Shown one piece after another: positions 1 through 64,000 of a DNA stretch of 64,000 nucleotides. This stretch comes from Bolinopsis microptera. Its lineage: Eukaryota > Ctenophora > Tentaculata > Lobata > Bolinopsidae. The first letter of the stretch is position 1. Each line of letters begins with the position of its first letter. The DNA lies in assembly GCF_026151205.1 (NCBI RefSeq), contig NC_087081.1:925386-989385 (forward strand), given 5' to 3'. The notes under the pieces are model-generated. The model was not told where the DNA came from. It saw nothing but the letters and a program-made list of their open reading frames with translations, and ran no database searches. Both the position numbers and the translations under genes were made by a program.

Positions 1-380
1 GAAGAATTGAACTGGTTCTAGTTTTGATGGAATTATTGCAAGGTTTCCAAGCCTGGGCGTGAAACAAATAGAACGTTCAGATCATTCCTGGTCTTTCCAT
101 GGAGGATTTTCCACATATGGAGAATGATGAATCGCTCCTGCCTTCGTTGAAGAGACATTAGAAATAGATCGACCAGGCGTTCCCAGTACTAGTAGTGGAG
201 ATGCCCATTCCCATAAATATATACTTTCAACACTACTATTATATAACAAATAATTTGAGGATGACAGTAAAGGTACATTTTACCGACATTTGAAGTCAAG
301 GCGTTGTTTTACTGACAGTTTACGCTGACTAACAATATATTTATATATATATGCAATCTTCAGCACAAGTGTACATCATG
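1..380. repeat. Left arm (outer part) of a large inverted repeat
   Basis: Bases 1–380 are the reverse complement of about 8105–8484 with only a few differences. The arm may continue to the left of the window. Read on the minus strand, its outer part encodes a remnant of a LINE reverse-transcriptase C-terminus (motif ILHMWKILHG). The arm is interrupted at 380 by the LINE and resumes at about 5074. Confidence 0.9.
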
Positions 381-587
381 TTTTAATACTTTCAACACTA
401 CTATATAACAAATAATTTGAGGTATGGCACGTGTTGAAAGTATGTCGTGGCAATAAGTTGAAAAGCGATACACACACAAGCGATACACAGTTACTAGAGG
501 AGTGTTCTATCCTTGATAGCCCTCTTCCCCTTCAAACCAAAACTATCAAAGGGTATCTGACCCATAAGTCAGAACTCTTCCGGTGGG

Positions 588-2003
588 TTGTCTTTATTGT
601 TTTCTGTTGGAGTCTCGACTGTCTTACAAGTTTACAATCCTTACACAGCAACCCCTGACCTACTAAACTTAGCTATGCCTGATTCTCCTATATCATCTAT
701 AACTTTCTCTCCCCAGAACACAGAGGGTACAAGGACCTACATAGCTGCTCCCAACATCATACAAAATGATTGTTGTAACCACTGTCAGGAGGGAGTTAAT
801 CCTGACTACAGAGTTCAGTGTTATGACTGTAAAAACTATTTCCATGCGGTAGGCTGCACAGATGATTCCTATTGTGTTAGTGCCCCATCTAGCTTCACTT
901 CCCATTTGGGACCAGCTGTTTCTAACACCAAGTCCTATGAGAAAAGATTTGGCAGATTCTTGTTCTTTTGTAACCATTGTATTACAGTTAAAGAGGAGAT
1001 GACAGAGCAAAGCACAGGGGGAGCTACTAATGTTTACGTTGACAGAAAGATTGAGGAGTTAAAGCAGAATTTTGCTGAAGAACTGTCCGGTGTAAAAGAG
1101 ATGCTTAAGGAAATCTTGCCAAGTAAGCAAAACAATGCTCTAGCAAAACCTCCAATGACTCCCTGCAACCCATGGGATGATTCTCAGAGGACTGAGAAAC
1201 TTCGCAGCATGATTGTAATTAAGAATGATCAGAGTGGCAAACCAATCGATAAAAGTATGTTGGAAGAAAGCTGCATCAAGAATAAGATTAGTATTGTTAA
1301 CACAATGAAGCTCAAATCTAATGATACTGCCGTTATTCTTAACTCTAGGTCTGAGGCAGAAACATTGCGTGAGAAGCTTAGCAAAGCTTCCCCCCAACAT
1401 AGTACATCAACCGTAGCCACAAAGTTACCAAGAATAACAGTTGTTGGTCTTGAGCGTGATTACTTGAAGGAGGAAATAAAGGAAATGATAGTTAGTCAAA
1501 ACCATGGAATAGATCTGCTCATCAATGATCCAGGTACCAGTATAGAAGACAAGAAAATTGATGTAGTAGCTATAGTGCCCCTAAAGAATGACCAGAACTC
1601 CTTCAAAGCTATTGTTCGTGTCAGTAATCTTGTACGATCTGCAATTGCTAAACAAGGTGATAAGCTCTTTATTGGAACTCAGAGAGTTTGCAAAGTCTAT
1701 GATAGCTTCTTTGTCCTCAGATGTTTTAACTGTCAATCATTTGGTCACCATAGCAAAAGTCACCAAGGTCATTGCAAAAGTGAACATGTCTGTGGCTTTT
1801 GTGCAGGAGCACATGAAACACGGACATGTGATCGCTCCGCTCCATTGTGTTGTTCAAACTGCAAGAAAGCTGGTAAGCATGGCAATGAGCTTCTACATGC
1901 AGCCTATGATCCTGTTTTGTGCCCCATATTCAAAGATTTGCAGGAGAAAGTTAAAAAGACCACCCCTTTTTACCAAAGCCACAACACGGACAGAAATCAC
2001 TGA
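588..2003 (+). CDS. LINE ORF1 protein with N-terminal PHD-like and C-terminal zinc-knuckle regions
   Basis: This is the nucleic-acid-binding first ORF of the LINE, expected to coat element RNA in a ribonucleoprotein. An N-terminal Cys/His cluster (about residues 60–135: CCNHC, CYDC, FHAVGC, FCNHC) resembles the PHD-like finger of CR1-type ORF1 proteins. A middle region follows with a predicted coiled stretch (VDRKIEELKQNFAEELSG). The C-terminal zinc-knuckle block (CFNCQSFGHH, then CGFCAGAHETRTC and CCSNCKKAGKHGN) resembles Jockey/CR1 gag. A better start is the in-frame ATG at 675, because the first 29 residues look non-conserved. The stop at 2001–2003 overlaps the open upstream part of ORF2, which lies in the −1 frame. 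Confidence 0.85.
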   Translation: MSLLFSVGVSTVLQVYNPYTATPDLLNLAMPDSPISSITFSPQNTEGTRTYIAAPNIIQNDCCNHCQEGVNPDYRVQCYDCKNYFHAVGCTDDSYCVSAPSSFTSHLGPAVSNTKSYEKRFGRFLFFCNHCITVKEEMTEQSTGGATNVYVDRKIEELKQNFAEELSGVKEMLKEILPSKQNNALAKPPMTPCNPWDDSQRTEKLRSMIVIKNDQSGKPIDKSMLEESCIKNKISIVNTMKLKSNDTAVILNSRSEAETLREKLSKASPQHSTSTVATKLPRITVVGLERDYLKEEIKEMIVSQNHGIDLLINDPGTSIEDKKIDVVAIVPLKNDQNSFKAIVRVSNLVRSAIAKQGDKLFIGTQRVCKVYDSFFVLRCFNCQSFGHHSKSHQGHCKSEHVCGFCAGAHETRTCDRSAPLCCSNCKKAGKHGNELLHAAYDPVLCPIFKDLQEKVKKTTPFYQSHNTDRNH

Positions 2004-2062
2004 GCTGTCTGAAATTCTTCCTTTTCAATCCATGGTCACTTGTTAACAAAGTAAACGATATT

Positions 2063-4876
2063 ATGTGCAACTTATCAGACAAAAGCATTGATATTGCTGC
2101 ATTCTGTGAAACTTGGCTAACAGATGTTAACTGCCCCACCACTGCAATTATTAAGTCTTACGGTTACAGAATCATACATAATTTCAGGAAAGACAAAAAA
2201 GGTGGTGGAACTGCTTTGTTGTTTAGGGGAGAATACTCAATGTCTCAGTTCCAATGCTCTGCTACTTTCTCTACATTTGAGTACACAGCTGCATCAATCA
2301 AAACAGCAACAGGCACTAAGGTCATGTTTGTCTCTTTGTATCGACCTGGTTATCTCTCCTCTATCTTTCATCAGGAACTTGATTTACTTCTGTCAGCCAT
2401 CACCATGAAGTGTGATTGTCTCGTCATTGCTGGGGACTTGAACATTCATTTTGAGAATAAGAATGACAAGCTTGTTAGGAAGACGCTTGACTTATTTCTG
2501 TCTTACGGATTTAATCATCATGTTAATGAACCAACCCATGTTGCTGGTGGATCACTAGACCAAATCTTCTGCTTCTCTATCAAGAATCAGCTTCAATGCA
2601 AGGTTTTGGTTGATAGTGTGAATAGGCATGGATCAGATCATTTTCCAGTCTATTGTGACTTCTCTTTGGAATTCGAAAAGAAATATTTTAAAGATATCAC
2701 TTACAGAAATTTGAAGACTGTGGATGATGACCAATTTACCAGTGATCTCTTCGATATAGTAAACTTGATTGATCTTGGGAAAATTGGAACTACTGATATG
2801 AGTACATCTGTTGCCAACTTGAACGACTTGTGTGCTGAACTCCTAGATGAGCATGCTCCAATAGTCTCCAAGAAGGTATCTGTTATTGATTCTGCACCTT
2901 GGTTTGATAATGAATACAGGGACTACAGAAAGCTGAGAAGAAAAGCCGAGGCAAAAACTCGTAAACCAACAGCAACGCTTGAAGATAAAATCATGTTTAG
3001 AGACATCAGCTCAGAATGTTCTAAAATGGCTGATCTGAAGAAGAAGGAGTACTTTAAGAATATGGTAGAAAACTCTAAAGGCAACCCAAGAACTTTGTGG
3101 CAGCTGGTCAATAGAAATTTAGACCGTAAACAATCTAATCCTCTGCCAGATTACACAGATGATCTTCCAAAGCTAGCAGCAGACTTTAACGCCTACTTTA
3201 CATCTAAGATTGATAACATTAGGAAAGATATGGATCATGATCGGTTTACTCTTCCATCAGACTCTTCTGCTGAAGCTCCCGAATCCTACCACTGGTCTAC
3301 CTTTGAACCTGTCACATTAGATGAGCTAAAGGAAATCATTGACGAGTTTGGTATCAAATGTTCACCTTCTGACATCTTACCTACTACACTGCTTAAAGAG
3401 AACATCAGCATTCTGCTACCATTACTTCTACAGATTGTTAATGCATCCTTATCTCAAGGTTCAATGGACGGAGTCAAACTTGCTGATATTGTTCCCCTCC
3501 TGAAAAGTAACTCTCTTGATCCTAATGTCTTGAAAAACTTTCGCCCTGTCTCAAACCTCACTTTCCTTGGGAAGCTAATCGAGAGAGTGGTGTTAAAGCG
3601 CCTAAACGATCACTTAGATAAGCATAATCTCCACTGCCCAGAACAGTCTGCATACAAGAAGACCTTCAGCACAGAAACATTATTGATCAGAATATGGAAT
3701 GATCTTCTAGTTGCATCAGATGAAAAGAGTGCTACAGTTGTCATGATGCTTGACCTATCGGCGGCGTTTGATACTGTAGACCATGATGTCTTACTGAACA
3801 TTCTCATGAAGGAGATAGGACTAAGGGGCACTGTGTTAAAATGGTTTACTAGCTTTCTAAAAGGTCGTGCTCAGAGAATTCGACTTGGTTCTACTCTCTC
3901 TGAAGAAATAGTTATTAAGTTTGGTGTTCCTCAGGGCTCAGTTCTGGGACCTGTTCTGTTTAACCTTTATATCAGATCCATCTATAGATTTGTACAAGGA
4001 ATGGACTTCACAATTTATGGGTATGCAGATGACCACCAGATCTTAAAGAGATTTAAACCCATCAACCAGTGCGAAACGTTACTCTCTAAGCTCAGGGGAT
4101 GCTTTGCATCTATTAGAGCTTGGATGAAAAAATACTTTCTAGCAATGAATGACAGTAAAACACAGATAATCGTTTTTGGTCCTATGTCCGTCCTACAAGA
4201 GATCAATATAAAGGGAGTGAATTTTGGGAGTGACACAACTATTCGATTTGTGAGCACAGTTAAGAATCTTGGGATACATATGGACTCTGGGCTTACTATG
4301 AGCAACCATGTTGTTGAGTTGAAGAAGAAATGTTTCCTAACACTACGCAACCTCACTAAGATACGGTTTCTGCTGACTACAAAACAGCTTAAGACAATTG
4401 TTAATAGCCTCGTTGTTTCTTGTTTGGACTACTGTAACGCCATGTTTTACGGCATCTCCAAGTACCTCATACATCAACTACAGCTTATTCAAAATGCCTG
4501 TGCAAAAGCAGTAACTGGAAAATATAAATTTGATCACCTAGGCGACGATCTTGATAAATTGCACTGGCTTAATATACCTAAAAGAGTGATTTTTAAAATA
4601 TGTCTCCTATCTTTTAAGGCTATTAATGGAATAGCGCCACTGTACCTTCAAGATATGTTTAAGTATGCTCACCATGGACACACTGTTAGGCTCATAGTCC
4701 CTTATCGTTCAACCAAGGGTTTTGGTGATCGTAGTTTTAGTGTGGTTGGTCCACGAGTTTTTAATGCACTACCAGACTCAGTTAAACAATGTTATTCTGT
4801 TGAGGCGTTTAAGTCCGCACTGAAGACCTATTTGTTTACTTTATCTGACACTGAGGTAGCAAAAATGTTTTATTAA
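2063..4876 (+). CDS. LINE ORF2: endonuclease–reverse transcriptase
   Basis: This is the catalytic polyprotein of the LINE: an APE-type endonuclease nicks target DNA and the reverse transcriptase copies element RNA at the nick. Endonuclease motifs are AFCETWLT, GDLNIHF and SDHFPV within the first ~200 residues. RT motifs are FRPVSNLTFLGK (~490), LDLSAAFDTVDH (~563), GVPQGSVLGPVLFNLYI (~620) and the catalytic YADD (~653). The frame is open upstream of the first ATG at least to 1982 and there encodes FNPWSLVNKVND, the expected first endonuclease block with its metal-binding Asn. The functional protein therefore probably starts inside ORF1, by −1 frameshift or reinitiation. No frame breaks are seen. 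Confidence 0.93.
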   Translation: MCNLSDKSIDIAAFCETWLTDVNCPTTAIIKSYGYRIIHNFRKDKKGGGTALLFRGEYSMSQFQCSATFSTFEYTAASIKTATGTKVMFVSLYRPGYLSSIFHQELDLLLSAITMKCDCLVIAGDLNIHFENKNDKLVRKTLDLFLSYGFNHHVNEPTHVAGGSLDQIFCFSIKNQLQCKVLVDSVNRHGSDHFPVYCDFSLEFEKKYFKDITYRNLKTVDDDQFTSDLFDIVNLIDLGKIGTTDMSTSVANLNDLCAELLDEHAPIVSKKVSVIDSAPWFDNEYRDYRKLRRKAEAKTRKPTATLEDKIMFRDISSECSKMADLKKKEYFKNMVENSKGNPRTLWQLVNRNLDRKQSNPLPDYTDDLPKLAADFNAYFTSKIDNIRKDMDHDRFTLPSDSSAEAPESYHWSTFEPVTLDELKEIIDEFGIKCSPSDILPTTLLKENISILLPLLLQIVNASLSQGSMDGVKLADIVPLLKSNSLDPNVLKNFRPVSNLTFLGKLIERVVLKRLNDHLDKHNLHCPEQSAYKKTFSTETLLIRIWNDLLVASDEKSATVVMMLDLSAAFDTVDHDVLLNILMKEIGLRGTVLKWFTSFLKGRAQRIRLGSTLSEEIVIKFGVPQGSVLGPVLFNLYIRSIYRFVQGMDFTIYGYADDHQILKRFKPINQCETLLSKLRGCFASIRAWMKKYFLAMNDSKTQIIVFGPMSVLQEINIKGVNFGSDTTIRFVSTVKNLGIHMDSGLTMSNHVVELKKKCFLTLRNLTKIRFLLTTKQLKTIVNSLVVSCLDYCNAMFYGISKYLIHQLQLIQNACAKAVTGKYKFDHLGDDLDKLHWLNIPKRVIFKICLLSFKAINGIAPLYLQDMFKYAHHGHTVRLIVPYRSTKGFGDRSFSVVGPRVFNALPDSVKQCYSVEAFKSALKTYLFTLSDTEVAKMFY

Positions 4877-5073
4877 TAATTTTAACCCTCTCTTTGACTT
4901 ATCTAAATTATATTAGCTTTTTGGAAGTTTTATGAACGAATTTATACATAGAACTTTATTTTGCTTTTGATATATAGTTTTAAAAGTATTTTTGTAAACT
5001 AGTTGTAGTGACACTGCTGAGTAAAAGTGTACGCTTAATAGTGGTGTTTTTAAATTTCAATTTTAATTAATTA

Positions 5074-6270
5074 ATGTCTGCTAAAATATGATAGTTGCAG
5101 CTCAACTATGTAGTAAGAACTAAGAGCAGAGGAAATCAAAACAATTGTGACCTTAAAAGTTATGTAGGTATGCTGAGGGAATTCCAGGAAGGGCATTTAT
5201 CTTCTTGCATCACTAGACTAGAGATCTTTTTCTTCATCATCATCTTCTTACAAGACTTCTAGTACTGGGTAAGTTTAGACCTGAACTTAACCAACAACAC
5301 CCACTGTCCTCCTTGGGTGACAGGAGTGTTACTTCTCTCTCCCTCTCTCTGTTGTCTGCCTGGACGTTCCAAGATCTTTTCTGTCTTTGGTAAAGTAGAT
5401 AGATGTCTCTTTGCCTGGCAGTGAGCTTCTTGGTGCCGCTCCATTTTTTACTACTCTCTTGATCTTCTTTGCTTTTTCTGTACTATTACATCTTACACAT
5501 TTAAAATAAACATACAAGAATATTTGCTCAATTATGATAGTTACAGGTCAACCAACAACGTTGCAAGCAATTTATAACTTTAAGAGCCACACAGGGAGAG
5601 TAAGGAAGAATCAAAATGTAAAACGTGATTAAAATGCTAGGAGAAACCTCAAAAATTTCTATGATTTTAGTCACCTACAAAAATTGTACCTATTGAATCA
5701 GAGATGTCGAAGGGATTTCATGTAGGAAAACACCAAACTTAGCTACATTTTATACTTTAGAAGGAAGGATACTGTCGAAATTTGTAATACTCTAATCGTG
5801 AAATATCGTTAACTCATTACACCGGTAAAGCCCATTGCAGTTTGCATCGGATCAGCTCCAACATGACAACTTCATGTCAGCCTACAAAATTTTAAAGTAT
5901 TCACAAAGTTTGGTGGTAATTGGGATGTGACAGGTAAAGATAAGTACATTTCATCTTACGTTGTCTTGAACAAGCTCGAAACGTGGGATAGAAATGTTTC
6001 GTATAGCAATCAATTTTTCCTAACAATATTTTTAGAGTTTCGGGAAGAACAAACAAACGCATTGCGCGGCGTTACTATTTTTAAATAAATATTTTTAACC
6101 AACATTCAACAAAATTTTTAATATCCCATATACATTTTATATTGTTTAAAATTCGGTTTTAATTATCATCATAAATTAAAATTATAGTTACATAATTTAG
6201 TATTACTTTGTCATGTGTCAAAAATTTAAACAATGGAATATTAAAATTCTGAATTAGGGTAAATTAAAAA
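5074..6270. repeat. Left arm (inner part) of the large inverted repeat
   Basis: Reverse complement of about 6908–8102, with roughly one mismatch per hundred bases in the stretches compared by eye (for example one base near 5108 and one near 6090). No convincing protein is encoded. The 60-residue ORFs found here appear identically in the other arm and look like chance reading frames. Confidence 0.9.
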
Positions 6271-6907
6271 TTTAGAGTTAGGGTCAATTGTTGACGAGTC
6301 AATTGTCAGGGTACAATCAAATATACAGGAATTACAAACTTTAACGGGATATTAAGAATTTTGTTGGTTAAATTTTAAAAAGTTTTATTTTTTAAATCAA
6401 AATTTAACCAAATCAACCAACTATATTTGATGTTGCGCGTCGTTATTAATTTTTAAAATAAATTATATTTTTAGCCAACAAATTTCTTTTCATGTCATAC
6501 GTTGTATTCAAAAATGCGCGGCTTTGGCGGCCAGTTATTGACTTGTACATAAAATTGAATTTTAAATAGAAATGTGAATGTATTAAAATTTAAAACTTTC
6601 AAAACGGAGGCTTATAAATATTATTATATTATGATTGTAAAATAAAGGATAAAATTTTAAATTTGTTTCACCAAAAAAATTTGTTTCACTATGACCCGCC
6701 GCGCACGAAGTGCGCGGCTCCCCCACCATAGTGAAACGACCGTGTGCCGTGGGGGTCGCAACGTGATACATTAAATTTCTGATTTTTTAATATCTCGAAA
6801 AATTTTTTATTCTTCAGGTATATTTGATATTTCTAAATTAAAAAAACATTATCATATAAGCATAAAACATTTTTGGAAATAATTGAATTATGCATAATCA
6901 ACAAATG
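6271..6907. repeat. Spacer of the inverted repeat with a GC-rich hairpin
   Basis: The unpaired centre between the two arms is AT-rich. It holds a perfect GC-rich hairpin at about 6693–6722 (GCCGCGCAC, loop, GTGCGCGGC) inside a second, longer inverted repeat (TTTCACTATG … CATAGTGAAA, about 6685–6737). A related hairpin block is found at 46470–46555. Confidence 0.75.
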
Positions 6908-8484
6908 TTTTTAATTTACCCTAATTCAGAATTTTAATATTCCATTGTTTAATTAATTTTTGACACATGACAAAGTAATACTAAATTATGTAACTATAAT
7001 TTTAATTTATGATGATAGTTAAAACCGAATTTTAAACAATATAAAATGTATATGGGATATTAAAAATTTTGTTGAATGTTGGTTAACAATATTTATTTAA
7101 AAATAGTAACGCCGCGCAATGCGTTTGTTTGTTCTTCCCGAAACTCTAAAAATATTGTTAGGAAAAATTGATTGCTATACGAAACATTTCTATCCCACGT
7201 TTCGAGCTTGTTCAAGACAACGTAAGATGAAATGTACTTATCTTTACCTGTCACATCCCAATTACCACCAAACTTTGTGAATACTTTAAAATTTTGTAGG
7301 CTGACATGAAGTTGTCATGTTGGAGCTGATCCGATGCAAACTGCAATGGGCTTTACCGGTGTAATGAGTTAACGATATTTCACGATTAGAGTATTACAAA
7401 TTTCGACAGTATCCTTCCTTCTAAAGTATAAAATGTAGCTAAGTTTGGTGTTTTCCTACATGAAATCCCTTCGACATCTCTGATTCAATAGGTACAATTT
7501 TTGTAGGTGACTAAAATCATAGAAATTTTTGAGGTTTCTCCTAGCATTTTAATCACGTTTTACATTTTGATTCTTCCTTACTCTCCCTGTGTGGCTCTTA
7601 AAGTTATAAATTGCTTGCAACGTTGTTGGTTGACCTGTAACTATCATAATTGAGCAAATATTCTTGTATGTTTATTTTAAATGTGTAAGATGTAATAGTA
7701 CAGAAAAAGCAAAGAAGATCAAGAGAGTAGTAAAAAATGGAGCGGCACCAAGAAGCTCACTGCCAGGCAAAGAGACATCTATCTACTTTACCAAAGACAG
7801 AAAAGATCTTGGAACGTCCAGGCAGACAACAGAGAGAGGGAGAGAGAAGTAACACTCCTGTCACCCAAGGAGGACAGTGGGTGTTGTTGGTTAAGTTCAG
7901 GTCTAAACTTACCCAGTACTAGAAGTCTTGTAAGAAGATGATGATGAAGAAAAAGATCTCTAGTCTAGTGATGCAAGAAGATAAATGCCCTTCCTGGAAT
8001 TCCCTCAGCATACCTACATAACTTTTAAGGTCACAATTGTTTTGATTTCCTCTGCTCTTAGTTCTTACTACATAGTTAAGCTGCAACTATCATATTTTAG
8101 CAGACATGATGTACACTTGTGCTGAAGATTGCATATATATATAAATATATTGTTAGTCAGCGTAAACTGTCAGTAAAACAACGCCTTGACTTCAAATGTC
8201 GGTTAAATGTACCTTTACTGTCATCCTCAAATTATTTGTTATATAATAGTAGTGTTGAAAGTATATATTTATGGGAATGGGCATCTCCACTACTAGTACT
8301 GGGAACGCCTGGTCGATCTATTTCTAATGTCTCTTCAACGAAGGCAGGAGCGATTCATCATTCTCCATATGTGGAAAATCCTCCATGGAAAGACCAGGAA
8401 TGATCTGAACGTTCTATTTGTTTCACGCCCAGGCTTGGAAACCTTGCAATAATTCCATCAAAACTAGAACCAGTTCAATTCTTC
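6908..8484. repeat. Right arm of the large inverted repeat
   Basis: Uninterrupted partner of 1–380 plus 5074–6270. Near its outer end (about 8338–8452, plus strand) it reads RRQERFIILHMWKILHG and so on, a piece of a LINE RT C-terminus. At 8484 this sense fragment meets the antisense LINE fragment of 8485–9264, giving two LINE remnants joined 3' end to 3' end. Confidence 0.9.
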
Positions 8485-9264
8485 CATCCTGTTGATGTAA
8501 TCAGGAAGACAGTTCCAGAGACGTGGGCCAATAACAGCGAACGAATTGTCATAGAGACTCTGGTGGTAAGCAGCAATACCCCTTCGTAGGAGGGTACAAG
8601 TTCTGTTTTAATGCCAGTTTGAGGTCTTGAAGTGAAGTTAATCTTCAGATCGTTGCTGATGGACCCATGGAGGATCAGGATCTTCCACATGTGTAGCAGG
8701 ATATAGCGTTCCTTCGACGTTGTAGAGACATGAGTGAGAGTTTTTTAATCTCCCCCAGTAATCAAGGTGTTTGGTTCCTGCTATTTATAGCCGTTTTAAA
8801 AATTTATTATAGCCGTTTTTTCTTTCCAGACTGGATTCCTAGCCACTTTTTAAATTTTTGCCACTGGGTCGAGATGTGAATGTCCGTTGAACTCCTTCCA
8901 GTTCTTGTATATCTGACACTTCAGATGGATTCCATAATGGGCAGCAGTATTCGAGTAAACTGCGTACCATGGACTTGTATAGTGTCAGCATGATAGTGGA
9001 GCTTCTGGTGTGGAAGACACTCAATACCCATGCAGTCTTTTGACGTGCCTTGTTTGCCATAGCTTTGATATGTAAAGTCCAGCTCAAGTCAGAACTGACA
9101 GTAACTCCAAGGTCCCGAAGTTGTTGGACAGGCGTAAGATTGCCTTTTGAGGTTGAATACTGGTAGACTTCACATGTAAATGGCAAGTGGTTCAATGGGT
9201 TAGACCGATTGACAGCATGGCATAGAAACTCAAATTTGTCTTCATTACATATTACATAAGTCAC
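8485..9264 (-). pseudogene. 3' fragment of a LINE reverse transcriptase
   Basis: The minus strand encodes the post-catalytic part of a CR1/Jockey-like reverse transcriptase: LRDLGVTVSSDLSWTLHIKA, KARQKTAWVLSVFHTR, then LYKSMVRSLLEYCCPLWNPS and IQELEGVQRTFTS. After a break and a stretch of unrelated AT-rich sequence near 8755–8850, the C-terminal region resumes in shifted frames (RYILLHMWKIL, ISNDLKINFTSRP) and ends with VIGPRLWNCLPDYINRM at the junction with the inverted-repeat arm. The YADD catalytic core and everything upstream are absent. This is a dead, 5'-truncated and frameshifted copy, distinct from the intact LINE at 381–5073. Confidence 0.85.
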
Positions 9265-10020
9265 ATAGGTCAGGTATTTCGGTTGTTTTCAATGGCCTTC
9301 AAACTTCAGCTTTTCGGATGAAATAAGACCCTTCATAATTGGATTTCTCAGAAGTTTATTTAAATACTACTTATACTGTTGTTATATATTACTGTTGCTA
9401 TATATATATTAAGTAAGTTTTTCACCAGGATATATTCATAAAAACACTGTCTAACATTTACTCCATCAAAGGTATTTGTATGCACAAACTACGATCCTGA
9501 TGGAGTCGAAAGCTACGAAAGTAGAGTGACAGATCTCTTTACTCGATAACTGTCCTTATCCTTCACCATGCTGGGTTCCTGGCCTTGCTTCATCTAAATA
9601 CACAGCTGGTCATAACCCTAAACCCTATTTCAAATGCTTTGTGATCAACTGAGGAGCAGTGGAAGACATATTCAATGGTTTCCAGATTTATTGAGACCAA
9701 CATAATAGATGACATGCACACACTATAGTTCGGTATTGCACACAGAGCATTTAATTGCTAAATTCTAGTGCTGCCTTATTGATTTGAAATGAAAAATGAC
9801 TGAAAGACGAAAAAGACTGGCGCTCAGGACTGCCATGATAGAAACAACTGCACTGCAAAGATTGAATACCAGATGCCTTAGGTATGTAATAAAGCATCCC
9901 TGGATAGTGCATTTAAAAATAAATACCCTTGTGTTGTGCCCAAACAGAGCAAGTGGTTTACTAATTACAATTTCAAACGACAGTTGACATGTGAACTTTG
10001 TTGCTATGATATTTGAATGT
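9265..10020. other. Non-coding AT-rich stretch
   Basis: No gene is supported here. A 63-residue frame at 9796–9987 has no recognisable motif and no splice context. The pattern may include further decayed repeat sequence. Confidence 0.5.
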
Positions 10021-10080
10021 TGAGGTGTCCTTTCTTATCTCTCCATCTCTCTTATTCTCCTTATCTATCTCCTTGTCCCT

Positions 10081-11045
<965 letters not shown>

Positions 11046-11171
11046 TCCCATTTTCGGACCAAATTTTTGCTGGGAAAAAAAAATCCAGAATACACAGCAT
11101 TGGATAATCTAGAATCAGAAGTATGAGGCTCATCGATTTTAAAGCATTATTATACTCTATCATATAACCAG

Positions 11172-11551
11172 GAATGTGGAGTCGAACTGACCGTAACGAC
11201 ATCGAGGAAGTTATTAACAGCATCAAATCTGGGGATGTCGAAGATGACAAAACAGTTGAAATGTTGAATACTATAGCTATCTTATTCAGCACTACCGAGA
11301 GGTAAATTATAATTGAACGGGGGGGGGGGGGGGGGGGGGGGGGCCGGGGGGATTAATTTTAAAACCTGTCGAAAGTGAATGATTGTCATATTGAATCTTT
11401 GAATATTGATATGCTTAGATTTTGTAAAATCACCAAGAATATCAATATGATAATTAATGGTATAAATCATTTCAGGGTATGGTATTGCACCTCAGTTCAG
11501 GATGCCAGACAATATTGTATGCCGATAAAAAATGCTGCCAATGAACACTAG
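11172..11551 (+). CDS. Candidate two-exon small gene or last exons of a gene, function unknown
   Basis: Two segments fit together as exons. Exon a is 11172–11301, preceded by CCAG and followed by GTAAAT. It starts with an in-frame ATG at 11174 and reads MWSRTDRNDIEEVINSIKSG, then an acidic stretch and NTIAILFSTTE. Exon b is 11476–11551, preceded by TTTCAG, keeps the phase (2+1) and ends VWYCTSVQDARQYC … NEH at a TAG stop. The joined product is about 67 residues, or longer if upstream exons exist to the left of the CT repeats. I do not recognise the family. Support is limited to splice signals, phase and protein-like composition. Confidence 0.35.
11321..11350. repeat. Poly-G tract in the intron of the candidate small gene
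   Basis: A run of about 23 G, then CC and more G. Its length in the assembly is unlikely to be exact. Confidence 0.85.
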
Positions 11552-12850
11552 ACGATTGTATAACTTATTCGTACATCTGCATATTTAATACCACAAACTT
11601 ATCGATAAATTGGCTATCGGCTGTACTTCGAATAATCAGTTAAGAAGAATTTCCAATTTAAATATTATGATATATTATTACAGAGATAATTTTGGACACG
11701 TAAGTTAAAGTTAAAGTTTGTTTCAAATCGTGAAATCTGTTTTGATGATAGATTATATTTACATAGCATATGTTTGAGATAAATTGGGGTCTTAGAGTAA
11801 TATTATGTATCGTTAATTGATACTTCGAACTTTTGGATATCGAGCCTTTTTTAGGATTACATGATTTATTGATTAAGCTGTATTTAAGGTTTTAGTTTTT
11901 CGAAACGTTTTGAATTCAATCTCGTGCTGGCTGGCTGCGTTTTCATGCTGGTCGAATAAAACTAAAGAGTATTCTTAGCAGAACAGTAAGATTTCAAATC
12001 ATTAGACTTTGGGTTAAAAAGTTAAAAGGTACAAAATACGAATGTTATAATGGCCCGATAATTCGGATTGAAATTTTGTTTATGAGCATGTAACTTTTGA
12101 TACACAAATCTTATATATTATAACCTGATCAAAGAAATTATTGACAAAAATCACGTGTATCATTTCTACACTTATTCATCTGTGTTTTGGACTAATTAAA
12201 TGGGAATCAATAACTATACAATGTATTTAACGATTTCGTTTTCTGCACACTACGCTCCAAGTTTGGAATATACCTTTATTTAAATAAGCCATCCAGGTAT
12301 AATGTTATAATAGGGTCTAACAAAACCAGACCTCATACGAGCTGCAGGATATAGCAGCCTCAGCCTTGGCCCTCGGCCTCATGACTATTATTTTCAAGTT
12401 GTCCAATATGCCGCCAATTTTGTATGCTACCGGCCTGGTTTTGGTCCCAAGGTGGAAATCATGTGATGCTAAACTTGAGTAACTCATTTGGTGTAATTAG
12501 CAATTAAATGCGAGTGTCATTTGCTGACTTGGTGTCCTGCTAGTGGTTATTTGGAGCAGGGCGTGGACCTCGTTAACGGGCCTCATCAACAGCTGATTAC
12601 ACAGGTAGATAAGGTTTCTGATTACGAGCAGAAATGAGAATGCATTAAATTTAACACAACTTGATAAATTAAACAAAATTATTATACATAATATGACAAA
12701 AAGTCATCCGTCTATATTTTTGAGACACATCTGATGGCCTGGGAGCGCGCGTGGGGCGCGCATGCAATTGAACAAGTAAATTAACTTACTGTAACGCGCG
12801 GAGACATTTTCGTGCAATTTCAAACGAAGTCATTTCATTTTTGAGTGAAC
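11552..12850. other. Non-coding AT-rich stretch
   Basis: No ORF, RNA gene or clear repeat was found. The expected remaining part of the copia-like element (reverse transcriptase, RNase H, second LTR) is not present here. Confidence 0.5.
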
Positions 12851-12854
12851 TTTT

Positions 12855-13330
12855 TTAAAAACGATGGCGGATATGAGCCATGGCTCATGTCCGCCATCGT
12901 TTTTTTTGCGATTCAATATTAAAATGGAAAATTTAATTTGACGTCGGTTTTTTTCCGAGTCAATTAAAAAACGATGGCGGACATGAGCCATGACATTCCG
13001 ATTCAATATTAAAATGGAAAATGATTTGACGTCGGTTTTTTTTTAAATCGAAAAAAAAAACGATGGCGGATATGAGCCATGACATTCCGATTCAATATTA
13101 AAATGGAAAATGATTTGACGTCGGTTTTTTTTAAATCGAAAAAAAACGATGGCGGATATGAGCCATGACATTCCGATTCAATATTAAAATGGAAAATGAT
13201 TTGACGTCGGTTTTTTTTAATCGAAAAAAAAACGATGGCGGATATGAGCCATGGCTCATGTCCGCCATCGTTTTTTTTTCGATTCAATGTTTTTCGAATC
13301 GAAAAAAAAAACGATGGCGGACATAAGCCA
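12855..13330. repeat. About 75–80 bp tandem repeat bounded by perfect palindromes
   Basis: About five units each carry CGATGGCGGAYATGAGCCAT, then an AT-rich middle with TTTGACGTCGG and poly-T/poly-A edges. At both outer ends (about 12861–12902 and 13231–13272) the motif occurs back to back with its reverse complement, giving perfect hairpins centred on GAGCCATGGCTC. The same motif forms the last codons of the adjoining retroelement ORF at about 13284–13335. Confidence 0.9.
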
Positions 13331-16163
13331 CCATAGGAGTGGCTTCTTGTGGTAAAGGTTCGGTCTCCGCTTGATGTACTTCTATAGACGAAGTATCAAT
13401 TTCGTCGTTAACTGCTGAAGTAGATGTTGAGACTCCGTCTTCTTCTGAGTCTGAATTATACACGCTCTCGTATAACTGTGTCTTCTTCTTTGAGGAGTTT
13501 CTTTTCTCTCCCTCACTCTCATGAGAGTCATGAGCCTTTGTCTCTGGGTGAGGTCTTTGCTCTTTCTCTGGTTCTTCATCAGTAGGTGAGCTCTCTCCAT
13601 TTATCATCTCGTCAGCTCTTTTCTTTAGCACTATCTTGCAGGGGTTAACACGGATTAGGGCTCCTCCGTGTTTAATCAGCACCGAATTGGCTAACTGACC
13701 AACTACATACCCAGGACCAAGGAAAGTTTTGTCTTTCTTGTAGTATACTTGATCTCCTGCAGTGTACTTAGCGTTATTGGACTCATATACTCGTTCACGA
13801 AGCACTCTTTTTAACTTTGCAGAATTCTCCAATTCTATAAATTTCTTCCGGGCTGTTTCCATAGCATACAGGTTCTCTGCCACTATTTTACTAGCTGTGG
13901 TCCCGTTTAGTACAGGTAGATTTTCATATTCTAGCACTGATGGTACTGAAGGGGTCCTCCCAAAAACCAGCTGATACGGTGAAAAACCGAATACGTTATT
14001 TAATGAGTTCTTCGCATTACATGCCCAGGCAATAGCAATCTCGATGTTACAGTTTTGTTCTTCAAGTATAGCATTAACCATCCCAGATAGCAGAGAGTGA
14101 TGTCTTTCGATCATACCATTGCACCAAGGTGAAGATGCAGGTGAGGTTTTAAAGTTAATTGAGCACATTGAGCACATCTCAAGAAAGTCATCATTTACAA
14201 ACTCTCCTCCATTATCACTCATCAAGGTGTTCATTCTCCCGAAGATTGAGATCCAGTGATTGAAGGTCTTTGTCATTATTTCTTTTCCAGTCTTTGTCTT
14301 TAACGGAGCTGCCACAGTAAATCTGGTCACAGTATCTATATAATGAACAATCCAAATTCCGTTATCTAGCTTCTTCAAGTCTACCGCTACAACATCGTTA
14401 AATGTGTTTCCGCTAGGGATAGCAACTTTACGGTGGGGCTTCTCACGTGACTTGTATTTCATGCACCAGTCGCAAGATTTTTCACATATTTCAAGTTCTT
14501 TAATTACCTCAGTAACATTGGGAATCTTTGTCGTCTTTATCCATTCTCCGATCTTTGTGGTAGAACCATGAGCAAAATATCTATGGAGATGATTAGCTGT
14601 TTTCTTTGAGTCGTTTATATCCACTAAAAAAGCAGTCTCTTCTTTTACTGAAGATACTGTGTCTTCACTCCTTCCAATAGACACTACTAGATGCCCTGAT
14701 TGAGTATCTAAAATGTGTTCTTCTCCTCCCATTGCAAAGACTTTCTTCTGCCACATGTCTATAACGAAACGAAATTCATTCATCGTTTGTCTTGATAGTA
14801 ACAACGGTATTTCACTATCTACTACGTAAGTTTTTAGAGTGATGTTTCTTCCGAACATTTTTACTGGTAGCGAAACCAGCTGAGTAGATTTGACTCTGTT
14901 TCCGTCTCCAAAACGGAACGTTGTTTCGCAATGTTCACTTTTTATCTTCATAGTCTCTTCTGGCGATAATGATTCTTCATAGATCCTCAACCATTGTTTT
15001 CCACAGACAGTAGAACTTGCCCCTGTATCCAGTAGGGCTTTATTCACCGTTTCTCCGATGAAAAATGTGTATCTTTCGTCTCTCTCTGGGAGAGCAACTT
15101 CAGATTCCAATTGTATTACATTTGTTAAGAACGTTAATCTTTTGTTATCTTCTTTCTTCTTGGCATTGAACGTGTTATAGGGACACCCAATTACTCTATG
15201 TTCTGGCGATCCACATATTAGACAGGTTGTTTTCTTGAAATTCTCTGCCTTATTCATAAAACCTTCTCTCTGATAGTAGTTTGGACTTTGTCTTTGGTAG
15301 GATTGTCCAGTAGGTCTTTGTCTTTGGAACGGCTCTGTAGAGTTGGGTCTTTGGTAGGATTTCTCTTCTGGTCTTTGTGTATTTCTTACCTTTTGGTACT
15401 TACCACCTTGGAAATACAGAACATTCTCTTCATCTTCTTGTTCTCCGTCACTTGTACTGCTATGCTGGTTTCTTTTGTCACTACCAGACGAACAATATCC
15501 ACTTCTGTCACTTGCTGAGCTGCTGCTGTGGTAAGAATCTTTTGTATAAAATACTGGTTCTTCTTTGATTTTTAGACCACTAGAGCTAGCTTCCGAGAAG
15601 TAAGGATTTGTGCTCTTCCCCTGATCATTGCTTGAACTGGATATTATTCCAGAACCATCTCCAAACGTACGTTTTAGAGCTTTCACCATGCCATCATACG
15701 TCAGTGTTTCTGTTGTTGCTCGTATGAGTCTTTTCTGTTCTGATGTTAGGCTTGCTTGGTGAAGTAACTTGAAGACCTTGATCCCGTCTTCATAAGCATC
15801 TTTGTCTTCTCGAAGAGACTTCAGTCGTTTGTATCTCTGTTCGAACCCTCTGATGTAATCATCAATACTATCTTCTTTAGAGCGATTGTACTGCTCAAAT
15901 TCTTCGATAGCTTGAAACAAGCTTTGTGTGTCATCTTTCAAGAAGAGTTTGTCCAACTCACTTGTCAGCTTCGCTACAGTTCCAAGTTCTGCAGGTAGAA
16001 TCTGTATAGCTGCTTCGTGAGCTTTTCCAGACATAAATCCAATCAATCTGGCCGCCTGTTGTGCTTCTTTAGCTTGAGTTCCAAGTACCCATATATTGAC
16101 TTCTTTCTTCCATAGACCATAATCTGTCGCATCATTCAATACTGGTATTCTTTCACTACCCAT
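13284..16163 (-). CDS. Copia-like retroelement gag–protease–integrase polyprotein, reverse transcriptase missing
   Basis: A single 959-codon frame encodes an LTR-retroelement polyprotein in copia order. The gag region covers about residues 1–310. A CCHC zinc knuckle (CLICGSPEHRVIGC, ~312) follows, then an aspartic protease with LLDTGASS (~376). The integrase has an N-terminal His/Cys region (HRYFAH … CDWCMKY) and catalytic acidic residues in AVDLKKL (~591), MSDNGGEF (~646) and GMIERHH (~683). A GPGYVVGQ … RVNPCKIV module comes before an acidic, Ser-rich tail. The last ~15 residues come from the neighbouring palindromic repeat. Full copia elements continue with reverse transcriptase and RNase H. 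None is seen, so the copy is 3'-truncated and would depend on another element for reverse transcription. Confidence 0.88.
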   Translation of the reverse strand: MGSERIPVLNDATDYGLWKKEVNIWVLGTQAKEAQQAARLIGFMSGKAHEAAIQILPAELGTVAKLTSELDKLFLKDDTQSLFQAIEEFEQYNRSKEDSIDDYIRGFEQRYKRLKSLREDKDAYEDGIKVFKLLHQASLTSEQKRLIRATTETLTYDGMVKALKRTFGDGSGIISSSSNDQGKSTNPYFSEASSSGLKIKEEPVFYTKDSYHSSSSASDRSGYCSSGSDKRNQHSSTSDGEQEDEENVLYFQGGKYQKVRNTQRPEEKSYQRPNSTEPFQRQRPTGQSYQRQSPNYYQREGFMNKAENFKKTTCLICGSPEHRVIGCPYNTFNAKKKEDNKRLTFLTNVIQLESEVALPERDERYTFFIGETVNKALLDTGASSTVCGKQWLRIYEESLSPEETMKIKSEHCETTFRFGDGNRVKSTQLVSLPVKMFGRNITLKTYVVDSEIPLLLSRQTMNEFRFVIDMWQKKVFAMGGEEHILDTQSGHLVVSIGRSEDTVSSVKEETAFLVDINDSKKTANHLHRYFAHGSTTKIGEWIKTTKIPNVTEVIKELEICEKSCDWCMKYKSREKPHRKVAIPSGNTFNDVVAVDLKKLDNGIWIVHYIDTVTRFTVAAPLKTKTGKEIMTKTFNHWISIFGRMNTLMSDNGGEFVNDDFLEMCSMCSINFKTSPASSPWCNGMIERHHSLLSGMVNAILEEQNCNIEIAIAWACNAKNSLNNVFGFSPYQLVFGRTPSVPSVLEYENLPVLNGTTASKIVAENLYAMETARKKFIELENSAKLKRVLRERVYESNNAKYTAGDQVYYKKDKTFLGPGYVVGQLANSVLIKHGGALIRVNPCKIVLKKRADEMINGESSPTDEEPEKEQRPHPETKAHDSHESEGEKRNSSKKKTQLYESVYNSDSEEDGVSTSTSAVNDEIDTSSIEVHQAETEPLPQEATPMVAYVRHRFFFRFEKH

Positions 16164-16281
16164 CTTTACTTTACTTTAAATCTTTACTTTAAACTTTACT
16201 TTTCTTTTACACTTTACTTTACTTTTAACACTTTACTTTACTTTTACACTTTACTTTTCTTTGACTCCTGATGGTTTTCTT
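16164..16281 (-). other. Leader between primer-binding site and gag
   Basis: About 120 bp of low-complexity leader built from ACTTTACTTT-type repeats on the plus strand (AAAGTAAAG on the coding strand). No coding signal is seen. Confidence 0.6.
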
Positions 16282-16291
16282 CCTGCTACCA
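16282..16291 (-). promoter_or_regulatory. Putative tRNA primer-binding site of the copia-like element
   Basis: On the minus strand TGGTAGCAGG lies one base after the LTR end. It resembles the initiator-Met tRNA 3' end complement (TGGTAGCAGAG type) used by many LTR elements. Confidence 0.65.
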
Positions 16292-16292
16292 C

Positions 16293-17050
16293 TGTTACAA
16301 CCTATTCTTGATACACAATTAAATGGAATGTTAATACAAAATAAAACTCGGAATTATAATAAATAAACTGAAATAGAAGGTGTTAATAAATTAACACTAG
16401 ATATTATAATAATTCACTTACTCACTAACCTCCCTAGACCTGTACCCGATTCCCACTATAAACTAACTACTAACTAACTACTTACTAAAACTACTACACT
16501 AAAATATCACCAAATAATATCCGAACTAAAAGTCTTTACTTCCTACTAAAATATATTACTAAAACTATGTTTATACAAATTACACTTCTTCGTTACTATC
16601 TTCTTTCTTCTAGTTGACTACTACTTACACTCCTAGCTACTGTTTACTATATCTTCTTATCTTCGTTCCACACTCCACTACAATACTACACACACACACT
16701 AAAAACACCTGAAATATGATTCATAAGTAATACAATAAATATGAATCATTTACAACATAAGAAATATATAAACCTACAACTATCATCAATCAATATAAAA
16801 GAATAAACCTAAACTATAACCTAGACTAGAACCTACCGGTGTTCTACTACACTATCCACGAAGGACTTCGCAGGCTGGTACACCTTCTACACAGCACTGT
16901 TACTCTAACACACCTTCTGTTACTCCTTCCTCGTTGGATCTCTTCTTTACCTCTTCTTCACCGTGACACCTTCTCACATTAGCTATAATATATATTTATA
17001 ATACAAAGAATAATCTTAGAACTCATATATTATAACAAGTGGTTGTACCA
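16293..17050 (-). mobile_element. 5' LTR of the copia-like element
   Basis: In the element's orientation the block begins TGGTACAACC at 17050 and ends GGTTGTAACA at 16293. This is a near-perfect 10-bp terminal inverted repeat with canonical TG…CA ends, immediately upstream of the primer-binding site. The length is 758 bp. No second copy was found downstream of the ORF, so the right boundary rests only on the TG/CA and inverted-repeat match. Confidence 0.68.
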
Positions 17051-17385
17051 CAAAAAAATCAATACTGATAGACCCACCCCATTTTTATTTAGACAGTACT
17101 TGGTTTATAAATTACAACGAAAGAACCTGCTGAACGGAAGGGGGTTTTACCACCGTGCATAGAACCTACCGGTGGGAGATGAATAATTGAAAATCCAATA
17201 GGATCTTGTTCTCTTCATTGTGCTGATTCCGGGAAGCATTCGTTTTACGCTCTAATCCTATTAAAAATCGAGATATCGGTCATTGAAAATGAGTAATTAT
17301 AGGCCTGTCAATGATTTCAGCCCAATTAAGAGCTGATCAGTTGCAGCTACTTGTGCCATATAAGGGATAACTGAACTACTGAAGT

Positions 17386-17545
17386 CACGTGGCCGCCAAT
17401 CCTATCACGTGACCTTGATTCGTAAATCCTTGGTCACGTGATCACATTCGTAACGTGTCGAATGCTGACTAGGATATCTCGTGACGTCACCAGAGCTCAA
17501 GCTTTCTGACCAGGCCTTATATGGAATAATATAGTGTATCACGTG
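17386..17545. promoter_or_regulatory. Cluster of four CACGTG E-boxes
   Basis: CACGTG occurs at 17386, 17406, 17435 and 17540. Two of them (CACGTGA with flanking T or GT) approach the extended TFEB/USF-type box. The cluster lies 1.7–1.9 kb before the SLC37 start codon. A role in its control is only a guess. Confidence 0.35.
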
Positions 17546-18644
17546 TAATTGGATCCAATTAGAGGAGCTGCGCAATTATCGCAGCATCCAGCATCTCGAT
17601 CTGGTATCACCTTCTGAAACACAGCAGGCAGCTGGGCCAGAGAATTTAAAATAAAAGGATTTTTTGTTAATATTGAAAATCGAAGCGAAAATCATGTGAC
17701 CCTATGTTTCCTAGGACGCCGAACACGATAAAACTGGTTATAATTATCATACTCAAGGGCAAATTGCTTTAAAATGCACTTGAATGTCATAGATATCATC
17801 AAGTAATCCTACACTACTCAACATTCCTTGTCAGGGTGTCCTAAACATTCCTCATATATTTTCTTAAATATGTGACGGAGTAAACCTGGGCGCACCATTT
17901 AACGAAAAAAGTCGTCAAATATGTAGGTAATAGTCATATGTACCCATCCTATCATCTGGACACTTGAAAATTTGGTCAAACACAGCAGCAAGGGGTCCAT
18001 ATTTACTCCGTCACATGTTTATAGTGTGACAAAGTAATAATTTCCGTGCAGGCCGTATTCAGGCGATATCTCATCACCTGATCAGGACATCGTTATGTGA
18101 CAAAGTTTGCCTAGGGGATGAGACGATTATCCTAACCATCAAGGGTTTAAATAATTTCATAGTGTGACAAAGTCAACTATACGCTGTGTCTTTTAATAGG
18201 GCCACTAATATTGACCAATATCCTCAAACTCAAATGAACATGTCCATATATCAGTATTGGTCTTCACTCTCAATGACCGCACCAATAAGTCTCTGGTCAA
18301 AAATACAGTCAAAATGCCTTTTGGTCAAAGAAATTACGACAGAAAAGCTCCTCTTCACAAATCGTCCAAAAATATCTTTTTATATATGATGATTTTCCGT
18401 TTATCCAAGCTTTCTTTGGGAATAGAACTTTGAGTACCTCAATCGTGTCTTGTGCCGTCCTCAGTTACCTTGTAATATGGTCATTCAATAAAAATTGAGT
18501 CAAAACATTGAAATTTGGGTCGCGGAAAGCTGAAATTCTAATATTTTTTTTATCTCAACTCTTATTTTACTTCGGACATTCCAACAGCCACATTGTTACA
18601 CAAGTGTGTAACCAGCCAATTACAGGAAGCCGAAGGATTCAATT
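17546..18644. other. Non-coding stretch with small inverted repeats
   Basis: GTGACGGAGTAAA (about 17872) and its complement TTTACTCCGTCAC (about 18002) form a loose 145-bp inverted repeat. The motif GTGACAAAGT recurs several times to 18175. No gene is supported. Confidence 0.5.
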
Positions 18645-18912
18645 ATACATTAGGCCAGTGACGGTTAAGGTAGTGTGTACCATACTTTCTTCGCCCGAGA
18701 CTTTGCTGCAATGGGCAGCTCCTCATTTAACCCTCACACCCGATTTCTCGAGTATTTGGCTGAGTGGACCGGGGGGCTGCATAGACCACTCAGGATCCTT
18801 AGCTGAGCGTCGACGACGCTCACCCCACGGCTAGTGGCAGAGTCGGGAATCGAACCTGGTACCTCAAGCAATACCAGGCCCGGATTAACCAACTGAGCCA
18901 CTAAGCCAGTCC
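18645..18912 (-). mobile_element. tRNA-derived SINE
   Basis: On the minus strand the head (18912–18835) is tRNA-like. It has an A box TGGCTCAGTTGG (complement at 18889–18900) and a B box GGTTCGATTCC (complement at about 18845–18856) at normal internal-promoter spacing, preceded by GGCTTAG. The anticodon arm does not fold as a functional tRNA. A GC-rich body follows for at least 190 bp. Both flanks lack an obvious target duplication, so the 3' end is approximate. Confidence 0.75.
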
Positions 18913-19273
18913 TACCGGTTGTATCAAAGTTTTCTCCGGATATACTGCTTCCAGTACCTTGATGGCGACTAATGTCACTCTTACTGACCTCACTGATTGG
19001 TCACTGGTAAAAATGTCAGTCAAAACCGCAAAATTTCGGTCAAGGGGACGGCAAAAAAGCTTTATTTTTCTTATACTTTAGAGATAAATGATTTTCCCAA
19101 TTTTATTTTGCACTGCTGCTGTTTGAAAAGGAAATAGAAAGGAACTTTGCTTTATAAATTTTAGCTACAGTTCCACTCTACCTAATTTAAGGTATCAACC
19201 TTTCATTTAAAAATCCTTTTTAATGTGCCAATTTGACTTGTTCACTCTCTAACTTTGATTAGGCCCCGCCCCC

Positions 19274-22200
19274 ATGGGTTCCGGAATGCGATATGACCCG
19301 GTACCTTTGGGAATCAAATGCTTCAAGCATGCTACTGGTCCTTCCCCTCCTCGCAACATTGTGTAAGTGTTTCGTTTAAGATGATTTTAACACTAATGGA
19401 GCTTTTCAAACGTTTCAGAACAGCAATTTCAATGAAATTTTGTTTTTTAGGATTGCATCCAATTTAAAAATTTAATTGAGTTATAAAACACTCTCCATAA
19501 CTTTCAAATGTTGATATCATATGTTAAATGAATTGAATTGAATGTGTCATGTATCAACATTTTAAGTCGTAAATATATAGCTTTTTTTTCAGGTACAAAT
19601 GCTGGATTTTGGCACTAACTTTCTTTGTATATATGTCCTATCACATGAACAGAAAGAGTCTAGGAGTTGGTAAATAACGTTTTCTTTTTGGTTATATTTT
19701 CGAGGCTATGATTTGAAGTTTCTGTTTAGTAATATAACGTTTAAACACATTTGCTCACATCACTCTCAGTCAGATTCTTTGAGGTTTACAACTTGGATAA
19801 CAACTGTTTTTAAATTGTTTACGGTATCTAACTTTGAGTAAATAAACAAATATCAGTGAATAATTTTGATATTAAAAATTAATAGAAACAATATATCTCT
19901 ATCTGGAGGGGGATTTGTTTAAAACATAAAAGTGATACGAAAAGTTGTTTTAGCAGTCCGAGCTTTCAAAATGCATGTGTAAATCGTGATCAGCTATATT
20001 TATATGTTGTGAAATTCAAACTAGACAGTCAACCTCCTTATCACGTTTTCAGTATCTTATCTATTGAACACACATTATGTACAATGTATGAAATTCGATC
20101 TGAATCGTAAAATTCCAACTCAAATTACTTTACTTGTCCCGTGATTTTCCGTATTAATTCTGTCTTACAAAATAATTCTCATGTTTCACCGCTATCAAGT
20201 TTGCCGGTACCGGACAGATGTGTGAGAAGAAATAGAATGTAAAATGGCACTTTGATACGCGCTTATTATATCAGTAATGAAAATTGAAATTAAGATTACT
20301 GATCTTGATTTTCAGGGCGACTGCGTATTAAAATAGTACACAAAATAAATACTCAACACACAAATTCATATGGTTAGCGGGGACTGGAGTTCATTTAAAG
20401 AAACAATGTCTTAAGAAAGTAGCCATACATGAAATGTCCTGCTAGGCTTAGATTCAGACATTTACCAGTAAAATATTCGAATTGATATTGAAGAGTATGT
20501 ATATAGACTCGAAGTACTTCATTTACTATGGACTATGGAGGCCTTAATGTGCGAGGGATATGACCACAAATAATTTTAAAATGTATACAACTTTCCATTA
20601 TCAATCCTTCAATCATTTCTTGACTGTAATTGAATCATGACTAGAATTCTCCAACTACTACACTGATGACACTCTACAATTGGCTTGTTCCAGCCAGTTT
20701 CCAACCTCAAATAACCCTATCACAGTTACATTATAAATGTAACAGAACTTTCTAGATTTAATCTAGGGTTTAAAACCTTTACTCTCTTTGTGTATTGGTC
20801 GTGTAAATTTAAATTAAATTATTGTTCTAATTCTAATATTAGGACGCAATGAAACTACCGGACCACGATGTATGGGGACTTGCCACCCCATGGCAACATT
20901 AAAATATATCTGTTACATCGTTTCCTCAAATTATTTGTTATATAGTAGTGTTGAAAGTATTAATATATCATCCACATTCCACACTAAATCTACCCCGCAG
21001 TGAAGTCAACGTTACACGGCGGGAACTGCAGTGATAACACGACTTCAGAAGGCTGGGCCCCATTTAACGGTACAGATGGTACAGAGCTACTTGGTTACTT
21101 AGATACTGCATTCCTGCTTAGTTACGCTATCTTCATATTCGCGTGGTAAGTTTTAGGAAACTTCAAACACAAGGAAACATTACATTTTCCTCCGTTCTTC
21201 ATGTAATAATACATTGAATTTATGTCCTTTTTCGCCAGAAGTAATTTACAGTTTAGAAAATCAAGATCGGTATTAAGTTTACAGTTTAGAAAATTTCAGT
21301 CTAGAAAATGTACACAAATACTAAAATTCCGATGTCCGTGGTGCTTTTTATGGGCCCAAATGTATAGAGCAATACTACAGAGATACGAGACTGTGCATAA
21401 TGTACATGCTTTAATAAAGTACAGGGTGTACCACAGAAAGTGTGACTTTTTTGAGAAATGATACAAAATATTATGAAGGAGCAGTTGCTAAAAACTCTTC
21501 ATCACATTGTGTCAATATATATCGAATTTATGCATACCAAGTTTCAAGTCCCTATCAATTGTTTTTTCTCACAAATTGCTATACTGTTATTATATATGGT
21601 GCTACCTCAGGAACTTAAGCTTGCTGTTATTAAGTTGCTTTTGGTCCTATCAAAATATTTTGTTCCTAGCCGAAGTTATCGCTTGTCAAAGGTCAGCGGT
21701 CATGAGTAATTGTATTGCGCAAACGATTTTCTATCACGCACGCGTAGTAACTTTTAAAATAAATTTTAGGGATCATTTAGAAGAGATTGTCCGGGCAGAA
21801 TTTTGAGGAAGGTCTCAAAAACGTTTTTATTAGATTTTTAAAATCTTGGACCTCAGCCATAAATAATGACAATTTCAGTCTATAATATTTATTTTTGGGA
21901 AGGGTGGCTTTTTTTGGAAAGATGCTTTACTATTAACCATATTTTTTATTATTTTTATCAATTCAACTATATTTGAACTGACAAAATTTAGTTAAAAATA
22001 CCCGTGAAGTTTAATTTTGTCAAAAACTATTAAAGTCATAAAGTGGAAGAAAGTCACACTTTATGCGGTACACCCTGTATATTATATACAATCTATATAT
22101 AATAGTTGTTCTTGATTATTTATTGTTTGATTGTTTCAGTGGTTCTATTGCCGATACTATCAGTCTACGATACTTCCTGACTGTTGGAATGATAGGTATG

Positions 22201-25200
22201 TAATGAAAAATCCGGATTGAAATATTGTTTATGAGTCGCATGGTTGCAATGTATTCTTACTAGGATAGTTCAGTAATGCTTACAGTTATTTACTTCCGAT
22301 ATCAGTAAATTGAATGCCCAAACATGACCCAGTGGTCACTGGTTAATGGTAATAATTTGACAATTCAAACCTGGACTTATTCTTGAATGTTGTCATGTTA
22401 TTCATGTTTAATGAATGATATTCCAAATTAAGTACAAATATTGGGGTACTCCGCGACTAGTTACTAGATTCAGTTATGGAAATTATATCTTATTGTTTTT
22501 AGATTACACATTACTCAGCATTGTACTCTACATTCCAGGTACCAGTATCTTCATGACGCTAATGGGAATGGCACGGTATTTCGAGATACACTCTCTAGCC
22601 TACTTTGTAATTATGCAGGTAAAAACCATTTTCAATATTCCTTATTTCACTGAGTAAATATGAGTGATTGTTGGGGGCTAGCTGTTCAACTGGCACTGAA
22701 TCTTTATTCTGAAAAGGACCTGAATCTGAAAGTTAAGTTTCTCTTTTATGACACGTAACCAATTAGGTTGCAGTGAACAGGCAACGTTACGCCACTGCTT
22801 AGCCTCATTATAGAGTTGGTGATTGCTAGCGAATCATTAGTGTATCACTACATACTATGAAATGACCAACTTATTGTAGGTATGAAGTTATTGTCTTAAA
22901 CCAATCGTGGCCTTGATTATTAATCATAAAACCGTTTCACTTTTTCAGATAATAATCGGAGCGTTTCAAGCGACTGGTTGGCCAGCAGTTGTGGCAGTTA
23001 TTGGTAACTGGGTCGGCAAAGGAAGGTGAGATATCGGTTTTGTTGTGAAATGGGAGATCACTTATCAATGGTGCAACTTGTGACCTCATTGCAATTTGCA
23101 GGAGTCATGGGGCTACCAGCCTACGCTCCATTTTTCTGCACTCGTGGCTAAATTTTAACGTCGCGCGCCATCGCCAAACGTATTTTATGTGATATACACT
23201 GCGCGCACGGACGTTTTTCGAAGCGCGCGCGAAAACTGTACTTCGCTTCTGCGAAACGACTGGACCAAACAACAACGCTGACTTCATAAATTAGCACCAC
23301 GCGTGAACCGTAAATTAGTGATCTTCCTACACTCACCCTCCCAAAAATTTTACAAATTAGATGAGTGACTCACCATGACCCACGAAGCAAATGTGAGCGG
23401 TCCTTAACTTGTGCTGGAAGGAGATTGTGATGATTTTGTATCATGTCGTAACGTTACCATTAGTCGGATAAGGGGACACTGGAACAGATTACTTTTTAGA
23501 TTACACCTGACAAGTCCACCAGCTTCTAATCAACAGTCTTGGAATAATATCATGTTTACATTCTAGTTTGTGACATTTCCCACCTCTGATTGTATATCAA
23601 TGAGAGCAACCAATTTGAGATTTAATTGTTTCCCGACGACAAATGAGAGATCATTTACATGTCAGAAAGTGAATACAACAGAAATTAAATAGCAAACCAG
23701 TGACTTTTCAATAAGACGTTAGCCCACGTGTTCAAGGTGTAAAAGTCTTCAATATTTAGGATAAAGTTATATCTCTTAAATTGTTCATTTCATCTCCATC
23801 TTGTCATAACATCTTGTTTTCAAATCAAAATTTGTCTTTTCTTCAAACGAACCCATCTCTTGATCCTCATCTCAAAAAGAAACAATTTAACATCATCTTG
23901 GCCATCTCAATAAAGCACGATGTCAAGCTCCGAAGTTCGAACTTTTATCGTTTGTTTTCCTTCACTCACCACGCCCCCAGAAATCGCAAAACCAACCCAA
24001 CGACTAACACAAAACTCCCCTGCAATCGGCTCACGCCACTCATTGTATTAGGTCGATATAAGGCCTCTGCACTCCTAGGAAATTGGTCGCACCTGAGTCC
24101 TTCGGTGGCGCGGGGATCGCTGGTCAGTCCCTGAACTTGTGGTAGCACTTCGTCACAACCAAACTCGTATGGAAAACAGTCCCAGTAGTTCACCTCTAAA
24201 GAGAACGATTTTAAGTATTATACTGCCAATAGTCAATACTACAATTTCTAATAATGAGACGAATAATCTGAAAGTATAAATGTCCCAAAAAAGAGCAGTT
24301 TCCTTTGGTCGCATAAACGGAATTATCAGACATTTTGGCAACTAGAACGAACACCGATGCAACATTAAGACAACAATAAGACAAAAATAAGAGAACATTG
24401 GTGTTTGTTGCGTTAATGTTGTCTTAATGTTGTCTTATTGTTGTCTTATTGTTGTCTTAATGTTGTCTTAATGTTGCATCGGTGTTCGTTCTAGTTCCCG
24501 ACATTTTAAACTCTAAGTATCACAACATTTTGAAGTTTGAACTCTAAACATCACAACAATGCAACTTATCCGGATATTACACGTTAAAGTTACTTACTGA
24601 CAAAAGGGTCGTGGTAGGAGTAGAGTTCTTATCCGGATATTACACGTTAAAGTTACTTACTGACAAAAGGCCAAAGGGTCGTGGTAGGAGTATATTGTTC
24701 TTATCCGGATATTACATGTTAAAGTTACTTACTGACAAAAGGGTCGTGGTAGGAGTAGAGGTGTTCTTATCCGGATATTACACGTTAAAGTTACTTACTG
24801 ACAAAAGGGTCGTGGTAGGAGTAGAGGCTCATAAATATTGTTCTTATCCGGATATTACACGTTAAAGTTACTTACTGACAAAAGGGTCGTGGTAGGAGTA
24901 GAGGTGTTCTTATCCGGATATTACACGTTAAAGTTACTTACTGACAAAAGGGTCGTGGTAGGAGTATATTGTTCTTATCCGGATATTACACGTTAAAGTT
25001 ACTTACTGACAAAAGGGTCGTGGTAGGAGTATTGTTCTTATCCGGATATTACACGTTAAAGTTACTTACTGACAAAAGGGTCGTGGTAGGAGTAGAGGTG
25101 TTCTTATCCGGATATTACACGTTAAAGTTACTTACTGACAAAAGGGTCGTGGTAGGAGTATTGTTCTTATCCGGATATTACACGTTAAAGTTACTTACTG

Positions 25201-28200
25201 ACAAAAGGGTCGTGGTAGGAGTATTGTTCTTATCCGGATATTACACGTTAAAGTTACTTACTGACAAAAGGGTCGTGGTAGGAGTAGAGGTGTTCTTATC
25301 CGGATATTACACGTTAAAGTTACTTACTGACAAAAGGGTCGTGGTAGGAGTAGAGGTGTTCTTATCCGGATATTACACGTTAAAGTTACTTACTGACAAA
25401 AGGGTCGTGGTAGGAGTATATTGTTCTTATCCGGATATTACACGTTAAAGTTACTTACTGACAAAAGGGTCGTGGTAGGAGTAGAGGTGTTCTTATCCGG
25501 ATATTACACGTTAAAGTTACTTACTGACAAAAGGGTCGTGGTAGGAGTAGAGGTGTTCTTATCCGGATATTACACGTTAAAGTTACTTACTGACAAAAGG
25601 GTCGTGGTAGGAGTAGAGGTGTTCTTATCCGGATATTACACGTTAAAGTTACTTACTGACAAAAGGGTCGTGGTAGGAGTAGAGGTGTTCTTATCCGGAT
25701 ATTACACGTTAAAGTTACTTACTGACAAAAGGGTCGTGGTAGGAGTATTGTTCTTATCCGGATATTACACGTTAAAGTTACTTACTGACAAAAGGGTCGT
25801 GGTAGGAGTAGAGGTGTTCTTATCCGGATATTACACGTTAAAGTTACTTACTGACAAAAGGGTCGTGGTAGGAGTAGAGGTGTTCTTATCCGGATATTAC
25901 ACGTTAAAGTTACTTACTGACAAAAGGGTCGTGGTAGGAGTATTGTTCTTATCCGGATATTACACGTTAAAGTTACTTACTGACAAAAGGGTCGTGGTAG
26001 GAGTAGAGGTGTTCTTATCCGGATATTACACGTTAAAGTTACTTACTGACAAAAGGGTCGTGGTAGGAGTAGTGTTCTTATCCGGATATTACACGTTAAA
26101 GTTACTTACTGACAAAAGGGTCGTGGTAGGAGTAGAGGTGTTCTTATCCGGATATTACACGTTAAAGTTACTTACTGACAAAAGGGTCGTGGTAGGAGTA
26201 GAGGTGTTCTTATCCGGATATTACACGTTAAAGTTACTTACTGACAAAAGGGTCGTGGTAGGAGTAGAGGTGTTCTTATCCGGATATTACACGTTAAAGT
26301 TACTTACTGACAAAAGGGTCGTGGTAGGAGTAGAGGTGTTCTTATCCGGATATTACACGTTAAAGTTACTTACTGACAAAAGGGTCGTGGTAGGAGTAGA
26401 GGTGTTCTTATCCGGATATTACACGTTAAAGTTACTTACTGACAAAAGGGTCGTGGTAGGAGTAGAGGTGTTCTTATCCGGATATTACACGTTAAAGTTA
26501 CTTACTGACAAAAGGGTCGTGGTAGGAGTAGAGGTGTTCTTATCCGGATATTACACGTTAAAGTTACTTACTGACAAAAGGGTCGTGGTAGGAGTAGAGG
26601 TGTTCTTATCCGGATATTACACGTTAAAGTTACTTACTGACAAAAGGGTCGTGGTAGGAGTAGAGGTGTTCTTATCCGGATATTACACGTTAAAGTTACT
26701 TACTGACAAAAGGGTCGTGGTAGGAGTAGAGGTGTTCTTATCCGGATATTACACGTTAAAGTTACTTACTGACAAAAGGGTCGTGGTAGGAGTAGAGGTG
26801 TTCTTATCCGGATATTACACGTTAAAGTTACTTACTGACAAAAGGGTCGTGGTAGGAGTAGAGGTGTTCTTATCCGGATATTACACGTTAAAGTTACTTA
26901 CTGACAAAAGGGTCGTGGTAGGAGTAGAGGTGTTCTTATCCGGATATTACACGTTAAAGTTACTTACTGACAAAAGGGTCGTGGTAGGAGTAGAGGTGTT
27001 CTTATCCGGATATTACACGTTAAAGTTACTTACTGACAAAAGGGTCGTGGTAGGAGTAGAGGTGTTCTTATCCGGATATTACACGTTAAAGTTACTTACT
27101 GACAAAAGGGTCGTGGTAGGAGTAGAGGTGTTCTTATCCGGATATTACACGTTAAAGTTACTTACTGACAAAAGGGTCGTGGTAGGAGTAGAGGTGTTCT
27201 TATCCGGATATTACACGTTAAAGTTACTTACTGACAAAAGGGTCGTGGTAGGAGTAGAGGTGTTCTTATCCGGATATTACACGTTAAGTTACTTACTGAC
27301 AAAAGGGTCGTGGTAGAGTAGAGGTGTTCTTATCCGGATATTACACGTTAAAGTTACTTACTGACAAAAGGGTCGTGGTAGGAGTAAGTGTCTTATCCGG
27401 ATATTACACGTTAAAGTTACTTACTGACAAAAGGGTCGTGGTAGGAGTAGAGGTGTTCTTATCCGGATATTACACGTTAAAGTTACTTACTGACAAAAGG
27501 GTCGTGGTAGGAGTAGAGGTGTTCTTATCCGGATATTACACGTTAAAGTTACTTACTGACAAAAGGGTCGTGGTAGGAGTAGAGGTGTTCTTATCCGGAT
27601 ATTACACGTTAAAGTTACTTACTGACAAAAGGGTCGTGGTAGGAGTAGAGGTGTTCTTATCCGGATATTACACGTTAAAGTTACTTACTGACAAAAGGGT
27701 CGTGGTAGGAGTAGAGGTGTTCTTATCCGGATATTACACGTTAAAGTTACTTACTGACAAAAGGGTCGTGGTAGGAGTAGAGGTGTTCTTATCCGGATAT
27801 TACACGTTAAAGTTACTTACTGACAAAAGGGTCGTGGTAGGAGTAGATATCCGGATATTACACGTTAAAGTTACTTACTGACAAAAGGGTCGTGGTAGGA
27901 GTAGAGGTGTTCTTATCCGGATATTACACGTTAAAGTTACTTACTGACAAAAGGGTCGTGGTAGGAGTAGAGGTGTTCTTATCCGGATATTACACGTTAA
28001 AGTTACTTACTGACAAAAGGGTCGTGGTAGGAGTAGAGGTGTTCTTATCCGGATATTACACGTTAAAGTTACTTACTGACAAAAGGTCGTGGAGAGTAGT
28101 TTTACAATACTTAAGTTACTTACTGACAAAAGCGTGAGGATAAGTTTACCAATACAGTAAAGTACTTACTACAAAAGGCGGTAGTAATGTTCTTATCGTA

Positions 28201-31200
28201 TTACACTTAAATTTACGACAAAAGGTCGGGTAGGATATCTTCCGATATTACACTTAAATTACTTACGACAAGGGTCGGGATAAGGTTTCTATCGTATTAC
28301 TAAATTACTAGACAAAGGTCTGGTAGATAATGTCTTATCCATATTAACTAAATATTCTACAAGTCGAAGAATTTCTTACCGATATAATTAAGTTATACCA
28401 AAAGTCTGTGGGTGGTTCTTACCGAATTCACTAAAGTTCTACGACAAAGGTCGTGGGTAGTGTTCTTACCGGTATACACTTAAGTTACTTACTGAAAAAG
28501 CGGAGAGTAGTTTCTATCATATAGTTAATTCTTACGACAAAAGGTCGTGTAGAGTAATGTTCTTACGATATTACTTAAAGTAACTTACTGACAAAAGGGT
28601 CGTGGTAGGAGTAGAGGTGTTCTTATCCGGATATTACACGTTAAAGTTACTTACTGACAAAAGGGTCGTGGTAGGAGTAAGGTGTTCTTATCCGGATATT
28701 ACACGTTAAAGTTACTTACTGACAAAAGGGTCGTGGTAGGAGTAGAGGTGTTCTTATCCGGATATTACACGTTAAAGTTACTTACTGACAAAAGGGTCGT
28801 GGTAGGAGTAGAGGTGTTCTTATCCGGATATTACACGTTAAAGTTACTTACTGACAAAAGGGTCGTGGTAGGAGTAGAGGTGTTCTTATCCGGATATTAC
28901 ACGTTAAAGTTACTTACTGACAAAAGGGTCGTGGTAGGAGTAGAGGTGTTCTTATCCGGATATTACACGTTAAAGTTACTTACTGACAAAAGGGTCGTGG
29001 TAGGAGTAGAGGTGTTCTTATCCGGATATTACACGTTAAAGTTACTTACTGACAAAAGGGTCGTGGTAGGAGTAGAGGTGTTCTTATCCGGATATTACAC
29101 GTTAAAGTTACTTACTGACAAAAGGGTCGTGGTAGGAGTAGAGGTGTTCTTATCCGGATATTACACGTTAAAGTTACTTACTGACAAAAGGGTCGTGGTA
29201 GGAGTAGAGGTGTTCTTATCCGGATATTACACGTTAAAGTTACTTACTGACAAAAGGGTCGTGGTAGGAGTAGAGGTGTTCTTATCCGGATATTACACGT
29301 TAAAGTTACTTACTGACAAAAGGGTCGTGGTAGGAGTAGAGGTGTTCTTATCCGGATATTACACGTTAAAGTTACTTACTGACAAAAGGGTCGTGGTAGG
29401 AGTAGAGGTGTTCTTATCCGGATATTACACGTTAAAGTTACTTACTGACAAAAGGGTCGTGGTAGGAGTAGAGGTGTTCTTATCCGGATATTACACGTTA
29501 AAGTTACTTACTGACAAAAGGGTCGTGGTAGGAGTAGAGGTGTTCTTATCCGGATATTACACGTTAAAGTTACTTACTGACAAAAGGGTCGTGGTAGGAG
29601 TAGAGGTGTTCTTATCCGGATATTACACGTTAAAGTTACTTACTGACAAAAGGGTCGTGGTAGGAGTAGAGGTGTTCTTATCCGGATATTACACGTTAAA
29701 GTTACTTACTGACAAAAGGGTCGTGGTAGGAGTATTGTTCTTATCCGGATATTACACGTTAAAGTTACTTACTGACAAAAGGGTCGTGGTAGGAGTAGAG
29801 GTGTTCTTATCCGGATATTACACGTTAAAGTTACTTACTGACAAAAGGGTCGTGGTAGGAGTAGAGGTGTTCTTATCCGGATATTACACGTTAAAGTTAC
29901 TTACTGACAAAAGGGTCGTGGTAGGAGTAGAGGTGTTCTTATCCGGATATTACACGTTAAAGTTACTTACTGACAAAAGGGTCGTGGTAGGAGTAGAGGT
30001 GTTCTTATCCGGATATTACACGTTAAAGTTACTTACTGACAAAAGGGTCGTGGTAGGAGTAGGTGTTCTTATCCGGATATTACACGTTAAAGTTACTTAC
30101 TGACAAAAGGGTCGTGGTAGGAGTATTGTTCTTATCCGGATATTACACGTTAAAGTTACTTACTGACAAAAGGGTCGTGGTAGGAGTAGAGGTGTTCTTA
30201 TCCGGATATTACACGTTAAAGTTACTTACTGACAAAAGGGTCGTGGTAGGAGTAGAGGTGTTCTTATCCGGATATTACACGTTAAAGTTACTTACTGACA
30301 AAAGGGTCGTGGTAGGAGTAGAGGTGTTCTTATCCGGATATTACACGTTAAAGTTACTTACTGACAAAAGGGTCGTGGTAGGAGTAGAGGTGTTCTTATC
30401 CGGATATTACACGTTAAAGTTACTTACTGACAAAAGGGTCGTGGTAGGAGTATTGTTCTTATCCGGATATTACACGTTAAAGTTACTTACTGACAAAAGG
30501 GTCGTGGTAGGAGTATTGTTCTTATCCGGATATTACACGTTAAAGTTACTTACTGACAAAAGGGTCGTGGTAGGAGTAGAGGTGTTCTTATCCGGATATT
30601 ACATGTTAAAGTTACTTACTGACAAAAGGGTCGTGGTAGGAGTAGAGGTGTTCTTATCCGGATATTACACGTTAAAGTTACTTACTGACAAAAGGGTCGT
30701 GGTAGGAGTAGAGGTGTTCTTATCCGGATATTACACGTTAAAGTTACTTACTGACAAAAGGGTCGTGGTAGGAGTAGAGGTGTTCTTATCCGGATATTAC
30801 ACGTTAAAGTTACTTACTGACAAAAGGGTCGTGGTAGGAGTAGAGGTGTTCTTATCCGGATATTACACGTTAAAGTTACTTACTGACAAAAGGGTTGTGG
30901 TAGGAGTAGAGTTCTTATCCGGATATTACATGTTAAAGTTACTTACTGACAAAAGGGTCGTGGTAGGAGTAGAGGTGTTCTTATCCGGATATTACACGTT
31001 AAAGTTACTTACTGACAAAAGGGTCGTGGTAGGAGTAGAGGTGTTCTTATCCGGATATTACACGTTAAAGTTACTTACTGACAAAAGGGTCGTGGTAGGA
31101 GTAGAGGTGTTCTTATCCGGATATTACACGTTAAAGTTACTTACTGACAAAAGGGTCGTGGTAGGAGTAGAGGTGTTCTTATCCGGATATTACACGTTAA

Positions 31201-34200
31201 AGTTACTTACTGACAAAAGGGTCGTGGTAGGAGTAGAGGCTCATAAATATTGTTCTTATCCGGATATTACACGTTAAAGTTACTTACTGACAAAAGGGTC
31301 GTGGTAGGAGTAGAGGCTCATAAATATTGTTCTTATCCGGATATTACACGTTAAAGTTACTTACTGACAAAAGGGTCGTGGTAGGAGTAGAGGCTCATAA
31401 ATATTGTTCTTATCCGGATATTACACGTTAAAGTTACTTACTGACAAAAGGGTCGTGGTAGGAGTAGAGGCTCATAAATATTGTTCTTATCCGGATATTA
31501 CACGTTAAAGTTACTTACTGACAAAAGGGTCGTGGTAGGAGTATTGTTCTTATCCGGATATTACATGTTAAAGTTACTTACTGACAAAAGGGTCGTGGTA
31601 GGAGTAGAGGCTCATAAATATTGTTCTTATCCGGATATTACACGTTAAAGTTACTTACTGACAAAAGGGTCGTGGTAGGAGTAGAGGCCGACCTGGCTAA
31701 CGTTCTCTGTCAGCGTAAAGTTGAAGATAAACTGATAGCAGCGGTGGGTCATCCTGTCACATGGTAACCTCTTGTACAACTCACACTGCGATATCTGAGG
31801 GGGTCCAGGTTACTACTATGAAATTTTTAGAGTCAAAATTTTGGGGCCAATTTCCAAACTAGTTCTGGCAGAAACATTCTTCACAGTTATCACTCAGGAT
31901 GTTGCAGCACAATATTTTAAATTTTGAGGATTGTGTGACATTTTTGATATCTGGACTGGTTGTAACATAAATTTAATCGATTAGCAAAGGAAATGAGTGG
32001 AAAATATAGTGGAGTGCTCTTTCATAAATGTTTTTATAGACATTTAAAACCGTTTCAATGTATCGTGAACACCCTGTAAGTTACCTGCCAAGTAACCAGG
32101 TTATTTGGCAAAGTCATGAATCTGGGAAATTCCCAATACTCAAGAATGTGACAGGAATGTCTGATATGAACAATCTATGTCACGTGTGGAAGTAAAAATA
32201 TATGAGTTTTTAAAAATGTTGCTGAGTTGAGTTTGATTCTTCCCAACCGGCGGTTGTCACTGGCCACGATTGTTTACCGCAAAAGAGTGATTTCAGTCTT
32301 TTGTCTGGGGTGTTTTATTTATGGGGTGTTTTATTTTTTTGGAAAATCTGGTTGAAACTTAATAGACCCTACCTCTGGTACAGTTACATTCTCCTTGTCC
32401 ACAACTAAGTCGATACACCTATAGCATTCCATGTCAGACCAGACAATCATTGTTATTGTAGCAAGAAGTAACGCTAGCCTGGGACTCGTGAAGCCTCTCA
32501 TCTTGCTTATATTCGAGGGAAACCTTGATGATATTAGTTGGGTGATTGTTGGGGGTAAGACGGTAATGATACAGCCCCAGTGGTGTTAGGCAGGGTATAA
32601 ATCAAGTGTAGAGATGATAATTAGGTAAAATTTGGAATGGAAGCTGAAGTTCAGACTCCAGTGCACGCAGAAAAGTTCGAAGTGTAAAATAAAGAGTTCA
32701 AACTGTTATGAAAAATATGGAAAGTATGTGACTCGGTACTGAAGGAGACTGCGATGTGTGTCCTCGGAAAGTGAACAAAACTAAAAAGAACAATAAGGAA
32801 TGAGGTGACTGGTGGTGTTCTAAACTGTAACATTGTGTTGGACGCCACGGAGCCACAACAATATGAACACGCTAATTATATTTCATATTACCCTTCAGAA
32901 TTCAAAGCACGCCTAATATTAGTGTGCAGGAATTTAAAAAAGTAAAAACCAAATAAATTAACTACGATAAATAAGACTATAAAAGTGTTGGAACGAACAT
33001 TGCATCATGTCAAACAATACTAGTATCTTGTGATATTTAAAAAGTTTGTATTTTTGTCTGATTTTTAATATAGACTTGCAGTTTGATTATTAATATTATA
33101 TAATACTAGAAAGCCCGTGGTCACAGGGAGGGAAGTTGCAGTTTTATTGCATCAAAAATATCCATCACAACCGAAGACACAGCCGATTAAAATGTATCTC
33201 GCACTGAATGAGTGAACACAACGGAATTACCACAAAATGACGTTAACACAATCATTGTACGTGCACTTGCACGTTTCAACACTGTTACTATGGTTACTAC
33301 GCAACTTCCTATTCCTCGTATGATTTACACGTGAGCGGTCGTGCAAACAAATTATAATAGAGACTAGAAAGCCCGTGATCGCAGGGAGGAATGTAATAGT
33401 ATTCTTTGGTAGTCATTTTTTATAGCATCAAAAAATATCCGTCACAACCGAGTATACAGCCCATTAAAATGTAGCTCGCACTGAACACAACGTAATTACC
33501 ACAAAACCGATAAAAAATGACGTTAAAACAATCATTACACGTGCATGTGCGCGTTTCAACACCGTTACCATGGTAACTATGCAACTTCTATTTCTCATCT
33601 GATTTGCACGTAGGCGGTCGTGCAGACAAAGATAATTCTTTGAGTTACAAGTAAGACTAGAAAGCCCGGAAAGCCCGTGATCACAGGGAGGAAGATAATA
33701 TTAGTTTTTATCGCATCAAAAAATATCTGTCACAACCGAAGATACAGCCAATTATTATATAGCTCGCACTGAACACAACGTAATTACCACAAAACCGATC
33801 AAAATGTCGCTCGCAAATCTTTGCACGTGCGCGTTCAACGCTGTTACCATGGTTACTTTGCAACTATTACTTACAACCTATTTCTCATCTAATTTGCACG
33901 TGGACAGTCGTGCAAACAGAAATAATTCTTTGAATTATAATATTGATGATGTCTCCTATAATGACCAGTATAAGTAGCGACGAATCGTATTCGCCAGAAC
34001 ATAGAACAGGGTGTACTGCATAAAATGTGACTTTTTTGTATACAGTCGCTACACGATTATAATTTCATTGTAAGATTTCGAAGAATGCCTAATCACAAAT
34101 TCCATGTTATTTAAATTCACAATCAACATAACAAATTTCCATATCAATCACGTTTTTTTAACAATAAAACAAAGAAGAAGAATATTTAAAATAAAAGGTT

Positions 34201-37200
34201 TGGCAGGCGGCAGGGCATTAGTAATTGGGCGTGATTTGTAGAATTTACCGCGCAGATAAGCTCAACAACATTACTAGACGGTGTATGGAAGAGAGCAATC
34301 AAGTAATTTGCTTGTATTACTATCCTACTACTACTATATAATACTATATATAGTAGTATATAATATATACTACAGTGTACTGTACTACTATAAAGTCTGT
34401 GAACAAAGAAACCCCTTAAAGTCGTGTACTGCTTATAACATAAGGAGATTTTATGATGATTATATTATTGTAATACAAGGATAGCAGAAGGGTTCGCCCA
34501 TCTGTATACTGTATAGTGTATAGTCATATTAGTAATAAGAAAGTAAGAGCTGGTGTTCAATTCTAGAGAACAATTATAATTCTGAATTTATAGGACGCAT
34601 TCGACACGGAAACGCACGCACAAAGCGAAGAATGCACTAGTAGTTACCTAAAGATGTATTATTGTCAAAGTACTTATCACCTTAGCTGTAAGAGCACTGA
34701 AAATATTATAAGCATGCAATGTTAAATCATGATCTCTCGATCAGTGGCATAAGTATTACAGAAAAAGCAAAATGTGTAACTGCATATTAAAAAAACTTGT
34801 AGATAAAGACAAAATATGCGGATAATATAAAGCAGATTGGGTGGATAAATTTGAATAGGAAGGATAGTCTCTAGTCGGTTAGGCGAGGAGAACTTAGGAA
34901 CTATTCAGCAAATTCTATAATAGATCGTTCATTTGTAAATCGATTTGGTTTTCAACTGTTAGAGGAAACTCTGCTGTGCAGAAATTGAAAGCATCGACAT
35001 AAAAGCTGAAAACACGCAGAACTGCCAGCCCTGTGCCGTGCATGATACAGTACTAAACCTTCAGTCAGGAGAGGGCACATGTCATGATCGTTCAATATTC
35101 ATCAGTCAGCGTGAGCTACAAAGTAGGATATATTAAGATATTACAGTTATACAGGGTATATACAGATTACATATTGATACAGCTACAGTATCAAATGCCT
35201 CCTACAAGCAGTGACCAGTCTTCATGATTAATTCTGCCCTGCTCCAGTAAGGCGTAATGTTTATACATATGAGCAGTGAGCTCAAGTAGGGTGAAATCTA
35301 CATCACAATATTCTCTACTGAATCATGCAATGTCCGACCAAGGGTGGCAAGGCCCCGTTAGCTATTATTCCGCTCCAACTTCCTAAGCTTTAAACCGTCT
35401 GGTTTTAGCCTGATGTAATTGTCGACACTCTTGGTAATCTACTCCTTTACATTCACTCTCTTACTACTGCACGGCTCCCATTGCTCCCAGGTAAACAGGT
35501 AACCAGGTAACCAGGTAACCAGGTAACCAGGTAACCAGGTAACCAGGTAACCAGGTAACCAGGTAACCAGGTGCAAAAGCGAGTATATACTTTAAACTAC
35601 AGATTAGAGTTGAGGTAATTAATTAGCATTACAAGGTCTTTGGCTCATTAAATATAATGTATATCGTCTCGCTTTATATATAGTAAGATTTAGTAGTGGC
35701 ACGGGTGTTTAAATTAATTAGAACCACTAAAAACGCAGCCTCTAATTTCCTACGAAATTATGGTTATTGGGACTAATTACCAAGTAAATCTTTTTGCCAA
35801 AGTTCATGAGTATGAAATGAAATGAGGTATTTATATCCAGACTATATGATTAACCAACAACACAAGGGAGGTGGTTAACCATGTCAGAGCGGCTGACTGT
35901 GAGTGCCGTGAGCAAATGTGTATATGTGATCAAAGGTATATTACTCATAAGATAAAGATAAAATTAAAACATGTTTTATTGTAAACCACACTAATATAAG
36001 TGACAGCAGAAACCGTATAATTTATTGTAGGTAAAAATAAAAGGTGGTACAGTGACATATCAATAAAGACAAAAAACTGATCCTAGTAAGGAAAACGTAA
36101 ATTATAAAATGGTAGCAGCGACTCAGCGAGGCAAAAAACACAAACAGCAATCAAGCGGTGGACATTTCCTACACTTTGCACAGCTGTGTCAATTAATCAG
36201 TTCATTGGATACGCCGATACAAATTATTAGTGTAATTAGCGAATTATGATAATTATGTCGCCGCACAGTAAATACCCCCTGTGTATTGCACCGAATTCGC
36301 TCAATAACATTTACTAGCACTATTCGAAGCGTGCTTAAATTTTAAGTTTAACTTATTTAATCTTAATGGGCGCTTTATTCCTTGTAGACTTATTCATATA
36401 TTGTAGACTTACATTAAAACATTGCAGTGTTTTTAAAGAATGTGATTAATGTCACGAATAATTGTTATTCACATTAATCACATAATTATTATCAATTTCT
36501 GCGCCACATGATCAACGAACAATTCAGAATTACAAAATTAAATGGATATGTGAAAGATTTGTCCCATTTTTTCAAAAGGGCGTTAATACATCTTATATTA
36601 AAATTATACTTCTAGATGGGATAAAAACCACAAAGATGTGCAAATCTAACAGTTAACACCTAGAAATATGCTGTCAATACGATTACATTGAAAATCTTAT
36701 TTCGAATAAAATAGTTCTCAAGAAAATGTCTATTTGCAGTTGCTTGTCTACAGTCTACACTCTACAGGAGCATGTTTTAATATATTATTATTAAATTCCT
36801 CCCTAACAAGGCATGTATTTTCAGTCGAGGTCTGATAATGGGTATATGGAACTCTCACACCTCTGTAGGAAACATCCTGGGTGGTCTGATAGCGGGGGCT
36901 GAGTCTAACTCGTTGAATACCTGGTTTGTTACTTAGTTTCTTCTTTGTCTCGCATCACTGCGTCGTAAAATAAGGGTAGATAAATTCGTAGTCACGTAGT
37001 GACCATACGAATTAGAAGTGACCCTACTGTTGCCAAGAAATATAGTTTTAAAAAGTTTTAATTAAGACCAAAGGACTCTAGCAGTGGCTTAATTAGAGCG
37101 CGGGAGTTCGTTCGTGGTTTGACGTCCCTTCACGATCGGACACCATGCTGCAATATTGTGTCTAATTCTTTTCCTGTTAGATTTTAGTCCTATGGTTCTA

Positions 37201-40200
37201 GAACATTTAATTTTACTATCTCAGGGGTCTTTCGTTCATCTACCCTGCCATTGTTATTGGCGGACTTGGTATCGTCGTGTTCCTTTTTCTTCCCACTAGT
37301 GAGTAATAGTTCAATAAGATAGTTACTATAGTTACTATAGTTACTATAGTTACTATAGGTACTATAGTTTGAAAAATGTGCAATTTATCACATAAAAGTA
37401 AAGATGAGGTATCATTAATAACCATAATTGATAACTAATTAATTAATAACTAATTAATTAATAACTCACTATCCTCAGATCCCCAAGCAGTGGGTCTGCC
37501 CCCTCCTAACCAATCAACAACGGAAGAAGACGAGGAACGTCTTATCAAATCTCTTCAGCATCACAGGTAGCGCAAATGCTTTTTAATTTACAGAATAGTC
37601 ACAACGAATTGTTTTTTCTCGCCTATATTAAACAAATTTATAAATGACAATATTTTGTTCCGCAGGGCTGAAACAGCAAAGTATGTTACTACCAGAGTCA
37701 AGTAATAAACTTATGGTCTAATAATTAATATAAGCCCTTTTAATTACAATGAGCTGACGGTTTATTCATTTGTTGATAAACATTTACACTGTAGCAAGGG
37801 AGGCGAGCCCAACATTAACACAATTTTCTTTACTTACGAATCACGAACTTCTCATTTAGTAGTGGTCTTTACCATTAACCATTCAGCCGTGATTTTATGA
37901 GTTAAGATGTTCATTATTCTAACCGAGAACATCATAGCAAGCATAGTAGCATAGCTGTACTAACTACTAGTAGCATAGCTGAACTAACTACTACTGTACT
38001 AACTACTAACTACTAGTAGCATAGCTGTACTAACTACTAGTAGCATAGCTGTACTAACAGTAGCATAGCTGTACTAACAGTAGCATAGCTGTACTAACAG
38101 TAGCATAGCTGTACTAACTACTAGTAGCATAGCTGTACTAACTACTAGTAGCATAGCTGTACTAACAGTAGCATAGCTGTACTAACTACTAGCTACTAGT
38201 AGCATAGCTGTACTAACTACTACTGTACTAACTACTAACTACTAGTAGCATAGCTGTACTAACTACTAGTAGCATAGCTGTACTAACAGTAGCATAGCTG
38301 TACTAACAGTAGCATAGCTGTACTAACTACTAGTAGCATAGCTGTACTAACTACTAGTAGCATAGCTGTACTAACAGTAGCATAGCTGTACTAACTACTA
38401 GCTACTAGTAGCATAGCTGTACTAACTACTACTGTACTAACTACTAACTACTAGTAGCATAGCTGTACTAACTACTAGTAGCATAGCTGTACTAACAGTA
38501 GCATAGCTGTACTAACAGTAGCATAGCTGTACTAACTACTAGTAGCATAGCTGTACTAACTACTAGTAGCATAGCTGTACTAACAGTAGCATAGCTGTAC
38601 TAACTACTAACTACTAGTAGCATAGCTGTACTAACAGTAGCATAGCTGTACTAACTACTAGTAGCATAGCTGTACTAACTACTACTGTACTAACTACTAA
38701 CTACTAGTAGCATAGCTGTACTAACTACTAGTAGCATAGCTGTACTAACAGTAGCATAGCTGTACTAACAGTAGCATAGCTGTACTAACAGTAGCATAGC
38801 TGTACTAACTACTAGTAGCATAGCTGTACTAACTACTAGTAGCATAGCTGTACTAACAGTAGCATAGCTGTACTAACTACTAGCTACTAGTAGCATAGCT
38901 GTACTAACTACTACTGTACTAACTACTAACTACTAGTAGCATAGCTGTACTAACTACTAGTAGCATAGCTGTACTAACAGTAGCATAGCTGTACTAACAG
39001 TAGCATAGCTGTACTAACTACTAGTAGCATAGCTGTACTAACTACTAGTAGCATAGCTGTACTAACAGTAGCATAGCTGTACTAACTACTAGCTACTAGT
39101 AGCATAGCTGTACTAACTACTAGTAGCATAGCTGTACTAACAGTAGCATAGCTGTACTAACTACTAGTAGCATAGCTGTACTAACTACTAGTAGCATAGC
39201 TGTACTAACTACTAACTAGTAGTACTAACTACTAACTAGCTGTACTAACCACTAGTAGCATCATACTGGCTGACTAGTTGGGAACTGCATTGAAATACTT
39301 TAAATATTCTGGGTTAAAATTAATTATCTAATTTAATCTAATTTTCCAGCGATGATAGCGACGATGAAGGAAATATTATCAGAGATCCCAACTCGATACC
39401 TGCCATTTCGTTTTGTAAAGCTCTCAGAATACCGGTAGGTTAATCATTATTCGTTACCACCTAGTTACCACCTAGTTACCACCTAGTTACCACCTAGTTT
39501 CCACCTAGTTACCACCTAGTTACCACCTAGTTACCACCTAGTTACCACCTAGTTACCACCTAGTTACCACCTAGTTACCACCTAGTTACCACCTAGTTAC
39601 CACCTAGTTACCACCTAGTTACCACCTAGTTACCACCTAGTTACCACCTAGTTTCCACCTAGTTACCACCTAGTTTCCACCTAGTTTCCACCTAGTTACC
39701 ACCTAGTTACCACCTAGTTACCACCTAGTTACCACCTAGTTACCACCTAGTTACCACCTAGTTACCACCTAGTTACCACCTAGTTACCACCTAGTTACCA
39801 CCTAGTTACCACCTAGTTTCCACCTAGTTACCACCTAGTTACCACCTAGTTACCACCTAGTTACCACCTAGTTACCACCTAGTTACCACCTAGTTACCAC
39901 CTAGTTACCACCTAGCTCTCAGAATACCGGTAGGTTAATCATTATTCGTTCATCTAAGTGGTTGTGGTATATATGAGTATTCATATTCCGTCAAATTCAT
40001 GTTAAATTCAATCTATTATTACAACATTTATAACAACGAATCGCGATTAACTGGTTTCCTTGATAAATATTAGTCTTAAAGATTGATAAATTTCGTTTTC
40101 TTAACAATCTCCCAACAATGCTCGTTACCAGGGAGTAATGGAGTTCTCGATAGCTCTCTTCTTCGCTAAGTTAGTGTGTTATACCTTCCTCTTCTGTTTA

Positions 40201-43200
40201 CCTGACTACGTGCACAGTATTAGTAAGTACATTTACAACTAGTAACTACATTAGTAACTACATTAGTAACTACATTAGTAACTACATTAGTAACTACTTT
40301 AGTAACTACACATTAGTAAATACATTAGTAACTACATTAGTAACTACATTAGTAACTACATTAGTAACTACATTAGTAACTACATTAGTAACTACATTAG
40401 TAACTACATTAGTAACTACATTAGTAACTACATTAGTTACTACATTAGTAACTACATTAGTAACTACATTAGTAACTACATTAGTAACTACATTAGTAAC
40501 TACACAGTATTAGTAAGTACATTAACAATTAGTAACTGAATTAGTAACTACATTAGTAACTACATTAGTAACTACATTAGTAACTACATTAGTAACTACA
40601 TTAGTAACTACATTAGTAACTACATTAGTAACTACATTAGTAACTACATTAGTAACTGAATTAGTAGCACTATATGTACTGCTCAGAGTATAAGTAGTAC
40701 CTTTATTGTTAGTTTCTATTTTGGTGATGCTTATTTTTGTGTGTCACTTGGTTGTTGAGCATTACTATTCAGATTTAATTTTACTGATTTATATTTAGTT
40801 TTCCTTCACATTTTACTGTATCATTAAACTATAACTTTTCTTCTTAGAAATAAACGGGACTCAGTACGATTCGCAGAAGAGTGCAGATATCGCCACCTTT
40901 TACGATATCGGAGGTTGGTATTTTTGTGCTCATATCTCTGAAACTTTTGTCGTTGTTATTGAACGGTGTCGGTGATTGCAATCACGAATTAAAAGACAAA
41001 TATAATTCATGACTGCGTAATAAAACCTACGTTTTATTATAAAATGTAACAATAGTTCCCTTTGAATGTCCACAATTGTTGTGTGACAATTAGAGAGGAC
41101 AAGGGAAACTGTCCTTTAAAGATAAGCACTGATAAGGTTCCATGTTATCAGGTATTCTCGGTTCCATAATATGTGGACTGTTAGCTGATAAAACGGGATG
41201 TAACGCTATAGTTTGCATCGTCTTCCAGATCTTATCTGTTCCTCTGGTATGTTTATTGTGATAAGCTTACTGATATACCACTGACAATTACAAATAACAA
41301 TCACCTAGAATTATTCACCCAATTTTAGTAAACTAACTAAGTTTTAGTAAACTAACTAAGTTTTAGTAAACTACTAAGTTTTAGTAAACTAACTAAATTA
41401 TCACTCAGCTATACGTATACTACCAGTTCGGTACCGTCTCAATGTCAGCTCAACTTGGGATTATGTTTGTGCTGGGTTTCTTTTCAAACGGTCCGTACGC
41501 TCTCATTACCACTGCAGTGAGCGCTGATCTGGTGAGTTCTCTCTTCTTATCTTATCTTGGGGGGGGGGGGGCCCTTATCTTGTTTACGCTCTTTTTACTC
41601 GCATGATGTTTGTTTGTTTGTTTGTTTGTTTGTTTGTTTGTTTGTTTGTTTGTTTGTTTGTTTGTTTGTTTGTTTGTTTGTTTGTTTGTTTGTTTGTTTG
41701 TTTGTTTGTTTGTTTGTTTGTTTGTTTGTTTGTTTGTTTGTTTGTTTGTTTGTTTGTTTGTTTGTTTGTTTGTTTGTTTGTTTGTTTGTTTGTTTGTTTG
41801 TTTGTTTGTTTGTTTGTTTGTTTTGTCGTTTGGTCATAGGCTTGAATTTAAAACTAAAACTTAAATTCTGAACGAAAACTCAACTGAGCTCTCCTGTGCC
41901 ACCAATGGCCTGCCTTGGCTTTTGAGTTGTTCCCTCATTAATTAATTTACTGCTATACCGGTGTCTTAGGTTATAAATAAATAAAAGTAACCGTGGGCCA
42001 GTGAGCCACAGCTTTAAATAATTATCAGTTTTACTCAGTACTTAAAGCCTAAAGGTCTGAACATACGTTTGTGATAAATTAGTCCGAGAAACTTTCCATA
42101 TATTGATTCAAGCTACCGGCTACGCTGGTTATAAGTTTGAGGATGAATGAGACTCCGATCCTGGAAACTCAGTACAGAATTTATGATGGCTTGCTAGCGT
42201 TCGGGTTCTTTGTCTGCTTTGTGATCGGACTGCCGGGAAACTGTCTAGCTTTAAGATATTTCGTCCACACAAAAAAACGAAATCTGTCAACTCTTCTTTA
42301 CATAGTTGCCTGTTCTATCGTTATAGGTTCCTCCGTCATTCACCTTCCATTTGCTTTTAATCTGCTGAACAAACGAACTCTTGGATTACTAAGCAACACG
42401 GTTGTCGACTCCATTTGGAATTTCATCATTCTGTTGCTTCAAGAATTGTCCATACCTTACTCGGGATTATTATGACCGGGATAAAGTGGTGGGTTTAGGG
42501 TAATTTCGCCATATTTTTCCTGAACCACATTTTCACCGGTCGTTAATAAACCCGCCTACTCAGCTTTTAGGGTTCCCAAGGGGTATGGGTGCTCATATTT
42601 TAATCGTTGTCTTATATTCACTAAAGAAGACTATTGGGACACTTGTTGTAGGTTTTTCGACTTCATTTGGCAAAAATTGCAAAAAATTCACCTTTTTGCC
42701 CAATTCTTGTCATATATCCTTATTGTCAAATTTGATTTAAATAGGCCAATTTTTAATTTCTTAGGTATTGACTATCTCTACATAATGAAATAGGACTCAA
42801 AGTAAAAGTAACAGTTATATTAAAACTTGAATTAATTAAAACTGATGAAAGGGATGATCCAGATAAAGATAACGAAGATGATTACAACTTATTGGAAGAC
42901 TAAACAGCTCTCCCTTTATCTTAATCGATCTGGTTGTTACGCTTCAAATGTTAAAAATTATTTTCCATCTAGTTTGATTAACCACGAGTCATTATTTCTG
43001 TCTACTTTCAACAATTATTGATAATTCGACTTGTTTCACAAGGTTTAGCAATGCGAAAATTTCTAAACTTGCTTATCTCTAATAAGGAAATTTACATCTG
43101 AGACAAAATTTTTGAATCTAAAATTGAAAGGTTGGACACCGGTAAAATGGCGACCGGGAGAATGTGGTGGGTTTTGAGCAATTTCGCCACATTTTTCCCG

Positions 43201-46200
43201 AACCATATTTTAACCGGTCGTTAATAAACCCGTCGTAATAATCCCGAGTAAGGTATTCGTGGTTATGACACTGTCGTTATCACGAGCGATTGTCATAAAG
43301 TATCCTTTCTACAAAGTCAACAAAAGAGCAGTTCTTGTGTCTATTGTTGTCTATTTACTTTACCGTTGTATTTGCAACTGTCTACTTTTGTTCGTTCCCG
43401 AAATGCATTACACCTACGAGTACGCTACTTCGCTTAGTGACGTATCCCCAAAACTTATCCCAGAATCGTCATTGGCGGCATTGCTGTTTATCTGCTACAT
43501 GTTTAACTGGATCGCTTGTTTGGGAATATCTTCAATAATTGTGTTTCTGACGTTTCTTGTCTCGATTGTTATGCTCCGGAAAGAACCTGTCGCAAACAGT
43601 GTGTCCCAAAGGAGAAATCACCATGCTTCCATCACCATTACTTACTTTACTGCCCTCTTTCTCTGCTGCAATTGCTTTAGTTTCATCAGCTGCTGTCTTC
43701 TCACTTACACCATGGTGTCCAACACTTACCCGGGTCCAATATATAATAACGATTTTATGTATTTCTACAGCATTATAAGTGAAATCTTCTGTACGGTCCT
43801 AAACGCTTCTCTAAACCCACTGCTTTATGTTTTGAGGATGAGGGAAATGAGGTTGTGGATTGTTGTAATCCTTCCAAATAGAGCGAGCAATGCTATCGGG
43901 GCGATTGAAAATTCTAACAATGAAACTGAGACTGAGTTGTAAAGATATTAGTAATGACAACCTAAACTGGATAAAATTAACTTAGGAAGCGGCCGAACTG
44001 GTAACTTTTGAAGAACCCGAATTTAATCGAAGTTGTTGGCATCCGCCAAGTTGCATGTTTTGTGACCATAATTAAATGACATAGACTACAGTGTGAGACG
44101 TGAGTACATAGTATGCATTTCGTGTCTATACGTATTTCAGCTTCTGGCACTACTAGTGCATGTATGATGTGTTATTTACGCTTTAACGTATTCAGCATAT
44201 TTAACATTCCCTGAGTTTGGAAGCTGTTACTTAGCGTTTTATTTGAGACAAGCATACACTGTGTTATATATGTACCTTACTCGGGAATATTATAGCGGGT
44301 TAATTTATGACTGGGAAAATTAATGACCGGGAAAAATATGGCGGAATGTTCCAAAACCCACCAAGCATCAAAATGTATTACTATTAGTTTACCTTACTCG
44401 GGAACATTATAGCGGGTTAATTTATGACTGGGAAAATTAATGACCGGGAAAAATATGGCGGAATTTTCCAAAACCCACCACTTTATCCCAGTCGTTATAT
44501 TTCTCTCTGAAAATTGACGATCGCCTCGATCTTTCGGTTTCAGCTTAACTTGCTAGGCCCTAGGTCATGAGTAGAACCGAAGGATCAGAATATATGTTGC
44601 TTGTTGCTCGTATTAACTATAAAACATCAATTTTGAGGGATAAAGAAGTGTTTATAGGAATTCATGGGTCTGTTGCATTGATATTTACTTTTTATGATTA
44701 TGTATATATACATAATCATATTATATATATATAATATACATTTACTTTGGGAGTTTTGGCGCGGGCGTGCAGCTAGCAGGAGTTGCACGCTGTGGGTACG
44801 GCGAGAAGGCTTCCCTCTTACCGTAGGAGGCCAGAAACCGTTGACCGTAACCGAGAGAGCTAGAGAGAGAGATACCTCACCTCCCCACGAGAATCCACAT
44901 CTATTATTAGCTTTAAGGACAAGGTGTAAGTGAAATCTCAATCTCCCATGTCTGTGTTGACAATAGACTTAATTTCTAACAAAGAATTGTGCTCTAGTAT
45001 TTTTTGTAAACAATAAAATCATCAAGAAGTTCTTTATCAAACACTGCTCCAATATGGAGTAATTGCAGAAGTATTATAATCTGACCATTGAAATATACAG
45101 GCAATTGAGCTGTCTAGATTTTGATATTGTAGTAGCCTTTCACTACCGCTTTCATTACTGTCTTGTAATTTCTCTATTCTCACATGTTATCTGGAATGAG
45201 CAGTCGATTTGTTATCATAAATTAAAAACGTTCTCGTTTTTCGATGCTTTATGTATTAAGCATATGAAGCATTTGAAAATGCTTTCACTACTGTCTTGTA
45301 ACTTCTCTATTCCCAAAATCCCAAAGAAATCATGGCCGAGGACCAGGCATGGATAGATTCTCTGAATTTTGAAATTTCTGCTGCCAGTGCAGTCCTTAGC
45401 ATTTTTGGAACACTGGCTAATTCAGTCTCCTTGGCCTACTTCATAAAGAAAGAAGAAAAAGGTATTGGCGATAAACTACTGATGCTGCTGAATAGCATAG
45501 ATCTACTACTCTGTATTACTGCGACAACATTGACCTGCCTTATCTCGTTAAGGGTTCAAAAAGACAATGCAGATAGACCAGAAATGATTGTAGCTCTTCC
45601 TCTGTTGGCTGTCATCTACTTACTTCTGATAGATGGGACAGCGTTTGTGACTTGTCTGCTTAGCATAACAAGAGGAATAGGAATTGCTTTTCCTTTCTAT
45701 CAGATAAAAGGTAAGTTACTAGTGATAGTAGGAGTGGTAGTGTTTATCATGATGGAGTTGATCGGACCTTTGATCTCCCGGATAGGGATGGGTTCACTGA
45801 TGATACTGGTGGTGGTGTCTGCTACTGTTGTAGCTGTATACAAGCTGACAAGAAATGATCTCCAGGGTGCAGCAGAAAGAGTGAACAGGAACAACAGAAA
45901 AGCTACATGGACAGTGGTTTTCCTCTCAGCACTCTTCTTTGTTTTTAACTCCATCTTACTGGTTGCTTATGTAATCTTACCTAGGAGTAATTCAGAAAAC
46001 AAATCTTCTTATTGGGTTATCTTAGGGCTATTGTTTGCAATCCCCCTTAATTCTACCATAAATCCAATTGTTTATTTGGTACGAATAAGTGATATGCGTC
46101 GTTTCTTGAAGGAGTGTTTATCAAAACTGTCAAACATTATGCAGTGAAACAAGCTACTTGGCAACATTAGTGAAAACTTTCACCTTCTCATTTATTTTTA

Positions 46201-48124
46201 ATTAAAATATTCCGCTATTTAGTATAAAGTCTGTCTTTATTTTATATACCATACCAGTGTCGATTGTGATTTGAGAATTAACCTTTTAAAATCCTGGTAA
46301 CATGATTTATGATTTGCATAATATGTTAACTGTTAAAGAGTGATCAATATTCTATAGGGACATTTTCAGACATCTAAGGGTTAAGGTTTGAGCTAGGTTT
46401 GGGTAATATATGCCATGGTTGTGCGGGGGCCTAAAACGTTAAGACACATGTGTGGCTAAGTTGTATCACGTCGTGACCCACACAGTCGTTTCACTATGGT
46501 GTAGAGTTTCTACGATACAGGGGGAGCCGCGCACTCGTGCGCGGCGGGTCATACAACGTATGACAATGGCTAAGTATTTGGGTTTAAATGTCACGACAAT
46601 TTCAGAGAATTAGATGTCTAACACCAAGCATTGGTGACCAAGTATGTTGTTTTGTAATTGTAATCTATTTATTCTTGTAAAGTTGCTTTCCAGTCATAAT
46701 ATTCTCGAGTAAGGTATTTGTATATTGACGTGGTGAATGGTTGAGCTGGTTTGAAGCAAAGTTCGCTCTCAAATCCAACGATAAGCAGTGACCTTCGGCA
46801 CTTGAAAAGTTGAAACCTCCTCAAGCCTCCACTGATTTATTTACCATTGATATTGTTAGATTGTGCCGTAAAAATAGATAATTGTTTTTTTTGAATACTT
46901 GTTTTATTTTTGTTACCGTAGGCCATAAACTTATCTTAACAGGAGATCCTTAGCTACATTCCAAAGCTACATTTCACTACTATTGCTGGCAACACCCCTT
47001 TTCATAGACCCCCTTCATAGACAGTAGACACCCTTGTCATTGATAATAAACAAATCTCCTCACTGCAGCTAACAGCCCATAACACTCCCTAGGGTACAAG
47101 TGAAGCTATAAGAGGAAGCTCCCAAGCGCTGGCCACAGTGTCCGCTATTATAGACGGTTCAGGGTCTATTGGTGCTACACTGGGCCCTTACATCACAAGT
47201 GTTCTTACTAATCACAAGGTGGGTGGTAATTGGGTGGTATTTGGGTGGTAATTGGGTGGTATTTGGGTGGTAATTGGGTGGTAATTGGGTGGTAATTGGG
47301 TGGTAATTGGGTGGTAATTTGTGCAGATTAAACTTGTGAAGTATAAGATAGTCACGTGTTACTTTTTAAAGAAGACCACTGCACTGTCCAGGAGTTTTAA
47401 ATTAAATTTTCCTTGAAAATGAAAGTAAAATTCTTCAAACACATAAGAAAATTCATGACGTTATCTCCTCAAAACCGTTGCAATCTGCTAAAAACAGAAT
47501 TTGTATGATCCTCAGGACGGTCCAGACAAGTACCAGACGGTGTTCACAGTGTTAGAAGTGTCTGCTTTCATCGCTGCCTTGGTGAGTTACTGCTCCTTAT
47601 TTGGGAAATATTTGGCAACTTGGTCGTTTAGCTCCGGACAGTCTATGCAACGTCTATGCAACGTCCATGCAACAACAAAAGAACCGTCTATGCAACGTCT
47701 ATGCAACGTCCCTGCACAATGAACACTCTATGCACACTCCCTGCACGGTCAGTCTATGCAACGTCTATGCAACGTCTATGCAACGTCTATGCAACGTCCC
47801 TGCACAGTACCATATGAACACCGGCTACTAGCCGGCTACTAGCCGGCTACTAGCCGGCTAGTAGCCACTTTTGTAATAACAGCTCCTCAACTTCACATTA
47901 CCAATTTTATGAACCGTTGGGAAGAAAAGGAGAGTTTTTAGTTGCCTTTCCAGTTTCCTTCCACCCTGGTTTTAAGGCTTTGATGAGAACTGATGAACTG
48001 TTCATCGTATTTGATTTGTATTAAACTTTTAATTGGATAGTTTATAAATTTTAACAAATGATATTTTCAGTGTCTGCTGAGAGTCATGATCAAAGAAATA
48101 TCCAAGCTACGTGTCAGAAGGTAA
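19274..48124 (+). CDS. SLC37A2: SLC37A1/A2-like glucose-6-phosphate:phosphate exchanger, 18 coding exons
   Basis: ER-type sugar-phosphate antiporter of the major facilitator superfamily. Exons: 19274–19362, 19593–19669, 21001–21145, 22140–22195, 22539–22618, 22949–23025, 36825–36923, 37225–37298, 37479–37566, 37666–37680, 39350–39434, 40132–40222, 40848–40913, 41152–41246, 41409–41531, 47093–47218, 47516–47581, 48071–48124. All junctions are GT–AG and phases agree. The sum is 1506 nt (501 codons plus stop), the normal family length. Family signatures are YHMNRKS, WAPFNGTDGTELLG, ATGWPAVVAVIGNW, GIWNSHTSVGNILG, AISFCKALRIPGV, FAKLVCYTFLF, NGPYALITTAVSADL and IIDGSGSIGATLGP. The start codon at 19274 has G at +4; an in-frame ATG follows at 19286. 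The end is taken at the in-frame TAA just after RVRR; a GTAAGC there could instead splice on. A1 versus A2 cannot be decided. Confidence 0.92.
20922..20961. repeat. Dispersed 40-bp motif shared with the LINE 5' end
   Basis: Reverse complement of about 383–422, including ATTTGTTATATAGTAGTG. A variant with three extra bases lies in both inverted-repeat arms (about 229–262 and 8225–8262). It sits in SLC37 intron 2, 40 bp before exon 3. Confidence 0.6.
21422..22077. mobile_element. MITE with TA target duplication, CAGGGTGTACC ends (Tc1/mariner-like)
   Basis: A 656-bp element in SLC37 intron 3. The left end CAGGGTGTACCACAGAAAG and the inverted right end (CAGGGTGTACCGCATAAAG) match at most of about 27 positions. 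TA flanks both sides (21420–21421, 22078–22079). There is no transposase. A single end-like copy occurs at 34007–34035 and a partial one near 32067–32076. Confidence 0.8.
23966..32501 (-). CDS. Small cysteine-rich GPI-anchored protein, Ly6/uPAR-like, nested antisense gene
   Basis: Three minus-strand exons lie inside SLC37 intron 6: 32373–32501, 31659–31794 and 23966–24195. All have GT–AG junctions and consistent phases, giving 164 residues. Exon 1 encodes a signal peptide (hydrophobic LALLLATITMIVW) followed by MECYRC, the CxxC start typical of Ly6 three-finger domains. Exon 2 adds ISQCELYKRLPC, HRC and two N-glycosylation sites (NFT, NVS; NVT in exon 1). Exon 3 adds WDCFPYEFGC and GLRC, then a C-terminal hydrophobic tail (SFVLVVGLVLRFLGAW, stop) that fits a GPI signal. 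The final CC…CN knot of classic Ly6 proteins is not evident, so the family call is tentative. The product is probably on the outer cell surface. Intron 2 (7.46 kb) consists mostly of the 66-bp array, which begins at its 5' splice site. Confidence 0.72.
24337..24499. mobile_element. Short hairpin MITE with 8-bp target duplication (hAT-like)
   Basis: A 163-bp element flanked by direct repeats GACATTTT (24329–24336 and 24500–24507). Its ends are inverted (GGCAACTAGAACGAACACCG against GGGAACTAGAACGAACACCG). The interior has repeated TAAGACAACA blocks that pair with their complements to make a long hairpin. It lies 142 bp before exon 3 of the Ly6-like gene, in intron 2 of that gene. Confidence 0.82.
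24565..31688. repeat. Giant 66-bp minisatellite (about 108 units) made of exon end plus splice donor
   Basis: The main unit is 66 bp. Length variants of 63, 65 and 77 bp arise at the gaggtg/ttg/tattg/gaggctcataaatattg position; the 77-bp form clusters at both array ends (24825, 31240–31620). Most units are identical. On the minus strand every unit contains the last 28 bases of exon 2 of the Ly6-like gene (coding LYSYHDPFV), the donor GTCA|GTAAGTAAC and 34–38 bases of intron. Because 66 is divisible by three, long plus-strand frames with a 22-residue repeat appear. They have no start context or domain and are not taken as genes. Confidence 0.95.
28085..28590. repeat. Degenerate island inside the 66-bp array
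   Basis: About eight units carry dense single-base and short losses (for example AAAGGTCGTGGAGAG instead of the full form) and almost no substitutions. The next unit on each side is perfect again. This looks like uncorrected long-read consensus rather than biological decay. Confidence 0.7.
32502..33105. other. Non-coding stretch upstream of the Ly6-like gene
   Basis: This would hold the promoter and 5' UTR of the minus-strand gene. No core motif can be assigned. A 65-residue minus-strand frame at 32651–32848 has no supporting signal. Confidence 0.45.
33108..33960. repeat. Three diverged tandem copies of a roughly 280-bp repeat
   Basis: Each copy starts with ACTAGAAAGCCCG (33107, 33363 and 33654). 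Each then shows in order CACAGGGAGG, ATCACAACCGAAGA-type, CTCGCACTGAA and GTTACCATGGTTAC motifs. Divergence between copies is 10–20% by eye, with an internal AAGCCCG duplication in the third. No coding potential is seen. Confidence 0.75.
33961..36824. other. Intronic AT-rich DNA with a short (CAGGTAAC)n array
   Basis: Remainder of SLC37 intron 6. The only clear structure is an 8-bp tandem repeat CAGGTAAC at about 35490–35572 (around ten copies). Short frames here have no recognisable content. Confidence 0.6.
37319..37369. repeat. 9-bp minisatellite in SLC37 intron 8
   Basis: About five units of AGTTACTAT begin some 20 bp after the exon 8 donor (GTGAGTAATAGTT). Confidence 0.85.
37666..37680 (+). 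other. 15-nt microexon of SLC37
   Basis: GGCTGAAACAGCAAA lies between CCGCAG and GTATGT. It keeps phase 2 on both sides and adds RAETAN-type residues in the variable central cytosolic loop. Removing it leaves the frame intact, so it could be a cassette exon. It is included in the 501-residue model. Confidence 0.6.
37937..39262. repeat. Complex minisatellite in SLC37 intron 10
   Basis: Tandem AGTAGCATAGCTGTACTAAC units with optional TACTAGT or TACTACTGTACTAACTAC extensions form a higher-order pattern of about 240 bp that recurs around 38000, 38230, 38450, 38700 and 38930. It starts about 255 bp after the microexon donor and ends 88 bp before exon 11. Confidence 0.9.
39420..39950. repeat. 11-bp minisatellite in intron 11 bracketed by copies of the exon 11 end and donor
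   Basis: About 42 copies of GTTACCACCTA (39455–39914) lie between two direct copies of a 36-bp segment: about 39418–39454 (true exon end AGCTCTCAGAATACCG plus donor GTAGGTTAATC) and about 39913–39949. The second copy preserves the same splice donor. Occasional units have TTTCC instead of TTACC. Confidence 0.93.
40223..40668. repeat. 12-bp minisatellite in intron 12 derived from the exon 12 donor
   Basis: The unit ATTAGTAACTAC differs by one base from the exon/intron junction ATTA|GTAAGTAC. The array starts within 25 bp of the donor. At about 40502–40521 it contains a further copy of the junction itself (ACAGTATTAGTAAGTACAT). Confidence 0.92.
41326..41398. repeat. 18-bp minisatellite in SLC37 intron 14
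   Basis: Four units of TTTTAGTAAACTAACTAA end just before the exon 15 acceptor (41407–41408) and may contribute part of the branch or pyrimidine region. Confidence 0.8.
41561..41823. repeat. Poly-G and (TTTG)n microsatellite in SLC37 intron 15
   Basis: A run of 12 G at about 41560–41571 is followed by about 53 copies of TTTG (41608–41823). Frames of repeated FVCL or TNKQ are artefacts of the repeat. Confidence 0.96.
42137..43942 (+). pseudogene. Class A GPCR gene interrupted by a MITE
   Basis: A single-exon seven-transmembrane receptor in SLC37 intron 15, same strand. Part one (42137–42454) covers TM1 with the class A Gly-Asn (GLPGNCLALRYF), TM2 and most of TM3. Part two (from 43256) starts FVVMTLSLSRAIVIKYPFY, with SRA at the DRY position, and continues through TM4–TM7 with the NPxxY motif (LNASLNPLLY) and a short Asn/Glu-rich tail. 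The break is a 799-bp TA-flanked element. Without the element and one TA, the halves meet in frame and give 334 residues. No ligand family is recognised. The element ends lack GT–AG, so it is unlikely to be a spliced intron. If the allele is fixed, the gene is inactive. Confidence 0.85.
42455..43253. mobile_element. 799-bp MITE with CCTTACTCGGGATTATTA inverted ends inside the GPCR gene
   Basis: The left end CCTTACTCGGGATTATTA is perfectly repeated in inverse at the right end (43236–43253). TA flanks both sides (42453–42454, 43254–43255), so the target duplication is TA. Near both ends a second shared block occurs (GTGGTGGGTTT … CCGGTCGTTAATAAACCCG at about 42487–42560 and 43167–43231), in direct orientation. 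No transposase is encoded. Confidence 0.92.
44275..44391. mobile_element. Partial copy (left end) of the CCTTACTCGGG element
   Basis: A 117-bp block almost identical to the following 44392–44500 and in the same orientation. It is a tandem left end, or an earlier insertion into which the next copy jumped. Confidence 0.8.
45332..46147 (+). CDS. Class A (rhodopsin-like) GPCR, single exon
   Basis: A 271-residue seven-transmembrane receptor in SLC37 intron 15, same strand. TM1 is VLSIFGTLANSVSLAYF with the conserved Asn. TM2 is LLNSIDLLLC with Asn and Asp. TM3 ends CLLSITRGIGIAFPFY, with TRG in place of DRY. TM4 is LLVIVGVVVFIMMEL, TM5 LMILVVVSATVVAVY and TM6 TWTVVFLSALFFVFNSILLV. TM7 is LLFAIPLNSTINPIVYLVRI with NPxxY, followed by a basic helix 8 (MRRFLKECLSKL). 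The N-terminus is short (about 20 residues) and the second extracellular loop is very short. The overall layout resembles the first receptor, suggesting a local orphan family. ATG follows AATC and no better upstream start is in frame. Confidence 0.88.
   Translation: MAEDQAWIDSLNFEISAASAVLSIFGTLANSVSLAYFIKKEEKGIGDKLLMLLNSIDLLLCITATTLTCLISLRVQKDNADRPEMIVALPLLAVIYLLLIDGTAFVTCLLSITRGIGIAFPFYQIKGKLLVIVGVVVFIMMELIGPLISRIGMGSLMILVVVSATVVAVYKLTRNDLQGAAERVNRNNRKATWTVVFLSALFFVFNSILLVAYVILPRSNSENKSSYWVILGLLFAIPLNSTINPIVYLVRISDMRRFLKECLSKLSNIMQ
46440..46560. repeat. GC-rich hairpin repeat shared with the inverted-repeat spacer
   Basis: It contains GTATCACGTCG, GTCGTTTCACTATGGTG, then GGGGGAGCCGCGCAC and its hairpin partner GTGCGCGGCGGGTCATA. 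The order matches the reverse complement of 6690–6770. Confidence 0.75.
47219..47320. repeat. 11-bp minisatellite starting exactly at the SLC37 exon 16 donor
   Basis: The intron begins GTGGGTGGTAATT and continues as nine units of GGGTGGTAATT or GGGTGGTATTT, so the first array unit contains the splice donor. Confidence 0.9.
47640..47866. repeat. 11-bp minisatellites in SLC37 intron 17
   Basis: CTATGCAACGT units with CCTGCACA variants run from 47641 to 47805. They are followed at 47821–47866 by four units of GCCGGCTACTA. Confidence 0.88.
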
Positions 48125-48986
48125 GCCTGATGAGATATTTTATGTTTGTATGTTTGTTTTTTAGCATGAAATTTCCTAATATCACTACAAATGGCACCTT
48201 TATTGTAACTTTTGAAATGCATTTGTTTAATTGTTATATTTTCCTTTTTTTATTTAATGATTTATTATACGAACTTGTTTTTGGATGAATTCGTACATCG
48301 CTTATACAGTGAAGCAGTCCAAAGACCTTGTTTTTATTTTACTGAATTTATTATTTGAATAACTGTTAGAGCAATATTTAGTTGACGCCATTTCGTATTT
48401 GAGAGCTTACAGGTCACTGTTGCGCTGCTTTTAATTATATTTCAAACATCAAATCACCACTTCTGACTGCAGTTATGAGTTTTGATAGGTCCGGGTGTTT
48501 TAAACCGAGTAAAATTAAGTTAAGAATACGTCAACGTTTAACTTGGGTAAAAGTCTCATTTTGTGGAGGAAAGCTTCTCTTATTGGTTGTTTCAAGAAAT
48601 ATTGTATAATCGGAAAAGTGTTTTAACCAGTCCACAAAATGCCTGGCTCCATAATGTAAAGGACAACCAGTTTATTGTTGCTAACGCGTTTAAAGGAAGA
48701 ACACAGTTCCATATCAAAATCTGTCTAAATTCACTTAATTCAATCTGGATAAAAGTAAATAATATTCTGTAGTCTGTACTTATTTCAGTCAGTCGAATGT
48801 AACAATTCCTTCAACCATGCCCTTGGAAGAACCAGTTCTTACATTTCTTTCTTGTCAAAGGGTTTCTGTCCTATACTGAATTTAAAACTGTACCTATTTT
48901 AAATATACCTATTAATAGATTATTTAAATAAATAATTTTCAAGATTAATCTAAAATCTACAATGTAACAATTTCACCATCCAAACC
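48125..48986. other. Intergenic/3' UTR AT-rich DNA
   Basis: The 3' UTR of SLC37 should lie here and probably converges with the minus-strand Sushi cluster. No further coding signal is supported. A weak alternative is a terminal SLC37 exon starting at 48165 (TTTTTTAG|CATG) or 48310. Confidence 0.45.
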
Positions 48987-50550
48987 CTAAACTGCAAGGA
49001 AGGCACAATTGTTACATATTTTACTACGTGAATTTGAAGCCTAGTTCACTAAGTTGAATATTTTGTAGTTTTTACCTATTTTAAAACAAGGTGTAGCTCC
49101 GCCAGAGAAAGTGATCTCACCATCCTCACAGACCAAGTCGACATCTCCTCCTTTTCTGGCATGTTTTGGTGAGCAGCGGTAGATAATCTTGGTTCCGTGT
49201 TGAGCTGGTAGTTGAGAATCTGTCACTACAACCTTTAAATCTGGGTCTATATTCGTGCATTTTACTGAAACTATATTGCTGTATTATTAACCAAGTTCCA
49301 CTGACACAGTTTATGTAACTTGTAAGTTAAACCCACATTTATAAAGGAAGTAGTTTTTGTTGACTGTTTGTCACATTTTATTCAAAAGCTGACTTACTGA
49401 CACACAAAGGCGCTTCAATGCTCTATCTTATAGTGGTTTTGATCTATTCCTTAGTAGTAAAGACCACTGCCCCCTACGAAGAAGAAGACACACAAAGGAG
49501 GGTCATCAACCAGAACAACTTGTCCATCCTGACAAGTTGCTTTGTCGCCTCCGATGTTTGTGAAGTCCACTGCAGTACAACTGAGAGTTAGTTCCGCTCC
49601 GTGTTCAACTGGTAGTGCTGGTTCCGTCTGAACGTTGTTCCACCCCCAAACTGGCTGAGTCGCACACTCTAAGAGTTGAAAAGAAATTAAGTTCACTTCA
49701 ATACCCATATTTCGAATTTTAAACGCTTTTGCATCTTTCCACTTTCAGTTCAATCAAAATTAAGTCAACAGCTCTGGAGATACTGTCAAAATAGTAGCGT
49801 AAGCTCAGGTTAAAGATGAAAATGAGAATTACCAGCTTTTTCAGTTATTGCTATCTCGCTTATCATCATCATATTGCCGTGGTTATCCTCCAGCATCACA
49901 CTGTCCCCGCAACCAGACGATTTGCTTCGTGGTGATGACACTGTGAGAGAGTTATCATCGCAGAACAAACCCTTACATTTACATTTCTTCTTAGAGCATT
50001 TCCAGGTTAAGCGAGGGTTGCCACTGGAAAAGTACCATATAACTTGGTCCAGACAATGCTCCTGATTTAGGGTTATCTTTAACCAGGAAGATCCACTCCG
50101 GCTAGACAATGCTCCTGATTTAGGGTTATCTTTAACCAGGAAGGTCCACTCCAGCTAGGCTCTGTCCAGGCTTCAGTTGCAAGGTTCAGGTCTAAAGCAT
50201 TGGTAGCACCATACATAACCTCGTCGTAGGCGTTGGAGATTTCAACACTTTTTGGTATTATTTCATTTGCGAGTCTCTCCCTTGTATCTGAATTAATTTT
50301 TGTTTTGTTTATGTGGTAGAATTTTTATGTTAGCAGGAATAAATTGAATTCAGATAAATCAATAACTAATAACTATGTGGTTGAACTGTGTCTGTTTGTT
50401 CGGTGAAGACAGATAATCATGATAGAAAGATTCGCAAAAAATGGAAAACTTAAGATCATTAATTAATCGATATTTTAACTTACCAACTGAACTCCATAGG
50501 GATGAATCAGTCAACGGTACTAGGAAAATCATGAAAAGAAACATTGACAT
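48987..50550 (-). pseudogene. Secreted discoidin-like plus two Sushi domains (paralogue 1), broken
   Basis: Exons on the minus strand: 50484–50550 (signal peptide, SMFLFMIFLVPLTDSS), 49833–50287, the first Sushi exon ending at 49668, 49076–49264 (second Sushi) and a stop-containing terminal exon ending at 48987. All junctions are phase 1, as in exon-shuffled extracellular proteins. Exon 2 resembles a discoidin/fucolectin-like domain (LDLNLATEAWTE, WLKITLNQEHC, GNPRLTWKC, EIAITEK). Sushi features are HGAELTLSC … KATCQDG and HGTKIIYRC … LVCEDG … GGATPC. Two frame breaks occur. One is a 53-bp tandem duplication in exon 2 (50052–50104 and 50105–50157). The other is an 88-bp insertion at the end of the first Sushi exon. 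The product would be secreted and may bind carbohydrates or surfaces; this is inferred from domains only. Confidence 0.75.
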
Positions 50551-51860
50551 TGTTTAGCTTCCTGAAAGATAAAAGGCTGTTATTTTATATTAAGTCAATC
50601 TCTCAGACTTTAACGATAGTATATTAAACAAAATTAAGAGAAAAACTTTAAATTGAAGCAGCTTCGTATAGGAGCGGAACATGAATAATATATGACATAC
50701 TAATCCCGCTCGAAAAATTGTATCGTGCGTGAATTATGTCCGCCTATAAGTAATAAGTATGTCATTGTCTATTGTCTATACGATATGGTAGGAATCAAAT
50801 CACTTGTATTTGTAATCCAAGAGTTGCTGTCAAACTCTTATCTATAGAACTTTCAACCACAGTTTTATCATATATATATAGTTTTAAACTATTTTCACAA
50901 CTACAATTAAATACATTTATTGAGAATTGATGTAAATAAACGATGCAAAGACTTTCGAAGATCTAATCACAACCGCTTTCTTTTATTGTGTAGAAGTCCA
51001 GCCATGAAATATATATATATTATATGTTATATTAGCTTGTTATTAGCGAGTGATGGCGGAATACAAATAACGAATACATTGTCCGGGGAGCGGTAACATC
51101 GAGAATTTAAAAAAGTGATATAGTGATAACTCAACATCTATTAGAAAACGATCTTAGCAGTACATTAAACCCAAAACAAAAGTAGATTTCAAATTCTAAC
51201 ATATCTTATTAATAAAACTTGCTTATCACTGAACTCAATTTAATGCGAAAATACTGTCAGATAACATTTACCGCTCATAAAGTTGTAGCACCATCCTTAT
51301 TAAACATTATACTATAACTAAAACAAGTTTCTGACACAAACGATAATCCGCAGTCCTATTATATTAATCCTCGACAGTAAAATAGTTCATGGTGACCTCA
51401 AACTTCATCCTTTTAAATGTAAGTTGTATCACGACACCATTCTCTTTCACGATATTTTCCTCAGAACTTTACGTCTGTTCTTAATCACAAAGTTGTTGAC
51501 AACTGACGTCTCACCATAACTTAGCCTACCTTACTGGGCCGCGCTCAGCCTGTCATTCCGCTAAATCTCTATTCTATATGTTTATGAACATGATAGCCTG
51601 AGGTCTCCAGGTAAAGCCTACCGTACTACCGTTGATTGACCTGAAGCTATCGCTGCAAGAATCATGCTCCTTTCCCTGTATATTCTGTTACACGCAAATT
51701 GCGAAAAATGGACGTTGTGCTCCAAAGTCTTGAATCTGCTTAAATTTATCACAAAACCGACTAAAATACTTGAAGCACTAATTCTAACTACCATTTATTA
51801 TTGAAATCAGTAACCTATTATAGTTAGTTAAATGCAACAATTGAACCATCCGAACCCTAA
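50551..51860. other. Non-coding stretch between paralogues 1 and 2
   Basis: AT-rich, with no gene supported. Near 51366–51410 there is a single, unexpanded version of the block that is tandemly repeated at 54381–54778, showing that the duplication of the gene cluster included 3' flanking DNA. Confidence 0.5.
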
Positions 51861-51954
51861 ATTGCAAGGACCGCACAATTGTTACATATCTTACATATTT
51901 TACTATGAGAATTTGAAGCCTTATTTACTAAGTTGAATATTTTGTAGTTTTTAC

Positions 51955-52886
51955 CTATTTTAAAGCAAGGTGTAGCTCAGCCAGAGAAAGTGATCGTCCC
52001 ATCTTTCACAGACCAAGTCGACATTTACACCTCTTTTGGCATGTTTTGATGAGCAGCGGTAGATAATGCTGGTTCCATGTTGGGCTGGTAACTGGGAATC
52101 TGTCACTACAACCTTTACATCCGGGTCGATATTCGTGCATTTGGCTGAAAGTGTATTGCTTTCACTTATCTGTGTTACATACCACTACCAGAACTTACTG
52201 TATCAAAAAATCATAATTATTCATGGATTGAACATGACAATTTAAAGCTAAAGTTAGAGGTAAATCTGAATATCACCTTTCTCAATTACTGCTATCTCGT
52301 ACAGAAAATACAAATTGGCGTTCTCATTTTCTAGTTTCACAGTGTCTCCATAGCTACAACCAGATCCAGGAAGAGCTGGTGGTTCTCCCGAAGAGGACAC
52401 TGTTACAGAGTATGGATCATTACTGGGCTCACTGTCGTCAGTTAAACTGCATTCTTTCTCAGGGCACAACCAGGTAAGGCGAGGATCACCAGTGCCCTTT
52501 AACCAGATAACTCTGTCAACACAGTGCACTTGGTCAAAGGTGATTTTCAACCAAGCCTCTCCGATAGAATCTGAGTATATCCAAGTTTCAGTTGTTAGGT
52601 TCAGGTCTATAGCGTTAGCGGCACCATTCATAACCTCGTTGAAGGCGTTGGAGATTTCAACACTTTTTGGTATTATTTCATTTGCGAGTCTCTCCCTTGT
52701 ATCTGAATTAATTTTTGTTTTATTTATGTGGAGCAGGACTCGAATAAATTGTTAACTTCAAATAAATCAATAACTAATAACTATGTAGTTAAACTGTATC
52801 TGTAAGATGGTTGTTATGAAAAGAATAATAAACTTACCACAAAGAGATGGATTTATCAACGGAAAGATTATCGCGAAAAGAAACAT
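51955..52886 (-). pseudogene. Secreted discoidin-like plus Sushi domain (paralogue 2), broken in the Sushi exon
   Basis: Exons: 52838–52886 (signal peptide MFLFAIIFPLINPSLC), 52277–52702 (142 codons, open) and 51955–52144 (Sushi). Exon 2 reads DTRERLANEIIPKSVEISNA, then AIDLNLTTETWIYSD, WLKITFDQVHCVDRVIWLKG, GDPRLTWLC, GCSYGDTVKLEN and EIAVIEK. This is a discoidin/F5-8C-like module with four to five Cys. The Sushi exon is 190 nt against 189 in paralogue 1. One extra A after LVCE shifts the frame, and GGA to TGA gives a stop. The acceptor of the conserved terminal exon (about 51867) is CAA instead of CAG. Three independent lesions point to a true pseudogene. Confidence 0.78.
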
Positions 52887-54380
52887 AGGCTTTGTCTACT
52901 TTGTCTACAGCTTCTAAAATCTAAGTGGAGATAAAGGGTTATTATTTGTAACAGTTCCAAAGGCAATGTTATCGATAATGTGAATCCCATAAGTTCATTC
53001 CTATGAAAAACGAAACGCATGATTTAAAAAAAATTAAAGATTTCACTTTTAACCAGACAGGTTTTTAGAGGAAAAGAACTCGACAAATTGAACCTACATG
53101 GAGACTATGCCTTTCGAAAACTCTATTTCGGAAATGAACCAAGTATTTGGGTGGGGTTAAGGTTGCCGGTTGTTAGACCCCATTTAGTCGTTAGTATACT
53201 GCAACTTGTCACTGAAATTTAAACAAGACAACGCCCTGAACCAGGGACAGGATCAAAACTATATGTTAAATTCTTCGATGAAGTAGAATGGATCGTTAGT
53301 TTCATTGTGATGGCATATGACCACTTCCACTCCATGAACATAGCAGGCACGTGACCACTTTTAGAGGACCATTTCTGTATAGGAGTTTATGGGAACTCTC
53401 TCGTGGGGCGTGAACTTCTTAGTCCTTTGGAAGGATCAGCAGACTAAGTACCCGCTGGTCTAGGGGATGAGACGTCCACATCTTTGTAAAACTGGTTGGT
53501 TTTGCAAGGCAGCTAATGGCATGCCTGTTATCGTGGTGTAAACTGTGGCCATCAACGCGAGACTCACTGTCTATATGTTGTAGGTACAGAGCTTCAAATT
53601 GTGGCTCAAGTTTAAGATTTAAACATAGCCGAAGACATCCACAAAATAGCGAGTACCTAGTCCAAAGCATCGACATTTTATTACGGGAATAGTAAAGAAG
53701 ATTGAGTGACAAGCCACACGGCACATCACTGATATTAGCAAACTTCCTTGTCTACTTACCTCATGTTTCGTTCGTATAATACATTTCGTCCGCAAAATTT
53801 GTGCAACAAAAGTTTCGGGTGGCAGTTTCAATTTTTTGCGTAACATAAACTAATTACAACGTTACACATCTATTACATTTATTGAGTATTATGTAACGCG
53901 ATGGAAACATTTTAAGGGGGTAATATCCTGTCCAAACCCAGGATACATAACATGAAGATCTTGTTGTAACTTTGTATGAAAAGCATTAATACTTAAATGT
54001 AAAGGGAGAGATTTTCAATGACAGTTAGATTCGTTTATTCTTAGCATGCATATTTTATGATTGAATACAAATAACGATTACTTTCTTCGGGAAACCAACA
54101 ATTTAAGAAGTCAAATAAATTAGCGGCTCCTATTTAGATCCTGTGACAATATAAACCATATTTATAAACCAAAACAATGATGTTATCAGAATATAATCCA
54201 AAACAAACGTATATTTGAAATTATAACCTATTTTATTGACAGAAGTTTTATTAAAACTTGCAATTCATTTAACCCAAATAAAAATAGAAATTATTTTTAG
54301 CTCCCAATTCAATTTTATGCTAGGACTGTTTAAAAAATTATATAAAATAACAATCAGCAGTCTCATTAGATTGATCCTCG
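52887..54380. other. Non-coding stretch between paralogues 2 and 3
   Basis: No gene is supported. Minus-strand frames at 53419–53846 overlap each other and lack splice or domain support. Confidence 0.45.
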
Positions 54381-54778
54381 ACAACCAAAATAGTTCATGA
54401 TAACCATCTCCTCACGTTATCATTCTCCAAACCAGAATAGTTCATGATAACCATCTCCTCACGTTATCATTCTCCAAACCAGAATAGTTCATGATAACCA
54501 TCTCCTCACGTTATCATTCTCCAAACAACCAGAATAGTTCATGATAACCATCTCCTCACGTTATCATTCTCCAAACTTAACCAGAATAGTTCATGATAAC
54601 CATCTCCTCACGTTATCATTCTCCAAACAACCAGAATAGTTCATGATAACCATCTCCTCACGTTATCATTCTCCAAACAACCAGAATAGTTCATGATAAC
54701 CATCTCCTCACGTTATCATTCTCCAAACAACCAGAATAGTTCATGATAACCATCTCCTCACGTTATCATTCTCCAAAC
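54381..54778. repeat. About 52-bp tandem repeat downstream of paralogue 3
   Basis: About eight units of AATAGTTCATGATAACCATC + TCCTCACGTTATCATTCTCC. They differ mainly at the junction (CAAACC, CAAACAACC, CAAACTTAACC). Near-identity shows recent expansion. Confidence 0.92.
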
Positions 54779-54998
54779 GGTTGTCCTTCATTCAAAAAGT
54801 GTATTTGTAGTAAGTAGTTGTTAGCGACTATTGTTGTAAAGTGTCGACTAGAAGCTGACGCTGCATTATCATGTTCCTTTCCCTGTAGATACTGTTACAC
54901 GCAAGCATCTACTTCGTACAAATTGATAATTATTTAGATTATTTGAATAAATAATTTTCAAGATTAATCTAAAATGTAACAATTGCACCATCCGAACC

Positions 54999-56380
54999 CT
55001 AAACTGCAAGGACCGCACAATTGTTACATATTTTACATATCTTACTATGTGAATTTGAAGCCTATAATTTACTAAGTTGAATATTTTGTAGTTTTTACCT
55101 ATTTTAAAACAAGGTGTAGCTCCGCCAGAGAAAGTGATCGTCCCATCCTCACAGACCAAGTCGACATCTCCACCTCTTTTGGCATGTTTTGATGAGCAGC
55201 GGTAGATAATCTGGTTCCGTGTTGAGCTGGTAGTTGAGAATCCGTCACTACAACCTTTAAATTCGGGTCTATATTCGTGCAGTTTGCTGAAAAATCAATC
55301 ATTTTAATTTGGTGCCTTTTTCAAATGTATTCAAGTCAGCACCAAATAAGTCGATTATCAAAAGGTGTAAGTGATGTTCCCTTTATAAATACTTTGTAGT
55401 AAACCTGCGTTAGGGTGGCATGAGCCTCGATAGGATATTACATAAATTTAATCATATATTCAAACAATATCAATAAATCTGCAAAATAGCGGACTTATCA
55501 CTCACTACGTCACTCCGGAGGTCCGGTGTGGACATGATAATGGGGACAACTTGGCCCCCTGCCTTCCCCCCCCCCTCCCCCCCGCTTCCTACACCCCTGG
55601 TTCGGCCATTACCTAACCTCGTATTATTAACCAGTAGCACTAAAACTCCTTGCATAACATTTAGCTCATTTAGCTTTCCATTCCGGTCGCGGTTACAATG
55701 AGGACATTTTTTGCATTTCACTAACCTCTTATTGGCACAGCTCTGAATTTGACCGAAGCTGTGTCATCATTGCCGTCCCCGGGCCGCCAAAACACAATTT
55801 TTCGCAGTTTGCTGAATTGATCGGAGCAGCTATTTGGGGTGTTGTAACTTAAAACCTCTTTTCCATTGCAGAATACCTTCACATTTGCAGCCTCTGTTAT
55901 CTGTATGCCCCAAATTTTGTCTTTCTCCGCGGGCAAGCTCGGAAAGGGTTCATGCCCTGCCATACAACGTCTAACCGCATAGGTGATTTTGTCAGAAAAT
56001 CGAATCTTCAGATAACTCGGAAAGGGTTCAAGTTGTGTAGCTGATTTTTGGTAAAACACAACGGTTAGAAGCCTATTGCTTCCTGCTTCTGAAACTGTCT
56101 TTATCTCCAGCACCTGATTCTCCAGATCGACGTCTATCAACTTGTGGTGAATTACATCCGTCCACTCTTGGGTAACTAGGAGAATTAACAGTTAATAACA
56201 GCGAATTCTATCAATTCTTGCACGACCTTAGATAAATCTACCAAAACACATCGCCTATTGTATATTGATTATTGCGGTTATTGAAGGAAGAATAGAGCAA
56301 CTTCCACATTTATATTACTTACCACAAACAGACTGAGGGATGATTTGTAGAATAATCAGGTAAAACATCGATTTCTTCAT
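54999..56380 (-). CDS. Secreted protein with a distinct N-terminal domain plus Sushi (paralogue 3)
   Basis: Exons: 56323–56380 (signal peptide KKSMFYLIILQIIPQSVC), 55726–56175 (150 codons), 55099–55286 (Sushi) and a terminal exon giving a stop at 54999–55001. All junctions are phase 1. Exon 2 is unrelated to the discoidin-like exon of paralogues 1 and 2. It reads YLKIRFSDKITYAVRRC, KIWGIQITEAANVKVFCNGK, SCSDQFSKLRKIVFW and DDTASVKF, a pattern I associate with a cnidarian extracellular domain of unknown function. The Sushi exon is 188 nt, one base shorter than in paralogue 1, from loss of an A in ACCAAGATT. This breaks the frame unless it is a sequencing error. Otherwise the gene is open, with about 233 residues expected. 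Confidence 0.7.
55565..55585. repeat. C-rich homopolymer tract
   Basis: A CCCCCCCCCTCCCCCCC run in the intron of paralogue 3. Its length is probably imprecise. Confidence 0.7.
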
Positions 56381-57506
56381 GATTTATTTGCGATTCATGT
56401 TTCTGTAGGGAAAAAAGTTAAATGTTTAGGCACGCTTTTGTTAAATTCAGTTCCAAGTCAGGATTACTATGCTATCTACAAACAGGCACGTGATTCGATG
56501 AGCTATCAAACTTACAGGATCAATCGGGTCTAAACATCGCACCCAGGATAACCGACCTATTGCAATAACATCTCTAACCATTACGCACCCCCATTTCAAT
56601 ATCATATGTTGTCGTCCTTAGCAACTCAATTCCACGTGCTGCCTAAAAGATCGGCACTGTCCACATGTTTAGGATAGTTATGTCGTGATGAGCCGGTGGT
56701 GGTGAGAAAATTGCTCATTATGAATTGTCAAAAACTTCTGTAATATAAAGGATGAATATTTATTGTACGGACTCAGTCAGGAACTCACTACAGCTGCTGT
56801 TTTACTTGAGGATGCACGTGCACAAACTAGGAGTTGCGGTATGCACGTGCTCAAATGAGGGAGCGCTACTGCTCTCGTAGCTAAAGATTAATCGGTTACA
56901 AATACTAGAAAATTAGAAACTTCTGAAATATAAAAGATGAATAATGAAGTAATTAATAATTTTTTTGAGAGTACGCCATACAGCTCACAGGAAATTGCGT
57001 CAAAAAGCAAAAATTCGAACAGTTCCAGTTCCGATTCAATATGACTATACTGATGGGACAATCGAACGTACTGTTCGCAGAGATCACCGACTTTGCAAAG
57101 AGCCAATGACCAGGTTACATTTACTCACACTTATATTAATGACGTTGAAGATAATGAAGGAGAAATCCTAAGTATTAATATAACGGGAAACTTGCAGTTT
57201 TAGTCGATAAGAGCTCATCTAGCGATATAAGGCCGGTTAGGTCATGCAAAATTTGAATGAGACTTTTTAGTTTTTACCCCAGTTTCTCGTCCACAGAGAG
57301 ACGTCATCAACACTTGAGTTTTATAATTTATCTAAGGACATTCTTTATCTACGTCTAAACGATGTTCAGGAGTATTTTATCCCCACTATTTAACTAGTTG
57401 TTTTCTATTTTATTTTTATTTTATTTCCCACTTTAAATCACGACCACCTGACTGGTCAGTAATATATGTGTATTTTTAAGTCATTACTACGCGCAGGTTA
57501 GTTAGT

Positions 57507-57612
57507 TAGATTGCTATCACGTGTGGGTCACGTGTTAGATTGCTATCACGTGTGGGTCACGTGTTAGATTGCTATCACGTGTGGGTCACGTGTAAGATTG
57601 CTGCCACGTGTC
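57507..57612. repeat. 28-bp tandem repeat carrying seven CACGTG palindromes
   Basis: Three near-identical units of GATTGCTATCACGTGTGGGT + CACGTGTTA and a partial fourth (GCCACGTGTC). Each full unit has two CACGTG E-boxes 12 bp apart. Confidence 0.85.
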
Positions 57613-60165
57613 AAAACGCTGTTATATTCCCAGTGCAGCGATCGTTAAATTTATTATAAAGATATTTTAACTAAATGTTTTTAGAGGTTATTCTGAAATA
57701 AACTAATGGTAAGCAAAAACTGTGGGAGTGTCGAAAATAACAAAAAATGTTGTTTTTAATGTGATGATATGATTCATTTTATTTGGCAGGGTAATATGTC
57801 AGCTGTCGCTTTAATTTCAATTTCATAATGAATTTTGATCAAAAAAATTAACGTTTTTGTTTTTATTTTGAACTTCGATCTTGGATTTCGATTAATTTTT
57901 CATAATTATTCATAATCTTAGTTAATAAATGAACTATAACTAGTTTTCAAAAGCCCGTTAAAATTGGTAATGTTCTGAATCCTGGTATTAGATTTAACGA
58001 TCTAATCTTTTTCAGTTCGGAAGATTCAGAAATCCAACCATCAACTAAAGTGAAGTATAGTTTAGTCAGAAACAGAAAAAATTCGGACGCTCGCCGGTGA
58101 CCCAACGTTAATAATAATCAACCAGCTGAAGAAATTGAATTTTTGCCCATCGCTATTCGAGTTTTGATCACGCAAATGATTATGAACAGTAACCACTAGA
58201 CAAAAACTGTCTCACCTGTTTGACAGATGAATAATTTAAGCAGCAAAAAAATTAAAAAATCGCCTCTGTTAAGTAGCAGTGAAGGATGGATTTCTTAATT
58301 CAAAACTAATGTTTTTTAACTTAAATATGATTTTTAAGGTTATTTTTTGCCATTTCCGTTATATATGTGTGTGATTGATAAGTGATAACTTAGTGTGGCC
58401 AGACTTTAATTATTTGAGTGATGATTGTTACTAAATTGAAGCCTCTTTTCCTATTAAATTTGTTATAATAATGAGTTGTTGCTTTGTTACGATTTCTTGT
58501 TACTGTATTTTCAGGAATTAATTTAAAACTATTTGTAACTGTGAACAATTAAAGTTTGTTACTATTGTTTGCTACTAAAGTAGATATTAAAATTAAATCT
58601 CTGCTATTAAAATAGTCTCTGTAAAGATTTCGTTATATCCATGTTATTGCGGATTTACAGATATTGTCAATAATTGAGATAGGATGATATAATAATAAGT
58701 TAGATTATAGCTAGGACTTCATTCTACTAATTTCTTGTTGTAATTGTATAATGTATATTATTATCTATAAAACGGGTTCTTTTTCGGGTCCTACACTAAT
58801 ATGTATTGAATTTATTTAATTTGTAAAGATAAGATTTAAATATTTTCGATGGAACCCTCCCCTTTCCTCGCCCCTTAGCTTAGTCTATTATTTTATAACG
58901 GGTTGTTAGTTTATTCTAAGAAAGGGAACCATAAACAACAACCAAATGATAATTTGATTTGTCATAAATAATGTATTCTAAACTATGTTACCGATAAACA
59001 TTTGTACTGAAAGCATTACTAATTAGTTGTTTTTGTTTTCAATTTTCAATTTTTATCCTTCTGCTCACGAAAGGCACAAGGTGATTTCACGAGACAACGA
59101 TTGCAAAAACTGTCTGATATTTTATTATGACAATATATGACCAGAAAATACAGACTTCTGCCGGTTCGATCCCTCAATTTTGGTCAACTTAATTTTTGTT
59201 TATTATTTAACGAAGTTTTTCAATTTTCAGGATCAGAAGAATCACCATGAACAGCACCTCCATTCAGTCGAGTAGACGATTCAGTGACTGAGCATGAAGT
59301 GAAAGTGAAAGTGAAACTATTAAATCAATCTGTGCATTATATGGTCCGCTCCAGGCTGACTGCGATGAAACAATCTGAAAATTTTTAGTTTCTCATATTT
59401 GTGAAATGTGACATGAATGTATATTCTTAAAAAAAAGGGCGACGCATATGGCAGATGTTTTCGGAAGAGTTGAACCAACAAAATTCTTTGGGTGGTTTTT
59501 AGGCAAAGTGTCAACGGTTGAACTTACCAAGATCAAAATAGAATAAAGTTTGTGTTTTTTGAACCACACTAATGTAAATATAAGTAATTAGATGAAGTGC
59601 TACATATAATATTATTTTTAGGTTATTTTTAAGGTAGGCAACCATTAATGACAGGGTTTGAGTTGTAAACAGTATTATCAGTTATGTTTAAAGAATTAAT
59701 AAAAAAGTTATGTAAGATTACAGTGTTATGTTATGAACTGAACTGTGGTGTTTTTCTTTGCGATTCTATATTTATGTTTAGATTATTTCGTATAAAATTT
59801 ATTCGATTGTTCTTGTCATTGCGACCGCAGCCCCTGAGGCCTGACCTACCACTTTAAGTATACAGCATACATTGTACATTGTACATTGTACATATTTATT
59901 AACACTATTTATTAAGTCCAATTTATTCGTGTAACGTTATATATTACCAACCTTAAGTAAGTTATATGAATCAGTTCTCTCTATTGTATCGTGATTGCGT
60001 TTCATGTGCTTACATACTCAATTTGTGACATGTTGAAATTTTTTATGCAGCAGTGAACGTAGAAGCTACAGATTAACATTTATAAGGTACAAAACTGGTC
60101 AAAGATAGTCCTCAAATCTGTAATGCCTCTAATAAATATATCTTCTGACAGTAATTATGGAAATC

Positions 60166-60169
60166 AAAA
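60166..60169 (-). terminator. Pol III terminator of the minus-strand tRNA-Arg
   Basis: TTTT on the minus strand, four bases after the discriminator base. Confidence 0.7.
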
Positions 60170-60172
60170 GAG

Positions 60173-60245
60173 AACCTCCGGCGGGACTCGAACCCACAGT
60201 CCCCGGCTTAGGAGGCCGATGCCTTAGCCATTAGGCCACGGAGGC
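60173..60245 (-). tRNA. tRNA-Arg (anticodon CCT)
   Basis: A 73-nt cloverleaf on the minus strand. Acceptor GCCTCCG pairs with CGGAGGT (one G·T). The A box is TGGCCTAATGG and the B box GGTTCGAGTCC. The anticodon loop CTCCTAA (anticodon CCT) sits in a CGGC/GCCG stem. There is no intron. It reads AGG codons. It lies head-to-head with a near-identical copy 171 bp away, differing by one base in the variable region (GGGGACTG against GGGGATTG). Confidence 0.96.
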
Positions 60246-60416
60246 TTTGGGAAAATGTGGTTCATTTTAAGAATTTCCATTCGATGTAACAGCAAGCGAG
60301 GCCACAACTGAAACTGCTGAAAACTTTGCTTTCGGTCCCAACAAGTATTTTCAACTATCACATAGAATCCTGTTATATTAATTCGAAATTGTTACAATGA
60401 ATTATATTTGCATCAC

Positions 60417-60489
60417 GCCTCCGTGGCCTAATGGCTAAGGCATCGGCCTCCTAAGCCGGGGATTGTGGGTTCGAGTCCCGCCGGAGGTT
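60417..60489 (+). tRNA. tRNA-Arg (anticodon CCT)
   Basis: Same 73-nt sequence as the minus-strand copy except for one base in the variable loop. All stems, A and B boxes and the CCT anticodon are kept. Its 5' end faces the other gene, and it is followed by T5 at 60493–60497. Confidence 0.96.
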
Positions 60490-60492
60490 CTC

Positions 60493-60497
60493 TTTTT
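60493..60497 (+). terminator. Pol III terminator of the plus-strand tRNA-Arg
   Basis: TTTTT three bases after the tRNA 3' end. Confidence 0.8.
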
Positions 60498-61834
60498 ATT
60501 TCATCACCTCTAGTAGATATTTTTGAATCGGCGGCTTTACACATGTAAAATTATTTTTAGTGCACATTTTAACGATCGTTTAGTCGGTTTTGCTTTTGTT
60601 GCAATTATCAAGTTGTTACTGTATTCCATTTGTAACTTACAATAAGTCATCGTACGTATGTAACATATGCCTTTGTGATTACAGTATACAACACATGATT
60701 GCGATCGTACATCATGCATTACGCAACAGACTTCTGGAGAATGTGGAGAATTAGAAGCAGATTGATTTTCAGCAAGCTGGAAATGTCCATGAAATTGAAA
60801 CGTCTGAAAAGTTTTTTAAATCCGCCGAATTAATAATTTTGTTGGGGCTCATCTACTCAACCGGTATCTTAACCTGCTTTGAAACGAGTGTATATCAATT
60901 CAAGCAGCTAGTGGTTTTTAATCTACCCAGCACAAAATAGTAACCGACTTTAGACTTACAGCCTCAATACACGGTGTACGTTTATAAATATTATACAGTT
61001 TACAAGCCAGAGTATATAGACCATGATAACTTGTGGCGACCTTAGCACTTAGAATCCACAAGTTGGCTGCAACTGGTGTGGCGCTCATTAGACTCATTAG
61101 CGCAGGTATAGTTTACAAAGTCACGTTGTTCCTATCTTAGGGGTTCGTTAGCTGAATTGTATTTGCATCGATCCAAAATTGCTCATTCGAGCAATGCTCA
61201 TTTCAATTGCTTCTATTAAACTCTAAGTCTAAGACCAAGCAAACCGATAATATATCTACTATATATAGTAGATTATACCGATTAATTCAATGATTTAGCA
61301 TCGATCAGTTTTAAATTTAATGTAGTAATTCAATATTATTGTATACAGGACATCAATTAATCTATACAAATATTGATATGGCATGAAAATCTACAAACTA
61401 AGATTCTGACTCCTTCCTGAAACTAATCTACCATGTCTTCGCTCAACGAACGAACAGGTTTCTAAAATTTGAACTTTTTGTTTCAGAAGTTTAAAACAGT
61501 TAACATAATGTTATGCTAAAATTAGAGAACACTCCATCATCCATCCTTGTGAGTGTAACGAGTTCATCTTTCACTGTTGGAGAGCCTTGGCTTGTTCGTG
61601 ATAAAGATAACACTAACAGTAACTTAAATTATATGTCAACGGCCATCAGACTATAACTTTTAAAAGCATGAATTATGCCCTATTTAGCTGTACTTGTGCA
61701 GTGCAGAGGCCGACATGCGACAGTAACCTTCCTTTGAGTTTGAAGAGGGTACTCAATTTTATCGCACATTTAATTATACATTGATATTTGATAGAGTTAA
61801 TTATATATTGACATTTGATTGGCATACTTAACAG
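60498..61834. other. Non-coding AT-rich stretch
   Basis: There is a short palindrome ATATATCTACTATATATAGTAG near 61250. No gene is supported. Confidence 0.45.
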
Positions 61835-62512
61835 AAAAGGCTACTGAGCAGACGGAGAAAGAAGAGAAGAAGAAGGAAGAGAAGAGCTTGCCATTGCTAA
61901 GGCTACTTGCCCGACATTTAGTGGACGTAATCTACCTGAAAGAAAAAGGTTTTTTATTAAACTCTTAAATTCCTATTAGTATTACCTACAATCGGCACGT
62001 TATGACCAAAACTGTCATCACACCTATGACATTTGAATTGCTCCACATCTACACGTGCAATGTTTGATTTAGTAACTTAATTTCAAATTCAATTGAATAT
62101 TCATAAAATAAATTTATATACATAAATATACATGATCATAGGACGAAGTATGAGTGAACAATTCCAAATTCTTTTTAATTTAATTTACAATTCAGATTGG
62201 CTTAAGAGGGAAGCTCTATTGTTGTCCGTGATGTTGGAATTAGTGCAAGAAGTACAGACAGAAAGGTTGAATATTCCTGTTCCATCCACAATCTCCGTAA
62301 AAAATGTCACATCTCATGGCATTTTCCCCCGAAAAATTACCATTTTTAAGGACCGAATTTTCAGAATTTAGAATTTATACTGTGAATATTATCTCATAAG
62401 TTTATGGTTAAACTTATTTTATTTAGGGATAGGATTCAGGAAGAGGCAAGGGTGCAGGAGGATGCAACTGCAAGAGCCACAGGAGGAAGGAAACGAGTCA
62501 CAGGATAGTCAG
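61835..62512 (+). CDS. Two candidate internal exons of an unknown gene
   Basis: Exon a is 61835–61948, preceded by TTAACAG and followed by GTTTTT. It reads KATEQTEKEEKKKEEKSLPL, then LRLLARHLVDVIYLKEK, a charged Glu/Lys stretch followed by a hydrophobic helix-like end. Exon b is 62427–62512, preceded by TTTAG and followed by GTTTAT. It keeps the phase and reads GIGFRKRQGC, then MQLQEPQEEGNESQDSQ. Both lie in otherwise stop-rich DNA, and the codon composition is protein-like. Start and end exons were not found. Exon a could alternatively end at 61925 (GAC|GTAATC). The family is not recognised. Confidence 0.35.
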
Positions 62513-64000
62513 GTTTATTATTATAGTCATGTTTCTATTATGTATTATCCTCGTGAATGATTAAATGCATTTTTGATCTATCTGCTATCTGTCTCGGTGC
62601 AACTTCTGCAATGAAACTCTTTCTCCCCCCCCCCCCCCCCCCCCCTGTAAATTTTACTCCTCTCTCCCACTCGATCGACGATCTATCTGTCTCCCAGCTT
62701 ATTCCTCGTCGTCATTGCTCGTTTCATATTTCTCCCAACGGAACTTGTTGTTTCTTATTGAAAATATCGGAATTTCAGAAGTTTATTTGTTATTTCAATT
62801 TGATTTATTTCAACATCACGCATATTTACATAACCTGCAGGCGACTCGTCCACTACAGACGTCATGATAGTATGCTGCAGAAACGATAGCAGATAGGGGT
62901 GGAGCCTCAGCTAAAGGATTTATTAAATTTACTGCGTTAATAATAGATACGGTATAACTATAGGCTCTGTGTTTAAAAAAGCCAAGAACATCCTCTTATT
63001 ACTATTACTAAAAGAAATAAACTGTGCAAGGTTCACGCACAGTGTCCACATATTTGATGTTGGTTTATTACAGGTCGTTCACATATTAGTATTACTATAC
63101 GTAATCAATTTTTTTCATCCCAGTCTCACCCCCCCCCCCCCCCTCCGTAATCAGTTTTACACATAGCTTTTGTGTCAAAATTACACTAAAGTACACGTCA
63201 TCATATAATTATTTGGAACCCCCCCCCCCCCCCCCCCCCCGGCCTCGGATGATTACGTAATATGTGAACGACTCCTAGTTATTATATATAGCTGAAATGG
63301 ATTATTTTCTTATGTTAACTCCGACCTATGTCCTATTATAATCGATATACTTTGCACCGTTAGCATCCCATTATAATATCTGTAACTTTTGTTACAGAGA
63401 AAGGGCATGTTATAATTTTAAATTGTTAATTACTCTTACTCTTTTAAGTGAATTTATAATAGAAGCTTGTCGATATTTGTACCTATTAGGCTAAACGATA
63501 AACTTTATAAAATTAAGGGGACGTACACCAAAACCTTTTTTGCCGGGACCCGCGATTTGACTTCACATTATGAAAGTATAGATATAGATATAATTAACAA
63601 TAAGATCTGATACATTGAAAGTACTCTCACTAATTGTTCTCTCCTGAACATGTTCTTTCGCGTCACGGCGGGCGCGCGCTACTGCAAGGGCTCTGAATAG
63701 AGCAAGTGATTTAGCACGCTTGTAAAGTTTCCGAACAATGCAATGCGAATTCAGAATTTTTTAAATTTTGTATTAATGTTAATTTAAGATGTTATAATTC
63801 TTCGCAGCTCGACCCAGTATATAGCGCGTCTCGCCGATCTAACTGTGGTTGCGAGAAGCGTTATTGAAATCCGAATATGCGCTGCGCGGTCCAGTAACGC
63901 ACAGCGCTAAAAACTCGCGGGACTAGTAGAATATTTTGTATTAGTAAAAAACAATAATTTACGGGCCATTCATTCGTCAATTTTGAATTTGAAGAGATGC
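62513..64000. other. Non-coding stretch with poly-C tracts
   Basis: C runs lie at about 62626–62644, 63128–63142 and 63220–63240. The rest is AT-rich, becoming more GC- and CpG-rich after 63655. Short frames around the C runs are artefacts. No gene is supported. Confidence 0.5.

Follow-up and report, generated by a model that had tools for sequence, protein, structure and literature searches.

A probable mirage-type minisatellite of about 111 units across a predicted exon–intron boundary in the ctenophore Bolinopsis microptera

In a 64,000-nucleotide stretch of the Bolinopsis microptera contig NC_087081.1 (hereafter, the window), a tandem array of mostly 66-bp units spans the exon 2/intron 2 boundary of a small predicted gene, and the first unit of the array is that gene's own predicted boundary. 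We consider it very probable that this is a recent, most likely neutral minisatellite of the mirage type, with splicing probably occurring at the first donor of the series.

The array and the predicted gene next to it

TRF places a 66-bp tandem array at 24565-31687 (107.9 copies, 91% matches), which corresponds to C10:949950-957072. The exons of the adjoining gene (hereafter, the array gene) are sequence-based predictions. The relevant features of the window are as follows.

19573..36920, plus strand: SLC37 gene, partial, with exon pieces at about 19.6, 21.0-21.1, 22.1, 22.5, 22.9-23.0 and 36.8 kb, read by eye
32373..32501, minus strand: predicted exon 1, coding part; open frame with donor GAG/GTAGGG, signal-like start and CYRC; identical in the paralogue
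31659..31794, minus strand: predicted exon 2; acceptor CCCCCTCAG, donor TCA/GTAAGT, phase fitting exon 3; identical in the paralogue
24565..31687, minus strand: tandem array across the exon 2/intron 2 boundary, with about 111 units, most of them 66 bp long
28034..28611, minus strand: noisy stretch in the array, 578 bp, aligned as 12 units; the differences are 214 deletions, 1 mismatch and 0 insertions
24565..24597, minus strand: intronic part of the last unit (33 bases); its junction with the single-copy intron, GGATAAG/TTGCATTG, is that of the paralogue
23966..24195, minus strand: predicted exon 3 with the stop; acceptor TTCTCTTTAG, in frame, hydrophobic C-terminal end
17793..33684, no strand assigned: duplicated block; its second copy, C10:908800-917785, precedes it by about 25 kb on the same contig

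The array gene lies antisense within an intron of the SLC37 gene, between the pieces near 22.9-23.0 and 36.8 kb. The joined plus-strand pieces match MFS_1 at E=2e-18 and SLC37A2 at E=3.3e-40; with exon pieces on both sides, the nested position proposed in the earlier note holds. The join of exons 2 and 3 (GTC A/AG GTG) preserves an open frame, giving a predicted protein of 164 aa in all. Read by eye in the translation, this protein has a signal-like start, a CxxC start and a hydrophobic C-terminal tail, features of Ly6/uPAR proteins. The Ly6-like label that the gene had been given is not supported by the searches: the best Pfam match of the predicted protein was DUF7044 (E=0.33), the best PDB match had E=1.1, and none of the 75 candidates from the protein collection reached E 0.1 or better. 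The CxxC start and the tail amount to a resemblance only, and across Pfam, the PDB and the protein collection, nothing beyond the paralogue is recognizable as a relative, which weighs against the preferred explanation. The only RNA families found in the window are two tRNAs, away from the array, and the two other window arrays inspected by eye, at 54381-54778 and 50051-50158, contain no donor-spanning unit.

The final 29 bases of predicted exon 2 form the exonic part of the first unit. Throughout the array, this exon end, CCTCTACTCCTACCACGACCCTTTTGTCA, recurs, followed by 33 intron bases that start with GTAAGTAAC, with filler between the copies; the 66-bp unit consists of 29 exon bases, 33 intron bases and AACA, and includes the donor TCA/GTAAGT. 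In the 77-bp unit, AACAATATTTATGAG takes the place of the AACA filler, and in the commonest form of the 63-bp unit, which accounts for 10 of the 14 such spacings, AACAATA is present and CCTCTA is missing. The filler sequence is absent from intron 2 of the single-copy paralogue, and a search for a template in the flanks yielded a best match of 10 bases for the filler region, inside the range of shuffled sequence. The exact string TCAGTAAGT is present in 103 copies, all in one orientation, and GTAAGT in 105. The 97 unit spacings that lie clear of the noisy stretch comprise 69 of 66 bp, 14 of 63 bp, 6 of 77 bp and 5 of 65 bp, with 1 each of 64, 58 and 72 bp. The 77-bp spacing accounts for 5 of the 6 spacings nearest the exon and is found once more near the far end; the units at the edges vary, and the centre is almost entirely made of 66-bp units. 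Altogether, there are 99 clean unit cores, 92 of them identical over 50 bp, which together with the 12 units of the noisy stretch make about 111.

The earlier note had described the array as an exon end copied serially together with its donor, the series being headed by the gene's own donor. The unit make-up and the single-copy paralogue bear out the former claim, and the gene model bears out the latter, for the predicted donor. The figures given there change: the unit does contain the exon end and the donor, with 29 exon bases, 33 intron bases and filler in place of 28 and about 35, and the long series of equal donors stands, with the count of about 108 revised to about 111 units.

Alignments of the noisy stretch with 7 to 12 units were tried, and 12 fits best. 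Because 214 deletions with 1 mismatch and no insertions are unlike the usual decay of repeats, this stretch reads as unpolished assembly consensus. The published assembly, in which 13 scaffolds hold 97.23% of the bases, is reported to have been made with wtdbg and TGS-Gapcloser, followed by Pilon polishing (PMC10232365). These features could suggest that most of the array was created during assembly, either by a wrong expansion or by the placing of two alleles in tandem. We regard this as highly improbable, given that each end of the array has its own unit variants in an orderly arrangement, that both duplicated copies lie on one contig, that the matching block of the two copies ends on both sides within the compared stretches, and that no 3' SLC37 exon was found after the second copy. 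Thus, the array itself is real, as the ordered unit variants at both edges indicate, and its length is not reliable, a point against the preferred explanation, because the centre holds what reads as deletion-ridden, unpolished assembly.

The single-copy paralogue and the origin of the array

The pieces of the duplicated block up to window position 33104 are 93.6-98.2% identical between the two copies; beyond that position, the similarity is weaker (92.0% at best). The paralogue of the array gene, at C10:915117-916571, is located 41 kb away and is about 95% identical, with the same three predicted exons and one unit, as against about 111 units in the array gene in this one assembly. Its intron 2 is 406 bp long versus 7463 bp in the array gene, and the introns of the two paralogues differ by 1.5-1.8%. 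In a search of 264.65 Mb of the genome, the best-scored candidates comprised 102 matches to the unit, 101 of them in the array and 1 at the paralogue; none of these candidates is at an unrelated locus, so that within this search the unit does not behave as a dispersed satellite. The 13-base core GTCAGTAAGTAAC has 115 genome matches versus 3 for the control; among the matches listed, it also occurs at 6 places on C1, C2, C4 and C7, and base count alone predicts about 8 occurrences. A photoprotein query has 61 matches in the genome, most of them 85-91% identical, and a COX1 search of the assembly gave no match. For Mnemiopsis, 13 chromosomes are likewise reported, at 247.97 Mb (PMC11797021).

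The comparison of the paralogues gives a weak indication of constraint on the array gene, because exons 1 and 2 are identical (p=0.03 for 0 of 265 differing bases versus 16 of 946 intronic ones) and nonsynonymous changes make up 2 of the 6 in coding sequence (p=0.04). Over all coding bases, the comparison is 6 of 495 versus 16 of 946 in introns (p=0.65), a result that counts against the preferred explanation.

The array would have started with a tandem duplication over the exon 2/intron 2 boundary in one of two recent paralogues of a gene for a small predicted secreted protein, with 14-15 filler bases at the junction. Its later growth, which we infer to have been recent and neutral, would have proceeded by unequal exchange or slippage. 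Deletions of 11 and 14 bases near the filler could have produced the 66-bp unit and the commonest form of the 63-bp unit, respectively, after which the 66-bp type would have spread through the array. The observed pattern, with differing edge units and a uniform centre, counts in favour of this explanation. The single unit of the paralogue may be the ancestral state or a fully collapsed array. If the array predated the gene duplication and the paralogue contracted to one unit, an exchange between the first and the last unit would have left exactly the sequence that the paralogue carries. We find this order of events unlikely: it requires complete loss in the paralogue, and the 92 identical cores out of 99 suggest recent growth, although homogenization could have the same effect.

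Comparison with known boundary-spanning repeats

The earlier note knew of no named repeat class of this kind. Such a class does exist: "mirages", minisatellites across exon–intron boundaries, were described in amphioxus (Ebner et al. 2010, PMC3087553), the one animal group for which the literature consulted uses that name. The amphioxus genes reported to carry them are Adh3 and the globins BflGb6 and BflGb9, to which troponin C and PGBD5 were added (PMC3902484). According to that study, many mirage units carry splice signals that are potential cryptic sites, the Adh3 data and the authors' own RT-PCR suggest no interference with regular splicing, and length instability and somatic instability are cited for these repeats (PMC3087553). 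The ctenophore locus is a tandem array with predicted exon and intron sequence in the unit, and it adjoins the gene's own predicted boundary; these features are common to it and the amphioxus mirages. A homogenized interior with deviant edge units is also reported for the BflGb6 mirage and is found here. The cases differ in size: against about 111 units here, mostly of 66 bp, the amphioxus globin case is reported to have two haplotypes, one with 6 units and one with 3, each unit being 150-160 bp long, and PGBD5 is reported to have up to 7 units (PMC3902484). Regular splicing is reported for the amphioxus mirages and is a probable outcome here. Among the titles listed in a search of mainly open-access literature, none concerned boundary-spanning arrays in ctenophores. 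The class is already known, and what is new, relative to the literature consulted, is the host group and the size of the array.

Two further systems are related. In human segmental duplications, repeats on such boundaries are reported to be capable of giving rise to novel introns and to alternatively spliced transcripts (De Grassi and Ciccarelli 2009, PMC2812944). As in those duplications, minisatellite copy number here varies between recent paralogues at an exon–intron boundary; however, the human repeats are reported to average 4 units of 30 bp and to give novel introns, whereas here an existing intron was enlarged. Rogers-model intron gain, as reported for ATP2A1 and potato RdRp (PMC4974935), likewise involves tandem duplication over a splice signal. 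Unlike in that model, no new intron is visible here, since the single-copy paralogue already has the intron, at 406 bp.

Donor choice and other donor-bearing arrays

The array donors share the same local sequence. Exon definition favours the donor nearest the acceptor of exon 2, and the first donor gives the shortest exon 2. Any later donor would read GTC AGT AAG TAA, so that the protein would end after DPFVSK, before exon 3. By a consensus table, the assumed exon 2 donor scores 74.4, as against 81.7 for the exon 1 donor, and two other GT sites inside exon 2 score slightly higher (76.2 and 75.5), which counts against the preferred explanation; strength alone therefore fails to pick the exon 2 donor, which was assigned because the reading frame with exon 3 fits. 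The reports of regular splicing in amphioxus make first-donor use more likely, and splicing here probably follows the same course; given this, the array is wholly intronic and has thus lengthened intron 2 from about 0.4 to 7.5 kb. The reported ability of human boundary repeats to alter splicing is a reason for care (PMC2812944). Over the donor, each unit also carries a run rich in pyrimidines that ends in CAG, so acceptor use within units is conceivable and would also bring in a stop.

The regularity of the array, with 103 exact copies of TCAGTAAGT in a single orientation and 92 of 99 cores identical, might suggest that the donor series is functional, the many U1 sites in a row regulating RNA processing by protection of the long intron, RNA retention or a switch to the DPFVSK form without exon 3. 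Indeed, later donors would yield one defined truncated protein, and repeats of this kind can change splicing in human paralogues (PMC2812944). Yet the paralogue manages without an array, recent growth also explains the uniform units, amphioxus mirages are reported to keep splicing regular (PMC3087553), and donor arrays form no more than 10 clusters versus 7 for a shuffled word in the same listed stretch of the genome; we consider function improbable overall. We give hardly more credence to the broader idea that ctenophore introns have repeatedly grown through mirages, independently of the amphioxus cases, and that about 110 competing donors here give a truncated secreted form which the single-donor paralogue cannot make. 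Coding of a repetitive protein by the plus strand of the array is almost certainly wrong. The long open frames (up to 639 aa, with a 22-residue repeat) are what invites it, but repetition would leave one or more of the six frames open for 82.7% of shuffled units and for 374 of 469 66-mers from the window, and the 77-, 65-, 64- and 58-bp units break the frame. Neutral growth with first-donor splicing thus remains the preferred reading. The locus offers a natural test of donor choice, with one donor versus about 111 equal donors in near-identical paralogues within the same nucleus, and the Iso-Seq data reported for B. microptera (PMC10232365) could reveal whether the donor nearest the acceptor is always taken.

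Pairs of the word MAGGTAAGT 21-51 bases apart have 1172 matches in the genome versus 8 for the reversed control; a shuffled word pair has 219 and its reverse 468. The excess of donor pairs is 5.4- and 2.5-fold, respectively, over the shuffled controls and is large only over their own reverse. Among the matches listed (C1, and C2 to 21.87 Mb), clusters counted by hand number 10 for the donor word and 7 for the shuffled word (p=0.63), and those with at least 3 listed matches number 4 and 2. A genome-wide preference of arrays for splice sites was therefore dropped, since the shuffled controls give 219 and 468 matches and a comparable number of clusters. Of the 10 donor-array clusters among the matches listed, nine were looked at: two appear clearly exon-born, one is plausible, two show an array edge without a visible exon, and in four, the stretches examined stop short of the beginning of the array. 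The two exon-born arrays, which by their sequence clearly look like mirages, are the following.

C1:428250-430927: Sushi-like predicted exon whose end is part of a 54-bp unit; 44 successive donors, giving 43 pair matches
C2:1765850-1766100: open predicted exon ending in three exact donors, 41 and 61 bases apart

The Pfam match of the Sushi-like exon (E=0.0026) scores 18.6 bits against a cut-off of 20.7. Several cases in a ctenophore suggest that minisatellites spanning such boundaries originate in lineages far apart, perhaps in any genome rich in minisatellites. Such arrays may be the chance share of a high birth rate of minisatellites: in 154 kb of C10, there are 14 arrays that have three or more copies and a period of 20-200 bp.

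Tandem repeats in the window, its paralogue and scaffold C1

The paralogue block (C10:908800-917785, on the same contig as the window) contains a 68-bp unit repeated 3.1 times at C10:910869-911079 (5484-5694 of L034, our handle for the stretch there), and TRF lists no array at the window counterpart, about 20319-20481. This difference points to the birth of a minisatellite in the paralogue copy.

Within the minus-strand array that spans the predicted exon 2/intron 2 boundary, 12 units (window 28034-28611) carry errors of the deletion type only, the remainder of the array being clean; this deletion-only stretch is probably unpolished consensus. On another large scaffold, a Sushi-like exon runs out into a 54-bp array with 44 predicted donors (C1:428250-430927). 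This is a second large array similar to mirages, minisatellites with a unit crossing an exon-intron boundary. On the minus strand of the window, a 53-bp tandem duplication (50051-50158) lies within an open exon, discoidin-like by eye; as its length is not divisible by three, the duplication shifts the frame unless it is spliced around.

Photoprotein matches

Genome-wide, a berovin query yielded 61 photoprotein matches, on C1, C2, C3, C5, C9, C10, and C13, many of them intronless and arranged in tandem clusters with a spacing of ~1 kb.

Mobile element-like sequences and tRNA genes

The window also contains the following features, the first two named by eye from translation:

561-4876, plus strand, LINE-like element with reverse transcriptase
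13284-16175, minus strand, copia-like polyprotein frame
1-381 and 8104-8484, inverted repeat of 381 bp, arms 99.7% identical
60173-60245, minus strand, tRNA gene
60417-60489, plus strand, tRNA gene

The two arms of the inverted repeat flank the LINE-like element. The tRNA genes, in opposite orientation, have equal scores.
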